62,433 nt of DNA, taken from contig JANXOM010000164.1 in NCBI GenBank assembly GCA_025353585.1, positions 1-62,433 on the forward strand. Direction: 5' to 3'. Source of the DNA: Deltaproteobacteria bacterium. Its GTDB lineage: Bacteria > Myxococcota_A > Polyangia > Haliangiales > Haliangiaceae. Every line of letters starts with the position of its first letter. Position 1 is the stretch's first letter. A program made the translations under genes and the position numbers. Below, piece by piece: positions 1 through 62,433 of the stretch. Under the pieces are notes generated by a model that saw only the letters and a program-made list of their open reading frames with translations, did no database searches and was not told the origin of the DNA.

Positions 1-284
1 CGCCGGCGCTGTCGCCCGCGCCCGCGGTGCCCGTCATGGAGCCGCCCGTCCCCGTGGTGCCGGCGCCCATGGTGCCGGTCCCACCAGCGCCGCCCGCGCC
101 GCCGACGCCACCAGCGTTCGTGCCGGGGCGATCCGTGCCGAGCGGGGCGCTCATGCCGCCGCTGCTACCGTTCGAGCCCGACGTTTCGTCGAGGCGCTGC
201 GCGTGCTTGTTGCCGCAGCCCGCGGTCGCCCACGAGCGACAGCGCGAGCACGAAGGTGTAACGGCCGAGTTTGGATTTGGACAT
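1..284 (-). pseudogene. Gly-rich lipoprotein, frameshifted in the signal peptide, runs off the window
   Basis: Reading leftward from the ATG at 284, the frame starts MSKSKLGRYTFVLALSLV, a good lipoprotein signal. It then leaves frame at a GGG run (CCC at 229-231 on the plus strand). If one G is dropped, the next residues are ATAGCGNKHAQRLDE, giving a perfect lipobox (TAGC). The protein then continues as the Gly/Ser/Ala-rich low-complexity linker common in myxobacterial surface lipoproteins, up to the window edge. No domain is visible because the C-terminal part lies outside. Either a 1-nt insertion has inactivated the gene or the base is a sequencing error. The divergent neighbour at 401 leaves about 115 bp for both promoters. 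Confidence 0.6.
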
Positions 285-400
285 GCGCCCGGCAAGAGCA
301 AGCGCCATGCACGTACAACGAAGACACGGCTCACGCGGATCCGGCGCCCCGGTGACGTCCTCGCGCCGGACAACACCGCACCGGGTTGTTATGGTCAGGC

Positions 401-1798
401 GTGGTGCACAGGCGAGTCGACGTCGTGATCATCGGAGCCGGAACGGCCGGGCTCGGCGCGTTCCGGGAGGTTCGCAAGCACACGCAGAGCTACCTGCTCG
501 TCAACGACGGCCCGTGGGGCACGATGTGCGCGCGCGTCGGCTGCATGCCGTCGAAGGCGCTGATCGAGGCCGCGAACGCCTACGAGCGCCGGCGCGCGTT
601 CGCCGACCTCGGGATCCGCGGCGGTGAGCAGGTGACGGTCGACCGCGCGGCCGTCCTCGCGCGCGTCCGCGAGCTGCGGGATCACTTCGTCGAGGAGACG
701 TGCGGCCTGACCGCGGAGCTCGGGGAGCGCGCGCTCAGCGGCCGCGCCGAGCTGCTGGACGGTCACCGCATCCGCGTCGGTGACGACGAGATCACCGCTG
801 ACCGGATCATCCTCGCGACCGGGTCGCACCCGACGGTGCCGGCTCGGTGGACGCCGTTCGCGGATCGCCTGCTCACGACGGACTCGCTGTTCGAGCAGGC
901 GACCTTGCCCGACCGGATCGCCGTCGTCGGGCTCGGGGCGCTCGGGGCCGAGGTCGCCCAGGCGCTCGCGCGGCTGGGCTGCACGGTCACGGCGTTCGAC
1001 GCGAAGCCGCTGATCGCGGGGCTCTCGGATCCGAACGTCAACGCCGCGTTGCTCGTGGCGCTGCGCGCGGACTTCGCGCTCCACCTCGGCCACGAGGTCG
1101 AGCTCGCGCGTGACGGCGACGGCCTGCGCGTGACGGGCGGCGACGTCTCGGTCGTCGTCGATCGCGTGGTCGTGGCGCTCGGCCGGACGCCGAGCTTTGC
1201 GGGGCTCGGCCTCGATCGGCTCGGCGTGCCGCTCGACACGGACGGTCGCCCCGAGGTGGATCCGACGACGCTCCGCATCGGCGAGACCGACGTGTTCCTC
1301 GTCGGCGACGCGGCCGGCGATCGCCCGGTGCAGCACGAGGCAGCCGACGAGGGCCACATCGCGGGCCTGAACGCGCGGACGGCGGCGCTGCGCCGGTACA
1401 AGCGGCGCACGCCGCTCGCCATCGTCTTCACGGAGCCGAGCGTGGGCCGCGTCGGCGTGCGCTACGACAAGCTCGATCGGGAGACCGTGGTGATCGGCGA
1501 AGCGTCGTTCGTCGACCAGGGCCGCGCGCGCATCGCCCTCCGGGGTGACGGGTGCCTTCGCATCTACGCGGACAAGGAGACCGGCGCGCTCGTCGGCGCG
1601 GAGCTGTGCGCGCCCGACGGCGAGCACCTGGCGCACGTGCTCGCCCTCGCGATCGAACGCGGGTCCACGGTCGTGGACCTCCTGCGCGCGCCGTTCTATC
1701 ACCCGACGCTCGAGGAGGGCCTGCGCACGGCGCTGCACGCGCTGGCGAAGCAGCTGCCGGACCACGACGGATTCGAGCTCGCGAGCGAGCCGGTCTAG
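401..1798 (+). CDS. Dihydrolipoamide-dehydrogenase-like flavoprotein disulfide reductase
   Basis: This is a class I pyridine-nucleotide disulfide oxidoreductase of about 465 aa, the usual family length. It has an N-terminal FAD-binding GAGTAG, a redox-active disulfide CARVGC (Cys43 and Cys48) followed by MPSK, a central NAD(P)-binding GLGALGAE, and the C-terminal dimer-interface motif HPTLEE, whose His is the catalytic base. These features fit dihydrolipoamide dehydrogenase: NAD-dependent reoxidation of lipoamide in the cytoplasm. No 2-oxoacid dehydrogenase subunits lie nearby, so a related disulfide reductase of different specificity is possible. I chose the GTG at 401 because the frame opens with a poor TTG at 386 and the flavin-binding strand begins a few residues later; the GTG at 404 is equally possible. 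Confidence 0.85.
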   Translation: MVHRRVDVVIIGAGTAGLGAFREVRKHTQSYLLVNDGPWGTMCARVGCMPSKALIEAANAYERRRAFADLGIRGGEQVTVDRAAVLARVRELRDHFVEETCGLTAELGERALSGRAELLDGHRIRVGDDEITADRIILATGSHPTVPARWTPFADRLLTTDSLFEQATLPDRIAVVGLGALGAEVAQALARLGCTVTAFDAKPLIAGLSDPNVNAALLVALRADFALHLGHEVELARDGDGLRVTGGDVSVVVDRVVVALGRTPSFAGLGLDRLGVPLDTDGRPEVDPTTLRIGETDVFLVGDAAGDRPVQHEAADEGHIAGLNARTAALRRYKRRTPLAIVFTEPSVGRVGVRYDKLDRETVVIGEASFVDQGRARIALRGDGCLRIYADKETGALVGAELCAPDGEHLAHVLALAIERGSTVVDLLRAPFYHPTLEEGLRTALHALAKQLPDHDGFELASEPV

Positions 1799-1845
1799 CG
1801 GGCCGGTGAGCGCAATACACCGGGCCGCTCGGGCGTAGATCCAGC

Positions 1846-2637
1846 ATGTCACTGCCCCGTCTCGCCGCCGCTACCGCCGCCGCCACCGCGATCCTCGTGG
1901 GCGGCGCGGGCGTCGCTGCCGCCGATCCCGCGGTCCCGTCGTGCCCGGAGATCACCCCGATGCCCGCCGCGACCCTGCGCGACCTTCGCGTCGCGCTGAC
2001 CCCGGAGACCGCCGCCCTTCCCGTGGGGATGGAGGCGACCGCCGGCTCGGTGTTCCCCGCGATCAGCAAGGACGGCCAGACGATCGTGCAGCTGTTTCGG
2101 GATGAAGAGGACTTCTCGAGCGCGCCGGTCGAGACCGTCGTGTTCTTCAACGCGGATGGCGTTCGCCGCGCGTCGTTCAAGGTCGGTGGGCATGGCCCGG
2201 AGGCGGCCCCGCCCGCGAAGATCGTCGCCCGGGTCAACGCGGCGCTCGCGAAGACGACCTGGCGCGCCTTGCCCCTCGCGCGGAGCTGCGCGCTCCCCGG
2301 CAACCCCGACGACGACCTGCACACGACGGTCGCGTTCGCGGACGGCCATGCCTTCACGTTCGACGAACGGACGGGCCACCTCACCTCCGAGGACACCGCG
2401 CACGGGCCGCGTCGCGTGCGCTCGCAGGCGCTCGCCGTCGGGCCGATCGGCTGGCGCGAGAGCTTCGACCCGAAGGACAAGACCCAGCACGGCTGCGGCA
2501 CGGTCCGCAGCATCACGGAGGCGATCTGGTCCCCGACGACGGGGATCCTGCTCGTGGTCGCGACGGGCCAGCTCGGCGGGGACTCGTGCGTCGGCCGGAT
2601 CTCGGCCGAGACGGTCGCGGCGGTCAAAGTTCAGTAG
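1846..2637 (+). CDS. Hypothetical secreted protein
   Basis: The product is 263 aa and begins with a clear Sec signal peptide: MSLPRLAAATAAATAILVGG, then a small-residue stretch ending AAA before DPAV. It is therefore predicted to be periplasmic or secreted. The mature part has four scattered cysteines (near PSCPE, RSCAL, HGCGT and DSCVG) that could form disulfides. I recognise no catalytic motif or domain. It starts 47 bp after the flavoprotein gene on the same strand and could be cotranscribed. It ends 35 bp before the convergent outer-membrane gene. Function unknown. Confidence 0.65.
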   Translation: MSLPRLAAATAAATAILVGGAGVAAADPAVPSCPEITPMPAATLRDLRVALTPETAALPVGMEATAGSVFPAISKDGQTIVQLFRDEEDFSSAPVETVVFFNADGVRRASFKVGGHGPEAAPPAKIVARVNAALAKTTWRALPLARSCALPGNPDDDLHTTVAFADGHAFTFDERTGHLTSEDTAHGPRRVRSQALAVGPIGWRESFDPKDKTQHGCGTVRSITEAIWSPTTGILLVVATGQLGGDSCVGRISAETVAAVKVQ

Positions 2638-2672
2638 ACCGCGCGCGCGCCGCCCGCCCCTTGCAGAGCGCG

Positions 2673-3409
2673 CTACAGGTCGAATCGACCCTTGATGCCG
2701 GCAAAGATGCTGACATCGAGCTTCTTGTTGGAGATCTCGTCGTAGCCCATCGTCATGGCGGACTTCTCGGCGACGAATGACGAGAGGCTCGCGCCGATGA
2801 CGGGCGCGATGGCGACCGCTCGCGAGGCGCGGAAATCGGTGCCGAGCTGGACACGCGCGAGCTCCGGCCCTTGCAACGACGTGGTCTGTCCCTGCGCGGG
2901 ATCGAGCCACACGCTCTTCCAGCCCGCGCCGATGCTCACCCACGGATCGACGTGCGTCGACGGACTGAAGTGGAGCGTCGCCTGGAGGCCGGCGCTGCTG
3001 CCCCAGACCCGGTTGTCACCGGCGAGGGCATCGCCGCGCTGAAATCGCGAGGCCACCCCGTAGATCCCGACGCCGACCGCGGCCGCGATCCGGTATTGCA
3101 GCTCGAGCTCGATGGATCCGCCGGCGGACGAGACATCCTCCAGGCTAGCGTTCCCGCTGCCGATCTTTCCGCCGCCCCGTGCATAGCCGCCGCCGACGCT
3201 GACCTCGAGCTTGTTGCTCGCGGCCGGCAGGTAGTGCCCCGACTCGACGACGAGAGGAGGGCCCTGGACGGTGGGCGTGGCCTGCACCGACGGTTCGGTC
3301 GCGACGGCCTGCACCGGCGACGGGTCGGCGACGGGATCGGATCTGTCTGCGCGTGGGCGGTCGTCACGGAGCCGGCGACAAGGAAGGCGATGGCGTAATA
3401 GCGATTCAT
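2673..3409 (-). pseudogene. Outer-membrane beta-barrel protein, frameshifted just after the signal peptide
   Basis: The ATG at 3409 follows an AGAGG Shine-Dalgarno and encodes MNRYYAIAFLVAGSVTTAHA, a textbook signal peptide, then QTDP. At that point the frame is lost. The mature barrel (alternating polar and hydrophobic strands, ending in KGRFDL with a terminal hydrophobic residue) continues in another frame to 2673. The join is a 5-bp direct duplication (GATCC GATCC on the coding strand, about 3335-3344). Removing one copy restores DPVADPSPVQAV. A GTG at 3314 opens the second frame but would lack any export signal. The family is a generic myxobacterial OmpA/OmpW-like barrel, probably structural or porin-like. 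Confidence 0.6.
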
Positions 3410-3713
3410 GGGGAGACCTCTGGTGAACTGCTCGAGGACCGACTCGGCTCGAGTCGTTCTCCGTCCAGGAGCAAACACCGGGCCGCGCCGGTCATGCCCA
3501 TCGGGCGGCGGGCACTGGCCGTCGTCAGGTGTCTCGACGACCGCGAGCGCTCGGTTCGGCGGCGCCCGCCGCGACGACCGCGCTCGATCGCCCCCGGGCC
3601 GCCGCCGGTCGTGGCGCGGTGGTCAGGACCGAGGCGTGCGCTGGACTGGCCACCTGTCCGGGCAGGACGGGGGCCTCTGGACACCGCCGCCGCGCCCGCT
3701 ATGGTCCGCGCGG
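3410..3713. other. Intergenic region between divergent genes
   Basis: About 300 bp separate the divergent barrel gene and the Fpg/Nei gene. Open frames here have the Arg/Ser/Pro-rich composition of GC shadows. I see no RNA gene, terminator hairpin or repeat. It presumably carries both promoters, but I cannot place them. Confidence 0.4.
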
Positions 3714-4556
3714 ATGCCGGAGCTCGCGGAAGTGGAAACCGTCTGTCGGATGATGCGCGACGTGCTGGTCGGCAAGCGCATCGCGCGCGTCGAGATCGTC
3801 ACCGACAAGATCGTCTTCCAGGCCGCGGCGCGCACCGTCGAGGACGCGCTCGTCGGCCGCACCGTCCGCAGCGTCGGCCGCCGCGGCAAGACGTTCTGGA
3901 TCACGCTCGGCGGCCCGGGCCCCACCGTGTACGGCCACCTGGGCATGTCCGGGTGGATCCGCGAGGTCGGGCACGAAGGCCCCCGCCTGCAGGCCCACGG
4001 CGACGCGCCGCTCGACGATGCCACCGGCCGGCCGCGGTTCCTCAAGCTCCTGATCGAGCCCCGCGGCCCCCGCGCGATCGCGTTCACCGACCCGCGTCGC
4101 CTCGGCCGGATCTGGCTCGGCCCCGAGCCCGACCGCGAGCCGCGCGTGCAGCGCCTCGGCCGCGACGCGTTCGACGACCTGCCGACCGTCGCCGAGCTGC
4201 TCGCGCTGTGCGCGCGGCGCCGCACCCCGATCAAGGCGCTCCTCCTCGATCAGACCACGCTCGCCGGCATCGGCAACTGGCTCGCGGACGAGGTGCTCTA
4301 CCAGGCGCGCATCGCACCGCACCGCGTCGCGGCGACCCTGACCAAGCCGGAGGTCGCCGCGCTCCGGCGCGCGATCCGCGCCGTCGTGGGCCACGCCGTG
4401 AAGGTCGGCGCCGATCACGAGCGCTTCCCACGCACCTGGCTGTTCGAGCATCGCTGGGGCGGCGGCCGCGGCTCGCAGCAGATCGCCGGCCACGCCATTC
4501 GTCGCGACGAGGTGGGCGGCCGCACGACGGCGTGGGTGCCTGGTTTACAGAAGTGA
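3714..4556 (+). CDS. Fpg/Nei-family DNA glycosylase with a zincless finger
   Basis: The protein (280 aa) starts MPELAEVE, so Pro2 is the catalytic nucleophile and Glu3 the partner acid. These define the formamidopyrimidine-DNA glycosylase / endonuclease VIII family, which excises oxidised bases in base-excision repair. The central YGHLGMSGW and the helix-two-turn-helix LAGIGNWLADEVLYQARIAP are typical. The C-terminus lacks the four zinc-finger cysteines of bacterial Fpg/Nei. It ends instead in GGRTTAWVPGLQK, which resembles the zincless finger of plant and fungal FPG and of NEIL1, including the conserved Arg-Thr-Thr. The start is fixed by the requirement for Pro at position 2. Substrate preference (8-oxoG or pyrimidines) cannot be read from the sequence. 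Confidence 0.92.
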   Translation: MPELAEVETVCRMMRDVLVGKRIARVEIVTDKIVFQAAARTVEDALVGRTVRSVGRRGKTFWITLGGPGPTVYGHLGMSGWIREVGHEGPRLQAHGDAPLDDATGRPRFLKLLIEPRGPRAIAFTDPRRLGRIWLGPEPDREPRVQRLGRDAFDDLPTVAELLALCARRRTPIKALLLDQTTLAGIGNWLADEVLYQARIAPHRVAATLTKPEVAALRRAIRAVVGHAVKVGADHERFPRTWLFEHRWGGGRGSQQIAGHAIRRDEVGGRTTAWVPGLQK

Positions 4557-4605
4557 GTGACGCTTACCGGTGCTCTCGCGCCGCCGGCCGGCTACGTAGT
4601 AGGCC

Positions 4606-6339
4606 ATGAACCACGCCACCCCGGCCGCCTCGGCTACCCCGCACGCGCGCCCCTTCCCGCCGCCGCCCGCGGGCGTCCCCGCAACCTCGCTGGCGGAGTG
4701 CGATCGCATGCTGACGGAGCTCGAGGCCGGTCGCGATCGGTGGGCGGCGCTGTCGGCCATGCAGCGCGCCCGGGTCCTGCGCGCGTGCATCCCGACGCTC
4801 CTGGCCGTGTCGGACCGCTGGCCCGCGATCGCGTGCGACGTCAAGGGCTACGCGTCGGGCAGCCAGGGCCACGGCGAGGAGTACCTCGGCGGCACGCTGC
4901 CGGTGATGCGGAACCTGCGCCTGTTCGCGGAGGCGCTCGAGGCGAACGGACAGCCGGCGCTGCCGAAGACGTCGCAGCGCCCCGACGGCCAGTGGGTCGC
5001 GCGCACGTTTCCGCAGGACGCGATCGACAAGATCCTGTTCGCCGGCATCACGTGCGACGTGTGGATCGAGCCGGGCCACAAGCCGACGCAGGGCAAGATC
5101 TATCGCGACAAGGCCGCCGCGCAGGGCGGCATCTCCATCGTGCTCGGCGCGGGCAACCAATCGTCGATCCCGGCGATGGACGTCCTCTACAAGCTCGTCG
5201 TCGATGGCGAGGTGTGCCTCCTGAAGATGAACCCGGTGAACGAGCAGCTCGGGCCGGTGATCGCGGACGCGTTCCGCCCGCTGATCGACGCCGGGTACCT
5301 GCGCGTCGCGTACGGCGGCATCGCCGTCGGCCAGCACCTCACGGACCACGCCAAGACGCACTCGATCCACATCACCGGCTCGGCCGCCGCGCACGACGCG
5401 ATCCTCTACGGCACGGGCGCCGAGGGCGCGGCGCGCAAGGAGGCGCACACGCCGCGCATCGACAAGACGATCACGTCCGAGCTCGGCTGCGTCTCGCCGG
5501 TGCTCGTGGTGCCGGGCGCGTGGACGGACGCGGAGCTCGACTACCAGGCGCGCCACGTCGCGTCGATGCTCGCCTACAACTGCGGCTTCAACTGCAACGG
5601 CGCGCGCCTGGTCGTCCTCGCGAACGGCTGGGCCTTGCGCGCCCGCTTCGAGGCCGCCGTGAAGGCAAAGCTCGCCGCGCAGCCCACGCGCCGCGCGTAC
5701 TACCCGACGGCGAAGGCCACCTGGGAGCGCTTCACGGGCAAGTACCCGAAGCACACGGACCTCGGCACGGTGAGCGATCCCTCCGCGCTGCCGTGGACGA
5801 TCCTCGAGGGCGTGGCGGACCGACCGGGCGAGTACGCGCTCGGCGAGGAGCCGTGGTGCGGCATCATGTCGTTCGTCGATCTCGACGTGACGACCGCGCG
5901 CGACTACCTCGCGACGGCCGTTCCGTTTGCGAACGATCGCTGCTGGGGCACGCTGTCGGTGAACTTGCTCGTCGACCCGCGCACGGAGAAGGAGCTCGGC
6001 GCCGAGGTCGATGCCGCGATCGCCGCCCTGCGCTACGGCGCGATCGGCGTCAACTGCTGGACGGGCCTCAACTACGGGCTCGTCAACGCGACGTGGGGCG
6101 CGTTCCCGGGGCACCCGTCGCACGACATCCAGTCGGGGCAGGGCGTCGTGCACAACGGCCTCTTGCTCGATCACCCGCAGAAGTCGGTCGTCCGCGCGCC
6201 GTTCGTGATGAAGCCGACGCCAGCGTGGTTCACCGATCACAAGAACAACGTGGCGCTCGGCCGCGCCGTCACCCGGTTCGAGGCGGACCCGCGCTGGTGG
6301 AAGATCCCCGGCGTCGTGCTCGCCGCGCTCAAGGGCTGA
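4606..6339 (+). CDS. Aldehyde-dehydrogenase-superfamily protein
   Basis: This 577-aa protein has the NAD(P)-binding Rossmann region (ISIVLGAGNQSSIPAMDVLY) and an ALDH-type segment ELGCVSPVLVVPGAW that supplies the general-base Glu. The Cys-rich NCGFNCNGARLVV sits where the nucleophilic cysteine should be. It is longer than canonical ALDHs (about 480-500 aa) because of an extended N-terminus and C-terminal insertions, and it departs from the classic FFNxGQxC signature. It probably oxidises an aldehyde or works as an acylating/reductase-type member in the cytoplasm. It starts 49 bp after the glycosylase gene with no functional link apparent. The substrate is unknown. Confidence 0.75.
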   Translation: MNHATPAASATPHARPFPPPPAGVPATSLAECDRMLTELEAGRDRWAALSAMQRARVLRACIPTLLAVSDRWPAIACDVKGYASGSQGHGEEYLGGTLPVMRNLRLFAEALEANGQPALPKTSQRPDGQWVARTFPQDAIDKILFAGITCDVWIEPGHKPTQGKIYRDKAAAQGGISIVLGAGNQSSIPAMDVLYKLVVDGEVCLLKMNPVNEQLGPVIADAFRPLIDAGYLRVAYGGIAVGQHLTDHAKTHSIHITGSAAAHDAILYGTGAEGAARKEAHTPRIDKTITSELGCVSPVLVVPGAWTDAELDYQARHVASMLAYNCGFNCNGARLVVLANGWALRARFEAAVKAKLAAQPTRRAYYPTAKATWERFTGKYPKHTDLGTVSDPSALPWTILEGVADRPGEYALGEEPWCGIMSFVDLDVTTARDYLATAVPFANDRCWGTLSVNLLVDPRTEKELGAEVDAAIAALRYGAIGVNCWTGLNYGLVNATWGAFPGHPSHDIQSGQGVVHNGLLLDHPQKSVVRAPFVMKPTPAWFTDHKNNVALGRAVTRFEADPRWWKIPGVVLAALKG

Positions 6340-6389
6340 CCGCGCGACGGCGGCGTGAGGCGCCGCGGAGGGAGGTATATGCTGGCGCG

Positions 6390-7457
6390 ATGAACCGGCG
6401 CGGCCTCGGGATCGTCCTCGCGCTGGTCAGCCCGAGCTGTGGCAAGGCGGACGCGCCGGCCCCGAGCGCAGGCAGCGCGGGCAGCGCGGGCAGCGCCGGG
6501 AGCGCGGGGAGCGCGGGCAGCGGCGAGGGCGAGGCCGCGCCGTACGTGAAGGTCGCGCACGACGCGCTGGTCGGGCACCGCGCGCCCGCGGTGACGCTCG
6601 ACCTCCTCGATGGCACGCAGGTCGACCTGGCGACGCTGATCGGCCGCACGCCGATCTACCTCAAGTTCTGGGCGACCTGGTGCGTGCCGTGCCGCGCGCA
6701 GATGCCGCACCTCGAGGCCACGTATCGGGACCACGGGCACGACCTGGCCGTCTTTGCCGTCGATGTCGCGCTGAACGACCCGATCGAGAACGTGCGCGCG
6801 TTCGTGGCGGACAAGCACCTCACGGTGCCGGTCGCGATCGATCGCACCGGGACCGTCGCGGAGGCGTTCGATCTCAACGTGACGCCGCAGCACGTCGTGA
6901 TCGACCGCGCCGGCGTGGTGCGCTACGTCGGCCACGCGGTGACGCCCGCGCTCGAGCGCGCGCTCGCCGACGCGCTCGGCTCGTCGACCGCCCCGACGCC
7001 GGTCCCGACCGCGGCCGCACCCGCGCCGGCCGGCCTCCCGGCGCTCGTGCTCGACAATGGAACGAGGTTCGACTACGCGACGCGCCCTCGCGCGCCGCTC
7101 GCGCTGACGTTCGCGACCCTGTTCTGCGATTCGTACATCGCGAACAGCCGGCCCGAGATCGGCGCGACCTGCGCGGCGCACGCGTACCACGTCGAGGAGG
7201 TGCACCGCGCGCATCCCGAGCTGACGTGGCTCACGGTCGCGTTCCCGGTGTGGACCTCCGACGACGAGATCCGCGACTTTCACCAGCGCCTCGGCGTGAC
7301 CGTGCCCGTCGGCATCGATCACGGCAACGCCTGGTTCCGGCAATTCCACGTGCGCGACACCTACACGACGATCCTCTTCGACGCCGCCGGCGGCGAGCTC
7401 GGCCGCGTCGACGGCGACGGCGCGCCGCTGGCCGCGTTGATCGCCAAGGTGAAGTAG
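6390..7457 (+). CDS. TlpA-like lipoprotein with two thioredoxin folds, the second degenerate
   Basis: The product is 355 aa. A short hydrophobic leader ends at Cys17 (LVSPSC, an imperfect lipobox with Pro), followed by a spacer of tandem Gly-Ser-Ala units (about residues 27-45). The first domain has an active WCVPC (Cys98 and Cys101) with the TlpA/ResA-type context KFWATWCVPCRAQMPHLE, implying periplasmic thiol-disulfide exchange. After a Pro/Ala linker (about 203-222), a second thioredoxin-like domain follows. There the active-site position reads FCDSY, so it lacks CxxC and may be structural or bind a partner. Two GGAGG-like motifs at 6368-6376 lie upstream. The TPR gene starts 9 bp after its stop, so they are probably cotranscribed. 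Confidence 0.8.
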   Translation: MNRRGLGIVLALVSPSCGKADAPAPSAGSAGSAGSAGSAGSAGSGEGEAAPYVKVAHDALVGHRAPAVTLDLLDGTQVDLATLIGRTPIYLKFWATWCVPCRAQMPHLEATYRDHGHDLAVFAVDVALNDPIENVRAFVADKHLTVPVAIDRTGTVAEAFDLNVTPQHVVIDRAGVVRYVGHAVTPALERALADALGSSTAPTPVPTAAAPAPAGLPALVLDNGTRFDYATRPRAPLALTFATLFCDSYIANSRPEIGATCAAHAYHVEEVHRAHPELTWLTVAFPVWTSDDEIRDFHQRLGVTVPVGIDHGNAWFRQFHVRDTYTTILFDAAGGELGRVDGDGAPLAALIAKVK

Positions 7458-7466
7458 CATCACGCG

Positions 7467-8282
7467 ATGGCCGCGACCGACCCGTACGAGCGCGCCGTGG
7501 CGCTGATGACCGCGTCCCGGCACGCGGAGGCGATCCCGCTGTTCGATGCGGCCATCGCGCGCGAGCCGACGCGGGCGCGGATCTACTCGAATCGCGGACA
7601 GGCGCTGCAGCTGCTCGGCGAGCCAGAGCAGGCGCGCGCCAGCGCGGCCCGGGGCGTGGAGCTGCGCGGCGACGATGCGTATCCCCTCGTGCTCGCGGCG
7701 CGCGTCGCGCTCGCGCAAGACGAGCTCGCCGCGGCCCGCGCCTACGCCGAGGCGGGGTGGGCGGAGCGCGCGCACCTCGATCCCGACGTGGCCGCGGAGG
7801 CCGTCCAGACCGTGGTGCACTGCTTGAACTCGGAGGGCGCGTGGCGCGCGGCGCTGCGCTTGCTCGACGAGGCGCTCGCGGTCTTTCCGGCGGACGCGCA
7901 GCTGATCGGCGCGCGCGCGAGCACGCTCGCCTCGAGCGACCGCTGGGGCGAGGGCGCCCGCGAGATGGCGCGCGCACTCGCGCTCGCCCCCGGGGACCCG
8001 GCGCTCGTGGCGCGATCGCAGACCATCGCGAGCGGCCTCGCGATCGTCACCGCCGTGTTCGTGACCGCGCGCGCCCAGGCGAAGGCGACCCCGAAGTCGT
8101 GGGAGGCGTGGCACGGGCTCGGCGTCGCGCTGTGGATGACCGGCGACCCGCTCGAGGCGACCGCGGCGTTCGTGCGCGCGCGCAAGCTCCATCCCGATCC
8201 GACGTATCGCCGCGGCGACTCGTCGGCGCTGTCGACGTGGGAGGTCGACTGCAAGCTCGCCATGATCGCCGCTGGTTCGTGA
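7467..8282 (+). CDS. TPR-repeat protein
   Basis: This 271-aa protein is built of tetratricopeptide-like helical pairs, for example ARIYSNRGQALQLLGEPEQA and the repeated Ala/Leu/Tyr spacing in the following segments. It has no signal peptide or membrane segment, so it is cytoplasmic. TPRs mediate protein-protein contacts and no enzymatic domain is attached. The 9-bp gap from the thioredoxin-lipoprotein gene suggests one operon. It converges with the nucleotidyltransferase gene, with only 4 bp between stops. Its partner is unknown. Confidence 0.75.
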   Translation: MAATDPYERAVALMTASRHAEAIPLFDAAIAREPTRARIYSNRGQALQLLGEPEQARASAARGVELRGDDAYPLVLAARVALAQDELAAARAYAEAGWAERAHLDPDVAAEAVQTVVHCLNSEGAWRAALRLLDEALAVFPADAQLIGARASTLASSDRWGEGAREMARALALAPGDPALVARSQTIASGLAIVTAVFVTARAQAKATPKSWEAWHGLGVALWMTGDPLEATAAFVRARKLHPDPTYRRGDSSALSTWEVDCKLAMIAAGS

Positions 8283-8286
8283 GCCG

Positions 8287-9234
8287 TCAGCGCATCTCGC
8301 GCCGCGTCCGGCGCAGCGCGAGCGTCGTCTCGATCCGCTCCGACCGGCCCCAGTCGCTCCACTGCACGCCGTCGAGCTCCAGCACCGCGAGCCGTCCCGG
8401 GGCCGCGGCGAGGAACCCCGCGGACAGGTTCACCGGGCAATAGGCGCGATAGACGTACTCGATCGCCTCGGCCTCGTGCTCGGTGCCCACCAGCGGCACC
8501 ATCGCGTCGAGGATGCCCATCAGGTGCGGCTGGGTCTTCCGCCCGAGCTCCCAGAAGGCCTCGACCGTGCCGCACGCGACGCGCGTGTTCCACAGGGCGC
8601 CCAGCGTCGTCAGGTCGTGGGCGCGTGCCACCGTGGGGCGCTCGACGAACGCGCGGACCCGATGGAGCGGCGGCAACCGGATCCGCATCTCGTCCAGCTC
8701 GAGGTAGCCGAGGTGGGGGTCGGGATCCGTCGGTCGCGCGCCGAGCACCACGATCGTGTCGCGCATCCGGGCCGCGATCCCGCGAGCCAGGCGGACCTGC
8801 GCCACGTACCGCTCCGCCGGCTCGACGTAGTGGTCGGTCGGCGTGATCGTCACGACCGCGTTCGGGGTCCAGCGCTTGATCATCGACAGCGCCATGTAGG
8901 CGGCCATGCCGGTGTCGCGCGAGCCGGGCTGCACGAGCACGTGGTGGCTGCGCGCGCGCAGCTGCGGCAGCGCGAGCCCGCGATGGTCGGCGCCGATCAC
9001 CGTCAACGTCTGCGCGGCCGGCGTGATCGTCAGCAGCCGGTCGAGGGTGTGCTCGAGCATCGACCGCTCGCCGAGGATGCGACAGAATTGTTTCGGGATC
9101 GGTTGCCCGAATTTTTGCATCACGTAGTCGCGCAGCGACACGCCTTCGCCGCCGGCGAGCGCGAGCGTCCAGTGTACTTCGTTCGAAGAGCTCGCGGTCG
9201 GCAGGAGCGCGGAGAGCCGTAGCTCGTCGGTCAC
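8287..9234 (-). CDS. Sugar-1-phosphate nucleotidyltransferase (mannose-1-phosphate guanylyltransferase type)
   Basis: The N-terminal half carries a nucleotidyltransferase signature: ALAGGEG, a stretched loop, then PKQFCRILGERSMLEHTLDR. This corresponds to the GGxGxRLxPLxxxxPKQF pyrophosphorylase motif of GDP-mannose and related sugar-nucleotide synthases. A TPTDH motif (metal/nucleotide site) and NTRVACGTVEAFWE follow. Length is about 315 aa from the GTG at 9234; a longer start at 9339 would overlap the upstream oxygenase gene. The expected role is activating a hexose-1-phosphate for polysaccharide or glycolipid synthesis. The usual RL after the glycine loop is altered (GVSLRD), so activity is not certain. 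The JmjC gene lies 35 bp upstream on the same strand and is probably in the same operon. Confidence 0.72.
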   Translation of the reverse strand: MTDELRLSALLPTASSSNEVHWTLALAGGEGVSLRDYVMQKFGQPIPKQFCRILGERSMLEHTLDRLLTITPAAQTLTVIGADHRGLALPQLRARSHHVLVQPGSRDTGMAAYMALSMIKRWTPNAVVTITPTDHYVEPAERYVAQVRLARGIAARMRDTIVVLGARPTDPDPHLGYLELDEMRIRLPPLHRVRAFVERPTVARAHDLTTLGALWNTRVACGTVEAFWELGRKTQPHLMGILDAMVPLVGTEHEAEAIEYVYRAYCPVNLSAGFLAAAPGRLAVLELDGVQWSDWGRSERIETTLALRRTRREMR

Positions 9235-9269
9235 GGTGAAGCGTGGGGATGCCAGTTGCGTGCCGCCGG

Positions 9270-9896
9270 TCACGGCGGGCGCGACGCGAACCCGACCGAG
9301 ATCGACAGCGCGTCCGCGCGGCACAGCGCGACGTGCCACCAGCGCGCCGGCACGTACAGCGCATCACCGGGCAGCAGCGTCGCGGCGCCGAGCGGCGAGG
9401 TCTCGCGCGGGTACTCCGCGAACGCGGCGCTCTCCGCGGGGGCCGAGCCGAGGGTGTTCGGCCGGAAGTAGTACTCCTTCTCGCCGGCGATCTGCGCGAC
9501 CAGCACGTGCTCGTCGTCGAAGTGCCAGCCGAAGCCGTACGTCGCCGCCGGCGTCACGAAGATCTGCACGTGCACGGTCGACGGGACGTCGGTCGCGACC
9601 GCGGCCGCGACCGCGGCGAGCGCCGGCGAGCAACGCTCGGTGCGCCGCAACACGACGCCGATGCCCGCCGTCATCAACGACCGCAGATCGCCCAGGCTCC
9701 GCGGGGGCGGGACGTCGATGTGCCGGTTGCGCGCGACCACGAGCGTGTCGCACGCGGGGTGCGCCAGGATCTCGTCGAGGGCGTCCCAGTCGAGCGGCGC
9801 TCCCGCGGTGCCGCCGGGGGCGGCCCAGGCCTGCTGCCCGAGCACGCGGGCGTGAAACTCGGGGACGGTCAACGGCGAGAGCCACGTTGCGAACAC
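9270..9896 (-). CDS. JmjC/cupin-fold 2-oxoglutarate-Fe(II) oxygenase-like protein
   Basis: This 208-aa cupin/JmjC protein has GFGWHFDDEHVLVAQIAGEK, where His and Asp two residues apart (HFD) are the metal ligands and the Lys is a likely 2-oxoglutarate contact. The third ligand is in ARWWHVALC near the C-terminus. The layout resembles bacterial ribosomal-oxygenase/RoxA-type JmjC proteins, which hydroxylate amino-acid side chains. It is cytoplasmic, with no signal peptide. The ATG at 9896 starts MFATWLSPLTVPEF, the typical N-terminal strand. It precedes the nucleotidyltransferase gene by 35 bp. The substrate cannot be inferred. Confidence 0.8.
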   Translation of the reverse strand: MFATWLSPLTVPEFHARVLGQQAWAAPGGTAGAPLDWDALDEILAHPACDTLVVARNRHIDVPPPRSLGDLRSLMTAGIGVVLRRTERCSPALAAVAAAVATDVPSTVHVQIFVTPAATYGFGWHFDDEHVLVAQIAGEKEYYFRPNTLGSAPAESAAFAEYPRETSPLGAATLLPGDALYVPARWWHVALCRADALSISVGFASRPP

Positions 9897-10156
9897 CGCA
9901 GCGCGGGCCTGCGAGAGGCGTGCCTACGCATGGGCGCGCGCACCCGCCGTTCGACTCCCGACGATGGCTCTGCCCCACGCCTCCGCGGGCGGCTCGCGCG
10001 TGCCGCGTGCGCCGATGACGCAGGAAGCGAGGCTGCCCTGAGCGAACTACCGGGCCGCCGCGTCGGTGCGCGCGCGTCGGCGGCGTGCCGGTCGGCCATG
10101 CCGGCATGGAGTGGAACGTGCAACACGGCGAGCCCGACACGCGCCGTGTGACGTCT
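9897..10156. other. Intergenic region between divergent genes
   Basis: About 260 bp between the divergent oxygenase and DUF2721 genes. No hairpin, repeat or coding signal is visible to me. Promoters of both genes are presumably here. Confidence 0.35.
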
Positions 10157-10627
10157 ATGGACCCCGCCAACCTCGATCTCGCAAAGCTCGTCGGTGCTGC
10201 CTCGGCGCCGGTTGCGCTGATCATCTCGACGTCGATCTTCTTGTCGAACCTGACCTCGAAGTACGTGCCGTCGTTCGCGCGGCTCCGGACCCTGGCCGAG
10301 GAGATCCGCAGCAATCCCGACGACGCGAGCCGCGTGCGCAGCCTGCGCGAACAGATCGAGCTCTACAACAGGCGCGTGCGGTGGCTCCTGCGCGCCGCCT
10401 TCTTCCTGGCCACCGCGCTGCTCTTCTTCATCACGACCGTCGCGTTCACCAGCATCAGCGTGGTGTTCCCCGGCCAGGCGGTGTGGGCCATCATCACCGG
10501 CGGCTCGATGTTCGGCGGGCTCGCCTTTCTCGCGCTCGCGGTGGTGATCGAGATGTGGGAGAACCACCTCGGCAAGCACGCGTTGCGGTCCGAGCTCGGC
10601 GACGGCACGCCGCCGCTGCACCGCTGA
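10157..10627 (+). CDS. DUF2721-family membrane protein
   Basis: This is a small membrane protein of about 156 aa with three hydrophobic helices: ASAPVALIISTSIFLSNLTS near the N-terminus, LLRAAFFLATALLFFITTVA, and a C-terminal one around MFGGLAFLALAVVIEMWEN. Between helices 1 and 2 lies a charged cytosolic segment rich in Arg and Glu (RLRTLAEEIRSN...LREQIELYNRR). This pattern and the topology match DUF2721, whose function is unknown. I took the ATG at 10157; in-frame codons upstream to 10085 add a polar stretch unlike the family. The next gene on this strand begins 145 bp later. Confidence 0.75.
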   Translation: MDPANLDLAKLVGAASAPVALIISTSIFLSNLTSKYVPSFARLRTLAEEIRSNPDDASRVRSLREQIELYNRRVRWLLRAAFFLATALLFFITTVAFTSISVVFPGQAVWAIITGGSMFGGLAFLALAVVIEMWENHLGKHALRSELGDGTPPLHR

Positions 10628-10772
10628 ACGCGCCTGGACTCCGCGCGCCGTCGCGCCGCGCGCAGGCGTCGAGCCGCACGCCGGCGCACGTTGCAAAGCG
10701 GAACCCCTGCGCCGTCGACCCTCGGCGCGCGCGCGCGCGAGGCGGCGGCGTCCGGCTGCTATCGTCGCGCCC

Positions 10773-11540
10773 ATGCGATTCGACGACCAGGTCTTCCTCG
10801 TCACCGGCGGCGCGCGCGGGATCGGCCGCGCCGTCGTCGCGCGCCTCGTTCACGACGGCGCGCGCGTCGCGATCCTCGATCGCGATCTCGGCGCCGGCAA
10901 GGACGCGGTCGGCGAGTACGGCGCGCACGTCAAGTTCATCCGGACGGACGTCTCCCGCGAGCCGGCCGTCCGCGCGGCCGTGACTCACGCCGTGCGCTGG
11001 GGCGGCCGCCTCGACGGCCTCGTCAACAACGCGGGCCTGGCCGACCCCGACGTCGGTCCGCCGGAGCGCCTCGCCCTGGCGGTCTGGCAGAAGTTCCTTG
11101 CCGTCAACCTGACCGGCTACTTCCTCGTCGCGAAGCACGCGATCCCCCACCTGCGCCGCGCGCCGGGCCCCGCGGCGATGGTCCACATCGGCTCGACGCG
11201 CGCGCGGCAATCCGAGCCGAACACGGTCGCCTACGCCGCGGCGAAGGGCGGCATCGCGGCGCTGTCGCATGCGCTCGCCATCAGCTGCGGCCCCGACATC
11301 CGATCCAACTGCATCGAGCCCGGCTGGATCGCGGTCGACCGCTTCGGCCCGCGCGCCACGCGCCACGCCCCGAAGCTCGCGCCCTCCGATCACGCGCAGC
11401 ACCCGGTCGGGCGCGTCGGCCGGCCGGAGGACATCGCGTCGCTCGCCGCGTGGCTCCTGTCCGCCGAGGCCGGCTTCGTCACCGGCGCGACCTACGTCTC
11501 CGACGGCGGCATGACGCGGAAGATGATCTACACCCCGTGA
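10773..11540 (+). CDS. Short-chain dehydrogenase/reductase (SDR)
   Basis: This classical SDR of 255 aa is the typical length. The cofactor site is TGGARGIG near the N-terminus, with Asp36 (LDRDLG) suggesting NAD rather than NADP. NNAG stabilises the core, and the catalytic Ser (HIGSTRA), Tyr and Lys (YAAAKGG) are in order. The C-terminal GYVSDGG-like end (TYVSDGGM) is also standard. It catalyses NAD(P)-dependent oxidation or reduction of an unknown alcohol or ketone in the cytoplasm. There is no clear operon partner; the flavoprotein gene starts 162 bp downstream. Confidence 0.88.
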   Translation: MRFDDQVFLVTGGARGIGRAVVARLVHDGARVAILDRDLGAGKDAVGEYGAHVKFIRTDVSREPAVRAAVTHAVRWGGRLDGLVNNAGLADPDVGPPERLALAVWQKFLAVNLTGYFLVAKHAIPHLRRAPGPAAMVHIGSTRARQSEPNTVAYAAAKGGIAALSHALAISCGPDIRSNCIEPGWIAVDRFGPRATRHAPKLAPSDHAQHPVGRVGRPEDIASLAAWLLSAEAGFVTGATYVSDGGMTRKMIYTP

Positions 11541-11702
11541 CGCGCTGGCCGGTGGCCACGCGCCGCACGACCGAGCGAGCGCCGTTGCCACGCGGCGCCC
11601 GCCCGCGCCCACCTCCCGCCGCGGGGACGTCGCCACGAACAGCACCGGGCGCGGTCGCGTCTGGCCTCTCACTTGCTCGGGCTCGGCCCTGCATTGGTTC
11701 GC

Positions 11703-13124
11703 ATGACCGCCGCTGACTACGACGTCATCGTCATCGGCTCGGGGCCGAACGGGCTCGCCGCCGCGATCGCCACGGCGCGCGCGGGTCTCCGCACGCTCGT
11801 CGTGGAAGCCCACGCGACCGCGGGCGGCGGCGTGCGCACGAGCGAGCTCACGTTGCCCGGCTTTCACCACGACGTCTGCTCGAGCGTGCACCCCCTCGGG
11901 GCGGGCTCGCCGTGGTTCGGGGAGCTGGATCTCGGCGCGCACGGGCTGAGCTGGATCCAGCCGCCCGCCGCGCTCGCGCACGTGATGGGCGACGGCCGCG
12001 TGGTGACGCTCGAGCGCTCCGTCGCCGAGACGGCCGCGCAGCTCGGCGCGGATGGGCCGGCGTACACGGCGCTGATGGAGCCGTTCGCCCGCCGCTTCGC
12101 CGAGCTCGCGCGCATGTTCCTCGGTCCGCTCCGGGTTCCCGCCGCGCCGATCCTCGCCGCGCGCTTCGGCCTCCGAGCGTTGCGCTCGCTGCGCGGCCTC
12201 GTGAAGCGCTTTCGGGGCGACCTCGCGCCGGCCCTGCTCGGCGGGATCGCGGCGCACGGCATGGTGCCCCTCGATGCCACCGCGACGGCCGCGCTCGGGC
12301 TCATGCTCGGGCTGGCGGGGCACGCCGTCGGCTGGCCGCTGGCGCGCGGCGGCTCGCGCGCGATCACCGACGCGCTCGTCGCGGTCCTGCGCTCGCACGG
12401 CGGCTCGCTCGAGCTCGGCACGCCCGTCACGAGCCTCCGGCAGCTGCCCACGGCGCGCGCCTACGTCTTCGATACGAGCCCCCGCGCGCTGCTCGCGATC
12501 GCGGGCGACCGCTTGCCGGCGCGCTACCGGGCCCGGCTCGAACGGTTCCGCTACGGCCCCGGCATCTTCAAGATGGACTGGGCCCTCTCGGGACCGATCC
12601 CGTGGCGCGATCCGCGCGCCGCGCGGGCCGTGACTGTGCACCTCTCCGGCGATGTCGGCCACATCGCCGCCGGCGAACGCGCGGTGCACGCGGGCTCCGT
12701 CGGCGCGCGTCCGTTCACGCTCGTGGTCCAGCCGACGCTCTTCGACGCGACGCGGGCGCCGCCGGGCAAGCACATCGCGTGGGCGTACTGCCACGTGCCG
12801 GCCGGGCAGCGGATCGACGCGTCGGCCCTGCTCGAGGACCACCTCGAGCAGTTCGCGCCCGGCTTCCGCGACCTCGTGCTCGCGCGGGCGGCGCGCGATC
12901 CCGTCGACGTCGAGGCCTACAACCCGAACTACGTCGGCGGCGACATCAACGGCGGGCTCTCGGATCTGCGCCAGCTGTTCTTCCGACCGGTCGCGAAGCG
13001 CGATCCGTACCGCACGCCCGCGCGCGATATCTTCTTGTGCTCGTCGTCGACGCCCCCGGGCGGTGGGGTCCACGGGATGTGCGGCTACTGGGCCGCCCGG
13101 AGCGTCCTCCGCGCGCTTCGCTGA
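11703..13124 (+). CDS. Phytoene-desaturase-like FAD-dependent oxidoreductase
   Basis: The 473-aa protein starts with the dinucleotide-binding motif VIVIGSGPNGLAAAIATARAG followed by VVEAHATAGGGVRTSE, the signature of the phytoene desaturase / NAD(P)-binding amine-oxidase-like family. The C-terminus has CSSSTPPGGGVHGMCGYWAA, the second FAD contact of this family. Members desaturate or isomerise carotenoids and related lipids, or act on unknown substrates. No carotenoid genes lie nearby, so the substrate is open. I chose the ATG at 11703, three codons before the Rossmann strand. A strong bidirectional hairpin follows the gene. Confidence 0.82.
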   Translation: MTAADYDVIVIGSGPNGLAAAIATARAGLRTLVVEAHATAGGGVRTSELTLPGFHHDVCSSVHPLGAGSPWFGELDLGAHGLSWIQPPAALAHVMGDGRVVTLERSVAETAAQLGADGPAYTALMEPFARRFAELARMFLGPLRVPAAPILAARFGLRALRSLRGLVKRFRGDLAPALLGGIAAHGMVPLDATATAALGLMLGLAGHAVGWPLARGGSRAITDALVAVLRSHGGSLELGTPVTSLRQLPTARAYVFDTSPRALLAIAGDRLPARYRARLERFRYGPGIFKMDWALSGPIPWRDPRAARAVTVHLSGDVGHIAAGERAVHAGSVGARPFTLVVQPTLFDATRAPPGKHIAWAYCHVPAGQRIDASALLEDHLEQFAPGFRDLVLARAARDPVDVEAYNPNYVGGDINGGLSDLRQLFFRPVAKRDPYRTPARDIFLCSSSTPPGGGVHGMCGYWAARSVLRALR

Positions 13125-13187
13125 CCCGCGTCTTTGCGGGCGATCTTCTCCGGACAGGCGCCGGCGGCGGAGCCGACAAGCCGATCG

Positions 13188-13218
13188 CTCACGACCGCGA
13201 TTTATTCGCGGTCGTGAG
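13188..13218. terminator. Perfect 13-bp hairpin between convergent genes
   Basis: The arms CTCACGACCGCGA (13188-13200) and TCGCGGTCGTGAG (13206-13218) are exactly complementary around a TTTAT loop. The hairpin abuts the stop codon of the minus-strand gene and lies 64 bp after the plus-strand stop. It is ideally placed as a bidirectional terminator. No long U-tract follows, as is common in GC-rich genomes. Confidence 0.75.
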
Positions 13219-13701
13219 TCAGCGGGCGATGGCGCGCCCCGGATGCGCGGCGAACCAGGCCAGCGCGTCCTCGGCATCCGCGAGCAGAGGCAAGCGTTCG
13301 GCGAGCATCCGCGCGCACCAGCCGGCCATCAGGGGCTGGCGGCCGGCCGTCGCCACGTGGGTGAGCAACCGGGCGCAGTCGACGCCGTGCTTGAGGCCGA
13401 GCAGCGTGCCGCGATACGAGCGCTCGGGCTCGGTTAGGTGGTCGAGCAGCAGGTACCGGCTCCCCGAGAACATCTTCGCCACGACGAGCCCGGCGAGGAG
13501 ATCGAAGCGATGGCCGGGGCCGAGCGCCTCCTTGAAGGCCGGCGCGAGGCGGTTCGCGTGGGCGGAGAGCGCACGAAACGCACGCCCTGGCGGCGAGTCG
13601 CCCAGGCGGCGAGCCACGCGACGGGGGTGCAGCTCGGTGCTGTGCTCCGCCTGGGATTGCTCTCGGCACAGCTTGGCGTACATCCGGGCGAGGGGCGTCA
13701 T
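13219..13701 (-). CDS. Hypothetical alpha-helical protein
   Basis: The protein has 160 aa with no signal peptide, and its composition is rich in Ala, Leu, Arg and His, suggesting an all-helical soluble fold. I recognise no motif. The frame looks coding: it has low Cys, hydrophobic periodicity (AFRALSAHANRLAPAFKEAL) and few Ser-Arg runs. It terminates at a strong hairpin. It is possibly specific to myxobacteria; function unknown. Confidence 0.5.
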   Translation of the reverse strand: MTPLARMYAKLCREQSQAEHSTELHPRRVARRLGDSPPGRAFRALSAHANRLAPAFKEALGPGHRFDLLAGLVVAKMFSGSRYLLLDHLTEPERSYRGTLLGLKHGVDCARLLTHVATAGRQPLMAGWCARMLAERLPLLADAEDALAWFAAHPGRAIAR

Positions 13702-13777
13702 CGCCTCGGGTCGTGCAACGGGCGTTCCGCGGTGCCCATCCCTGCCGCCGGGCCGGCTGCGGCGATCCGCTCGCTCC

Positions 13778-14698
13778 TCAGTTCGACTCGGTGAACTGCA
13801 CGGCCGGCCCCGACCCGACGAACGCCTTGCACGGGCCGAGGTGGAGGTTGTTCGTCTCCCCGGTCGTGCCGGCGTTCGCGATGCAGGCCGGCTTGGTCAG
13901 CGTGTGATCGTTGATCCCGATGCGCACCGTCACCGCGGCGCCCGCGTTGAACACGGCCTCCGACGCGTTGCCATCGCCGATGATGTTGAACTCGGATGCC
14001 GTCCACGCGGTCGCGAGCCCCGTGACGCTGTCTCGTTCGTTCGTGGAGAAGGCCTCCGTCCCGTTCGCGAACACGAGCGTGTCCTTGCCGGCGCGGATGG
14101 CGCTCGCCGAGACTTTGAGATGAGCGAGGTTGGTGATGCCGATGACGGGCACGACGACGGCGGCGCTGTTCTTGAAACAGCTGCCACCGCCGGCGTCGAA
14201 CCAGCTCGCGTCCGGACACGTGCCGATCCCGATGAGCCAGTTCTGGATGAACGCGGACTCTTCTTCCGACGAGTACACGAACTGCTCCCACGACATGCAT
14301 CCGGCGACGCCCCCGCACGCGGCCGTGCCGCTCATGAAGTTCGAGTTGAGCTGGATCGAATAGCCGTTGGCGACGCCGCCGTCCGTCTCGGTGTTCACGT
14401 TGGTCGCGCGCACGAAGGAGCCCGTCGCCTTCGCGATGAGCCCCGTCGACTGGATCGCGTAGTCCGCGCCGTTACCCACGGTGAACGGGCGGTTCGGCGC
14501 CGCGGTGCAGCCGATCGTCTCCCACGTCATGGCGGGATAGGTCGCATGCGCGCACCCGTCACCGGCGGTCGGCGCCTCGGCGATGGCCTCGCGCCAGCTG
14601 TCCTGGGCGGTGGTGTCGCCGTCGTCGACGGCGGTCGTCGTGCACCCGACGAGGGAGGCGGCGAGGAGGGCAGGGAGCGAGAGAGACAGCAGCTTCAT
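13778..14698 (-). CDS. Myxobacterial-type secreted lipoprotein
   Basis: The 306-aa product starts MKLLSLSLPALLAASLVGC, a canonical lipoprotein signal with lipobox LVGC, so it is predicted to be lipid-anchored in the envelope. The mature region begins with a polar stretch (TTTAVDDGD) and has about eight cysteines, in part spaced as possible disulfide pairs (TAACGGVAGC, SCFKN). Asn/Thr-rich beta-type segments such as SIQLNSNFMSG and VTVRIGINDHTL follow. No enzyme motif is recognised. The terminal sequence PAVQFTESN looks like an exposed beta strand. Function unknown; surface-exposed or periplasmic by inference. Confidence 0.68.
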   Translation of the reverse strand: MKLLSLSLPALLAASLVGCTTTAVDDGDTTAQDSWREAIAEAPTAGDGCAHATYPAMTWETIGCTAAPNRPFTVGNGADYAIQSTGLIAKATGSFVRATNVNTETDGGVANGYSIQLNSNFMSGTAACGGVAGCMSWEQFVYSSEEESAFIQNWLIGIGTCPDASWFDAGGGSCFKNSAAVVVPVIGITNLAHLKVSASAIRAGKDTLVFANGTEAFSTNERDSVTGLATAWTASEFNIIGDGNASEAVFNAGAAVTVRIGINDHTLTKPACIANAGTTGETNNLHLGPCKAFVGSGPAVQFTESN

Positions 14699-14943
14699 GC
14701 TGCGCTGCCTCTACACGCGCGGTGCCACGCGCGCCTGCGCAACTCGCGCATGTCAGCGCGGACAGGACCTGTCTTTATGAACGCGATGCATCCCGTGCAC
14801 GCGAGCGAGATCGCGGACTTCCCACCTGTCCGCGCGGCGGCGCTTGTCAGGGCGCGTGCGCGGCCGGTCCGCGCGCCGCGACACCGGCCCGCGAAGCCCC
14901 AGGCGCGGGCTCCACTGCACACGGCTGTCCGCGCGACGTCCGG

Positions 14944-15411
14944 CTATTCGAGCAGGCTCCGCAGCATCCATGCGGTCTTCTCGTGGAGCTGCATCCGCTG
15001 GGTCAGCAGATCGCACGTCGGCTGGTCGTTCGCCTCGGCCGCGACCGTGAACGATGCTCGCGACGTGCGCGCGACCGCCTCGTGGCCCTCGACGAGGAGG
15101 CGGATCATGTCGCGGGCCGGCGGGATCCCGTCTTCTTCTTTGATCGATGACAGCGCCGCGTATTGCCGGTAGGTGCCAGGCGCGGGGAAGCCGAGGGCGC
15201 GGATTCGTTCGGCGATCAGGTCCACCGCCAGCGCGAGCTCGCCGTAGTGCGCCTCGAACATTAAGTGGAGCGTTTGGAACATGGGCCCCGTCACGTTCCA
15301 GTGAAAGTTGTGCGTCTTGAGATAGAGCGTGTAGCTGTCCGCCAGCACCCTCGAGAGGCCCTGCGCGATCTGCTCGCGCTGCTTCGCTTCGATCCCGATG
15401 TCGATGTTCAT
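14944..15411 (-). CDS. dps: Dps-family ferritin-like DNA-protection protein
   Basis: This 155-aa four-helix protein has the standard Dps length. The motif [20 protein letters not shown] supplies the first ferroxidase ligand histidines, and the partner-subunit ligands follow in [19 protein letters not shown]. Dps dodecamers oxidise Fe(II) with peroxide, store iron and shield DNA in stationary phase or under oxidative stress. The N-terminus is short, without the Lys-rich DNA-binding tail of the E. coli protein, so DNA binding may be weak or occur otherwise. It is a single gene, with 245 bp to the lipoprotein gene ahead of it in that direction. Confidence 0.93.
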
Positions 15412-15548
15412 GGCTCGAACAAGCTAGGGCGCCCGCCGGGCCTCCGCCATGGCTCATCCCCGATGGGAGCGATAAGCTGGGCCTATCAGTCGCCTCTGGT
15501 ACGCGCGGCGGACGCGGTAGAGAGGAGATCGCCCGCGCAGGCGCGGTC

Positions 15549-15959
15549 TCACCGCCGCCCGCCCCCCGCGAGGTGCGTCAACGGGGACACCCGCCGCGCC
15601 GCGAGCGCGCCGCTCCACTCGTCCGCCGCCCAGCGATGCACGTGGCGACCGAGCAGCTCGAGCAGGCGCGCGTCGCCGCTGAGGTCGGCGACCTTCGCGA
15701 TCGCCCGCGCGACCGCCGCGCCCTCGTACGGCGGCCAGGGCCGGGCGCGCTGCTGCGGCGTCGACCGGCCGATCACCTCGCGGCCCCAGCGCTCTCCGCG
15801 CAGTGCCGCCGCGCCGGTCAACCACGCGCTCCGCTGGGCCACGCATGCATCGCACAGGGTGTCGCGCGGGCAGCCGCAGATCTGCGCGTCGACCTGAGCC
15901 ACGTCGGCAGCATGCACGCGGGGGCTGACGTTTCCGCAGCGGAGAGGTCCGCCGTCCAC
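15549..15959 (-). CDS. Hypothetical protein with a small Cys cluster
   Basis: The open frame of up to 136 aa contains CGCPRDTLCDACVAQRSAW, a cluster of four cysteines that may bind a metal. Amphipathic helical segments follow (EGAAVARAIAKVADLSGDARLLELLGRHVH). The N-terminal start is uncertain; the ATG at 15959 gives MDGGPLRCGNV. I do not recognise a family. Composition and the later helices look coding rather than like a shadow of the empty opposite strand. It lies between Dps and the AI-2E transporter, 43 bp downstream of the latter. Confidence 0.42.
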   Translation of the reverse strand: MDGGPLRCGNVSPRVHAADVAQVDAQICGCPRDTLCDACVAQRSAWLTGAAALRGERWGREVIGRSTPQQRARPWPPYEGAAVARAIAKVADLSGDARLLELLGRHVHRWAADEWSGALAARRVSPLTHLAGGGRR

Positions 15960-16002
15960 GCGCCGGCGGCCGCGCCGGCAGCCGACCGACAGAGGCCGCG
16001 AT

Positions 16003-17130
16003 TCATGCGCGGTCGCGGCCCCCCGGCGCGCCGCTCTCCGGGCCCGCGCGGCGCACCCGCCGCGTCTCCTCCGCGTACAGCCGGAGCACCGACAGCGCGA
16101 GCGTCATCACCACCGGACCGACGATCAGGCCCTCGAGCCCGAGCACCTCGACGCCGCCGAACATCGCCGCGAACGTCACGAGCGAGGGCACCTTGCGCTC
16201 GCCGGTGACGAGCCGGGGCCGGATCACGTAGTCGCAGACGCCCACGACGAACACCAGGCCCCACGCGAGGACGAAGACCCCGTGGCCCGGCTCGCCGACG
16301 AGGAAGAACCCGACCCCGATCGGGATCAGCATGAGCAGCACGCCCACCGCCGGGACGAACGACGCGACGGCGGTCGCCGCGCCGAAGAACAGCGGCTGCG
16401 GCACGCCCGCGAGCACGTACCCGAGGGTCGAGACGACGCCCTGCGCGAGGCTCGTACCCGCCGCGCCGAGGAGCGTCGACCGCCCGACGCTGCGAAACTC
16501 CTCGAACAGCGCCGCCGTGTACTCCGGCCGGAGCGGGAGCGACTCCTGCGCGCGCTGCGCGACCGTCTCCCAGTTGCACAGGATGTAGTGCATCGACAGC
16601 AGCACGAAGAGCAGGCCGAGCAGGGTGCCGCCGACGGTGGACATGGTGGCCGCGGCGAGATCGCCCGCGCGGTTCGCGGCGTCCGTGGCGAGCGTGCGCG
16701 CGTGCGCGACGAGGTCGTCCTGCGTGAGGCCGAAGCGGTCGGTGACCTTCGCGATGTCGGCGAGCGCAGCGTGCGTCACGCCGCCGGGCCCCGACGACGC
16801 GGTCAGCTGTGCGGCCAGCTCGCGGCCACCAGACACGAACAGCCACAGGATCCCACCGACGACCCCGATGACGATGACCGTCGCCACGGCCACCGTCAGG
16901 GCGCCCGCCCACCCGACCCCGAGCCGCGCGCGGAGGCGCATGAACAGCGGCTGCGCCATGAACGCGAGGCACGTCCCGAGCAGGATGCCGATGCCGACCG
17001 GCCGTACGAGCCAGATGATCGCGAGCACGGACACGAGCGCCGCCCAGCCGAGCGCCTTGTGCTCGGTCGCGACAGTGGGATTCGCGACGCCGGGATCGGG
17101 CGGACGGGATGACGGCGCGCTGCGGGTCAT
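16003..17130 (-). CDS. AI-2E family (PerM/TqsA-type) transporter
   Basis: The polytopic membrane protein (about 375 aa from the ATG at 17130) has about eight hydrophobic helices. An N-terminal helix pair (GWAALVSVLAIIWLVRPVGI) precedes a soluble helical insertion (about residues 110-170). The conserved C-terminal part has SFVPAVGVLLMLIPIGVGFF and DYVIRPRLV, both typical of the AI-2E/UPF0118 family. Family members include TqsA (export of autoinducer 2) and Na+/H+ antiporter-like proteins, so the substrate cannot be assigned. A further start at 17190 adds a polar tail of no family likeness. It is transcribed leftward, with the small hypothetical gene 43 bp downstream. Confidence 0.85.
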   Translation of the reverse strand: MTRSAPSSRPPDPGVANPTVATEHKALGWAALVSVLAIIWLVRPVGIGILLGTCLAFMAQPLFMRLRARLGVGWAGALTVAVATVIVIGVVGGILWLFVSGGRELAAQLTASSGPGGVTHAALADIAKVTDRFGLTQDDLVAHARTLATDAANRAGDLAAATMSTVGGTLLGLLFVLLSMHYILCNWETVAQRAQESLPLRPEYTAALFEEFRSVGRSTLLGAAGTSLAQGVVSTLGYVLAGVPQPLFFGAATAVASFVPAVGVLLMLIPIGVGFFLVGEPGHGVFVLAWGLVFVVGVCDYVIRPRLVTGERKVPSLVTFAAMFGGVEVLGLEGLIVGPVVMTLALSVLRLYAEETRRVRRAGPESGAPGGRDRA

Positions 17131-17246
17131 GGAGCTGCAGTGTGCAAGGACTTCGCCGCGCTGCGTCGGAGGCAGGCGGGTTTGTGACACGGCGCGCGCG
17201 GCCGGGCTGGCGCGCGGGGACCGAGCCGCGGGGCTCGCCTGTGCGG

Positions 17247-17402
17247 TTACGTCGGTGCGCCGCCGCGGCCGCGGACGAAGTGCACCACGAGCCCGATCAC
17301 GGCCAGGACGAGCAGCAAGTGGATGGCCGCGACGGAGACGTGGAAGACGGCGAACCCGGTGACCCAGGCGAGGGCGAGGACGACGGCGAGGATGAGGAAC
17401 AT
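17247..17402 (-). CDS. Small DUF5670 (lmo0937-like) membrane protein
   Basis: A short reading frame of 51 aa begins MFLILAVVLALAWVTGFAVF and ends VVHFVRGRGGAPT. It has two hydrophobic helices separated by HVSVAAIH, and the tail is basic. Size, the two-helix layout and the sequence pattern match lmo0937-type DUF5670 proteins, which are often stress-associated; function unknown. No clear Shine-Dalgarno is seen. It lies between the hybrid kinase and transporter genes on the same strand, 39 bp downstream of the kinase stop. Confidence 0.7.
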   Translation of the reverse strand: MFLILAVVLALAWVTGFAVFHVSVAAIHLLLVLAVIGLVVHFVRGRGGAPT

Positions 17403-17441
17403 GACGTCACGCACTGCAGCTTCCTCGCCACATCCGGGCCG

Positions 17442-19292
17442 CTACGAGCCCGCACGACGGCTGCGCTCCGCGGGGTCATCTACGCGCTCACCGCCCGCGC
17501 CCGAGCCAGCGGACGGACGCGCGCACCCGAGCACCCGCCGGATCTCGGCGAGCAACTCGGCCGGCTCGTACGGCTTCTCGACCAGGATCGCCCCCCTCGC
17601 CACCATGGCCTGCAGGTCACGATCGGCCGCGTAGCCCGTCGCGACGATCACCGGGACCGCGCTCGTCTCCCGCAACCGGCGGAAGCACTCGGCCCCGTCC
17701 ATGACGGGCATCCCCATGTCGAGGATGACGAGGTCGACCGTGACCGCCGGGTCGCCGGCCAGCCGCAGCGCCTCGTCGCCGTTCGCCGCTTGCAGCACGG
17801 CGATGCCGGCCTTTTGCAGGATGCGCGACAGGGCGATCCGCACCGGCGCCTCGTCATCCACCACGAGGACCGTTCGCTGGGCCGACACGCGCGGCGCGGC
17901 GACGATGGGAGCCGCCGCGGCGACCGGTGGCAGCGGCGCGAGCGACGAGGTGTCCGAGAGGGGGAGCTGCACGATGAACAGCGCGCCGCGTCCGGGAGCG
18001 GACTCGACGGAGACGCCGCCATCGTGCGACTGCACGACGCCCCAGACCGACGACAGCCCCAGGCCCGTGCCTTTGCCGGGGGCTTTGGTCGTGAAGAATG
18101 GCTCGAACAGGCGGGCCTTCGTGGCGTCGTCCATGCCCGCGCCGGTGTCCCGGACGTCGACCTGGACGTAGCGCCCGCCGGGTAACGCGTTGGCGATCCC
18201 GTCCGGGCGCTCGAGATCGACGAGCCGCGTGGTGACCGACAGCACGCCAACCGCGTCCATCGCGTCCGCCGCGTTCAAACAGAGGTTGATGATCACCTGC
18301 CCGAGCTGGGTCGGATCACCGTTGACGCGGGCCCCCGCGCAGCCGAGCTCGCACCGGAGCTCGATGGTTCGCGGCAGCGTGCGCGTCAGCATCGCCGCCG
18401 CGTCGCGGACCACCTGGTCGAACTGGATCAAGCGCTTGCTGTACTGCCCGCGCCGGCTGAACGCGAGGAGGCCCCGCGTGAGCTCCGCGCCGCGCCGGGC
18501 CTGCGCGACGATCTGTCCGAGGTCTGCGTGCGCGCGGTCCGTGTGCAGCTCGTCACGCAGGAGCTCGGCGAAGTTCGCGATCGACGCGAGCACGTTGTTC
18601 ATGTCGTGGGCGAGCCCCGCCGACAGCGTGCCCACGGCCTCCATGCGTTGCGAGTGAAACAGCTGGGCCTCGAGCCGCGTGCGCTCGGCGAGCTGGAGCG
18701 CCAGGCTCGAGTTCGTGGCGGCCTGGCGGAGCGTCGCGTTCTTGAGGATCCGCTGCATGATGATCGCGAACGCGGTCGTGGTGATCCCGGTCAGTCCGTA
18801 CACCAGCTGCACGTGGGGCGGTTCGCGCACGCTGAGCAGCAACCACGTGGCCAGCGTCGCCAGCAGCGTGCCCGTCGTCCATCGGGTGTCGAGGAGGATG
18901 ACCGCGCCGACCAGCATCTCGATCGTCACCAGCAACGAGTACAAGAGGTCCGGCTGCGCCCACGACGCCGCCAGCGTCGACGCGATGGGCGACCACCACA
19001 GCACGGCGCAGACCATGTGCCCGCACCGGGTCGGGATCGCGTCGCGAGCCAGCGCGATCGCGAGCGCCCCGACCAGGGCGCACAGCGTGGACGCAAACGA
19101 GATCTGCCAGCGCCAGACGTCGGTGGCGCCCACCGTGTACGAGACCCACAACACCATCGTGGCGAAGAGCGGCGCGGCGATCGCGCGGGCCCGGACGAGC
19201 GCCATGGTCTCGAGCAGGGCGGTGTCCGCCGATGCAGCGGGCGCGGCGTTCTTCACGATGCCCCGGGTCACGTTAACCCCCCATGTTACCAC
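17442..19292 (-). CDS. Membrane-bound hybrid histidine kinase with C-terminal receiver
   Basis: The protein has up to 616 aa. Its N-terminal part holds about six hydrophobic helices (from ARAIAAPLFATMVLWVSYTV to QLVYGLTGITTTAFAIIM). The kinase core has the phospho-acceptor in SAGLAHDMNNVLASIANF (His229 from this start), an N-box NLCLNAADAM, and ATP-binding motifs DTGAGMD, FEPFFTTKAPGKGTGLGL. After a Pro/Ala linker, a receiver domain has DDEAP and the phospho-accepting Asp in VDLVILDMGMPVMDG (about residue 525). It is a two-component relay protein at the inner membrane; the signal is unknown. The ATG at 19202, giving MALVRARAI, is an alternative start closer to the first helix. Confidence 0.9.
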   Translation of the reverse strand: MVTWGVNVTRGIVKNAAPAASADTALLETMALVRARAIAAPLFATMVLWVSYTVGATDVWRWQISFASTLCALVGALAIALARDAIPTRCGHMVCAVLWWSPIASTLAASWAQPDLLYSLLVTIEMLVGAVILLDTRWTTGTLLATLATWLLLSVREPPHVQLVYGLTGITTTAFAIIMQRILKNATLRQAATNSSLALQLAERTRLEAQLFHSQRMEAVGTLSAGLAHDMNNVLASIANFAELLRDELHTDRAHADLGQIVAQARRGAELTRGLLAFSRRGQYSKRLIQFDQVVRDAAAMLTRTLPRTIELRCELGCAGARVNGDPTQLGQVIINLCLNAADAMDAVGVLSVTTRLVDLERPDGIANALPGGRYVQVDVRDTGAGMDDATKARLFEPFFTTKAPGKGTGLGLSSVWGVVQSHDGGVSVESAPGRGALFIVQLPLSDTSSLAPLPPVAAAAPIVAAPRVSAQRTVLVVDDEAPVRIALSRILQKAGIAVLQAANGDEALRLAGDPAVTVDLVILDMGMPVMDGAECFRRLRETSAVPVIVATGYAADRDLQAMVARGAILVEKPYEPAELLAEIRRVLGCARPSAGSGAGGERVDDPAERSRRAGS

Positions 19293-19368
19293 GGGCGGCG
19301 GACGGCATGCGCGGGGTTCGCTCGGTCGTCGACCCGCGAAGCGTGGGGTGGTGCGGGGGCACGCGGGC

Positions 19369-21453
19369 CTAACCGACCGCTGCCATCGGGGGCCGCGCGG
19401 AGCGGTCGAGCTCCATCACGCACCGCGGGAAGCTCGCGGTCCATCGCGTCCCGCGCCCCGAGGTCGTGCTCACGCTGAGCTGGCCGCCGAGATCGCGGAC
19501 CTCGGCCAGCACCGCGCCCATGCCGACGCCCCGCCCCGACAGCTCGGTCGTCACCTCCTTCGTGCTGATCCCGTCCGCGAACAGCACCGCTTCGAGGTCG
19601 GCCCGCGTCTGATGCGGGAGCCCGTGCTTGCGCGCGCTCGTGGCGACGCGGTCCCAGTCGATGCCACGACCGTCGTCCTCGAGGCTGACCACGAGCTCCG
19701 AGTCGTCCGCGAACGTCCGCACCGTCAGCGTGCCGGGCGCGAGCTTGCCGGCCGCGGTGCGCTCGTCGGGCGTCTCGAGGCCGTGGTCGATCGCGTTCCT
19801 CACGACGTGGACGAACGCGCCCCAGAAGCCGGCAAAGCGCTCGATGGGCAGCCGGACGCCGTTCGCCTCCACGACCACGGCGATGTCGCCCTTGTCGAGC
19901 CGACGCGCGAGGCTGCGGGCTTGCTGCGCGATGCGCAAAAGGCGCACCTCCGTCGGCTCCAGCGTCCAGGCGCGCATCACCCGTCCGAGCTCGGCGTGCG
20001 GCACCTCGCCGTCCACGGCGGCGAGCAGGCTGTCGTATTCGACGCGGGTCACCTGGAGCGCGGCCCGGTCACCGCCCAGCAGGCTCTTGATGCGCTGCGC
20101 GTTCGCGTCCCAGACGAGGGCGAGGGCCGCGCGTTGAGCGGGGGTGATGGGCTCCCCGGACTCCTCGGCGAGGGACTCGAGCTCGTGGCAGGTCTTGGAC
20201 AGGCCTTCCAGCCCGAAGGTCGCCGCGTTGCCCTTCAACGTGTGGATCCAGCGGCGGACGTCGATCGCGGGCGCGTCGGCGCCGTCGGCGAGCCGCGCGG
20301 CGAGGCGATCGGTCTCGGTCACGAACTCGACCACGCCCGTGCGGTCCGTCGCGATGCGTTCGAACACGCTCAGGAGCTCCCGCTGCTCCTGCTCGCTGCG
20401 CAGCCGCTCGACCTCGTTCGTGACGTCGGACAGCACCATCAAGATCGTCGCCACGGTGTCGCCGACCAGCGTGAGTCGATACTCGATCTCGATGTGCCGG
20501 TCTGCGGCGCGGAAGCGGCGCGGCAACTGCGCCACCACCAGGTCGCTCGGCATGATGCCGGCGGCCAGGCTGTTGAGGCCGAGCTCGAGCCACAGCGCGG
20601 CCTCTGGAGCGGTCCGGCCGAGGTACTCCCACACCAACTCCTCGGCGCCACACGAGCCGAGCCACCGCTCGAGAATCGCGGAGCGCTCGTTCGCCATGCG
20701 GCCGTCGACCGTGACGCTCAAGAAGCCCTGTCCGACCGTGTCGAGGACGACCTTCATGCGGCGGGTGCGTTCGGCCAGCTCCTCGGCGCGCTGCTCGAGG
20801 AGGAAGGTCTTGCGCACGCCCAGCACGAAGTTGTCGTGCACCTGCTTGGACCCGACCGCCAGGAACCCGAGGTACAGGACGAAGACCGACGCGAAGCCGA
20901 GCGTCGTCCGCGAGCCGTCGCCGCCGACCGCGAGGTAGACGACCGTCGGCCCCAGGATGGCCGTCAGGTAGGCCTGGGCGAGGCGGACGCTCGGCCCGAG
21001 CGAGCTCATGGCCCCCGCGGCCGCGCCCGCGGTCGAGATCAGCATGATCATCGAGGCGGCGCCGAACCCGACCGCGCGCGTCCACACCGCGCATCCGACA
21101 CCCCACGACAGGCCCGCGAGGAGGGTCGTCGCCCGGAACTGGCGCGCCCACCCCACGGGGTGGCGCACGTAGGCCGTCGCGAAGGAGCGGGCGACCGCGA
21201 GTCGGGCCGCCGACACGATCACCGCCCACGCGATCGCCACGGCGGCGGCGGACGGGTAGGCGGTCACGGCCGACGTCGTGGCCAGGAAGATCGTCAACAG
21301 GAGCATGTAGGCAAACACGCCAGCGACCGAACGCTTCGCGAGCATCTGGTCGATCTCGAAGCGGATCGCGACCGCCTCGGCGCCGGTGGGAGGCGCCACA
21401 CTCGACCGAGCCGCAACGTCCCGAGGTGTCGAGGCAACGCGAAGCATCCGCAT
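19369..21453 (-). CDS. CheA-like membrane histidine kinase with Hpt and HATPase, no CheW domain
   Basis: This 694-aa protein opens with about seven hydrophobic segments (AGVFAYMLLLTIFLATTSAV to GFASVFVLYLGFLAVGSKQ). A linker helix and a PAS-like segment (VVLDTVGQGFLSVTVDGRM) follow. An Hpt domain has the phospho-acceptor in WIHTLKGNAATFGLEGLSK (His about 404), and a CheA-type HATPase has HVVRNAIDHGLETPDERTAAGK, DDGRGID and GRGVGMGAV. The protein stops right after the ATPase, so the CheW-like regulatory domain of true CheA is missing. It probably senses a membrane signal and phosphorylates an unlinked response regulator. The start is the ATG at 21453, with a second at 21447. It is divergent from the P450 gene. 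Confidence 0.88.
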   Translation of the reverse strand: MRMLRVASTPRDVAARSSVAPPTGAEAVAIRFEIDQMLAKRSVAGVFAYMLLLTIFLATTSAVTAYPSAAAVAIAWAVIVSAARLAVARSFATAYVRHPVGWARQFRATTLLAGLSWGVGCAVWTRAVGFGAASMIMLISTAGAAAGAMSSLGPSVRLAQAYLTAILGPTVVYLAVGGDGSRTTLGFASVFVLYLGFLAVGSKQVHDNFVLGVRKTFLLEQRAEELAERTRRMKVVLDTVGQGFLSVTVDGRMANERSAILERWLGSCGAEELVWEYLGRTAPEAALWLELGLNSLAAGIMPSDLVVAQLPRRFRAADRHIEIEYRLTLVGDTVATILMVLSDVTNEVERLRSEQEQRELLSVFERIATDRTGVVEFVTETDRLAARLADGADAPAIDVRRWIHTLKGNAATFGLEGLSKTCHELESLAEESGEPITPAQRAALALVWDANAQRIKSLLGGDRAALQVTRVEYDSLLAAVDGEVPHAELGRVMRAWTLEPTEVRLLRIAQQARSLARRLDKGDIAVVVEANGVRLPIERFAGFWGAFVHVVRNAIDHGLETPDERTAAGKLAPGTLTVRTFADDSELVVSLEDDGRGIDWDRVATSARKHGLPHQTRADLEAVLFADGISTKEVTTELSGRGVGMGAVLAEVRDLGGQLSVSTTSGRGTRWTASFPRCVMELDRSARPPMAAVG

Positions 21454-21615
21454 GTAATCGACCAGGCGCCGAGTCTGTCGAGGCCGGTCGGGACCGTCGG
21501 GCGCGAGGCGGACGGCCGCGCGCGGAATCGCCGGCGGGAGTCGCGAGGCGCGGCCGGGTGCGCGGGGTCCTCGCGGGCACGGCGGAGCCGCCTCCGCTTC
21601 GCGTAGAGTGCCGGG

Positions 21616-22974
21616 ATGGAAGCGGCCGCCATCACCTATCCGCCCGGGCCGCGCGCGCCCGCGCTCGTGCAGACCGCGATGTACGTGCGCGAACCGGTCC
21701 GCGCGCTCGAGCGGTGGGCGGCCGAGCACGGCGACCTGTTCACGATCAAGCTCGCCTCGGTCGGGCGGTTCGTGTTCGCCGCCGCGCCGCGCGAGATCCG
21801 GCAGATCTTCACGGCGGATCCGGAGCACGTGCAGGCCGGGCGCGCGGCCGGGCAGATCTTGCCCATCGTGGGCCCGCAGTCGGTGCTCACGCTCGACGGG
21901 CAGCCGCACCACCGGCACCGCCGGATGATGTTGCCGCCGTTCCACGGCGAGCGCATGTCCGCGTACGCCGAGGTCATGCGCGCGGCCACGCTCCGCGCGA
22001 TGGCGAGCTGGCCGACGCACGCGGCGTTCCCGCTCCACCCGCAGCTCAAGCAGGTCGCGGTCGAGGTCCTGCTGCGCACGGTGTTCGGCATCACGTCGCC
22101 GGCGCGGATCGCCGCGTTCGCGCGCAGGTTCTCCGACCTGATGGATCGCTGGTCGTCGCCGCTCCTCCCGATGCTCGCGTTCTACGGCGTCGATCCGATC
22201 GAGATCGCGCCGTGGCTCCCCGTCGCGCGCCGGAAGCGAGCGCTCGACCGCGCGTTGCACGCGGAGATCGCGGCGCGGCGCGGGCGCACCGATCCCGACG
22301 CGACCGACATCTTCAGCCTGCTCCTGGCCGCGCGCGACGAGCACGGCGAGCCGCTCTCGCCCGCCGAGCTCCGCGACGAGCTCGTCACCCTGATGATCGC
22401 CGGCCACGAGACGTCCGCGGCCGCCCTCGCGTGGGCGATCGAGCGGATCCTGACCCACCCCGAGGTCGAAGCGCGGCTGCGCGAGGAGCTCGCCTCGATC
22501 ACGCGCGACGGCGTCGTCGACGTCACCGCGGTCGACAAGCTCCCCTACCTCGACGGCGTCGTGCGCGAGACTTTGCGCCAGCGCCCGATCCTCGCGTTCG
22601 TGGCGCGCCGCACGACGGTGCCGTTCGAGATCGGGGACTACCGCGTGCCGGCGGGCACGTTCCTGTGCCCCGCGATCCACCTCGCGCATCGCCGCGCGGA
22701 GGCGTACCCCGAGCCCGACCAGTTCCGGCCCGAGCGCTTCGTCGGCAAGAAGCTCGACCCCTACGCGTGGCTGCCGTTCGGCGGCGGCGGGCGGCGCTGC
22801 CTCGGCATCGCGTTCGCGTTGTTCGAGATCAAGGTGATCCTCGCCACGGTGCTCGCCGGCTCCCGGCTGCGCCTCGAGGCGGGCGCGCCCTTGCCCCGCA
22901 CGCAGCTCGGCATCACCGTGGCGCCGGCGCGGGGGACGCGCGTCATCGCGAGCGCGATCACGGCGGCGCGCTGA
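21616..22974 (+). CDS. Cytochrome P450
   Basis: This bacterial class P450 of 452 aa has the I-helix oxygen-activation motif AGHETSAAAL, the K-helix ETLRQRP (ExxR), and the heme-binding loop FGGGGRRCLG with the thiolate ligand at Cys395. The N-terminus, MEAAAITYPPGPRAPALVQT, lacks a membrane anchor, so it is soluble and needs separate redox partners, none of which is adjacent. It resembles the CYP family common in myxobacteria and actinobacteria that act on fatty acids, terpenoids or secondary metabolites. Its last 17 bp overlap the 3' end of the convergent membrane-protein gene. Confidence 0.95.
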   Translation: MEAAAITYPPGPRAPALVQTAMYVREPVRALERWAAEHGDLFTIKLASVGRFVFAAAPREIRQIFTADPEHVQAGRAAGQILPIVGPQSVLTLDGQPHHRHRRMMLPPFHGERMSAYAEVMRAATLRAMASWPTHAAFPLHPQLKQVAVEVLLRTVFGITSPARIAAFARRFSDLMDRWSSPLLPMLAFYGVDPIEIAPWLPVARRKRALDRALHAEIAARRGRTDPDATDIFSLLLAARDEHGEPLSPAELRDELVTLMIAGHETSAAALAWAIERILTHPEVEARLREELASITRDGVVDVTAVDKLPYLDGVVRETLRQRPILAFVARRTTVPFEIGDYRVPAGTFLCPAIHLAHRRAEAYPEPDQFRPERFVGKKLDPYAWLPFGGGGRRCLGIAFALFEIKVILATVLAGSRLRLEAGAPLPRTQLGITVAPARGTRVIASAITAAR

Positions 22975-23938
22975 CGTCCGGCCCGGGGGCCTGCCGCGCC
23001 GCGCGCAGGCGCAGGAGCGACGGGGTGCCGAGGAGCAAGACCGGCGCGAGGTGGATCAAATGGTAGAGCAGGGCGCACGCGACCGCGCGCTCGGTCGAGA
23101 GCCCCGACGCGATCAGCGCCCACGCGGCGGCGGCCTCGAACACGCCGAGCTGGCCGGGCGTGCTCGGGACCGCGCTGCTGAGGTTCACGGCGATGTAGCC
23201 GAGCACGCACGCCGCCGGATCGACGGGGATCGCGAGCGCGTGCAGCGCGAGCGCGAGCATGCCGACATCGGAGAGCTCCGAGAGCAGCGACCACGCGAAG
23301 GCCCGCGCCACGACGCGCCCGTCGTGCAGGCGCGCGAGCGAGCGGCCGAGCTCGAGCAGCCAGCGCCCGACCTTGCTCGTCGGGGCGGCCCCGCCGCCGC
23401 GCTCGGCTCGGCGCACCCCGGCCACCACGGCGACCGCGAGCACGGGGCCGATCGCGCCGAGCACCGTCGCGACCACGAGCGGGTAGTGAACCGCCGCCGG
23501 GGTGTCGCCGAGCAGCAGCGGGCCGGCGAACGCGGCGAGCGCGCAACCCGCGATCATCTTCTCCCACAGCTGGACCGCCAACATGCTCTCGGTCGACACG
23601 CCATGCCGCTGCAGCGCGAACACGCGCGCGGCCGATCCCGCGATCGGCGACACGATGTACCCGAGCGCGACCGAGCCGTAGATCAGGTGCGCGAGCTCGC
23701 GGAGCGGGACCTCGCCCGGGAGCGCGGAGAGCAACGCGCGCGTCCGCATCACCCGCGTCCCGAGTCGGACCACGCCGTTGAGGACCATCGCCGCCACGAC
23801 CCAGAGCGGCGCGGCGCCGGCCAGCACGGCGAGCGCGGCCGTGAGATCGAGCCGCCGCACGAACACCACCGCGAACACCGCGAACGCGGCGATCAGCAGC
23901 GGCCGGATCCACCGCGTCAGCCGCGGCGGGGCGCCCAT
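22958..23938 (-). CDS. LPG-synthase-TM-type (UPF0104) membrane protein
   Basis: The 326-aa polytopic membrane protein has about eight helices (LLIAAFAVFAVVFVRRLD, LAHLIYGSVALGYIVSPIAG and others). It bears the family pattern of lysylphosphatidylglycerol-synthetase transmembrane regions, for example NLSSAVPSTPGQLGVFEAAA, which matches the conserved PxxPGxxGxxE segment. Such proteins flip or help synthesise lipids. It is the last gene of a three-gene overlapping operon: its start overlaps the end of the kinase-fold gene by 22 bp. Together with the glycosyltransferase this suggests glycolipid synthesis and translocation, by inference. Its 3' end overlaps the P450 gene by 17 bp. Confidence 0.8.
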   Translation of the reverse strand: MGAPPRLTRWIRPLLIAAFAVFAVVFVRRLDLTAALAVLAGAAPLWVVAAMVLNGVVRLGTRVMRTRALLSALPGEVPLRELAHLIYGSVALGYIVSPIAGSAARVFALQRHGVSTESMLAVQLWEKMIAGCALAAFAGPLLLGDTPAAVHYPLVVATVLGAIGPVLAVAVVAGVRRAERGGGAAPTSKVGRWLLELGRSLARLHDGRVVARAFAWSLLSELSDVGMLALALHALAIPVDPAACVLGYIAVNLSSAVPSTPGQLGVFEAAAAWALIASGLSTERAVACALLYHLIHLAPVLLLGTPSLLRLRAARQAPGPDVSAPP

Positions 23939-24801
23939 CGTGCGCGCTCCATGTCGAGCAGCCGACCGAACTTGCGCAGGTGCTGCTCGGCGACGCCGAA
24001 CGCCGCCCGGTCCTCGGCGCTCCGCTCGCCGTAGCCCGCGAGCAGGCCGGCGCGGGTGTCAGCGGTGGGCATCAGCACCGCGGCGTACGCGAGATCGAAG
24101 CCGCGCCGCGCCGGCGTGGCGCCGCTGCACTCGGCGAACTCGAGGTCGAACAACACGAGCCGGTCGGTGGCGCGGGCGACCAGCATGTTGCCGGGGTGGC
24201 CATCGGCGAGCGTCACGCCCAGGCCATGCACGCCGGCCAGGAGCGCGCCGACCTCGCGCGCGCGCGCCTCGCCGTCCGGCGCGTACAGCGCGGTCGCGGC
24301 GGGGGCGCCGTCGATCCATTCGATCGCGATCAGCCGGTGCTCCGGCGCGGCGGCGAGGCAACGCGGCACGGGCACCCCGTGGGCCCCGAGGAACCGGAGG
24401 GCGGCCGCCTCGCGCCCGATCCGCGCCGCCCCCGAGGTGGTCGCCGCGTAGACGTAGTTCGCGCCGAAGCGCCGCGCGCCCCACGCCATCAGCGAGCCGA
24501 ACGGCAGCGCGCGCTTGATGACCAGGCGCGTCGCGGGCGCGCCCCCGCCGGTCAGGCGCACCGCGATCACCGCGTTGCTCTTCCCCGTGCCGAGCGGCTC
24601 GGCGTCGACCGTGCGGCCGGCGAGGAGCGCGTGCAGCTGCAACCGCTCGAGCGCGCGCCGCGCCGCGCTCCCCGTGGCGAGCGCACGGCGCGCGAGCACC
24701 GCCGCGCCATAGGTCACTCCGAGCGCCGGCGCGAGCGCGAGGGTCGCGGCGGCGAGGCGCGCGTTGCCCGAGCCGCGGGGGGGCCGCTCAGCGCGCGGCA
24801 T
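23917..24801 (-). CDS. Protein-kinase-fold/phosphotransferase-like protein
   Basis: This 294-aa protein looks like a small APH/lipopolysaccharide-kinase-type kinase. It has an invariant-Lys-like strand (RLVIKRALPFG), the hinge RLIAIEWIDGAP, a catalytic-loop equivalent LADGHPGNMLVA, and the metal-binding DLEFAE in place of DFG. The classical HxD is modified (DGHPGN), as in some lipid or sugar kinases and in RIO-like proteins. An N-terminal hydrophobic segment (AAATLALAPALGVTYGAAVL) could anchor it to the membrane. It overlaps the upstream glycosyltransferase by 14 bp and the downstream membrane gene by 22 bp, so translation is probably coupled. The phosphorylated substrate is unknown, perhaps a glycolipid. 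Confidence 0.68.
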   Translation of the reverse strand: MPRAERPPRGSGNARLAAATLALAPALGVTYGAAVLARRALATGSAARRALERLQLHALLAGRTVDAEPLGTGKSNAVIAVRLTGGGAPATRLVIKRALPFGSLMAWGARRFGANYVYAATTSGAARIGREAAALRFLGAHGVPVPRCLAAAPEHRLIAIEWIDGAPAATALYAPDGEARAREVGALLAGVHGLGVTLADGHPGNMLVARATDRLVLFDLEFAECSGATPARRGFDLAYAAVLMPTADTRAGLLAGYGERSAEDRAAFGVAEQHLRKFGRLLDMERARWAPRRG

Positions 24802-25933
24802 AGTGAATGCCGCTGACGGCGCGATCCGACGAGCCGGGCAGGCCCCTGAGCAAGTAGCGCGCGACGCGCCGCGCCGACCCGCGGATCGCCGCCCGCTGCC
24901 CGCGCTGGCCGAGCTCGCGCAACCGCTCCGGGTCCGCGGCGAGCCCCGCGAGTAACGAGCTCGTGTCGCGATGATCGGTCGCGGTGATGCCCGCCCCCGC
25001 CTCCACGATCTTCAGGAGGTTGCCGTGCTCCTGCCCGAAGGCGGGCCACGGCATCACCATCGCGCGGCCGCGCGCGAGGCACTCCGTGGACACCAGCCCG
25101 CCGGTCTTGGTCACCACGACGTGCGCCTGATCGAGCGCGTCGCGCAGGCCCGGCAGCGCCGCGTGGACGACCGCGTCGAGGCCGCGCTGGCGGACCAGCC
25201 GCTCGATGCCCGCGCGGAACGCGTCGTCCTTGCCGGCCACGATCGCGTAGCGCAGCGGCGCGGCCGGATCGAGCGACGCGATCGTCGCGCGGACGAGCGC
25301 CGTCGGCACGCCGCCGGTGAGGAGCAGCACCTCGAGCGGGAGCCGGTGCGGCAGCACGACCGGCGGCTCGTCCATCGTCGGCGCGATCGGGATGCCGGTG
25401 ATGTGGACGCGGTTCCAGTGCACGTCGCGCCGCATGATCGAGCGCGCGACCGCCGCGCTCGGGACGAAGTAGTCGCTGACCCCGGGATAGATCCAGCCTT
25501 CGTGCGCGACGTAGTCCGTGACGACGATCGACACGGGCGAGTGCAGCTTCTTGTCGACGACCAGCCGCGACGCGGCCATCGCCGGGAGGTAGTGCGTGCA
25601 CACGATCCGGTCCGGCTGTGCCTCGCGCAGGAACGTCGCGAGCCGGTGGAGCAGGACCTTGTTGAGCTGATGGCGCACCTTGTCGGCGGGGCCCGGCAAG
25701 CCGCGATCGGTCTTGCGGAACACCCAGTCCCACAGCTCGCCGCCGTGCAGCTGCAGCGTTTTCCACGCGAGGTCGTAGCGAAACCACGCGGGCGCGAAGC
25801 CGAGCACGTCGAGGACCTCGACCACGGCGTCGCCGCGCTCGGCGAGGATCGCGTTACCGACCGCGGTCGCGACCGAGCGATGTCCGCCGCCGGCCGGGCT
25901 GAACAGGATGACGACCCTCGGAGCGCGGACCAC
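24788..25933 (-). CDS. MGDG-synthase-like GT28-family glycosyltransferase
   Basis: The protein has about 381 aa. The N-terminal domain has RVVILFSPAGGGHRSVATAV, the glycine loop of monogalactosyldiacylglycerol-synthase-like transferases. The acceptor-domain pattern CTHYLPAMAASRLV and VTDYVAHEGWIYPGVSDYFV follows. The C-terminal donor-binding domain has VLLLTGGVP and VVTKTGGLVSTECLARGRAMVMPWP. It is therefore likely to transfer a sugar from a nucleotide donor to a diacylglycerol-type or lipid acceptor at the inner membrane face. I set the start at the GTG at 25933, because upstream codons belong to a repeat-rich spacer. It is the first gene of the operon with the kinase-fold and membrane proteins. 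Confidence 0.82.
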   Translation of the reverse strand: MVRAPRVVILFSPAGGGHRSVATAVGNAILAERGDAVVEVLDVLGFAPAWFRYDLAWKTLQLHGGELWDWVFRKTDRGLPGPADKVRHQLNKVLLHRLATFLREAQPDRIVCTHYLPAMAASRLVVDKKLHSPVSIVVTDYVAHEGWIYPGVSDYFVPSAAVARSIMRRDVHWNRVHITGIPIAPTMDEPPVVLPHRLPLEVLLLTGGVPTALVRATIASLDPAAPLRYAIVAGKDDAFRAGIERLVRQRGLDAVVHAALPGLRDALDQAHVVVTKTGGLVSTECLARGRAMVMPWPAFGQEHGNLLKIVEAGAGITATDHRDTSSLLAGLAADPERLRELGQRGQRAAIRGSARRVARYLLRGLPGSSDRAVSGIHYAAR

Positions 25934-26275
25934 GCGTGATGGTGCGCCGCGGTCCCGCGCGCGGTCAACCGGGCGCAGATTTGTTCCGCGGGTTACCGGC
26001 GCGGCGCGCAGCCGGGGCCCCCGGGACCACGATGCGACCTCCGGCTCGGTCCTGGAGCGCGGGGTCGCGGAGCGCGGGGTCGCGGAGCGCGGGGTCGCGA
26101 GCGTGGGCGCGGATCGCGGCGACGGGTTCCCGAGCGGTCTGCGTGAGTGGCCTGCTTCGTCAACGTGGAGGCTCTCTCGGCGTGAGCGTGCGCGCTCGCG
26201 GTGGCGGCCCGGCACGCTCCCGAGCCACGCGCGGCTCCGACGGCTTGGCCTGCAATTTGATGGCCTGCACCGCCG
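25934..26275. other. Spacer between divergent operon and kinase gene, with short tandem repeat
   Basis: This 340-bp spacer separates the glycosyltransferase operon from the RsbRD_N-type kinase gene. Apart from the 15-bp tandem repeat described separately, I see no coding signal or hairpin. Both promoters should lie here. Confidence 0.4.
26054..26098. repeat. Three tandem copies of a 15-bp unit
   Basis: GGAGCGCGGGGTCGC occurs three times head to tail without mismatch (26054-26068, 26069-26083, 26084-26098). It is a multiple of three but lies outside any convincing gene. It may be a simple slippage repeat or binding sites upstream of the kinase gene. Confidence 0.7.
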
Positions 26276-27373
26276 ATGCACCTAGCAAACGTCCTGACCA
26301 CGAAGCGCGACGAGGTGATGGCCCGGTGGAAGGACATCGTCCGCGGCACGCTGGACATGCACGCGATCCCGACCGTCGAGCTGGTCGACCACCTCCCGCA
26401 GTTCGTCGACGAGATCATCGCCGTGTTGCAGGCCGGGCCGCCGCCGCCGGACGACCCGCTGGCCGCCGCGGAGACGTCGACGGCGGCCGAGCATGGCACG
26501 CAACGCCTGCGGCTCGGGTTCAGCCTTGACGCGGTCGTGCGAGAGTACGGCGCGCTCTTCGATGCGCTCGTCGCGACCGCGGCCGCCGCCGGGGCCCAGC
26601 CGGACCCCGCGGAGCTCCAGATCCTCTTCGGCTCCATCATCACGGGCATCGCGCACGCGGTCTCGGAGTACACGTTCCAGCGCGATGCCGAGCTGCGCCG
26701 CCAGGGGAACGAGCACTTCGCCTTCATCGCCCACGAGCTCCGGAACCCGCTGGCCTCGGCCTCGATGGCCTTCCAGCAGCTCAAGGAGTCGGGCTCGCTC
26801 CCCGACCAGCGCGCGGTCGCCATCCTCGAGCGCGGGCTCCACCGCACCGCGGAGCTCGTCGATCAGACGCTGCACACCGCGCGCGCCGCCTCGGGGATCG
26901 AGCTCCAGCGGCGCCCCACCACGCTCGCGGCGCTGTTCGCGGACGCCGAGCTCGGCGCGTTGCCCGAAGCGCAAGCCAGGGGCGTGCAGCTCCGCGTGGA
27001 AGTGTCGGGCGACGCGGCGCTGGACCTCGACGTCCGGTTGATCGGATCCGCCATCAGCAACCTGCTCCGCAACGCGGTCCGGTACACGCACGGCGGCGTG
27101 GTGGAGCTGCGAGGGCGGGTCGCGAACGGGCGGGCGACCGTCGAAGTCGAGGACTGCTGCGGCGGGCTCGAGCCCGGCAAGGTGGAGGCGCTGTTCGCGC
27201 CGTTCGTGCGCATCGACCAGCAGCAGTCCGGCTTCGGCCTCGGGCTCGCGATCGCCAAGCAGGCGGTCGAAGCGCACGACGGGACCATCCGCGTGCAGAA
27301 CCTGCCGGCGAAGGGATGCGTCTTCATCCTCGAGCTCCCGGTGGCGGCCAGCGCCGCGACCCTGCCGCGTTGA
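26276..27373 (+). CDS. Sensor histidine kinase with RsbRD_N-like N-terminus
   Basis: This 365-aa soluble kinase has an N-terminal helical domain (residues about 1-145; KRDEVMARWKDIVRG, LRLGFSLDAVVREYGALF) resembling the RsbT-co-antagonist RsbRD N-terminal domain. That domain is very common in myxobacterial kinases. The HisKA domain carries the phospho-acceptor in AFIAHELRNPLASASMAF (His153). ATP-binding motifs follow: NLLRNAVRYT, EDCCGGLEPGK (with Cys where DxGxG is usual), and GFGLGLAIAKQAVEAHDG. It has no transmembrane segment, so it probably senses a cytoplasmic or protein-borne signal and phosphorylates an unlinked regulator. Confidence 0.9.
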   Translation: MHLANVLTTKRDEVMARWKDIVRGTLDMHAIPTVELVDHLPQFVDEIIAVLQAGPPPPDDPLAAAETSTAAEHGTQRLRLGFSLDAVVREYGALFDALVATAAAAGAQPDPAELQILFGSIITGIAHAVSEYTFQRDAELRRQGNEHFAFIAHELRNPLASASMAFQQLKESGSLPDQRAVAILERGLHRTAELVDQTLHTARAASGIELQRRPTTLAALFADAELGALPEAQARGVQLRVEVSGDAALDLDVRLIGSAISNLLRNAVRYTHGGVVELRGRVANGRATVEVEDCCGGLEPGKVEALFAPFVRIDQQQSGFGLGLAIAKQAVEAHDGTIRVQNLPAKGCVFILELPVAASAATLPR

Positions 27374-27478
27374 CGCCGGTTAACGTCCGCGGCGCGCGTG
27401 CAATTCCTGCGTGGAGGAATGCGGCAACAACCTGCCCGCGCGACCAGCTTTGTTCATGCGGCGTGACATGGTCGTGGC

Positions 27479-27887
27479 TTGCTCTCCGACTTCATCGCTG
27501 CGCATCGCGACCTGCTGATCGCGAAGACGCGCGAAAAGTCGCGGCGCGGTCGACGCTCCGGCCCACGGACGACGACCTGATCAGCGGCGTGTCGCTGTTC
27601 CTCGCCGAGTTCTCGGCGCGGCTCCGGCGCACCGAGGACACCAGCGCCGGCCAGATCGGCGCCAGCGCCATGCTCCACGGCGGTGAGCTCCAGCGCGCCG
27701 GGTTCACGATCGGCCAGGTCGTGCACGCCTACGGCGATGTCTGCCAGGAGATCGCGGCGTTCGCCCGGCTGCATGGCCGCCATGTCGAGCTCGTGTTCGT
27801 GCGAGTGCGGGAGACCTCGGGGTGCAAGGCGTCGGGCAGATCGTGTCGTCCATCCTGACCAACGTCGTGCAGAACGCGTCGGAGTAG
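27479..27887 (+). pseudogene. Remnant of an RsbRD_N-type sensor kinase (N-terminal part)
   Basis: From a TTG at 27479 the frame reads LLSDFIAAHRDLLIAKTREK, the usual start of myxobacterial RsbRD_N kinases. It loses frame at an AAAA run near 27531. The homologous sequence then continues in another frame: VAARSTLRPTDDDLISGVSL, then HGGELQRAGFTIGQVVHAYGD. A second break near 27815-27830 switches to a short piece, GQIVSSILTNVVQNASE, resembling an N-box, and a stop. The HisKA and most of the ATPase are missing. It sits about 105 bp after the intact kinase at 26276, so it may be a decayed paralogue. Confidence 0.6.
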
Positions 27888-28123
27888 ACGCGCGAGCCGA
27901 GTGGCGGCGCGTGACGCGGACCGCGTGTCGCGGCGAGCTGCCGGTGCGCGATATCGCCGGGACCGGCTGCGGGGTTCGTTGCACCTGAGCCGCCGGGCTA
28001 CCGGTCGCCTCGCGCACGGCGCGCGCGGCCGCGAGCGCTCCGGCTCACTGTGTCATGGGCGCACGAGAGCGTGACGCCGAACATCTCGCGGTGACGCCGC
28101 CGCGCTCGATCGCCTCGGCCGCC

Positions 28124-28388
28124 ATGAGCGACATGGACGGCGGTGCGAACGCGGACGAGCTCCTCGCGCGGATCGCCGAGCTCGCACGAGCGATCGACGC
28201 GCGTGATCGCGGTGAGCCAACGCGCGCATCTGTTCGACGCCTTCGACGAAGCGGTCAAGCGCAACGGCGGCCTCGGCGTCGGGCTGTGGGTCACCCGGAC
28301 GCTGTGTCAGCACTTCCGGGGCACCGTCCACCTCGTCGAGGACCACGCGCCGGGCGCCTGCTTTCGCGTCGTCTTGCCGCGCGCATAG
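28124..28388 (+). pseudogene. C-terminal fragment of a histidine kinase ATPase domain
   Basis: One frame gives MSDMDGGANADELLARIAEL; the next in-register homology is in a different frame, beginning VIAVSQRAHLFDAFDEAVKR. It then gives NGGLGVGLWVTRTLCQHFRG and a terminal FRVVLPRA. GLGVGLWV corresponds to the G2 box of HATPase_c, and the end is typical of a kinase C-terminus. No phospho-acceptor or N-box remains. This is a broken kinase gene, possibly the tail of the fragment at 27479 or of another kinase. Confidence 0.5.
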
Positions 28389-28412
28389 CCACGCCCGCTC
28401 CTAACAGCGCTC

Positions 28413-28439
28413 CTAACAGGGGCCTGGCCCCTTTGTTAG
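28413..28439. terminator. Hairpin with interrupted 10-bp stem
   Basis: CTAACA plus GGGG (28413-28422) can pair with CCCC and TGTTAG (28428-28439), with a TT bulge and a CCTGG loop. It lies between the kinase fragment and the convergent pseudopilin-like gene, fitting a terminator for either. The 5' arm is preceded by a second copy of CTCCTAACAG, so it may also be a dispersed palindromic repeat unit. Confidence 0.5.
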
Positions 28440-28488
28440 TGTCCGGTGGTCGGACAGTGACGTGCGCTCATGTCCCGGCCCGGGGCCG

Positions 28489-28845
28489 TCACTTCCACGA
28501 GCGGATGTCGTCGGCCGTGCCGGGCTTGCCGTCGGGGCCGGGCGAGCTCGCTGCCAGCCCGCGGGCGCCGGCGGGCAACGTGGGGCCGCAGAGCAGCGCG
28601 TAGCGGTGCCCCCACGGGTCGACGGTCTGCGCCCCGGGCAAGACCGCCACGAGCTCCTCGAGCGTGGCCGGGCACGCCGTCATGGGGTTCGCCGCGACCC
28701 ACGTGGGGAACGCCGAGAAGGCGAGGTCCTGGACGGCGTGCTTCGCGCGCTCGGCGGCCGTGGCCGCGTGACCGGACGGGGCGTCCGCGTGCGCGAGCGA
28801 GCCGACCCCAGCGAGCATGACCGCGAGCGTGATTGGTTTGAGCAT
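28489..28845 (-). CDS. Small secreted protein with GspG-like C-terminal fold
   Basis: The 118-aa product begins with MLKPITLAVMLAGVGSLAHA, a normal Sec signal peptide rather than a type IV prepilin leader. The C-terminal part reads DPWGHRYALLCGPTLPAG and SSPGPDGKPGTADDIRSW, matching the calcium-site region of the type II secretion major pseudopilin GspG (DPWGxxY ... GxDGxxGTxDDI). It could be a periplasmic protein that borrows the pseudopilin fold; it lacks the N-terminal methylated helix. The start at 28845 gives the signal peptide; longer frames add Arg-rich shadow sequence. It is divergent from the GAF-kinase gene. Confidence 0.78.
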   Translation of the reverse strand: MLKPITLAVMLAGVGSLAHADAPSGHAATAAERAKHAVQDLAFSAFPTWVAANPMTACPATLEELVAVLPGAQTVDPWGHRYALLCGPTLPAGARGLAASSPGPDGKPGTADDIRSWK

Positions 28846-29080
28846 GCCGGCTCCGATTGCATCTGTCAGGCCCGCGCGGACGCCGCCGTGGCAGCGCCGC
28901 CCGGTGGGTACGCGTTCTCGCCGCGTGACGACGGGTCTCGGCCGAGCCCGGGAGCCTGCCAGGCTGACATTTCGCCGTTCGAGCATCGCGCGACCGGGTC
29001 GAGCGCGAGGGCGAGCGGATGTTGGCTCGGCCCCGCATCCGCTCGGGTGCGTCGGCCCGCCCGGATGTTATGTTCGCGAC

Positions 29081-30307
29081 GTGCCGGCCGCCTGCCTTCC
29101 CCCGAACGAGCGCGAGCGGCTCGCCGCGCTGGCGAGCTACCAGATCCTCGATACGCCACGGGAGCCAGACTTCGACGCGATCACCGAGCTCGTCGCGCAG
29201 ATCTGCGGCACCCCGTTCGCGGTCATCAACCTCATCGGCGAGGGGCGGCAGTTCTTCAAGAGCGAGGTCGGGCTCGGCGTGCGCGAGACGCCGCTCGACT
29301 CGTCGATCTGCGCGCATGCGCTGCTGCAGCCCGGGTTGTTTGTCGTCCCGGACCTGACCGCCGACGCGCGGTTCGTCGACAACCCGCTCGTGTATGCGGG
29401 GCCCGGCCTGCGGTTCTACGCGGGCCAGCTGCTGCAGACGGCGGATGGCTACGACATCGGTACGCTGTGCGCACTCGACACCCGGCCACGCGACCTGAGC
29501 CCGATGCAGCGGGACGCGCTCAAGACGCTCGGTCGTCACGTGATGTCGCTCCTGGAGCTGCGCAAGCTCGCCGAGCGGGACCGGCGACGACTCACCGAGC
29601 AGACCGCCCGCAACCGCGAGCTGGACGGGGCGCTCGCTGGCCACCACCGGATCTCCGCGATGGTGGCCCACGACCTGCGCTCGCCGCTCGGCGTGATCGC
29701 GCTCGGCGCGCAGATGCTGGGGGATAACCAGGACGGCCAGGTCGCGTCGGTGGCGAACCGCATCAGCCGCGCCGTCGCGTCCATGCAAGCCTTGCTCGCG
29801 GATCTCCTCGATTTCGAGCAGGCCCACGCCGACGCGCTCCGCGTCACGCCGGTGCGCGTCGAAGGCAGCGCGGTGGTCCACGCCGCGCTCGAAGCGTTTG
29901 GCCCGCTCGCCGAAGCCTCGGGGATCACGCTGCGGTCCGAGGCGCACCCCGACGTCGTCCTGCTCGCGGACGAGCGCCGGGTCCAGCAAGTCGTCGCGAA
30001 CCTGATCGGCAACGCGCTCAAGGCCACCCCGCGCGGCGGCACGATCACGATCGGCATCGCGGAGACCGCGGGAGCCGCCCGGATCGCCGTCAGCGACGAC
30101 GGGCCGGGGATCTCCGCCGCGGATCAGAGGCGCGTGTTCGATCCGTACTTCACCAAGGAGGTCGGCGGCGCGAAGGGGACGGGGCTCGGGCTCACCATCT
30201 CGAAGCGCATCGTCGAAGCCTCGGGCGGGCAGATGGGTGTCGAGAGCGCGCCTGGCCGCGGCGCCACGTTCTGGTTCACGACGCCGCTGGCCCCGACCTC
30301 GGCTTGA
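29081..30307 (+). CDS. GAF-domain sensor histidine kinase
   Basis: The product has about 408 aa. The N-terminal GAF domain begins NERERLAALASYQILDTPRE and contains ICGTPFAVINLIGEGRQFFK and DIGTLCALDTRPR, typical of GAF kinases that follow a short helix. The HisKA has MVAHDLRSPLGVIALGAQM (His197). The ATPase has NLIGNALKATP, DDGPGI, and GAKGTGLGLTISKRIVEAS. It lacks membrane segments, so it is a cytosolic sensor of a small ligand or redox state; the partner regulator is not adjacent. The GTG at 29081 was chosen because the GAF family pattern begins right after it. Confidence 0.9.
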   Translation: MPAACLPPNERERLAALASYQILDTPREPDFDAITELVAQICGTPFAVINLIGEGRQFFKSEVGLGVRETPLDSSICAHALLQPGLFVVPDLTADARFVDNPLVYAGPGLRFYAGQLLQTADGYDIGTLCALDTRPRDLSPMQRDALKTLGRHVMSLLELRKLAERDRRRLTEQTARNRELDGALAGHHRISAMVAHDLRSPLGVIALGAQMLGDNQDGQVASVANRISRAVASMQALLADLLDFEQAHADALRVTPVRVEGSAVVHAALEAFGPLAEASGITLRSEAHPDVVLLADERRVQQVVANLIGNALKATPRGGTITIGIAETAGAARIAVSDDGPGISAADQRRVFDPYFTKEVGGAKGTGLGLTISKRIVEASGGQMGVESAPGRGATFWFTTPLAPTSA

Positions 30308-30399
30308 CGGTGAGGCGTGCCTGCGGGTCGGCCCGGACGGCGCCGCCGCGCGGTGGCTGTCGGTGAATCCGACCACCTGGTACACGTCGAAGCAAGACC

Positions 30400-30780
30400 A
30401 TGAAGATGCTCCTCTCAGTCCCGCTCGCAGCCGTCCTCGCGCTCGTCGGCCTCGACGTCACGGTGGCGTTCGCCGACTCGCCGCAGACCCACCATTGCAA
30501 GCTGGCCGACGACAGCGTCGACGCGAAGAAGACCCACAAGGAATGCACCGCGGCCAAGGGCGAGTGGGCGGCAGATGCGCCGGCGGCGGCCCCGCCCGTC
30601 CCGGCCCCGGCCCCGGCCAAGCCGACCACCCCGGTCGGCGACAACACGCAGGATCACCACTGCCGCCTGCCCGACAAGTCCATGGACATGAAGAAGACGC
30701 ACAAGGAGTGCGAGGCGGCGAAGGGTCAGTGGGCCAAGGACGCGAACCCCAAGGCGACGCCGCCCGCGCACGCGCCCTGA
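30400..30780 (+). CDS. Small secreted protein with two Cys/His/Lys repeats
   Basis: This 126-aa protein has a signal peptide (MKMLLSVPLAAVLALVGL, cleavage probably after FADS or AFA). The mature part is two near-identical 27-residue units, at about 31-57 and 86-112. Each has the pattern HHCxLxDxSxDxKKTHKEC followed by xAAKGxWA, joined by a Pro/Ala linker of about 28 residues. Each unit has two Cys and three His, so it could bind a metal or form a disulfide loop. It is predicted to be periplasmic. I recognise no named family. It starts 92 bp after the GAF-kinase gene. Confidence 0.72.
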   Translation: MKMLLSVPLAAVLALVGLDVTVAFADSPQTHHCKLADDSVDAKKTHKECTAAKGEWAADAPAAAPPVPAPAPAKPTTPVGDNTQDHHCRLPDKSMDMKKTHKECEAAKGQWAKDANPKATPPAHAP

Positions 30781-30888
30781 TCGACGATGGACCGCCGGCT
30801 CGGACCGGCCTTCAGCTGCCCGACGCTCGACGTCGTGTCACGGGCGCGCGACGCGCCGCGCTCGTGGGCCGGGCCGTGCGAGCCACGG

Positions 30889-31459
30889 TCACACCGTGAC
30901 GCGCGTGGTCTCGCCGAACATCATGCCGAGCAACGTGCTCGGCGCGTCCGCGAAGTCGGCGGCGCCGGCCCGGCGGGCGATGACGAAGCGCTGCGCGAGG
31001 GCGAACACGGGCAGCGCCAGGTGATCGGCGACGGGCGGCGGCGCGAGGCGAAACGGCACGACGTCGCCGGGGACATGGCGCCACACCGCGGCGGGCGCCT
31101 GCGTGCGCGCGACCGCGGCGACGAGCGCGCCGAGCGAGACGATGGCGGGCGTAGAAGGCGTGCTCGTCGTCGCCGCGGCCCACGGCGAGGTCGCGCTCGT
31201 ACGCGGCGAGCGCGGGGATCGTCAGCGGGACCGCGAGCGCGGCGGCGAGGCGGGCGCAGGCGTCGTCGATGAGGGCCACGAGCTCGGGGATGCGCACCGG
31301 CGTCGGCGCGGGGAGCTCGCCGTGGGGCTCGGCCGTGATGATGGCGCCGGCCGCGCCGACGGCGGACGCGAGGACCGCGGGCGGGGGGACCGCGAGCTGG
31401 TAGACGACGCGAAAGGGCTGGAGCGCGGGATCTGCCTCGCCGGCAGCGCCGCGACCCAC
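30889..31459 (-). pseudogene. Frameshifted protein of unknown family
   Basis: From a GTG near 31459 the minus strand encodes a plausible protein (ADPALQPFRVVYQLAVPPPA, then VRIPELVALIDDACARL) up to AFYAR. At GCCCGCCATCG (about 31146-31156) one extra C moves the sense frame. Homology-like sequence continues as IVSLGALVAAVARTQAPAAV and ends LLGMMFGETTRVTV at 30889. Both parts have normal coding composition, and neither is complete alone. No domain is recognised. It is divergent from the SRPBCC remnant at 31471. Confidence 0.45.
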
Positions 31460-31470
31460 TGGAGGACGCC

Positions 31471-31990
31471 ATGCCCGTGGCCGCAAGCGCTGATCTGACC
31501 GACGACCGCGAGTACGCGACGCCGCCCGAGCGGTCTTCGAGGCGTGGACCGAGGCCGAGCACTTCGCGCGCTGGTTTGCGCCCGACAACGTCGAGGTGCT
31601 GCTCTGCGAGGTCGATGCGCGCCCGGGCGGCGTGATCCGAGCCCCGCATCGCTGGCCGGAGGGACAGGTCGTCTCCACCCGCGGCGTGTTCGACGAGGTC
31701 GTGGCGCCGACGCGCCTGTCGTTCCCGTTCACGTTCGTCGGTCGGAACGATCGCCCGACGTCAACGCGGCGATGCCCGACTGGCCCGTCGGGGCGCGCGT
31801 CGTGATGACGGTGGAGCTGGCTGCCAGCGCGCGCGGGACGCGCATGACCGTGGCGCAGCGGGTCGCCGACCCCGAGCTCACCGATTTGCCTCCGCTCGTG
31901 CGCTGTCGGAAACTCTCGGTGATCGGTTGGAGCCAGACGGCGGACCGGCTCGTCGCCTATCTCGAACGGAGCACACCGTGGGGATCTTGA
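31471..31990 (+). pseudogene. SRPBCC/AHSA1-like protein, broken
   Basis: An ATG at 31471 follows GGAGG five bases upstream. The frame starts MPVAASADLTDDREY, but the expected beta strand is missing. The family core (ARAVFEAWTEAEHFARWFAP, LLCEVDARPGGVI) then lies in a second frame. A third switch near 31748 gives MPDWPVGARVVMTVELA and the C-terminal helix WSQTADRLVAYLE. These are the landmarks of AHSA1-like START-domain proteins (FEAWTxPExxxxWFGP and the terminal W...L..L helix). At least two frameshifts inactivate it. The downstream RibD-like gene overlaps its end, so they once formed an operon. Confidence 0.65.
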
Positions 31991-32535
31991 CCTTCAGCAT
32001 CAACGTCACCCTGGACGGCTGCGTCGACCACCGGGAGGGAATCGCCGACGACGAGACCCACGCCTTCTTCAGCCACCTCATGGACGAGGGCGGGGCGATG
32101 CTGTGGGGCCGCGTCACCTACGAGATGATGGAGAGCTACTGGCCGGCGGTCGCCCGCGGCGACGTGGCGGCGCCGCCGGCGATGCGCGCGTGGGCGGTGG
32201 AGCTGGAGGCCAAGCCGAAGTACGTGGTGTCGTCGACGCGAAGGGACTTCCCGTGGACCAACAGCCACCACATCGCCGGCCCCCTACGCGCGGGCGTGCA
32301 GCAGCTCAAGGACGCAACCCCAGCCGGCGTGCTCCTCGGTAGCGGCAAGCTCGCGACCGAGCTGGACCGGCTAGAGCTGATCGACGAGTACATGTTCCTC
32401 GTCCACCCCAGGATCGCCGGCCATGGGCCGACCCTGCACCAGAGCGGGGTGCCCAGCACGCGACAACTCGAGCTGGTCTCGGCGAAGCCGCTTCGCAACG
32501 GGGCGGTCGCCATGCGCTACCGGCGCGCGCGCTGA
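31978..32535 (+). CDS. Dihydrofolate-reductase-fold (RibD C-terminal-like) protein
   Basis: The 185-aa protein belongs to the RibD_C / DHFR-like family. It opens with FSINVTLDGCVDHREG, and GGAMLWGRVTYEMMESYW is the family's GRxTYE motif. VLLGSGKLATELDRLELIDE and EYMFLVHPRIAGHGPTL are the later conserved blocks. Stand-alone members of this kind are common, NAD(P)H-dependent by fold, with unknown substrate. The GTG at 31978 overlaps the stop of the broken SRPBCC gene by 13 bp, a pairing (SRPBCC plus RibD-like) often seen in bacterial operons. Confidence 0.85.
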   Translation: MGILTFSINVTLDGCVDHREGIADDETHAFFSHLMDEGGAMLWGRVTYEMMESYWPAVARGDVAAPPAMRAWAVELEAKPKYVVSSTRRDFPWTNSHHIAGPLRAGVQQLKDATPAGVLLGSGKLATELDRLELIDEYMFLVHPRIAGHGPTLHQSGVPSTRQLELVSAKPLRNGAVAMRYRRAR

Positions 32536-32536
32536 C

Positions 32537-32803
32537 TCAGCGCGGCCCCCGAAGGCCATGACGCACCAGCGGCGCGACGATCGTTTCGAGGCTTCCGGCG
32601 GGAGTCGCGGTGCGGTCATCTTGGCCCTCATCTAGCCCCGCAACGCACTCGCACGAAGCGCAGCGGAACATCTCGCGGTGCCGCCCGTGCGACAACCTGC
32701 TCGGCCAGCCCGATACGGCGATCGAAGACACCGTGCGGGTCTGACCGAGCACGCCATGACGTTGGCAGATCGGGCAAGCCGAGCGCTGACACACTCGGAG
32801 CAT
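32537..32803 (-). CDS. Possible small Cys-rich protein
   Basis: From the ATG at 32803 an 88-aa frame reads MLRVCQRSACPICQRHG, then MFRCASCECVAGLDEG. The cysteine pairs CxxC and CxxCxC suggest a zinc-ribbon-like fold. There is no Shine-Dalgarno and no recognised family, and it lies between two genes in a region with much decay. It converges with the RibD-like gene, whose stop is one base away. It could be real or chance. Confidence 0.28.
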   Translation of the reverse strand: MLRVCQRSACPICQRHGVLGQTRTVSSIAVSGWPSRLSHGRHREMFRCASCECVAGLDEGQDDRTATPAGSLETIVAPLVRHGLRGPR

Positions 32804-32917
32804 GCGCGCGCCCGACGCCAGGCTTACGCCGCGATGGCTGGGTGGCCAGCGCGTCACTGTTCGGCGCGGCGGTCGATACAAGTGCCCGGTTAGCTCGCGC
32901 AGCACCGATCGCGTCAC

Positions 32918-33135
32918 TCACGCGCCAGGGCGCCGCGCACCGCGCCCTCCTGCCAACACGACGGAGACACCGGCCACCCCGAAGTAGAGGGTCGAGGCGA
33001 TGACCTCGGCCCCGGTGAACGCGAAGTCGGTCCGGTCAACCCACGCGAGGTCGGCGAGGGCTTACCCACGGGTCGGGATAGCGCGCGCGGACCTCGTCCC
33101 TCGTGAGGCGCTCTCCGGACTCCGCTGCTCTATGC
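32918..33135 (-). pseudogene. Decayed fragment of a short hypothetical protein
   Basis: The minus strand gives SGERLTRDEVRARYPDPWV in one frame. After a shift at GTAAGCC (about 33062-33068), ADLAWVDRTDFAFTGAEVIA follows in another frame and continues to ARRPGA and a stop at 32918. The pattern LTxxEVxxRYPDxWV...D is one I associate with short uncharacterised proteins common in bacteria. No start codon is evident, so the 5' boundary is approximate. Confidence 0.4.
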
Positions 33136-33228
33136 GTGACCGTGAGGGAAGCTTCACTCGCGACGAGGCTCGTCAAGTTTCGCGTCGTGCCGGGATCGCA
33201 CTTCACGATTCGCCGCTGTCGTCCACGG

Positions 33229-34101
33229 CTATCGCGATGCCGCCCAGTCGATTGCCCGGGGCGTGTTCCTCCACGCCCTGCCATAGTCTCCGACGTACGA
33301 GATCGCCTCGCTCTCGTCGCCGATGCCGACCATGTCGGGCAGCCGCTTCGGCATCTTCTTCTTCGCCGTCAGGTACGCAGGGACGTGTGGGTTCGTCTTC
33401 TTGGCCTCGGCGAGCGCAGCCTCCGCCTGTTCGCCGTCGCCATGCTTGCGGAACGCGAGCAGCGCTCGCGACCACGCCCACGCGGCGCTCGCGTCGTCCT
33501 TGTAGTCGTCGTTCAACGCGACGACCTCGTCGTCACGACCCGCGTCCAGCAAACAGCTCGCCAGGATGTATCGGATGCCCTGGTTGTCGCCGGGGTTGAG
33601 CCGCAGCATGTCGCGGTAGTGCGCGATCGCCTCGTCGCGGTCGCCCGCTTGCCAGAGGCACTGCGACAGGGCGAGCCGAGCCCGCATGTAGGGCCGGGTC
33701 TCGAGCAGCCCCCAGAAGTGGCCGACGTCCTCCTCGAACGCCTTCGGGCCGAGCGCGTTCATCCCCGCCTCGACGCCGAGACCGTTCAGGCGCGTCGCCT
33801 CCACGAGATCCCTCGTGTGCTCGGCCAACAGCACGTACGCGTCCGCGCAGTCGGGCGAGATTTCGAGCGCCTGCTTGGCGAGCGCGATGCGGCGATTCGG
33901 AGCGCTGCTCTCCCACGCCGAGTACATGAGCTGCTGTGCTTCGTAGAGCGCGTCGACCTTGGCGGAGCGCTTGCCTCCGCTCCGGCCACCGCCGAAGAGG
34001 CCCGCGAGCGCGCCCTCGAAGATCATCGGGGGCGGCAGCGAAGCGTCGCTGCTCGGCTTCTTCTTGGACTTGGTGGGCTTGGTCGTCTTGCGTTTGGCCA
34101 T
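33229..34101 (-). CDS. ST7-like TPR protein
   Basis: The product has 290 aa. A Lys/Thr-rich basic N-terminus (MAKRKTTKPTKSKKKPSSDA) precedes a Gly-rich stretch and helical repeats. The repeats include YEAQQLMYSAWESSAPNRRI, ALEISPDCADAYVLLAEHT, and DRDEAIAHYRDMLRLNPGDN followed by GIRYILASCLL. The last block matches bacterial ST7/TPR proteins, which are uncharacterised. It has no signal peptide; the Lys-rich tail may bind nucleic acid or be exposed. The start is the ATG at 34101. It follows a decayed gene, and about 130 bp separate them. Confidence 0.8.
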   Translation of the reverse strand: MAKRKTTKPTKSKKKPSSDASLPPPMIFEGALAGLFGGGRSGGKRSAKVDALYEAQQLMYSAWESSAPNRRIALAKQALEISPDCADAYVLLAEHTRDLVEATRLNGLGVEAGMNALGPKAFEEDVGHFWGLLETRPYMRARLALSQCLWQAGDRDEAIAHYRDMLRLNPGDNQGIRYILASCLLDAGRDDEVVALNDDYKDDASAAWAWSRALLAFRKHGDGEQAEAALAEAKKTNPHVPAYLTAKKKMPKRLPDMVGIGDESEAISYVGDYGRAWRNTPRAIDWAASR

Positions 34102-34229
34102 CGTCGCCTCGGAGCAGGTGATACCGACGTTCCGGTCGCCTCGGCAATACCGATCCGGCGCACAATCGGAGATCGGGGATGGCATCTCGCCCGGGCGAGA
34201 AGCAGGCGATGGGCGTGCGCGGTCCCGCG

Positions 34230-34931
34230 TCAGGTCGTCGACGCGAGATGATCGAGCGCCATGGTCCAGGCGTGGAGTGATGTCTTCAATCGGCGAAACA
34301 GCGCCGCGACCTGATCGTGCGGTCCCTTGTCCTGCTTGCGGCTGTCGTCGTCCCACTTGCGCGCGAGGTCGATCGCTGCCGCCGCGATTTCGACGCCGCG
34401 CACGACCAATGATCCATCCGGCTTGCAGAGCACGTTCCGCTCGGGTTCGCTCTTCCACGCGAGGAGCTCGAGCATGCCCTTGCGGGGTTTCCGCACCTGC
34501 TCGGTCGGCAGCTGCGGCTCGACGTTCGCTGGCCGGAAAACGGTCTCTCGCGCCCAGCTCCGCCACCCACCTCGGCCGATGGCAGCGGGATCTCCTCGCC
34601 GCACAGCGTCGACGCACGCAGGACCACATCGACGCGCAATCACGGAAGCTCGGTTCGCGGGTATCTTTGACCCATCGGTGCAGAACAACTCGGATCAGGT
34701 CCCCCTCCGTCGTGTTGGTCCGCGCGATCTCGAGTGTTTTCACCCGAAGCCGAGCTCGGCCGAAACGTTGAACGTCGGCGCGGGGTCGCTGTGCACGTGC
34801 AGGAACGTCAGGCACTTTCGGTCGGCGGACCGCAGGTCGAGCGTCTCCCGGAGCGGCTCGCCGACAAATTGCGGCAGGCCCGACTCGCGCAGCGCCCGGG
34901 GCCAGAGATCCGTGAACTGTTCGTAGTTCAT
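34230..34931 (-). pseudogene. Multiply frameshifted protein of unknown family
   Basis: The intact sense can be followed only across frames. MNYEQFTDLWPRALRESGLP runs from 34931 to AELGFG, where a stop occurs at 34740. With one extra G it continues VKTLEIARTNTTEGDLIRVV to DTREPSFR. A further shift gives LRVDVVLRASTLCGEEIPLP, and another gives RETVFRPANVEPQLPTEQVR to the end at 34230 (AWTMALDHLASTT). At least three indels are needed. The four pieces together make a coherent protein of about 230 aa. The upstream broken gene ends in an ATGA overlap with this start, so the two formed an operon. Confidence 0.55.
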
Positions 34932-35322
34932 GGCCGCCGACCTTTGCACGCAGCCACGTCGCCGGCCGCCAAGAGCTCGCCGAACCACGCGAGCGCCTTT
35001 GGCCTCGTCGATCGGCTGCGAGTCCGCGGCTTCGCTGTCACGCGGCACTGCCGGGTCAGGAGAGCTGGCGTTCGCGTCCGACGGCGGCAAAGGGTCCCGC
35101 GTGGCGCCTGCGCGATCACTTCGCTGGGTGAGCGTGTCCAACTCGGCCGGCCGCTCGCGGTCGAGCTCGACGTACTCGGGCCGCTCGGGCCATAACGTAT
35201 CGTCGGAGAAGCGCGGCGACATGCGCTGCGCCACCGCGGTGTACCGCTGCCTCGACACGGAGCTTCGGGGACGCCGGTGGCTCGGTCACATCGGCAGAGA
35301 GGGGCGTCTCCACGACCGACAC
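34928..35322 (-). pseudogene. Frameshifted partner of the preceding pseudogene
   Basis: The frame opens at 35322 with MSVVETPLSADVTEPPASPK. The sense then appears in a second frame as SDDTLWPERPEYVELDRERP, followed by a polar acidic stretch. It finishes in a third frame with ALAWFGELLAAGDVAACKGR and a stop at 34928. That stop overlaps the ATG of the next broken gene. No domain is recognised. The two genes appear to have decayed together. Confidence 0.42.
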
Positions 35323-35350
35323 CGGCTGGACCTCGCATCTGGCGAGCTCG

Positions 35351-36310
35351 CTAGCGCGGTTCGTGGAGCTGGCTCGGCCGCTGCATTCCCGATCGCGCGG
35401 ATGCCGCCTCGCCGAGCGCGAGGTGTTCGGACAGGCAATCGAGGAACAACCGGGTCTTCGCGGGGACGAGCCGCGACGGCGTCAAGGCATGCACGAGGAC
35501 CGGCGGCGGGCTCCAGGCGGGAAGCACGCGCACGAGCGTCCCGGCGGCCACCGCGGCCCGCGCCATCGCCACGTCGACCATCCCGATCCCGACGCCGAGC
35601 GCCGCGAGCTCGAGCACGAAGCGCAGGTTGTTCGCCACGAACCGCCCGCGGATCGGCACCGAGATGCGCGACTTGCCCTTCGCGAGGTCCCACGTCGTCT
35701 GCCGCGCGCGCGCCGCACCGGCGCGGATGCACTCGCAGCGCGCCAGATCGCCCGGGCTGGACAGGGGACCGTGGCGCTCGAGATACGCCGGCGCGGCGTA
35801 GAGCCCACCTTCGAGCATGCCGAGCCGCCGGACCGTGAGCTGCGAGTCGGCGAGCTTGCCGATCCGGATCGCGACGTCGAAGTTATCGGCGACGAGATCG
35901 ACGTGGCGCGGCGACAGATCGAACTCGAAGGAGATCTCGGGATACCGCGACGCGAACTCGGCGAAGAGCGGCGTGAGGAACGTGAGGGTGAAGTCCGGGG
36001 TCGTCGAGACGCGCAGGAGGCCGTGCGGTCGCGTGATGTGCTCCGAGAGCTCCGCGTGCGCGGTCTCGGCCGCTTCGACGATCGTCCGGCAGCGCTCGAG
36101 GTAGGTGAGGCCGACCGCCGTGAGCTCGACCGCGCGCGGCGACCGCACGAGCAACTGCAGGCCGATGCGGCGCTCGAGCGCGAGGATCCGGCGCGAGACG
36201 GTCGACACGGGCATGCCCAGCGCCCGCGCGCCGCGGCTGAAGCTCTTCGCGTTGGCGACCGCGACGAAGAGCGCGATCTCCGGGAGCAGCTCGACGAGGT
36301 CCGGGCTCAC
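35351..36310 (-). CDS. LysR-family transcriptional regulator
   Basis: The 319-aa LTTR starts with the winged-helix domain LFVAVANAKSFSRGARALGM and the recognition helix PVSTVSRRILALERRIGLQL. A linker helix and a periplasmic-binding-protein-like effector domain (LRVSTTPDFTLTFLTPLFAE, DVAIRIGKL) follow. It is a DNA-binding regulator controlled by a small molecule. It lies 4 bp downstream of the pirin gene and close to the divergent isochorismatase-porin-monooxygenase operon, which it may control by inference. Confidence 0.93.
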   Translation of the reverse strand: MSPDLVELLPEIALFVAVANAKSFSRGARALGMPVSTVSRRILALERRIGLQLLVRSPRAVELTAVGLTYLERCRTIVEAAETAHAELSEHITRPHGLLRVSTTPDFTLTFLTPLFAEFASRYPEISFEFDLSPRHVDLVADNFDVAIRIGKLADSQLTVRRLGMLEGGLYAAPAYLERHGPLSSPGDLARCECIRAGAARARQTTWDLAKGKSRISVPIRGRFVANNLRFVLELAALGVGIGMVDVAMARAAVAAGTLVRVLPAWSPPPVLVHALTPSRLVPAKTRLFLDCLSEHLALGEAASARSGMQRPSQLHEPR

Positions 36311-36314
36311 GAGC

Positions 36315-37130
36315 TCAGCTTAACCGGCGCGTCGCCCGGAGCTCGCGGCCGACTTCGTCGATCTTGGCAACGCCGCGGGCCAGCGCGTCCTGACTCGTGT
36401 GGACCGAGTGCGTCCCGAGGACGAGAGAGTGGGCGTGACGCCGCGCGCTCCCGAACAGCACGCGCGCCGGGCTCGTCGCGGCGATCGTCAGCTCGGCGCT
36501 GCCGCTCAGGATCGCGAGCTCGTTCGCGGTCGCCTCGCCGGCGATGAGCGCTTCGCCGCGATAGACGAGGAGCCAGGCGACGTCGTGCTCCGCGGGCACC
36601 TGCAGCGTCCACGATTCGCCGGCGGCGAGCACGACATCGAGGTAGAGCAGGGGCGACGGGAGCGGGATCGGGGAGGTCGCGCCGCCGTACTCGCCCAGCA
36701 GCACGCGCACGTTGCCGACCTGCGGCACCGCGGAGGGCTCGACGTACATCCCCTCGGACGCGCCGCTCTCGAGCGCCGGCGGGAGCGCGACCCAGAGCTG
36801 GAAGCCCTCGGCGTGCTCGCCCGTCGTGCGGATCGTGCCCCGATGCCAGGTGCCTCCTCCGGCGCGCATCCACTCGAGGCCGGTGGCCATGACCGCGCCG
36901 TGTTGCCCGGTCGTGTCCTCGTAGAGCGTGTCGGCATCGAGCTGGTACGTCAGCGTCGCGATGCCGGAGTGGGGGTGCCAGCCAAAGCCGGCGCCCTGCG
37001 GGACATGCCCGTGCAGATGATCGAGGAACACGAACGGCTTCAAGAGCTCGCCGAGGTCGCCCGGGCTCACCAGGCGCTCGATGAAGCCGTGAGCCAGGCC
37101 GTGATGACGAGAAGCGATGCGCCAGGACAT
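36315..37130 (-). CDS. Pirin-family bicupin protein
   Basis: The protein has about 271 aa from the ATG at 37130 (MSWRIASRHHG), or up to 292 aa from 37193. It has the pirin N-terminal cupin motif PFVFLDHLHGHVPQGAGFGW followed by HPHSGIATLTYQLD. HPH supplies two of the metal ligands, and GGGTWHRG is the position of the third His. The partner Glu of human pirin is replaced. A second cupin half begins near YLDVVLAAGESWTLQVP. Bacterial pirins include quercetinases and proteins that affect metabolism or transcription. It is upstream of and next to LysR on the same strand and divergent from the isochorismatase operon. Confidence 0.86.
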   Translation of the reverse strand: MSWRIASRHHGLAHGFIERLVSPGDLGELLKPFVFLDHLHGHVPQGAGFGWHPHSGIATLTYQLDADTLYEDTTGQHGAVMATGLEWMRAGGGTWHRGTIRTTGEHAEGFQLWVALPPALESGASEGMYVEPSAVPQVGNVRVLLGEYGGATSPIPLPSPLLYLDVVLAAGESWTLQVPAEHDVAWLLVYRGEALIAGEATANELAILSGSAELTIAATSPARVLFGSARRHAHSLVLGTHSVHTSQDALARGVAKIDEVGRELRATRRLS

Positions 37131-37239
37131 GCGGTGAGAGTGCGGCTCGCGACCGCGCGACGACAGGCGCGAAACCGAGAACTCGCTTCTCATCTGGCCC
37201 TCTGTTCGACCCGGCCGCGGGGACCTAAGACTCGCGGCC

Positions 37240-37890
37240 ATGAGAATCCTCGCCGCCCTCGCTGCCGTCTGCGTCTCCGCCACCCTCGCCGCGGCCCAAC
37301 CGCCGACGTTCACGCCCCAGAACAGCGCCATCCTGCTCGTCGACCACCAGAACCTGACGGTGGACTGGGTCAAGAGCCTGCCCCACGACACGATGATCGC
37401 CAACGTGCGCGTCCTCGCGCGCCTCGGCACGGAGCTCGCCATTCCGCTGATCGTGACGTCCACCATGGAGACCACCGTCGTCGGCCCGACCATCAAGGAC
37501 ATCCAGACGCTGGCGCCCGCCGCGTGGGCCAAGCGCATCAAGCGCGGCGGCACCCTCAGCGCGTTCCTCGATCCGGCGTTCAAGGCCGCGGTGAAGGCGA
37601 CGGGCCGCAAGAACCTCATCATCGCCGGGCTCACGACCGACATCTGCCTGATGCACACCGTCGAGGCGGCGCTGCGCGATGGCTACAACGTGCAGGTCGT
37701 CGCCGACGCGAGCGGCAGCATGTCGGTGCTCGCCGACCAGGTCACGTACGACCGCATGCGCGGCCTCGGCGCGGTCGTGACCGACGGCAACCAGATCCTG
37801 TCCGAGCTGTACCCGGACTTCGGCACGACCGATGGCCAGAAGGCGCAGAAGATCGATCTCGAAGAAGTCGTCTCGAAGCTCAAGCCGTAA
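37240..37890 (+). CDS. Secreted isochorismatase-family cysteine hydrolase
   Basis: The 216-aa protein has a signal peptide (MRILAALAAVCVSATLAAAQ), unusual for this mainly cytosolic family, so it acts in the periplasm or outside. The catalytic triad is present: Asp in ILLVDHQN, Lys in KRIKRGGTLSAF, and Cys in LIIAGLTTDICLMHT. It resembles YcaC-like cysteine hydrolases of unknown substrate, probably amidases. It starts a tight operon with the porin (3 bp gap) and the monooxygenase, divergent from pirin and LysR. Confidence 0.88.
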   Translation: MRILAALAAVCVSATLAAAQPPTFTPQNSAILLVDHQNLTVDWVKSLPHDTMIANVRVLARLGTELAIPLIVTSTMETTVVGPTIKDIQTLAPAAWAKRIKRGGTLSAFLDPAFKAAVKATGRKNLIIAGLTTDICLMHTVEAALRDGYNVQVVADASGSMSVLADQVTYDRMRGLGAVVTDGNQILSELYPDFGTTDGQKAQKIDLEEVVSKLKP

Positions 37891-37893
37891 CCG

Positions 37894-39132
37894 ATGCGCG
37901 CCCTTGTCTTCTCGTTCGTGCTCGCGCTCACGCTCGCGCTCGCCGGCGCGACGCAGGCCTCCGCGCAGCCCGCGCACGGGCTCGGCTTGACCAGCGCCGA
38001 TGCCGGCGATTCCCTGGTCGTGCACTGGCTCGTGCAGTCCGATGCCTTCGGGTTCGTCGGCGACAAGCCGCCCGGCGTGACCAGTCGCGACACGTTCACG
38101 ATCGGCTTCGCGGGCCTCCAGCTCGACGCGACCTTGCACGAGATGTTTCACTCGTCGGTGCTCGTCGACTTCTCGCAGAGCCGGCTGACCCTGCTCGATG
38201 CCAACGTCGAGGTCCGGTTCGCCAAGGAGCTCGTGCTCCGCGTCGGCAAGTTCCCGGCCCCGTTCAACGAGGAGCGCAGCACGCCCAAGATCCAGCTGCC
38301 GTGGATCAGCGTGAGCCCGGCGTCGTTCCTGCTGCCGGTGCGCGAGACGGGCCTCGAGCTCGTCGGCGAGCTCGACCACGGGCTCGTCACGTACAACGCG
38401 GCGCTCTCGAACGGCAGCTATGCGGGCCCGATCACCGACAACGATGTCGATAGTGGCAAGGACGTGATCGTGCGGCTGTACAGCCATCCGTTCCACGCGA
38501 GCGGCATCGCCGCGCTGGAGCAACTCGGGATCGGCCTCGGGGCGAGCTACGGCGTCCATCGCGGAACGCTCGCCAACCCCGAGACGCCCGCGCTGCGGAC
38601 GTACGGCAACGCGGTGTTCTTCGCGTTCCGGGCCGATGGCACGGCCGCGGGGACCGTCACCGCCGACGGCGGCGTCGCGCGCGTCGTCCCGCACCTCACG
38701 TACGCCTACGGGCCCGTGGCGGCGTACGCGGACTACACCCGCGAGCGCGACGCGTTCGGCGCGTCGACCGTCGGGTTCGATGCGGCCAGCGCGACCGTCA
38801 CGGTGGCGTTGACCGGCGAGCGCGCCTCGCCGTTCGGGCGCATCGTGGTCGCGCACCCGATCGATCTCGCGCGCGGGCAGTACGGCGGCTTCCAGGTCGT
38901 CGCCGGTGGCGGGGAGGTGCGCGTCGGCAACGCCGCGTTCACGGCCGGGCTCGCGAACCCGGCGACGAGCATGCAGCGCGCGGACGTGATCGGCGGCGGC
39001 GTCAACTGGTACCCGACGAACGGCCTCGGCCTGCTCGTGGACGTCTCGCGCACGACCTTCACGGCGTTCGCGGGCGCGGCGGCGCGGCCGGCGGAGGCCA
39101 CGATCTACGCGCGCCTGGAGCTGAGCCTGTGA
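37894..39132 (+). CDS. Outer-membrane porin (OprO/OprP-like)
   Basis: The 412-aa protein has a signal peptide (MRALVFSFVLALTLALAGAT ending ASA) and a beta-barrel pattern to the C-terminus (ATIYARLELSL, last residue Leu). The segment VEVRFAKELVLRVGKFPAPF is typical of phosphate-selective-type porins (VGKFxxPF), so I place it in the OprO/OprP-like group. The substrate is unknown, because the phosphate Lys/Arg ladder cannot be judged here. It lies between the hydrolase and the monooxygenase, suggesting uptake of the hydrolase's product or substrate. Confidence 0.8.
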   Translation: MRALVFSFVLALTLALAGATQASAQPAHGLGLTSADAGDSLVVHWLVQSDAFGFVGDKPPGVTSRDTFTIGFAGLQLDATLHEMFHSSVLVDFSQSRLTLLDANVEVRFAKELVLRVGKFPAPFNEERSTPKIQLPWISVSPASFLLPVRETGLELVGELDHGLVTYNAALSNGSYAGPITDNDVDSGKDVIVRLYSHPFHASGIAALEQLGIGLGASYGVHRGTLANPETPALRTYGNAVFFAFRADGTAAGTVTADGGVARVVPHLTYAYGPVAAYADYTRERDAFGASTVGFDAASATVTVALTGERASPFGRIVVAHPIDLARGQYGGFQVVAGGGEVRVGNAAFTAGLANPATSMQRADVIGGGVNWYPTNGLGLLVDVSRTTFTAFAGAAARPAEATIYARLELSL

Positions 39133-39491
39133 GCGGGACGTCCGCCACGATCGATGCGGCGCGCGACACCTTCACTCTCATCAACACGTTCGAGGTGGAC
39201 GCCGGACAGCAGCAGCCGTTGATCGACGAGCTCGCGCGCGTGACCCGGGAGCTGACGCGGCACCTGCCGGGCTTCGTCGGGACGAGCGTCCACCGCGGCC
39301 GCGACGGCATTCACGTCGTGAACTACGCGCAGTGGGCCTCGCGCGCGGCGTTCGATGCGATGCGCGCCGATCCCCGCATGGCCGCGCACTTCGCGGCCGT
39401 CGCCGCGCTCGCCCGCACCATCACGCCGCAGTTCTACGAGGTCGCCTACGTCGCGGCCGGTGGTGAGGCGGGGCCGCGCGCGGAGGGCTGA
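39129..39491 (+). CDS. Antibiotic-biosynthesis-monooxygenase (ABM) domain protein
   Basis: This 120-aa dimeric alpha-beta barrel protein has FTLINTFEVDAGQQQPLIDE, then RELTRHLPGFVGTSVHRG and IHVVNYAQWASRAAFDAM, the strand-helix-strand pattern of the ABM family. Members are cofactor-free monooxygenases or heme-degrading-like proteins. Its GTG overlaps the porin stop by 4 bp, so it is the third gene of that operon. The substrate is unknown. Confidence 0.85.
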   Translation: MSGTSATIDAARDTFTLINTFEVDAGQQQPLIDELARVTRELTRHLPGFVGTSVHRGRDGIHVVNYAQWASRAAFDAMRADPRMAAHFAAVAALARTITPQFYEVAYVAAGGEAGPRAEG

Positions 39492-39528
39492 GGCCGCCGA
39501 GGCGACATGAGTGATCGCGTGACGGGCG

Positions 39529-39900
39529 ATGAGCACGGACTATTTTGGCGTCAGGACCGCGGACTCGAAGCGCGTGGGCGAGCTGGTCGAGAGCCGCACG
39601 CCGCCGGCGGACCTCGAGCCGATCGACGTGGCCGCGATGCGAGCGTGTCTCGAGCGCGCCCGGCTCAAAGGGGGACCGGGCGAGCCGCTGACGTTCGCGA
39701 AGCGCGGCTCGCACGTCACCGTGCACGTCTCGGCGGCGAGCGTGCAGCTCGACCACAGCACCTCGGGCGACTTCGACGACATCATGGACGTGGTCATGGA
39801 GGCGCTGGCGACGATGACCGGCGCCGGGCTCAACGTCTGGGATCCGCAGCAGGGACGCTGGTTCTCGGGCTCGCCGGTGCTGGGGACGAAGATGAAGTAG
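39529..39900 (+). CDS. Hypothetical protein
   Basis: The 123-aa acidic protein has no signal peptide. Its sequence (ADSKRVGELVESRTPPADLE, SHVTVHVSAASVQLDHSTSG, FDDIMDVVMEALATMTGAGL) looks like an alpha/beta fold, but I recognise no family. It follows the monooxygenase by 37 bp on the same strand and may be cotranscribed. Convergent with the Kazal lipoprotein gene. Confidence 0.5.
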   Translation: MSTDYFGVRTADSKRVGELVESRTPPADLEPIDVAAMRACLERARLKGGPGEPLTFAKRGSHVTVHVSAASVQLDHSTSGDFDDIMDVVMEALATMTGAGLNVWDPQQGRWFSGSPVLGTKMK

Positions 39901-39930
39901 CTCGCGGTGGGCCGCGGGAGGCGAGGCTCG

Positions 39931-40311
39931 TCAGGTCGCGCCGCACTGCGCGCCCGATGACGCGACGGAAACGCCCGCCGCGGCCGCCGCGCAGTCGTCC
40001 GCATAGGTCATCCCGTCGCAGCCGCACACGATGACCTCGGAGCAGCTCGTGCCGCCCGCCGGGGGGATCTCCGAGCAGGTCCCGCTGCCCGCGCACATGC
40101 CGGCTGGTGTCGCGCAGTACTGCGAGGGCCCGCACCCGCTCCCGCATCCGATCGCGGCGGCGGCATCCCCGCCGCTCGAACCGAGCCCATCGGGGGTGAT
40201 CACGTCTCCGCGCGCCTCGCTCGCGTCGACGATGTTCACGCGCGCGTCACTCGCGTGCGGGTCAAACCCGACGCGTCCGCAGGCGGCCAGTGCAAGCAGG
40301 GACCAACGCAC
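39931..40311 (-). CDS. Lipoprotein with a Kazal-type inhibitor-like domain
   Basis: The 126-aa product has a very short leader, MRWSLLALAACGRVG, with lipobox LAAC. The mature part is rich in Gly, Ala and Cys. The C-terminal SEVIVCGCDGMTYADDCAAA with GVSVASSGAQC is a classic Kazal pattern (VCGxDGxTYxxxC...C), and another Cys-rich segment (GCGSGCGPSQYCATPAGMC) precedes it. Kazal domains inhibit serine proteases or act as disulfide-rich modules on the outer surface; myxobacterial lipoproteins often carry them. Confidence 0.85.
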   Translation of the reverse strand: MRWSLLALAACGRVGFDPHASDARVNIVDASEARGDVITPDGLGSSGGDAAAAIGCGSGCGPSQYCATPAGMCAGSGTCSEIPPAGGTSCSEVIVCGCDGMTYADDCAAAAAGVSVASSGAQCGAT

Positions 40312-40357
40312 GCATCAGCACTCTAGCTCGGCGGGCCCGCTGTAGGATCTTGCAAAC

Positions 40358-41233
40358 ATGGCCGAAGTCGAGATCGCGACGCGCGTGACCCGCAAGCCGC
40401 CTGCTTCCGCGCTGTGGATCCGGCTGGCGTGCGCCGGCTGGGTCGCGCACTGGGCGTACGCGGTGTGGCTCGACTGGGGATCCAACTGGGCCACCGACCT
40501 CACCTCGACGCTGCTGTCCACGCTGGTCACGGTCGTCGCGGTGATCGTCGCGTGGCGCGTCGGCACCGTGACGGACGACGCGTCGACGCTCGTGCTGGCG
40601 AGCGCGTGTCCCGCCTGCGGCACGCGCGCCGAGCGCACGTTCACCGCGGCCCCCACGTCGTGCGGCACGTGCGCCGCCTATCTGCGCGCGACCGGCCTCG
40701 AGGTGCGCGAGGAGAGCCCCGACGCGCTCGACCTCTCCATCCCGCCGTACGCGCTCCCGCCCGCGCGCTACCTGCCGGCCGCGAAGCGCGACAACCACAA
40801 CCACTTCAAGTTCGCGATGCCCGCGATGTGCGCGGTGTGCGGCGCGGCCGACGCGCCGAAGCTGCGCAAGATCAAGGATTGGTCCACCGCCGCCGCCGGA
40901 GGTGACGGCGGGATCCTGGGCGCCGTCGTGTCGGCCGCGGTGACCGAGGTCGCGTCGACGAGCTACACGTACAACCACCACCCGGTCAGCGCGGCGGAGC
41001 CGACGCCGGCCGCGCAGTACGACGAGCTGCTCGCGCGCTTGCAAGCGCCGGTGTGCAGCGTGCACGAGGCCACCCCGGACGCGGCAGACGACGACAACGC
41101 GTTGGCGTTCCACGATGGCAAGCTCGAGTTCGCCTCGTATCGCTACTACAAGGCTTTCGTCGTGCTCAACGGGATCACGTTGCAGTCGGTCACGAGCATG
41201 ACCGGCGCGCCGCCCGCGTCGAGCCCCCAGTAG
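40358..41233 (+). CDS. Membrane protein with zinc-ribbon-like Cys pairs
   Basis: The 291-aa protein has two N-terminal hydrophobic helices (IRLACAGWVAHWAYAVWLDW and LLSTLVTVVAVIVAWRVGTV). A CPACGTRAERTF...CGTCAAYL motif follows, which looks like a zinc ribbon (CxxC, CxxC). A third Cys pair is at MCAVCGAAD. The rest is a soluble domain of unknown type. It is probably a membrane-anchored protein with a cytosolic metal-binding domain; function unknown. Its last 88 bp overlap the 3' end of the convergent DUF4241 gene. Confidence 0.65.
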   Translation: MAEVEIATRVTRKPPASALWIRLACAGWVAHWAYAVWLDWGSNWATDLTSTLLSTLVTVVAVIVAWRVGTVTDDASTLVLASACPACGTRAERTFTAAPTSCGTCAAYLRATGLEVREESPDALDLSIPPYALPPARYLPAAKRDNHNHFKFAMPAMCAVCGAADAPKLRKIKDWSTAAAGGDGGILGAVVSAAVTEVASTSYTYNHHPVSAAEPTPAAQYDELLARLQAPVCSVHEATPDAADDDNALAFHDGKLEFASYRYYKAFVVLNGITLQSVTSMTGAPPASSPQ

Positions 41234-41850
41234 CTGACCGACACGCCGTCGTAGTCGCCGCGCGTGAAGATCGCGCAGTTCTCGGGGCGCGCTTCGTCGG
41301 GCTGCAAGCTCGCGTACTGCCAGCGCTCGCCCTCGACGAACGCGACGTCGCGATGCCACATCTCGGGGAGCTCGCACTCGGCGATGTACCTGTCGAGCAG
41401 CGGGACGGTCTGCGCGTCGAGGTACGCGACCCACGCGCCGGTCGCGATCCCGGCCAGGCCGTCGGGCGCCGGGTCGGCCGCGCCGCTGCCACCTTCGCCG
41501 GCTTCCCAGCTCGCGACCGGCTCCGCCGAGAACACGATGCGCGCAGCGGCGACCTGAGATTCGTCCGCCGCCACCGCGGCGAGGCTGACCTCGACCGGAT
41601 ACGTGCCGGGCGGCACCTGGCGCGTGAACGGTTTGGGCAGCAGCACGTCGAGCCCGTCCCACGGCCCCGGCGTACCGCACACCACGCGGCCGGTCGGCAG
41701 CTGCAGCATGGCGACGGGTCGCGGCGTGAGGGCGATCGGCCGCTTCTTCCCGGCCACCTGCGTGTGCGCGACGAAGAGCTGCGGCAGGAACGCGGCGCGC
41801 ACGCGCCAGTCGAACGGAGGATCGGGCGGCTTGGAGCTGAACCAGGACAT
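41146..41850 (-). CDS. DUF4241-family protein
   Basis: The 234-aa cytosolic protein begins MSWFSSKPPDPPFDWRVRAA. The C-terminal half has ATGAWVAYLDAQTVPLLDRY and a terminal VSVSYWGLDAGGAPVMLVTD, matching the DUF4241 end (YWGxDxxGxPxxLVTDF). The central VPPGTYPVEVSLAAVA is likewise typical. The function of DUF4241 is not established. Its stop lies inside the coding region of the convergent membrane-protein gene. Confidence 0.82.
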   Translation of the reverse strand: MSWFSSKPPDPPFDWRVRAAFLPQLFVAHTQVAGKKRPIALTPRPVAMLQLPTGRVVCGTPGPWDGLDVLLPKPFTRQVPPGTYPVEVSLAAVAADESQVAAARIVFSAEPVASWEAGEGGSGAADPAPDGLAGIATGAWVAYLDAQTVPLLDRYIAECELPEMWHRDVAFVEGERWQYASLQPDEARPENCAIFTRGDYDGVSVSYWGLDAGGAPVMLVTDCNVIPLSTTKAL

Positions 41851-41912
41851 GGCGGGGCGACTATAAGCTCGCCGCAGGGGAGAGGTTGCCGACCGCGCTC
41901 CCGGCGCGCGCG

Positions 41913-42398
41913 TCAGTACCCCGGGATCATGGACAGCTGGAGTCCGACAAACACCGTCGTGTACGCGGCGACATCGAGGTCCTCGCGGACGCCGACGAGG
42001 ATGCCGCTCGCGGCCCAGCCGTACTTGCTCGGCGGATCGATCGGGTCCGCGCGCAGCGGGATGAACCCGGCGAGCTCGAACGTGGGCACGAGCGTGTTCT
42101 CCGCGCGGGTCGACGCCGGCGCGTTCCACGCCCCGCGCGCGCGAGCACGGGATACCGGCCGACGGGCAGCCCGCCGAGTACGCTCGCGCCGTACGCGAAC
42201 CGACTGCCACCGGTCGCGACGTCGCCGCGCACGGACGCGTCGACGACGAGGATGTCGCGCTGGACCGCGCCGACGCCGACGTGCCCACCGAGGGAGCCCC
42301 CGGTGCCGCCGTTCCCGTGCAGCACGCCGAGATCGGTGCTCCAGGAGCATCCGGCGACGAGGCGAGGCGGCGAGGGCGGCGAGGGCGACGGGCCGCAT
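41913..42398 (-). pseudogene. Frameshifted lipoprotein
   Basis: The ATG at 42398 gives MRPVALAALAAS. One extra base near 42359-42363 then breaks the frame; removing it yields LVAGCSWSTDLGVLHGNGGT, a perfect lipobox. The mature part runs through GGLPVGRYPVLAR to a GC-dinucleotide repeat (about 42133-42142), where a second shift occurs. It ends in a third frame: TRAENTLVPTFELAGFIPLR to VFVGLQLSMIPGY at 41913. The protein looks like a small envelope barrel or lipoprotein of unknown family. Confidence 0.5.
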
Positions 42399-42640
42399 AC
42401 ACGCGGGTGATGCGACCGCGTCGGCGGCCGATGGGGGCGGTCGATCGACGGCTTGGCGGCACACGCATTCCGAGCATTCCTTGACGGTGGGTTGGCCGGG
42501 GCAGGATTTGCGAGAATGGCGTCAACATTCGACCGGCACGGGTACGAGTCGGGTAGCGACGGCGTTCGCCGTTTGTGCACGTGTTAACGTGGCTCGTCGC
42601 GCAGCGGTACGACGCGATTCTGTAACTGGCGGAGGCGTGG

Positions 42641-43093
42641 ATGAAGGTAACGATCGTGGCGCTCGGGTTGGTCGTCGGGGTCGGAGCATGCGAGCCGCCG
42701 CCGGTGGTGGAGCATCCGGAACCGCCGCCAGAGCGGACGGGTAGCTTGATGATGATCGATCTCAGACCGCGCAACGGTCCGGCCCTGGACGGCAGCGTCG
42801 GCTTCGAGCTGCTCGATCAGATCGTCGGCAAGACGTGCGTGAAGCGCGGCGACGCGACGACGTACTGGTTCGGCTTCGGCGATCTCGCGCGCGTGGGCCC
42901 CGATCCGCTGACGCATCAAGCGGTCGCGGCGGCCGCGTTCGACGCGATCTCCAACATCCAGGACGCCGACTCGTTCATCCTCACGTACGTCCTCGCGCAG
43001 GCGAAGGGGCCGGACAAAATCTGCGCCGAGGTTCACGGGCGCGCGGTGCGCTTGGTCAAGGGCGGCGATGTGACCGCGGAGACGCACAAGTGA
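42641..43093 (+). CDS. Small hypothetical lipoprotein
   Basis: The 150-aa product follows a strong GGCGGAGG ribosome-binding site. It starts MKVTIVALGLVVGVGACEPP, with lipobox VGAC and a Pro-rich spacer. The mature part (GSVGFELLDQIVGKTCVKRG, ATTYWFGFGDL, SFILTYVLAQAKG) has an alternating pattern, and two further Cys residues may form a disulfide. I recognise no domain. It is the last chromosomal-looking gene before the less GC-rich defence region. Confidence 0.68.
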   Translation: MKVTIVALGLVVGVGACEPPPVVEHPEPPPERTGSLMMIDLRPRNGPALDGSVGFELLDQIVGKTCVKRGDATTYWFGFGDLARVGPDPLTHQAVAAAAFDAISNIQDADSFILTYVLAQAKGPDKICAEVHGRAVRLVKGGDVTAETHK

Positions 43094-43170
43094 CGCCCGG
43101 CCGTTTCGTCGCGGCAACGATTCGGGGACCATGGTGAAAGGACGCCAGACATCGTGAGCTCGGTGAACGT

Positions 43171-45108
43171 GTGAACGAGATCGAACCAGACCTCGGGTTG
43201 TCGTTGCTCGCCCAGGGCCGCGGCGACGACACGATCGTGTTCACTCGGGTGCGCATGTTCCAGATCGCGCGAATGGCGCCAGCGCTCTTCACGCAAGTCC
43301 AGAACCTGGATCTCGAGCAGACGTATTGCCTCTCGTTTGATTTCGCGGCGCCGCAAATGGCGCAGTTGCTCGTGCTGATGCCTCCAATGCTCGCGGAGCC
43401 GATGACGGCCGCGCTGGCGGCCCCTTTCCTGGAGCCGCACGTGTTCGATCTGAGCGAACACGCCCTCGAAGTGGATCTGCGCGCGCGAATCGGGCCCGCA
43501 CAGACCAACGACAATGAACGGTTCGCGCCGCTGGTGGTCGAATCGTTCGGCCCGCCATCAGGTTCGTACGGGTTTCGCTTCGAAGCAGCGACAACGCCCG
43601 TTGCGAATGCGAATCCACCGGCCGCGCCGCCGCCAGAGCCGCGCCCACCCCCAGCGCGAAAGGCGCGCCCGATCGAGCCGTTCCTCACGAGCGACCCTGA
43701 GGAGCAGGAAGATGCCGTGTGGCACGCGCTGATCCTGCGCGGCGCATTGACCAAGGACGATGCTGTTCGGGCGGCCGCTGCAACACTGCGCGAGCGCGGC
43801 GCGCTCGCTTATCAGCGGCTCGACTCGGCGGGTGAACTCTACCGAGCGATCCAGAAAGCCATCGACCGCAACGTCGCGGAGGGCTGCATGGACAGGCCAC
43901 AGCGTGGCTACGTACGTGCGTGCATCGAAGGGCCGGAACAGCTCGAGCGCCACGATTGGCAAGCCTTGCTCACCGAAGTGCTGCGCGACAGTCCAATGCC
44001 GCGCGTCGACGTCGTCCGGGCAGTCGCCGAACGCGCTCGCGACGTGGCTGGGCTCCCATTCGAGCGCCTGCGCGATGACGGCAAGATCGCAGTGGCGATC
44101 CGCGCGGCTATCAACGGCGCGCTCCGCAAGGATCTGGTCGTGGTCTACCGCGGCATCCTCACGATCCCGGATGACGCGAACGCAGTCGCGAACGAGCACG
44201 ACCTACCAGTTGCCAAGAACCGAACATCGGCAACGCCGGACGTGGCAGTCGCAAAGGCAGTTGGTCATGGTGTCCCGGTACTCGCCTTCTCGTGGGGCTA
44301 CTACGGATGGGGGAACCACACCCGCGAACTCGTCGACATGATGGATCGTGTCGAGGCGGCACGCGGGTTCGCTCCGCCTCTCTGGGTCGACGTGCGGCTA
44401 CGCCGACAAGTCCGTGCACTTGGATTCCGAGAGCGCGCATTCGAGCAACAACTCGGGCCAGACCGGTACGCCTGGCTGCGGGGACTCGGGAACCGCATGA
44501 TTGGCGACCGCGACGTCGCCGAGCCCACGCTCGACCGACCCGAGGACATCGACCTCCTACTCGAACGCATCACAACGGCCGCGGCGGGTGGCCGGCGAGT
44601 GATCTTCTTCTGCGCGTGCAAGTCACCGGTCGAACGGCACGTGTGCCACCGCGGGTTGGTCGTCGACTTGCTGGTGAAGACGGCCCGCCGACGCAAGTTG
44701 CCGATCGGTGTGCAGGAGTGGCCCGGTGGGACGCCGTCCGAGGTAACGCTCGAAGTCGACCGCGAGCAGATGGACAAGCTCGTCGCCCACAGCCTCGTCG
44801 AAGCGCAGAACGTTCGACTGTCTCTGCCAGCCGGGGTCGATCTCGTTCGCGCGGCCTCGCTGCCGCATCTGTCACTACTGCGTTGTCGTGAGGGTGACCG
44901 CGAGGTGACGGCGCTGTCGGGACCGGTCGTGTACACCGCGCATGGCTGGGTGTTCCCACTGTACGTCGTTCGGCCTTCCGCTCATGTCGACGTCGACGTG
45001 CGGAAGGGTTACCTGAGCGAAGTCAACGATCTCGAGTTGCAGAGGTTCGGCGCGCAGGAGCAGGCGGCTGTGCCGCCGTGGCTGCCAATCGCGCTGCATC
45101 GTTCATGA
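43171..45108 (+). CDS. Winged-helix/DUF488 fusion protein
   Basis: The 645-aa protein starts at the GTG at 43171. Residues about 1-150 are a non-recognised domain, then a Pro-rich linker (PPAAPPPEPRPPP). Two similar helical modules follow: EEQEDAVWHALILRGALTKDD to NVAEG (about 172-245), and HDWQALLTEVLRDSPMPRVDVV to RKDLVVVYRG (about 255-330). These look like winged-helix DNA-binding repeats. The C-terminal part (about 370-530) is DUF488-like: WVDVRLR, and IFFCACKSPVERHVCHRGLV with Cys481 and Cys492 in the CxxxK...CHR position. Its function is unknown; DUF488 proteins recur in defence loci. It converges with the methyltransferase operon and may be part of it functionally. Confidence 0.75.
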   Translation: MNEIEPDLGLSLLAQGRGDDTIVFTRVRMFQIARMAPALFTQVQNLDLEQTYCLSFDFAAPQMAQLLVLMPPMLAEPMTAALAAPFLEPHVFDLSEHALEVDLRARIGPAQTNDNERFAPLVVESFGPPSGSYGFRFEAATTPVANANPPAAPPPEPRPPPARKARPIEPFLTSDPEEQEDAVWHALILRGALTKDDAVRAAAATLRERGALAYQRLDSAGELYRAIQKAIDRNVAEGCMDRPQRGYVRACIEGPEQLERHDWQALLTEVLRDSPMPRVDVVRAVAERARDVAGLPFERLRDDGKIAVAIRAAINGALRKDLVVVYRGILTIPDDANAVANEHDLPVAKNRTSATPDVAVAKAVGHGVPVLAFSWGYYGWGNHTRELVDMMDRVEAARGFAPPLWVDVRLRRQVRALGFRERAFEQQLGPDRYAWLRGLGNRMIGDRDVAEPTLDRPEDIDLLLERITTAAAGGRRVIFFCACKSPVERHVCHRGLVVDLLVKTARRRKLPIGVQEWPGGTPSEVTLEVDREQMDKLVAHSLVEAQNVRLSLPAGVDLVRAASLPHLSLLRCREGDREVTALSGPVVYTAHGWVFPLYVVRPSAHVDVDVRKGYLSEVNDLELQRFGAQEQAAVPPWLPIALHRS

Positions 45109-45116
45109 CCACTTGT

Positions 45117-45770
45117 TCAAGTTGCTTTTAGAACGAGTGATTCGATGATCATCACAGCGACCGCGGCACGGTCTTGCGGGGAGAGTGCCATGACGCTCTC
45201 CACGAGGGCTACAGGGAGGCGTTCTGCCGCGCGCACTTCCGCATTCGACCGCCGTGCATCGACGGAATACAGCGCGCCAGGCTTCGCCTGACCGCCGCTC
45301 TTCACCGCCGTGCCGGAGGCCGCCTCGGCGGCCGGCGAACCCACCGCTTGTTTGACCACGACATCGGGAAACAGTCGTTCGCGGACCGCTCGCGGAAAAT
45401 CGCTCGGAGACCACTCCACGATGGTGGCCAGCTTCCATCCGGCATCAGCGGGATGGACGATGGCGACGCACGAGACCGACTTCTGCCAGCCCACGTTCGT
45501 CCCCCAATCGTCCACGAGCGTTGCGACAGCGCGGTCGTGCACGGCGCGACTCTCTAGCGAGAGGGTCAGCATTCCACCGGGAATCGTCATCGCCTGGGAC
45601 AGCTTGTTCTTCAATTGTTGGGACGGAGAGGAGCTCGTTCCGTAACTCTTGATCGCGCCGGTAGCCTCGAGCTGCTCCTCGAGAAAACGCTGCAGCTGCG
45701 TTTGCGCGGTACCCAGCTTGGCGTGTGCCAGGTCGAACCGCTGCTGCGCCTTATCTATGGCCCAGATCAC
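45117..45770 (-). CDS. Hypothetical coiled-coil protein cotranscribed with the methyltransferase
   Basis: The 217-aa product has an N-terminal helix MIWAIDKAQQRFDLAHAKLG, then TQTQLQRFLEEQLEATGAIK, with heptad-like hydrophobic spacing of a coiled coil. The middle (VSCVAIVHPADAGWKLATIV) is beta-like, and the C-terminus VALVESVMALSPQDRAAVAV is helical. I recognise no family. Its ATG overlaps the methyltransferase stop (ATGA), so it is translationally coupled and probably part of the same system, for instance a specificity, regulatory or scaffold subunit. It converges with the DUF488 gene, 8 bp away. Confidence 0.6.
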   Translation of the reverse strand: MIWAIDKAQQRFDLAHAKLGTAQTQLQRFLEEQLEATGAIKSYGTSSSPSQQLKNKLSQAMTIPGGMLTLSLESRAVHDRAVATLVDDWGTNVGWQKSVSCVAIVHPADAGWKLATIVEWSPSDFPRAVRERLFPDVVVKQAVGSPAAEAASGTAVKSGGQAKPGALYSVDARRSNAEVRAAERLPVALVESVMALSPQDRAAVAVMIIESLVLKAT

Positions 45771-47062
45771 TCGGTCGTGCTCATCCGTACGATGTGGGCC
45801 TTGAGGGCCGGAACAAATCCGTCCGGTTTCCCGAGCGTGCTCTTTTCAAAGCGGCTCAGAAATCCCTTTGCTGCTCGAAGTGACAGGTCGCGCGATTCGA
45901 AGCGAAGGAACGTGTGCAGCGGCTCCGGCACGATCGGCTCCGGCCACTCGGACACCCCCGACGCAACCACCGTCCCGTCCATCGACCACGCCGCTGAGGG
46001 CCACACTCGCGCTGTCATCGGTCGATCGAGGTCCGATCGGTATTTCCCGGGCTCGTTCAACCGGCCGCCGACCCACCCGAAGACCGGGACGCTCACAGCG
46101 TTCCCGACCAGTTTCCAGCGAGCGGTACTACTCTTCGCCGAACCGTTTACCGCTGGTTCGGTCCAGTTGGCATCGAAGCCTTGAAGCCGTTCGGCGTCCT
46201 GGATGCTGGGGGTGACGAACCGATGCTCCGCGCCACCGCGTGCAGGTAGTACGATCGCCGGAGGCGACGGAATTCCGAAGCCGGAGCCACCCTTCAGCGT
46301 CGGCACGGCGTTGGTTGCCCAGCCCAACCCGCGGGTCCCCTCCGTCCAGTAGAAGCCGCAAGCGACGCTCTTCGGTAGCTTCGCGTTGTCGTCGAAGAAC
46401 TTCCTCGGCCTGGCGTCATGACCGACGTCGTCCGCGAGCAATACGGCGCGCGGATCTTCGGTCCTCGAAGCGAGCACGAGTACACGCCGTCGTCGTTGCG
46501 GGACTCCGAACGAGCGCGAGTCGACGACGCGGTAGGCCCAGCGATAACCGCGGTTGCTAAGCTCGGTGGTGAGGAACCGCATCGCCTCGCCTCGGTCCAG
46601 CTGGAGCATGAACGGAACGTTCTCCAACAGCAGCCACCGCGGCTTGGACTTGTCGAGCAGCCGAAACACTTCCGAAACGAGGCCAGAACGGGAACCTCGG
46701 ATGCCCGCGGTCGCACCAGCTTGCGAGAGGTCCTGGCATGGGAATCCCGCCGAAATCAGATCGACCTTCGGCAGCGACTTCAGTTCGCGCACGTCACCCG
46801 CGAGAGCGATGTCCGGGAAGCGAGAACTCAAGACACGCCGAGCCGCGTCGTCCCATTCGCACATCAGCTGCGCGCCATGTCCCGCGCTTCCGAGCCCTAA
46901 CTCGACGCCCCCGATGCCCGCGAAGAGCCCGGCAACACGTAGCCCGCTTTGCGGGCCTTTCGCCGGCGCGCTCCACGAGAGACTGAGCTGGGCTCCTCTG
47001 CCGCCATCCATGGCATCTAGGATCGCATACCCCCCCGACATCGGAGAAGAGACATGGCTCAT
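45767..47062 (-). CDS. DNA (cytosine-5-)-methyltransferase
   Basis: The 431-aa C5 methyltransferase has motif I VAGLFAGIGGVELGLG (about 43-58), motif IV SAGFPCQDLSQAG with the catalytic Cys109, motif VI LLLENVP (about 147-149), motif VIII PQRRRRVLVLAS, and motif X RWKLVGNAVSVPVF. These transfer a methyl group from SAM to cytosine in double-stranded DNA. The target-recognition region lies between motifs VIII and X and cannot be decoded here. A G7 run sits about 9 codons in. It overlaps the downstream coiled-coil gene and is divergent from the Mig-like glycosylase gene (52 bp), giving a shared promoter region for methylation, repair and restriction genes. Confidence 0.92.
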   Translation of the reverse strand: MSHVSSPMSGGYAILDAMDGGRGAQLSLSWSAPAKGPQSGLRVAGLFAGIGGVELGLGSAGHGAQLMCEWDDAARRVLSSRFPDIALAGDVRELKSLPKVDLISAGFPCQDLSQAGATAGIRGSRSGLVSEVFRLLDKSKPRWLLLENVPFMLQLDRGEAMRFLTTELSNRGYRWAYRVVDSRSFGVPQRRRRVLVLASRTEDPRAVLLADDVGHDARPRKFFDDNAKLPKSVACGFYWTEGTRGLGWATNAVPTLKGGSGFGIPSPPAIVLPARGGAEHRFVTPSIQDAERLQGFDANWTEPAVNGSAKSSTARWKLVGNAVSVPVFGWVGGRLNEPGKYRSDLDRPMTARVWPSAAWSMDGTVVASGVSEWPEPIVPEPLHTFLRFESRDLSLRAAKGFLSRFEKSTLGKPDGFVPALKAHIVRMSTTE

Positions 47063-47114
47063 CTCTCGACGGTTTCGGCTAGCCTGTCAGCGCTCGGAGC
47101 CGTAGAAACGCCAC

Positions 47115-47870
47115 GTGACGCGGCCATCAGCGCAGAGACGGAAACGTCCCGGCCGGGGAGGCACCCTGGTCTCGCGCCTCGCCGATCGGCGGATCGTGCT
47201 GTTCAGGCGCAAGCTCCTGGCTTGGGCACGGCGCAAGGGGCGGCACTTCTTCTGGCGGGAACCTGGCCTGACACCCTACGCAGCGCTCGTCACCGAGATC
47301 CTGCTGACGAAGACCCGCGCCGAACTGGTCGCGACGGTCGCCAAACAGATCCTCGAGCGGTATCCGTCGCCGCCGGACCTCGCCTGCGCTTCGCCGAACG
47401 AACTCGAGGCAATGCTCTTCCCGCTGGGCCTACACCGAAAACGCGCAGCGGGGCTGGTGGCTTGCGCCCAGTACGTCATGGAGGCGCACGGCGGAGCGAT
47501 CCCGACGACCATTGAAGAGTTGATCGAGCTCCCCTCGGTCGGTCGCTATGCGGCGAACGCGATCGTGTGCGTTGTCTTCGACCAGCAGGTCGCTGTGCTC
47601 GACGCGAACGTCTCGCGGATCTACCAACGCTTTTTCTCGCTACCTGAACCACCCGAGCGGCTGGCCACCGCGCACGACCTCTGGGCGGTGGCGGCGCGAT
47701 TGCTCCCGCCTCGAAAGGCGAAACAGTTCAATTGGGCCATCCTCGACCTCGGCGGGTTGATCTGTACGGCGAAGGCGCCCGCATGCACGGTCTGCCCGCT
47801 TGTTAAGAACTGTGACCGGTTCGGTGTCCCACCTTCTACGCGGTCCCGACCGAACTCGTCCGCGCGCTAG
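47115..47870 (+). CDS. Mig-like mismatch (T/G) DNA glycosylase, HhH-GPD [4Fe-4S]
   Basis: The 251-aa glycosylase of the endonuclease III/MutY superfamily has YAALVTEILLTKTRAELVAT near the N-terminus, the HhH region ELPSVGRYAANAIVCVVFDQ with Tyr145, and the catalytic Asp163 in AVLDANVSRIYQRFF. The iron-sulfur cluster motif is CTAKAPACTVCPLVKNC (Cys217, 224, 227, 233; spacing 6-2-5). The Tyr in place of endonuclease III's Lys, the DAN motif and EILLxxT match Mig.MthI, a T/G-mismatch thymine glycosylase encoded next to a cytosine methyltransferase. The role is repair of deaminated 5-methylcytosine, replacing Vsr (inference). It starts at a GTG, 52 bp from the divergent methyltransferase, with the Z1 gene 61 bp downstream. 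Confidence 0.85.
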   Translation: MTRPSAQRRKRPGRGGTLVSRLADRRIVLFRRKLLAWARRKGRHFFWREPGLTPYAALVTEILLTKTRAELVATVAKQILERYPSPPDLACASPNELEAMLFPLGLHRKRAAGLVACAQYVMEAHGGAIPTTIEELIELPSVGRYAANAIVCVVFDQQVAVLDANVSRIYQRFFSLPEPPERLATAHDLWAVAARLLPPRKAKQFNWAILDLGGLICTAKAPACTVCPLVKNCDRFGVPPSTRSRPNSSAR

Positions 47871-47931
47871 CGAGCGCACGGTTGCGGGCGCGTGGCCGCG
47901 ATCTGTCGGGCCGGTTTGGTAGAGTGGCGAA

Positions 47932-50064
47932 ATGAGCGCTGTAGGGTCAGTCAGTGTAATCGAGGAGGGCGGGCCGGCACTTAACGTGGACGGGGCCTGC
48001 CTGCTTGGAACGTTGGAATCGCTCGGGGCCGGACCGAAGGGGATGCCAGCCACCGCGCTAATAAAAATCAAGGCCGACGCGCTCGATCTACTCGCGCGCG
48101 TGTGTACGGCGTACGAGTCGGTGGTGGCAAAAGGAGAAGTCGGAGCGACTGGCTCGGCCAGTGCCAACCAATCCGTTCCGGCTGCCCCGTGTACTGGTCT
48201 GCTCTACGGACGAATTCAGAGTGGAAAGACTGTCGCGATGATCGCGCTTGTCGCAGCTGCGATCGACAACGGGTTCCGAGTCGTGGTCGTACTGACATCC
48301 GACAACGTCAAACTCGTCGGACAGACCACCGATCGATTCGCGGCACTCGAGGGCCCCATCACCGTCGATGCGTTGCGGGCCGATGGCTGGGCGACCGATG
48401 ACAAACACATCGCGAAGTACATCGGGAAAGCCGGACTCGTTGTCATCTGCTCCAAGAACAGCACGCGCTTGGAAGACCTGATCGAATTCCTACACAAAGT
48501 CGGGGCGCCAGATTACCCGGCGCTGATTCTCGACGACGAGGCCGATCAAGCCACCCTCGACGCGAATCTCGCGCGAAGCAAGCGCAGTGACGACGTCGAC
48601 CCGACCGCGATCTACACGCGCGTTGCTCAAGAGTTGACGTCGACGCTGCGACACCACGTGTTCCTACAGGTCACCGCGACACCGTACGCGTTGCTGCTTC
48701 AATCTGTGGGAACCAAGTTGAGGCCATCGTTCACCCGTCTATTGGAACCAGGGGAGGGCTACACCGGGGGCGAGCGATTCTTCGAGCAGGAGCACGTCGA
48801 GGGCCCCAAGGCTCCGCTGGTCTTCGTGCCGGACGCGGAGTCGCAGGCAATTCTCGATGGCATCGACGAAGCGCCGACGGGGCTTCGCAACGCACTTGCC
48901 TTTTTCCTAGTGGCCGCAGCGGTCCAGTTCATTGCAGATCCCGTGACGGCAAAGGGCGGACAGAATTTCCTCTGTCACACGAGTCAACTCCGCGATCAGC
49001 ACGCGCAGCTAGAAAACCATGTTCGCGACTATCTCGAGAAAATCAGCAACGCCCTGGAAGCGAGGAAGGGCGAGCCGCTGGACAAGCTCACGCTGGCCTA
49101 CGACGAACTCGGCAAGACAATGCCCGAGCGCCCCCCGCTGTCGGTAGTGCTCGACCAGATTGTCAATCGACTCGTCAATCGAAAAGTGCTCGTGATGAAC
49201 GCAAAGCTCGGTGCCAGGCCCGAACCGAGCAAAGGACTCAACTTCATCATCGGTGGAAATATCATCGGTCGCGGTGTCACGATCGAGAATTTGCTCGTCA
49301 CGTACTACCTGCGTGAGCCGAAGACCGGACAGATGGATACGATGCTCCAGCACGCGCGCATGTACGGTTACCGACACAAAATCATGCCACTCACTCGCGT
49401 GTTCCTGCCGGAGCAACTAGCCCTGAGATTCCACGAGATCCATAAGATCGAGCAACGTCTGCGGCGCCACCTAGCAAGCGCCGACATGAGCCGCCCGATC
49501 GCGATGGAACGAGCCAAGAACCTCAACCCGACTCGCCGTGCGGTTCTAGACCCGACTTACATCGATGCTTTCGATGCGACGGATCAAGTGTTTCCGACGC
49601 ATCCCGATCTCAAGATGAAGCCCAAGGACCACGAAGCGATGACAGGGCGCATCAAGAACCTCGTGGGAGGCCAGTTCACGCTCGACTCCCAACTCGAGCC
49701 GATCTCGTTCGACGAGCTCCTTGCGCTCGTCGAAGACCTCCCCTTCAACGAGAAAGAGACCTCGAATAGTTGGGCGCCGACCGTTCTTCGAAAGGTTCTC
49801 GAGCATCAGCGAGAGCGCGTCAAAGGACGCGCGTACATCTACACGCGAAAGATGAGCCGCGAGATTAGCCACTTTATCGGCGGCGCGCTCAGCAGCAAAG
49901 AACTCGCAGAGATCCGGGAACAGGACGGCCCGGTGATCTGCGCTTTCCGAGACGACGGGAAGAAGATCCGCGGCGAACGGGCGAGCGCGTACTGGTATCC
50001 GACGCTGGTCTTCGATCGCGACATGAAGTCGTTGCTCATCAACGTCACGCCCGATGTCGAGTAG
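47932..50064 (+). CDS. Z1-domain NTPase/helicase-like protein
   Basis: The 710-aa protein is a P-loop ATPase of the superfamily-2-like Z1 group. It has Walker A GRIQSGKT (93-100), Walker B LILDDEAD (about 198-205), VTATPY (247-252), and the second-lobe motifs FIIGGNIIGRGVTIENLLVT (around 440-456) and QMDTMLQHARMYGYRHKIMP. Q-S-GKT and R-G-x-T-x-E are the Z1 landmarks. Z1 proteins occur in restriction-modification loci with DUF4420 nucleases, 5mC methylases and MORC-like ATPases; they probably translocate on or remodel DNA. The next gene overlaps its last 11 bp. The C-terminal 200 residues have no recognised domain. Confidence 0.9.
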   Translation: MSAVGSVSVIEEGGPALNVDGACLLGTLESLGAGPKGMPATALIKIKADALDLLARVCTAYESVVAKGEVGATGSASANQSVPAAPCTGLLYGRIQSGKTVAMIALVAAAIDNGFRVVVVLTSDNVKLVGQTTDRFAALEGPITVDALRADGWATDDKHIAKYIGKAGLVVICSKNSTRLEDLIEFLHKVGAPDYPALILDDEADQATLDANLARSKRSDDVDPTAIYTRVAQELTSTLRHHVFLQVTATPYALLLQSVGTKLRPSFTRLLEPGEGYTGGERFFEQEHVEGPKAPLVFVPDAESQAILDGIDEAPTGLRNALAFFLVAAAVQFIADPVTAKGGQNFLCHTSQLRDQHAQLENHVRDYLEKISNALEARKGEPLDKLTLAYDELGKTMPERPPLSVVLDQIVNRLVNRKVLVMNAKLGARPEPSKGLNFIIGGNIIGRGVTIENLLVTYYLREPKTGQMDTMLQHARMYGYRHKIMPLTRVFLPEQLALRFHEIHKIEQRLRRHLASADMSRPIAMERAKNLNPTRRAVLDPTYIDAFDATDQVFPTHPDLKMKPKDHEAMTGRIKNLVGGQFTLDSQLEPISFDELLALVEDLPFNEKETSNSWAPTVLRKVLEHQRERVKGRAYIYTRKMSREISHFIGGALSSKELAEIREQDGPVICAFRDDGKKIRGERASAYWYPTLVFDRDMKSLLINVTPDVE

Positions 50065-51034
50065 CGCCGAGCTCGTCACGACGCTCCGCGAAGCCTGGCG
50101 GACCGAGACGGTCGGGGCGGTAGACGACTACGCCCTCGTCGCACGCGTTCGCCAGTGCTACGGCGCCATCACGCGCGACGGACTTCCCGCTCTTGTCGTC
50201 CCACTTGCCGAAGTAGACTCGCGTGCCATCAGCAAACGCGCGGCGGGCTGCGAGCTGCGAGCGATCAGAGCAGCGCGATTCCGCTATGGCCAGGAAGAGT
50301 GGGAAGGCGCCGCAGCTGCGATCGTTTGCAACGATATCGACGTCACCGAAGCCTTCTCCGTTCTCGCGGTGGACATTGCTACCCGCCTACCCGAGCTGGC
50401 ATCGTGGGAGCAGATTGCGGAGATCGTGGCCGAGTGGCAGGCGCTACTCGCATCCGCAGCACGTCCGAGCGCCGAGCTCGAACTAGGTCTGTGGGGCGAG
50501 CTCTGGCTTGTATACCACTCGTCGGATGCCGCAACTCTCGTTGCTGGCTGGCGAGGACCGGAGCGCGACGCCACGGACTTTTTCATCGACGGCGTCGCCG
50601 CCGAGGTGAAGGCTTCTCGCTATGCTCGGCAACATCACCTTTCGCTGTCACAGGTCGGTGCTCCCACGGGAATGAATCCGTCGTTCCTGCTTTCCTTGTG
50701 GGTCAAACAAGACCCGGTGAGGGGCGTGACCGTAAAGGACCTTGTCGAAGGTATCGAACTCGTCGTGGTCGACCGAGCTGCACTCTTACGCGGACTTCTA
50801 AAGGCGGGCTACTCGCGCAACTCGAGTCACGCCTACAACACGCGTTACGTCCTTCTGGCGGAGCCAGAGTGGTATCCGACGTCCGAAGTCCCCACCATTC
50901 GAGAGGCCGATCCGGGCGTTTCGAACGTACGGTACCAAGTCTTACTCGACGAGGAACGCGCTGTCGACGCCGCGAAGGCGGAGGAATTGTGGCGGCACTT
51001 TCTGGGGCACCCATTCGACCACGAGGAACAATGA
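50054..51034 (+). CDS. PD-(D/E)XK nuclease-like protein (DUF4420)
   Basis: The 326-aa product has DATDFFIDGVAAEVKASRYA, where Asp172 or Asp175 with Glu184 and Lys186 (ExK) make the restriction-endonuclease active site. The preceding ELELGLWGELWLVYHSSDAA is the DUF4420 conserved helix. The family is found next to Z1 proteins in restriction-modification systems and supplies the DNA cleavage activity (inference). It starts inside the Z1 gene (11-bp overlap) and ends in an ATGA overlap with the SAP-repeat gene, so the three are one translationally coupled unit. Confidence 0.88.
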   Translation: MSSSAELVTTLREAWRTETVGAVDDYALVARVRQCYGAITRDGLPALVVPLAEVDSRAISKRAAGCELRAIRAARFRYGQEEWEGAAAAIVCNDIDVTEAFSVLAVDIATRLPELASWEQIAEIVAEWQALLASAARPSAELELGLWGELWLVYHSSDAATLVAGWRGPERDATDFFIDGVAAEVKASRYARQHHLSLSQVGAPTGMNPSFLLSLWVKQDPVRGVTVKDLVEGIELVVVDRAALLRGLLKAGYSRNSSHAYNTRYVLLAEPEWYPTSEVPTIREADPGVSNVRYQVLLDEERAVDAAKAEELWRHFLGHPFDHEEQ

Positions 51035-52257
51035 GACTCGCAGATTTGCTTGCCGACGTGGCCCGCGACGACTTGCTGCGAATGGCGCGCGAGGAAGCTC
51101 ACGCCGAGGAAAATCTAGGGGACGCTCAATTACGAGCGACGATCGAAGGCGTGCTGCGAAGCCATCGGTTCCTGCAAGACTTCACGTTCAATCGGCAGCC
51201 GCCGACATTTGCGATGCTGGCGCTCTTGCTCGAGGCGGACGACTATTCGCTGCCCGTCGCCCAGTTCCCGTCGCTCGTACAGGCAGAGACGACCCGCATC
51301 TGTGTCGCGGTCGACGCCGGCCTTGTCGTAGGTCGCGACGACCACCTTCGCGTCTATCGGAAAGTGCTCCACCTCGCTCGTAGCAACGACAATCAGATCG
51401 ATGCACTGGAAGCGTCCATTCTGGTCGTCCTTCGGCACGAGCTCGGCATCGCGCAAGCAGAGCATTTTCTCATCGAGCATCACGCGGACTTGCGCGAGTT
51501 CTGGCGCACGCCGCATCTGTTCGAGCGCGAATTCGGAGCGTTGACCGCAGCTGGGATTCTTTTCGTTCGCGAGGGTCGCGTGTTGATTCCGAAAGACCAG
51601 GTCGGAACGGTACGACGGGTCATCGGACTCGACATGGCGCGCAAGGACGCATCGCGGCTGTTCGGATACTTGTCGAACACCGAGCTGCACGACGCGCTGG
51701 CTGCTATTTCGTTGCCGACGAGCGGCAACAAAGACGATCGGATCGCGCGACTGATCACGAACATGGTCCAACCGCGAGCGATGCTCTTGCTTCGCCAAAT
51801 CGGCATCGATCGGCTGAAGGAACTTTGCCGCGAACTAGGGGCTGCCGTGTCGGGCTCCAAAGAGGAGATCGTAAGCCGGCTGATCGACTACGTCAGCGCC
51901 GACAAGGACGTTGCGGCCACTCCCGATCCACCCGAGAAGGTTCGCGAGGCACGCCGTTTAGAGCGCGCTTCGTTCGGCTCGCTCTTCGACTTGCTTCGAG
52001 CGCACGAGCTCACATCGGTGTTGATCGAGTTCGACTTGAAGCGGTCGGGCACCAAAGAAGTTCAGATCCAGACGCTCTGGGAAGCGGAGCGAGCAGAGGC
52101 GACACTGCTAGGCTGCCTTGGCTCCCCGGACATCGAGGGGCTTCTGCGTCGGGCGAACCTTCGGACGAACGGTCCGAAAGCCGAGCGCATCGAGCGGCTG
52201 GTCGCGAACTTCGAGGGCAGCTCGGAACCGTCGACCGGACGCTCACGCGCGGAATGA
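51031..52257 (+). CDS. Protein with multiple SAP-like repeats
   Basis: The 408-aa protein is the third gene of the Z1 operon and overlaps the nuclease gene by 4 bp (ATGA). The N-terminal 200 residues are helical (RLADLLADVARDDLLRMARE, VGTVRRVIGLDMARKDASRL) with no recognised domain. From about 214 on there are four SAP-type units (helix, loop, helix). They are around LHDALAAISLPTSGNKDDRI, LKELCRELGAAVSGSKEEIV, LTSVLIEFDLKRSGTKEVQI and IEGLLRRANLRTNGPKAERI. SAP motifs bind DNA, typically AT-rich or duplex ends. It could be the DNA-targeting or clamp subunit of the restriction complex. I know of no named system with this protein. Confidence 0.72.
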   Translation: MRLADLLADVARDDLLRMAREEAHAEENLGDAQLRATIEGVLRSHRFLQDFTFNRQPPTFAMLALLLEADDYSLPVAQFPSLVQAETTRICVAVDAGLVVGRDDHLRVYRKVLHLARSNDNQIDALEASILVVLRHELGIAQAEHFLIEHHADLREFWRTPHLFEREFGALTAAGILFVREGRVLIPKDQVGTVRRVIGLDMARKDASRLFGYLSNTELHDALAAISLPTSGNKDDRIARLITNMVQPRAMLLLRQIGIDRLKELCRELGAAVSGSKEEIVSRLIDYVSADKDVAATPDPPEKVREARRLERASFGSLFDLLRAHELTSVLIEFDLKRSGTKEVQIQTLWEAERAEATLLGCLGSPDIEGLLRRANLRTNGPKAERIERLVANFEGSSEPSTGRSRAE

Positions 52258-52505
52258 CAATTCGCTCGCTGTCGCACCACGTCTGCGCGACGACGCAGGA
52301 TTTTGGCGTCAAGTTGATCCGAGCCGAGCAGATCCTTTCGACGCGCAACGAGCGCATCAACGTCTGCTCCTCCCGTGGCCCATGAAGGTTGACGTTAGCG
52401 CGGTCGCGCCGGTCAAGCGGCACGTTCGGCCTGGCGCCCACGCCCACCGTGCGGGGAGTTACCCCAGCGAGCTTGAGAGCAAGCTGGTGAGATCGCTCGC
52501 GTGGC
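52258..52505. other. Left flank of the IS element
   Basis: This 248-bp segment follows the SAP-repeat gene and precedes the IS. Frames on both strands lack a recognised protein. In particular, no remainder of the E1 gene cut by the IS is found here. No hairpin is visible. Confidence 0.4.
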
Positions 52506-52550
52506 TGACGTCAATTACATACACCCATCAACGACAACTACATCGCCCCA
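52506..52550. repeat. Left terminal inverted repeat of the IS
   Basis: It starts TGACGTCAATTACAT and contains ACGACAACTACATCGCCCCA at 52531-52550. This aligns with the reverse complement of the right end, with mismatches mainly in the outer copy. Confidence 0.7.
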
Positions 52551-53449
52551 TCGGCCTCGTCGTTTGACTGGGTTCGGTTCTTGGTCTTCGTCTGGGTAGC
52601 TGTCGCTGTGGGGATGCCTTTCGCGGTGAGGGTTGGGGCGGCGGGCGTAGTTGTCGTCGGCAGGTCGGCTGCCGGTCCTTGGGCGGCGCGTTCCGAGTGT
52701 GCATGTTCGACGCGGATGCTGGTGCCCGTCATCTCGAGGATCACGGAGTGGTGGACGATGCGGTCGATCGCGGCAGCGGTGGTCATCGGGTCCTTGAAGA
52801 TCCGGTCCCACTCGCTGAATACGAGGTTGCTGGTGATGATCACAGAGCGCCGCTCGTAGCGCTCCGCGAGAAACGTGAACAAGACCTCCATCTCGTCGCG
52901 GTTTTGTTGGACGTAGCCGATGTCGTCGAGGATCACGGCGTCGAAGCCATCGAGAATCGCGAGCTCCTTCTCGAGACGCAGGTCGCGCTTCGCCGAGAGC
53001 AGCCGCTGCACGAGCGCGTACGTCGCCGTGAACAGCACGCGATAGCCGCGCTGGATCAGCTCGTGGCCGATCGCGCAGACGAGGTGAGTCTTGCCGCGTC
53101 CTGGTAACCCGAACGCGAGCAGATTGTCGCCGCGCTCGACGAAGCCGCCCTCGCACAGTGACGGCAGCTGCTTGAGCACTTTAGTCGGCAGCCGCGCGCG
53201 CTGGAGCGTCGCGAGTGTCTTGTCGCGCGGCAGCTCGGACTCTTTGAGATAGCGCTCGAGCCGCCGGCGGCGGCGCTCAAGGCTCTCGAGCTCGACGAGG
53301 TGATGCAGGTAGCGCTCGAACGTCCAGCCCTCGCGCTCGGCGAGCCGCGCGATCTCGTCGGCGTGTCGGCTGATCGTCGGCAGCTTGAGCGCGCGCAGCA
53401 TGATCGTCAGCGAGGCGAGCGGAGGCGCCGAGGCGGCGATCGTCGTCAT
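52538..53449 (-). CDS. istB: IstB-like ATP-binding helper protein
   Basis: The 303-aa AAA+ ATPase of IS21 elements has Walker A FGLPGRGKTHLVCAIGHELI, Walker B DAVILDDIGYVQ, and the sensor region SVIITSNLVFSEWDRIFKDP. The N-terminal helical domain matches IstB (ERLLHHLVELE-like YLHHLVELESLERRRRRLER). IstB assists IstA in target capture. Its ATG overlaps the istA stop (ATGA). The C-terminal 45 residues are low-complexity Thr/Pro/Ala and run into the IS end. Confidence 0.95.
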   Translation of the reverse strand: MTTIAASAPPLASLTIMLRALKLPTISRHADEIARLAEREGWTFERYLHHLVELESLERRRRRLERYLKESELPRDKTLATLQRARLPTKVLKQLPSLCEGGFVERGDNLLAFGLPGRGKTHLVCAIGHELIQRGYRVLFTATYALVQRLLSAKRDLRLEKELAILDGFDAVILDDIGYVQQNRDEMEVLFTFLAERYERRSVIITSNLVFSEWDRIFKDPMTTAAAIDRIVHHSVILEMTGTSIRVEHAHSERAAQGPAADLPTTTTPAAPTLTAKGIPTATATQTKTKNRTQSNDEADGAM

Positions 53450-54954
53450 GCGGCGGCCTCGACGAGCAAGGCATCGTACGCGCTGAGATCCACGACCGAC
53501 GGCGCGAGCAGCGGCACCGCGATGCTGCTCGGGGTGGCGATCATCGCCTTCACCGCGGCGGACGTGATCGCGCTGCCCGCCATCTGCAGCAGCGAGAGTG
53601 CGACGGCGACATCGGCTTCCATCGTGCTCGCCGCGAGGTGCAGGATCCGGAGATACTCGAGGTCGCCCTTGATGCCGTGATGCGGCGTCTGGATCGCGTC
53701 GTACGCCGCGCGGAACACGACCGAGGGGAACATCTCCTCGCGATACACGTAGCGTGCGAACGCGCCGGGCTTGCGGATCAGCGACCAGATCACGTGCCGG
53801 TAATCAACCCGATGCAGATTGCGTCCGCGCAGCCGCTCGCACGCGAGCTGAAGCTCATCGGCGAAGTGAACCTCCAGCCTGTCCTCGAACAGCCGGACCC
53901 GTACCCACTCGCCGATCAGGCGTGACGGCACCGAGTACGCGCAGTGCTTGATCCGCACCGTGCTCCAGTCGCTGACGCGCACCTGCTCCTCGACATACTC
54001 CGGCAACTTCGACACCGCCAGCTCGCGCATCGCCGCGAGATCTTCGGCCACGCGCGTGCCGCGATTGCCATTGGCTTTGCGCGCGACCTGGTCGACGAAG
54101 TCTTGCCACGCGTCGATCGAGTCGAAGTCACGACTACCGCGGAGCAGCAGCGCTTGCTCGAGTCGGCGCTTGAACGCGCCATTGGCTGCCTCGACGTCGC
54201 CGTTTTGCTCCTTGGCGCCGACGGCCGTCGTCCGCGGCGTCATCCCGAAGTGCTGCATCAGCGCGACGTACTCGGCATTGAACGGTCGCTTGCCGTCGGC
54301 GAAACACGCCCGCTGGCCGTCGGGAATGCGATGGGTCGCTGCCGTCGAATTATCGGTCTGGTGGTAGCGCGGCACGCGGCCGAGCTGGAACAGCGACCGC
54401 TGCACGCCCTTGCGCAGCGCCGCCATCGACTCGGAGAGGCACACGGTCGCCCACTGCCAATTCGAGTACGGCAACACGAGCACGCACAGCAGGTGGGCGA
54501 ACACCTGCCCGGCGATCGTGACCGCAAGCTCCATCGTGCTCGTGAAGTCCGTCTGGGCCGCCTCGCCGGCGCGATGCAGCTGCGCCAGCGTGATCAGCTG
54601 CTCGGGACCACGCGCAGCGCGCCAGTGACGCACCCGCCGCTGCAGCGTGCGCAGCTGGCCGTCGGCGTAGCGCTCGGGGTGCTGCTCCTGCAACAGCTCG
54701 AACAACGTCTTGGCCTCGAGCTCGGGGGTCTGCGCGAGCCGCTCCTCGATCTCCGGCCAGTGCGCCTCGAACGGATCGCTGCGCGTCCGCCACTCGCGAG
54801 GCGTCACTAGCTCCGACGGCAGCTTGCCGTCGGCCACATATCGCCGCGCGGTCTTCCTGTCCATGCCCGCTTTCAGCGCGGCCTGCCCGATGCGCCCGTG
54901 CTTGCTCATCTCTTCCATCAGTTTCCTCACTTGCGCGTCGCTCGCTGGTCGCAC
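53446..54954 (-). CDS. istA: IS21-family transposase IstA
   Basis: The product has about 502 aa from the GTG at 54954, which follows a GGAGAGG. It has an N-terminal helix-turn-helix (GRIGQAALKAGMDRKTARRY) and an rve-type DDE catalytic core: Asp in GEAAQTDFTSTMELA, Asp in PRYHQTDNSTAATH, and Glu in NGDVEAANGAFKRRLEQALL. These are the IstA hallmarks. It cuts and joins the element ends with IstB. The frame is intact, so the element may still be active. Confidence 0.95.
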   Translation of the reverse strand: MRPASDAQVRKLMEEMSKHGRIGQAALKAGMDRKTARRYVADGKLPSELVTPREWRTRSDPFEAHWPEIEERLAQTPELEAKTLFELLQEQHPERYADGQLRTLQRRVRHWRAARGPEQLITLAQLHRAGEAAQTDFTSTMELAVTIAGQVFAHLLCVLVLPYSNWQWATVCLSESMAALRKGVQRSLFQLGRVPRYHQTDNSTAATHRIPDGQRACFADGKRPFNAEYVALMQHFGMTPRTTAVGAKEQNGDVEAANGAFKRRLEQALLLRGSRDFDSIDAWQDFVDQVARKANGNRGTRVAEDLAAMRELAVSKLPEYVEEQVRVSDWSTVRIKHCAYSVPSRLIGEWVRVRLFEDRLEVHFADELQLACERLRGRNLHRVDYRHVIWSLIRKPGAFARYVYREEMFPSVVFRAAYDAIQTPHHGIKGDLEYLRILHLAASTMEADVAVALSLLQMAGSAITSAAVKAMIATPSSIAVPLLAPSVVDLSAYDALLVEAAA

Positions 54955-55007
54955 CCGGCCTGCCTCTCCTTCTCGGAAAGAGCACGCCGTCGACCAATGA
55001 GGACGCC

Positions 55008-56108
55008 TCAAAGTGGGGCGATGTAATTGTCGTCGGTGGGGCGATGTAATTGTCGCTCAGCAAGCGAGGAGCCATCGGGCTGCACATAGTGCACCGTCCC
55101 CCAGATGTCCTCAATGCCACCGTTCCCATCCGCGTCGAGTCGCACGCCGACGTCGAAGTAGGGCTGCGTGTACGCGACCGCGATCCTGTTCAGCGCGTTC
55201 CTACCCTCGACGCCGTCCATGCATCCGAACAAGATGTCGGCCGTGCTGACGGCGCGGACCACTGGGGGCGTGAGCAGGTTTGCCTGATAAATGTCCACGG
55301 TCGTTCCCAGTCCCATGCGCGCGATCGCGCGCGCCATCACCTCAACCTTCGGCCGGCGCAGCGCTGCATCCTCGGCGGTGGCGTTCAGGATGCGGTTCAA
55401 GTTCTTGTGCTCGATCAGATCCGGATCGACCAAGATCAAGTGGCCAACGCCCAGGCGCGCGAGCTGTTCGATCACGATGCTGCCGGTGCCGGAGCAGCCG
55501 ATGACCGCGACGCGCAGGCGGCGCATCATGGCGAAGGTCGCCTCGCCAAACACCTGGAGCGTTCGCAGGTGCCCGGCCTGATCGCCTTCTGGTGGACGCG
55601 CCGACGGCCAGATCTCGATGTCGTCGCCGATCTTTCCGACGTGGGCGAACGGCGTCGCGATCAGCTGGTCGTTGAACCACCGGCCGAAGGTCCGCCCATC
55701 GGGCAGCATGATCGCGCTCCCGTGGGACTCGCTGGTGTCGAGGAACGGGAACACTCGCTCGAACAGCTCGCGGTCGCTGTCATCGTCGGTCGACGAGAAC
55801 GTCTCGTAGCCGGTCGGGTGGCTGTGGATCTTGACGATCGCCATGCGCTTGGTCGCAGTCTCGGTGAGCAGGTCGAGCAGATACGGGTGCGTCCTCCACG
55901 TCACACGTGACGGCGTGCGCACAGGACAGTCCGCGTGTGGGATGACTACGACGCGGTGGACGACGAGGCGTTGAACCTCGGCGCCTTGGATTCCGCGCGC
56001 TCGTCCGCACAGGAGGAGTGCGACGGACTCGAAGCCGTCGCCTGGGAACAGGTGCTCCTTTAGCATTTTGTGCTGGCGATCGGTCATCGTGAGCGTGATC
56101 GCGGGCAT
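55008..56108 (-). CDS. JAMM protease-E1 (ThiF) fusion, 3' end cut by the IS
   Basis: The 366-aa product has an N-terminal JAB/MPN domain with a complete JAMM motif: Glu27, His95 and His97 in KIHSHPTG, Ser105, and Asp108. An E1-type ThiF domain follows, with the ATP-binding loop VAVIGCSGTGSIVIEQLARL (about 200-219) and LILVDPDLIEHKNLNR. Such fusions activate a ubiquitin-like protein and trim its C-terminus. The native sequence stops at about residue 349 (VHYVQPDGSSL). The last about 17 residues, AERQLHRPTDDNYIAPL, are encoded by the IS end. Family E1 domains normally run another 60-120 residues, including the adenylation-domain C-terminus. It is probably inactive or impaired. Confidence 0.85.
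   Translation of the reverse strand: MPAITLTMTDRQHKMLKEHLFPGDGFESVALLLCGRARGIQGAEVQRLVVHRVVVIPHADCPVRTPSRVTWRTHPYLLDLLTETATKRMAIVKIHSHPTGYETFSSTDDDSDRELFERVFPFLDTSESHGSAIMLPDGRTFGRWFNDQLIATPFAHVGKIGDDIEIWPSARPPEGDQAGHLRTLQVFGEATFAMMRRLRVAVIGCSGTGSIVIEQLARLGVGHLILVDPDLIEHKNLNRILNATAEDAALRRPKVEVMARAIARMGLGTTVDIYQANLLTPPVVRAVSTADILFGCMDGVEGRNALNRIAVAYTQPYFDVGVRLDADGNGGIEDIWGTVHYVQPDGSSLAERQLHRPTDDNYIAPL
55014..55059. repeat. Right terminal repeats of the IS
   Basis: Two identical 19-bp copies of TGGGGCGATGTAATTGTCG (55014-55032, 55037-55055) are spaced 23 bp apart. The element ends ..GCTCA at 55059. Confidence 0.8.
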
Positions 56109-56110
56109 GG

Positions 56111-56518
56111 CTACGTCCTCAGTTCCTTGTCGAGCCACTCGCGGACGAGCAGCATGTGGCGCTCGATGTTGTCGACACCGGGGATCCACGGGTTCTGCGG
56201 CGTGCGGTGGCGCGACCACTGCTGCCACTCGCGGCCGTCGAACGACTGGCGGCCGTCGGTCGCACCGATCCGCTTGCCGCTCTTGAGGCTGAGGGCCGGG
56301 TAGAAGAACACCATGTCGATCTGGGAGTCCGGGTAACCGGCCTCCAGGCGCAGGAACAGATCCGCGTCGGCCACGTTGTATCCATCCGGGACGGCGTACT
56401 TCAGGACGACCAAGCGCCGCACGTCAGCTTCCCGCACGGCCTCCCACTCGAGGCTGAGGCGGTTGTCGAGGAAGTCGCGATCCTCCTCGGGCATATCGAA
56501 CTGGCGGCGGCGCGTCAT
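56111..56518 (-). CDS. E2-like protein of the prokaryotic E2 family E type
   Basis: The 135-aa product contains LVVLKYAVPDGYNVADADLF, YPDSQIDMVFFYPALSLKSG and EWQQWSRHRTPQNPWIPGVD. These are the conserved blocks of E2-like proteins that accompany multi-ubiquitin and JAB-E1 genes in bacteria. The fold is a UBC-type ubiquitin carrier. There is no cysteine anywhere in the sequence, so a classical thioester-forming active site is absent. The WSRH segment is strongly conserved in this family in my recollection. It lies 2 bp after the UBL gene and 2 bp before the E1 gene, as one operon. Confidence 0.82.
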   Translation of the reverse strand: MTRRRQFDMPEEDRDFLDNRLSLEWEAVREADVRRLVVLKYAVPDGYNVADADLFLRLEAGYPDSQIDMVFFYPALSLKSGKRIGATDGRQSFDGREWQQWSRHRTPQNPWIPGVDNIERHMLLVREWLDKELRT

Positions 56519-56520
56519 GA

Positions 56521-56808
56521 TCACCCCTCCGTCTGGTCGAGCGGCAGCGTCTCGAAGCGCTCGACGCCAGGTGCCGTCAGGTCGACGTGCTCGTCGGGCT
56601 TCACCCGTTGCGGCTTGCCGCTGACGAACTCGTACGCCGCGTTCTTCGCCGGGTCCTTCTTGGCGAGCTTGAGGATCTCGGCTCCGGAGATCGTCGGCTT
56701 GGGCCAGTCGAAGAAGTCCTTGTTGACGCGGATCTTGTAAGGGCCGGTGGTGGGGACCGGCTTGCCGGCCTTGGCGTACTCTTGGATGTCGATAGATTCG
56801 GTGCTCAT
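56521..56808 (-). CDS. Ubiquitin-like (multiubiquitin-type) protein
   Basis: The 95-aa product starts MSTESIDIQEYAKAGKPVPT. It then has the beta-grasp unit YKIRVNKDFFDWPKPTISGA, EILKLAKKDPAKNAAYEFVS and VKPDEHVDLTAPGVERFETL, the pattern of the bacterial multiubiquitin domain in a single copy. It ends LPLDQTEG, with an exposed C-terminal Gly suited to activation without processing. It is predicted to be activated by the linked E1 and attached to targets. An AGGA lies before the ATG at 56808. It is the first gene of the leftward cassette, opposite the sigma-like factor. Confidence 0.85.
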   Translation of the reverse strand: MSTESIDIQEYAKAGKPVPTTGPYKIRVNKDFFDWPKPTISGAEILKLAKKDPAKNAAYEFVSGKPQRVKPDEHVDLTAPGVERFETLPLDQTEG

Positions 56809-56868
56809 GGTGGTGGTCCTGGGCGGGGGAAAAATCCGCCGTACGCACCGATCTGCTCCACACGAACG

Positions 56869-56930
56869 CGTTTCTGATCACGACGCTTTCGTCCTGCGAT
56901 TACCAGGAGTTATCCTCATGATCAGAAACG
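56869..56930. promoter_or_regulatory. Nested symmetric dyad in the divergent promoter region
   Basis: Perfect 12-bp arms CGTTTCTGATCA (56869-56880) and TGATCAGAAACG (56919-56930) flank a second dyad TCCTG (56892-56896) and CAGGA (56904-56908) with the same centre near 56900. The whole lies between the UBL start (56808) and the sigma-factor start (56961). It could be a dimer-of-dimers operator, or two oppositely oriented copies of a promoter for the adjacent sigma-like factor, one facing each operon. Confidence 0.7.
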
Positions 56931-56960
56931 GGCGCCCGTGGAGCTAAGGGGAGGGAAGGT

Positions 56961-57548
56961 GTGAGCAACGACGAAGAACACGACCTGGTCGAGGCGATCG
57001 CGACCGCCAATCTCGAGGCGATGTTGCCGCGTCTGGCGACATATGCGGAGAAGCGGATGAGCCGCGTCGGCTGGTTCACGACCTCCAAGCACGAGACGCA
57101 CAAGATGAACCCCAAGGAGCTGGTAGATCTCGCGATCGAGCGCTGCCTCGCGGGTAAGCGCCACTGGAAGAAGTCCGCGGGCTACGTCGACCTGGAGTCG
57201 TTCCTCCGCGGCGTGATCAAGAGTTTGGTCTCGTCGAAGAAGAAGGCCGATGGCCGCAACCCCGTCGAGCTGGATGAGGATGGCGATGTCGACCGTGGCG
57301 ATCTTGACGCCTTCGCGAAGCGGCAGACCGAGATCCTTGCCGCCATCGAGAGCTGCGTCTCCGATGACGATGAACTCACGGCCTTCTACCTGGCAGTTCT
57401 CGACGGACCCACCAAGCGCGAGGACATCGCGGCTGCGGTCGGATGGGATGTGGCAAAGGTCTCTCGCGTGCGAAACAAGCTACAACGACGACTCGAAACT
57501 CAGCATCCGGAGCTTTTCGGCGAGCTGAAGAAGCGGAGAGCATCATGA
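56961..57548 (+). CDS. ECF-like sigma factor/RNA polymerase sigma-like protein
   Basis: The 195-aa protein begins at a GTG after GGGGAGGGAAGGT. The N-terminal half (ELVDLAIERCLAGKRHWKKS, YVDLESFLRGVIKSLVSSKK) resembles sigma region 2. The C-terminal half (IESCVSDDDELTAFYLAVLD, then REDIAAAVGWDVAKVSRVRN) is a region-4 helix-turn-helix. It may direct transcription from the adjacent dyad (inference). It heads a three-gene operon with a small protein and an ImmA/IrrE peptidase, which could act as a sigma-release switch. Confidence 0.75.
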   Translation: MSNDEEHDLVEAIATANLEAMLPRLATYAEKRMSRVGWFTTSKHETHKMNPKELVDLAIERCLAGKRHWKKSAGYVDLESFLRGVIKSLVSSKKKADGRNPVELDEDGDVDRGDLDAFAKRQTEILAAIESCVSDDDELTAFYLAVLDGPTKREDIAAAVGWDVAKVSRVRNKLQRRLETQHPELFGELKKRRAS

Positions 57549-57952
57549 GCGACAAGAATACTCGCGAGCTAGAACTGCTCGACGAAGCGCTCGATGATGT
57601 CGAGGCTACGCCCGAGCAGATCGCGTCGACGATGTCGCGGCTATCGACTACCCCCGCGGTCTGGGCGGCCGAGGTGCGCGCGCGCGCTGACGCGGCGAAG
57701 GAGGCCGCGCGAGTGGCGCGCCTCCAAGCGATGAGGCTGGGGTACCAACAGGATCGCGAGCGCTACGAAGCTCGTCGGGTCGAACCTGTCCGGTCGAAGA
57801 CCGAGTTGCAGCTCGTATTTCGTGACCTAATCGCAAGGGCGCCACAGGCGGTCAGCGCGAACTTCCACAAGTACGTGGATGCTCCTGCCGAGGAGTTGGC
57901 GGAGCAGATCCGCGCGTTGCGCCACCTGCTCGGCCTCGACGATGATCAGTGA
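57545..57952 (+). CDS. Hypothetical protein of the sigma/ImmA operon
   Basis: The 135-aa product is helical and highly charged (DKNTRELELLDEALDDVEAT, VRARADAAKEAARVARLQAM, VDAPAEELAEQIRALRHLLG). It could be an anti-sigma-like or adaptor protein, because it sits between a sigma factor and a protease. This is a guess from position only; I recognise no family. Its ATG overlaps the sigma stop by 4 bp and its end overlaps the peptidase start by 11 bp, so the three proteins are probably made in fixed ratio. Confidence 0.65.
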   Translation: MSDKNTRELELLDEALDDVEATPEQIASTMSRLSTTPAVWAAEVRARADAAKEAARVARLQAMRLGYQQDRERYEARRVEPVRSKTELQLVFRDLIARAPQAVSANFHKYVDAPAEELAEQIRALRHLLGLDDDQ

Positions 57953-58730
57953 TCGCCGTCAGCGCGATCCAATGCCCGGCGTCGCCGTTGCGCGAGCGCG
58001 CGAGGTGCTTTCCGAGCTTGGGCTCAAGCACCCGACCGAGATCGAGATCGAAGCGATCGCACATGCTCGTGGAGCACTGGTGCGCGCCGCGCCCACGCGG
58101 GGCGCGCGCGCCAATCTGCTGCGCATGGGCGATCGCGCCATCATCTCCGTCGACGATCTCCCGACAGACCAACGCCGATGGGCGATCGCGCACGAGCTCG
58201 GCCACTTCGAGGTTCACCCCGACGTCAGCTACTTGGGTTTCTGTACAGGCGAAGACCTGCGCGCCGATTACCACCGCAGTGGCCGCGAGCCAGAGGCCAA
58301 CGCCTTCGCCGCCGAACTGTTGATGCCCGAGGCGCTGTTCCAGAGGGCCGTCGACAAGGTGGAGAAGCCGGCGTGGAGGGAGGTGCAGGCGATCGCCGCC
58401 GGTTTTCAAGTGTCGTTGACCGCTACTGCCCACCGTTTCATCGAGTTGTCGTGGGAACGTGTCGCGCTGTTCATCTCCCAAGAAGGCAAGGTCGTGAGCA
58501 ACCGAGGTCGGCGTGACTTCGGTACCCGCCTGAAGAAGAGCGAGCCGTTGCACAGCGACAGCCTGGCCCACGACTACTTCGCGAAGAAGAAGGTGTGGCC
58601 GGGCGCGCAACACGTCTCCGCCCAGGCGTGGTCGCCGACCGCTCGCGACTCCGACGAAGTGATGGAGGAGGTGTTCGTGATGGAGGCGTACGGCAGCGTC
58701 CTCAGCCTGGTGTGGTGGCCGGCGCGATGA
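57942..58730 (+). CDS. ImmA/IrrE-family metallopeptidase
   Basis: The 262-aa product has the zinc-protease motif WAIAHELGHFEVHP (HExxH) and the downstream EPEANAFAAELLMPEALFQ, where the Glu is the third metal ligand. These are the ImmA/IrrE (formerly DUF955) hallmarks. Family members cleave repressors or regulators in response to DNA damage or phage. Here the likely target is a component of the same operon or of the UBL system (inference). It ends 3 bp before the stop of the convergent phosphoribosyltransferase gene. Confidence 0.9.
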   Translation: MISDRRQRDPMPGVAVARAREVLSELGLKHPTEIEIEAIAHARGALVRAAPTRGARANLLRMGDRAIISVDDLPTDQRRWAIAHELGHFEVHPDVSYLGFCTGEDLRADYHRSGREPEANAFAAELLMPEALFQRAVDKVEKPAWREVQAIAAGFQVSLTATAHRFIELSWERVALFISQEGKVVSNRGRRDFGTRLKKSEPLHSDSLAHDYFAKKKVWPGAQHVSAQAWSPTARDSDEVMEEVFVMEAYGSVLSLVWWPAR

Positions 58731-58733
58731 GCG

Positions 58734-59450
58734 CTAACTGAGGATGATCGAGACGTCCAACTCACGGTCGGTCTCGTCGTACTCGATCTTGAAGGTCCGC
58801 GCCTTGGCCGCGTCCTCGTACGGCTGCGAGTCCGTCACGGCGACCGCGAATGCCGCCGTCGGCTTCGATGCACCTAGCAGCTTGTCGAGAGCTGCGATGC
58901 TCGCACCACTCTGAACGTTGTCGTCGACGAGCACGAGCGTGCTGCCGCGAGGAATCGGCGTCGACGTGCGCGCGAACCCCGCAAAGATCTCGTCGGCGGT
59001 GCGCCGGTTCCCCTTGGTCTTGCCCTCGACGGCCTTTCGCTGAACGGCAAGGACGGCGACGTGACCGAATCCAACTCCTGCGAGCGCGTGGCAGAGCCGC
59101 AACGTGCGGAACCGAGCCGTCTGGATCGTCGCTGCTGTCACTGATGAGGACGGGACTGGGACGAGCGTTATCGCGTCGGGATCCTCGACCTTGAAGAACT
59201 TCGTGAGCTTGTCGATCCGGTTCGCGAGCATGGCGGTTACGTATTCGATCGCGTTCGTTCGATCCACCTGCACCGGCCGATCGAGGGGATGTAGTCCGTG
59301 CTGGATCGATTGCTTTGGATTGGGGGGGTCACGGTTGTCCTTGACCGCGTAGACGAGGCCCCGCATCTGGGACGCGTTCGGCGTCCCCCGTGCAGCATCC
59401 GCACCCTTCGCATAGTAGGTGCCGAGCGCGAGTCCGCGGATCTTCCTCAT
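58734..59450 (-). CDS. Phosphoribosyltransferase-like protein
   Basis: The 238-aa product has the PRPP-binding motif STLVLVDDNVQSGASIAALD (DDNVQSGAS), with VPVPSSSVTAATI upstream as the phosphate-loop region. It resembles ComF-type or orphan PRTases; the substrate is unknown. Its ATG overlaps the DprA-like gene stop (ATGA). I recall PRTase and DprA-like pairs from computational defence-island surveys, where they are suspected to make or sense a nucleotide. It is the last gene of the operon. Confidence 0.78.
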   Translation of the reverse strand: MRKIRGLALGTYYAKGADAARGTPNASQMRGLVYAVKDNRDPPNPKQSIQHGLHPLDRPVQVDRTNAIEYVTAMLANRIDKLTKFFKVEDPDAITLVPVPSSSVTAATIQTARFRTLRLCHALAGVGFGHVAVLAVQRKAVEGKTKGNRRTADEIFAGFARTSTPIPRGSTLVLVDDNVQSGASIAALDKLLGASKPTAAFAVAVTDSQPYEDAAKARTFKIEYDETDRELDVSIILS

Positions 59451-60148
59451 GACGCGCGGGCGAAGTCGATCACATCGGCGGTCGTCCGAAGGACACGACC
59501 GAGAGGCTTGTCGTCGCCGATGAAACGCTTCGGCCAGGTGAGCTTGTCATTGTCGAGCAAGCCGGCAGCGATGAACACCGGGTGCCCGACCTGCACGCTC
59601 TCGGCAGCCTGATGGAGCGACCCACTCGTGTCACTTGCCTCGATGATTACGGTCGCCATTGCGAGCCGCGCCATGATCCGGTTGCGCTCGGGAAAGTTGG
59701 TCGGGACGAACTTGTCGCCCCAGGTAAACGGCGAGAGCAACAGGTGGTCCCGATAGATCAGGCGCTGAAGGTCGGCGTGCTTTGCCGGATACACCTTGTC
59801 GAGCGGTGTACCAACCACCGCGATGGTCTTGCCGCCGTGCTCGATCGCTGCGGTGTGCGCCGCGTAGTCGATGCCTTCGGCGAGGCCAGACACCACGACG
59901 ACCCCTGCTCGTGCGCAGTCTCGAGCAAGTTGCGCAGCGCGACGGCGGGCCTCGACCGTCGCCTTTCGGGCACCTACGATTGCGATGCGCGGCCGATCGA
60001 CGAGGGAGATGTCGCCGACCACGTGGATCTGCGGAAACTTGAGCAGGAGACCGTTGGTGACCCCGACGCGATCCGAACTGATCGTGACGACGTCACGTTG
60101 GTTCGGCGGCACGTACTCGTCCACGTGGCCCGCGGTCATGTCCAACAC
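59447..60148 (-). CDS. DprA/Smf-like Rossmann-fold protein
   Basis: The 233-aa product matches the DprA Rossmann core: RIAIVGARKATVEARRRAAQ, VVVVSGLAEGIDYAAHTAAI, KTIAVVGTPLDKVYP, and VIIEASDTSGSLHQAAESVQ. It lacks the DprA N-terminal SAM-like and C-terminal winged-helix domains. Such short Smf proteins (also LOG/SLOG superfamily) are thought to bind nucleotide signals or ssDNA in defence systems. The start is the GTG at 60148, or the ATG at 60139. It follows the XRE-ImmA gene by 73 bp and is coupled with the PRTase gene. Confidence 0.86.
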   Translation of the reverse strand: MLDMTAGHVDEYVPPNQRDVVTISSDRVGVTNGLLLKFPQIHVVGDISLVDRPRIAIVGARKATVEARRRAAQLARDCARAGVVVVSGLAEGIDYAAHTAAIEHGGKTIAVVGTPLDKVYPAKHADLQRLIYRDHLLLSPFTWGDKFVPTNFPERNRIMARLAMATVIIEASDTSGSLHQAAESVQVGHPVFIAAGLLDNDKLTWPKRFIGDDKPLGRVLRTTADVIDFARAS

Positions 60149-60221
60149 GCTGTGATCATAGCTGCCAGGTCTGACACCGGGCTATGCAACCACCAAACGA
60201 TTGAAGCGGGGCTCATGTTTG

Positions 60222-61334
60222 TCAGCCCACCCCACGACCTCGCCGAGCGCGATCGATCGGGATGATGTCATCAGGCAACTGCTCGCACGGCTCCCCAGTG
60301 ATCTCCGTGAACAGGACGGGTGCCCAGCCGAGTCGTTGGGCCAACTCAGCCGGCGTGATCTCACCCGCATCGTCGAGCATGCGAAGTGCGGTGGTGATCA
60401 ACTCAGGTTTCTCGTCGGAAATCAGATGTTCATCTGGTTCGTGGGTGTTCCACCCTCGCGCGGACATCTGCTTGTATGCACGTTGGTAGAATAGCGGGTC
60501 GATCAGGCGAAGTTCCCGGGCGCGCCGAATAATCGCCGAGAGGCTGACGCCCCAGCGTCGCTTCAGTTCTCGCAAGCTCTGCCACGACGGAGAAGACGTG
60601 CGAGGGAACTCGGCCACGAATGCTCGCCGGGGCAGAAGGAACGCACCAGCGAACGCATCCGCGGCCGGTTCTAACTCGGGTTTGGACGCGTCCTGCCCGG
60701 CGTGCATCACCAGATGTCCGCATTCGTGAGCAAGGTCGAATCGGAGACGCGATGGCGCTTGGGTTTCGGTGTTGCGAACCACCACGGCCCTCGCACCGGC
60801 GCGCGAGAACGCGTCGACCTTGCGACTGCTACCAAAGTCCGCGACGACAATCCCCGCGTTCTCGAGGACGCGCGTCATGTTCACAATTGGAGTGTCGACA
60901 CCTAGGCCCCAGGCGACCCGAGATTCCTCGGCGATCTCGTCGATGGGCTTTGAACCTTCAGGCACGTTCGGCACGTCCTCATCGGGGAAGTCGACATGTT
61001 GCTCGAGGAGAGAGACCAGCTCGGTGAGGAACGAGCCGTGCGCGAGGGCACGACTACGCGCATACATCGGCGTTGTTTTTCGCTTGCGGAAGAAGCACTC
61101 CTCGTCGCGGAACTCGTCGCTGATATGCCGCACGAAGAACTCGGGCTCGACGCGGAGCACGACGGACAGCGCCGCCAGCAGGTCGGCGCCTGGCTGTCTA
61201 GTGCCCGCTTCGAGCTGGCACACGAAGGCGGCAGTGACCTCCAACTGTTTCGCGAGATCTGCCTGTGTCTGTTCCTGAAGTAGTCGTGCGATGCGCACGC
61301 GCGCCCCGATGACCTTGGGATCCGTCTTCTCCAT
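60222..61334 (-). CDS. XRE helix-turn-helix/ImmA-IrrE fusion
   Basis: The 370-aa product has an N-terminal Cro/XRE DNA-binding domain (GARVRIARLLQEQTQADLAK, then VTAAFVCQLEAGTRQPGADL). A linker leads to an ImmA/IrrE peptidase domain with HExxH in LRFDLAHECGHLVMHAGQDA and the third ligand in EPAADAFAGAFLLPRRAFVA. The C-terminal 100 residues continue helical and may sense a signal. It is typical of one-protein repressor-protease switches. The start is the ATG at 61334. It follows the hypothetical gene by 13 bp and precedes the DprA-like gene, so it may control the operon. Confidence 0.9.
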   Translation of the reverse strand: MEKTDPKVIGARVRIARLLQEQTQADLAKQLEVTAAFVCQLEAGTRQPGADLLAALSVVLRVEPEFFVRHISDEFRDEECFFRKRKTTPMYARSRALAHGSFLTELVSLLEQHVDFPDEDVPNVPEGSKPIDEIAEESRVAWGLGVDTPIVNMTRVLENAGIVVADFGSSRKVDAFSRAGARAVVVRNTETQAPSRLRFDLAHECGHLVMHAGQDASKPELEPAADAFAGAFLLPRRAFVAEFPRTSSPSWQSLRELKRRWGVSLSAIIRRARELRLIDPLFYQRAYKQMSARGWNTHEPDEHLISDEKPELITTALRMLDDAGEITPAELAQRLGWAPVLFTEITGEPCEQLPDDIIPIDRARRGRGVG

Positions 61335-61347
61335 CGTCGGCGGCCTT

Positions 61348-61983
61348 CTAGTTCTCGTTGTCGTCGGCCTTCTTGTTCTTCTTCTTCGACTTGAGCCCGA
61401 CGCTCGGAGCCGGAAGAGGCTTGCCTTCCTTCCGCTTCGGCTCCGCCGGTGCGACGTAGCCAACGATCGACTCTGGGATCTCGTGGATCATGCGCAAGGA
61501 CTGTCCATCCTCGCTAACCTCGACGAGCACGACGCGATCCACCGAGCCGTCAAAATTTGTCTCGATCGCGATGCGCCAGAGGTAGGTGCGCAGATCGTTG
61601 CCCACGGGAGTCGCGAAACCAGGCAGCGAGAACATGGAGGTCTGCGCCTGCACAACCTCGGCGTAGTTACGCTGGAGAGACTTCGTCGGCGGGTGGTCGG
61701 CCTCGCCACGATAGAAGCGCAGCGGCACCGACCCAACTGCGAAGACGAAGTGCAGTCCGGGCTCGACCACCCTCAGCCAGCTCGATGCGATTCCAGCGGC
61801 GGCGTTTGTGATCGCGAACAGTGTGCGCTCGTGGGAGCGGCAGCCGAGCCCCCAGGACGTATCACCTTTGTCCGCGTCGTGAGCATCGACCGCATCCGCG
61901 CGCACCGAGCGGATCAGACGCGCCAGAAATGCCAGCCGCTCCTCGGTCAGATCGGGGTGAATTTCCCAAGGCAGCTTGTCCAT
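61348..61983 (-). CDS. Hypothetical protein, first gene of the XRE-ImmA/DprA/PRTase operon
   Basis: The product has about 211 aa from the ATG at 61983 (MDKLPWEIHPDLTEERLAFL). The middle is soluble alpha/beta (LHFVFAVGSVPLRFYRGEAD, MFSLPGFATPVGNDLRTYLW). The C-terminus is strongly basic (VGLKSKKKNKKADDNEN), suggesting nucleic-acid contact or a disordered tail. I recognise no family; the position suggests an effector or antitoxin-like partner of the XRE-ImmA protein. It leads the operon. Confidence 0.62.
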   Translation of the reverse strand: MDKLPWEIHPDLTEERLAFLARLIRSVRADAVDAHDADKGDTSWGLGCRSHERTLFAITNAAAGIASSWLRVVEPGLHFVFAVGSVPLRFYRGEADHPPTKSLQRNYAEVVQAQTSMFSLPGFATPVGNDLRTYLWRIAIETNFDGSVDRVVLVEVSEDGQSLRMIHEIPESIVGYVAPAEPKRKEGKPLPAPSVGLKSKKKNKKADDNEN

Positions 61984-62024
61984 GCGCCTCAACCATCAGT
62001 GATCAAGGCGGAAAAATCAACCTA

Positions 62025-62041
62025 GAACTTAACCGAAGTTC
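62025..62041. promoter_or_regulatory. Inverted repeat upstream of the operon
   Basis: GAACTT (62025-62030) and AAGTTC (62036-62041) form a 6-bp dyad around AACCG. It lies 42 bp upstream of the ATG at 61983, in AT-rich DNA that also suits a promoter. It is a candidate operator for the XRE protein of the same operon. Confidence 0.4.
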
Positions 62042-62392
62042 AAGAAATCAACAAAGGCCGTCAATGTGTCGCACCTCAGGGTAGCGGTTGGCGGAGCTCG
62101 GGGCTCGGGCTCCAGCGCATTCAAGATTCGACGTCGGCTGCTGCGTACGGAACTTGTTCCGGCCTGAGCGGATGGCGCGTCCCGTTGGAAGTCTGAGTTC
62201 CAGCTCGCGTGCAACGACGACGGCGAGCCCGTGACCGCCGCGTGGGTCGGAGTGTCACTTCGAGTGCATGCTGACAATGCGCCCATCGGAGAAGGGTGCG
62301 GATCTTCTCCACCGGGTCGCGCGTCAATGATTTCGCGAAGTTGATCGCGCCTGATCTATCCGGATCGACCGCGAGTGCGTAGGGTCGCGCCG
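62042..62392. other. Intergenic region
   Basis: About 350 bp upstream of the four-gene operon. Frames here are short and of mixed composition. I see no recognisable gene, repeat or hairpin. Confidence 0.35.
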
Positions 62393-62433
62393 ATGATCGC
62401 CACCTCGCGCGTGAACCCGATCGCCAACGCCGA
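62393..62433 (+). CDS. Possible start of a gene cut by the window edge
   Basis: An ATG at 62393 opens a frame (MIATSRVNPIANA) that runs off the end. There is no clear ribosome-binding site and too few codons to judge. Confidence 0.2.
   Translation, partial: MIATSRVNPIANA

What the first reader, a model, noticed from the sequence alone, without database searches (positions are those of the whole stretch)
43171..52257. Z1/DUF4420 restriction-modification island with a Mig-like glycosylase and a SAP-repeat protein
A 5mC methyltransferase with a coupled coiled-coil gene faces a Mig-like T/G glycosylase, Z1 NTPase, PD-(D/E)XK nuclease and SAP-repeat protein; a DUF488/winged-helix gene flanks it. 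Z1 with DUF4420 and a methylase is known from R-M loci that usually also carry Vsr and a MORC-like GHKL ATPase. Neither is seen here. The last three genes overlap by 11 and 4 bp, so they are one unit. The SAP-repeat protein may take over the DNA-clamping role. This looks like an undescribed subtype.
Basis: partly seen in the sequence, partly recalled or inferred. Interest (0 to 1): 0.88.

Follow-up and report, generated by a model that had tools for sequence, protein, structure and literature searches.

The report
Hybrid restriction system with SAP subunit
A myxobacterial gene cluster encodes a DNA-marking enzyme, a relative of mismatch-repair glycosylases, an ATP-driven motor, a nuclease and a SAP-repeat protein that are predicted to work together to cut unmarked foreign DNA; the same motor-nuclease-SAP set recurs in other myxobacteria beside quite different marking enzymes, so it is likely a new sub-design of bacterial DNA restriction.

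The parts
45117..45770 (-). 217-aa predicted alpha/beta protein; the same domain is fused to the C-terminal part of long SAP proteins elsewhere
   Evidence: no Pfam/PADLOC/NCBIfam match; itself and 6 homologues; domain in 26 of 26 SAP homologues over 480 aa; the 120 listed of 127 hits carry PF02037; model pLDDT 83.7
45767..47062 (-). 5-methylcytosine DNA methyltransferase, 431 aa
   Evidence: PF00145 6e-46; PADLOC MTase_II PDLC03324 459 bits; only PF00145 match in its genome; putative target-recognition stretch shared with four Vsr-linked relatives
47115..47870 (+). HhH-GPD glycosylase, Mig (T:G mismatch) type, 251 aa, 4 conserved Cys
   Evidence: PF00730; PADLOC PDLC03398; profile of 6 R-M-linked glycosylases hits MIG 1kea best, 188 bits against 160 or less for MutY; alone it prefers MutY
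47932..50064 (+). [not shown]
   Evidence: PF10593 1e-34; Helicase_II 269.5 bits, profile 43-608 of 621; trees
50054..51034 (+). DUF4420 PD-(D/E)XK nuclease, 326 aa, E-D-ExK residues conserved in 5 of 5
   Evidence: PF14390 2e-26; alignment
51031..52257 (+). winged-helix plus SAP-repeat protein, 408 aa, four three-helix SAP-like units in the model
   Evidence: PF02037 5e-16, 3 stretches; 132 proteins incl. itself; model pLDDT 85.8; SAP and winged-helix chains among second-look matches
43171..45108 (+). 645-aa winged-helix/DUF488-like protein; flanking island gene, not part of the conserved unit
   Evidence: DUF488 below cut-off; its parts recur separately in other proteins; not found in the other SAP-type loci

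Best explanation
[not shown]
Confidence: 0.68

Rival explanations
1. [not shown]
Confidence: 0.17
2. [not shown]
Confidence: 0.13
3. The glycosylase is an ordinary MutY-type adenine glycosylase unrelated to methylation.
For: Single-sequence search ranks E. coli MutY above MIG (120.7 against 109.2 bits); NCBIfam mutY 161 bits.
Against: The mutY cut-off is 286.5 bits; it is 251 aa, with DAN and TKT where E. coli MutY has DGN and QQT; the family profile ranks MIG first by 28 bits; it stands where Vsr stands beside a like methylase.
Confidence: 0.08

Closest known systems
CglI / NgoAVII ATP-dependent R-M systems (M, R, N genes; PMC4267653)
   Different: Nuclease is DUF4420 PD-(D/E)XK, not PLD; no B3 domain found; extra SAP protein, 217-aa domain and Mig-like glycosylase; methyltransferases only distantly alike (77 bits to the Neisseria one).
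[not shown]
Mig T:G mismatch glycosylase (PDB 1kea)
   Same: Best PDB match of the profile of six R-M-linked glycosylases, four Cys conserved.
   Different: Activity untested; the window sequence alone scores slightly higher to MutY.
[not shown]
   Different: EcoRII-like nuclease present; three unclassified proteins there, no SAP protein named.

Membership tests
CglI/NgoAVII R-M | 5mC methyltransferase in the locus | tested here: met
   PF00145 6e-46
[not shown]
   Helicase_II 269.5 bits; same side of the tree as the Neisseria N-protein, 100/99
CglI/NgoAVII R-M | R-protein with PLD nuclease and B3 domains | tested here: not met
   no PLD or B3 family among Pfam matches of the seven genes; DUF4420 instead
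CglI/NgoAVII R-M | ATP-dependent cleavage of the unmethylated site | not testable with these tools
   needs biochemistry
[not shown]
   none of the PF13589 matches of the five genomes lies at the SAP locus; other GHKL families not searched
[not shown]
   [not shown]
[not shown]
   PF14390 93 bits, cut-off 27
Mig T:G glycosylase | HhH-GPD domain, FeS cysteines, closer to MIG than to MutY | tested here: inconclusive
   HhH-GPD and 4 Cys present; MIG first for the six-sequence profile, MutY first for the single sequence
Mig T:G glycosylase | removes T from T:G | not testable with these tools
   needs assay
SAP-domain protein | PF02037 above cut-off | tested here: met
   58.4 bits, cut-off 23.9, 3 stretches; four three-helix units in the model
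Vsr repair | PF03852 in the locus | tested here: not met
   0 matches in genome G000

The most novel reading that the evidence does not exclude
Probability: 0.17. Interest if true: 0.85.

Novelty: new variant of a known kind. Interest (0 to 1): 0.62.

Why it matters
It joins two separately described branches of restriction: the studied NgoAVII/CglI motor and the DUF4420 nuclease of MORC/MZA loci. It adds a conserved SAP subunit family with no match in PADLOC or NCBIfam and at least 132 members. A like methylase paired with Vsr in four loci and with a Mig-like glycosylase here is a natural swap experiment for repair of 5mC deamination. That no trio region clearly follows the methylase makes 'what reads the site?' a testable question.

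Tried and rejected

A possible homologue of the 217-aa domain in L036 (E 0.017) was too weak to use. EcoRII-like or PLD enzyme in the window: no Pfam match. could only see proteins of about 330-1060 aa.

Mended: the statement on trio and methylase type is weaker than first drafted, and the novel reading went from 0.2 to 0.17 for that reason.

Full report
Where it is. The window is contig C201 of an 8.0-Mb draft genome. Its kin in the genome set include G224 and G401 of the same class, whose contig lengths equal those of Sandaracinus amylolyticus and Polyangium sp. y55x31 records, so it is a Myxococcota bacterium of their class (inferred). From about 43 kb to the window's end G+C is 0.58-0.68 against mostly about 0.72 before, as for an acquired island.

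The 217-aa gene. A profile of it and its six homologues finds the same domain in the C-terminal part of 26 of 26 SAP homologues longer than 480 aa among those listed (50-103 bits). Searching with that domain gave 127 proteins, and the 120 listed carry PF02037. So its only seen partner is the SAP protein. In the closest relative, the SAP protein (72%) and the 217-aa protein (64%) both lie on a contig of 268,825 bases named Kofleriaceae, most likely the same one. It was not found in the other four SAP-type loci, so it is an optional part. The model is alpha/beta with helices at both ends (pLDDT 83.7), not a plain coiled coil.

What reads the site. If the trio had a recognition domain matched to the methylase, loci with like methylases should be more alike somewhere. 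The window is no closer to G401 and G119 (like methylase) than to G020 and G224. A sliding comparison shows no clear block: SAP differs little or runs the other way, and DUF4420 beyond about residue 140 is slightly more alike within the like-methylase group (up to 0.11), which the close pair G401-G119 (65%) may explain. With five loci this is a weak test; it leaves open, but does not show, that the effector is target-agnostic.

Noticed in passing
window 55008-56881 (-): JAB-ThiF (E1-like) gene and a Prok-E2_E gene (PF14462, 4e-34): looks like a bacterial ubiquitin-like conjugation operon next to the restriction locus; the E1 reading frame ends at the neighbouring IS21 element and may be cut short by it.
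   Followed up: partly
window 52538-55011 (-): IS21-type istB and istA genes downstream of the SAP gene.
   Followed up: no
window 57879-61463: Two ImmA/IrrE-like peptidase genes around a DprA-like and a phosphoribosyltransferase gene; looks like more island or mobile-element cargo.
   Followed up: no
[not shown]
   Followed up: partly
[not shown]
   Followed up: no
[not shown]
   Followed up: partly
[not shown]
   Followed up: partly
[not shown]
   Followed up: partly
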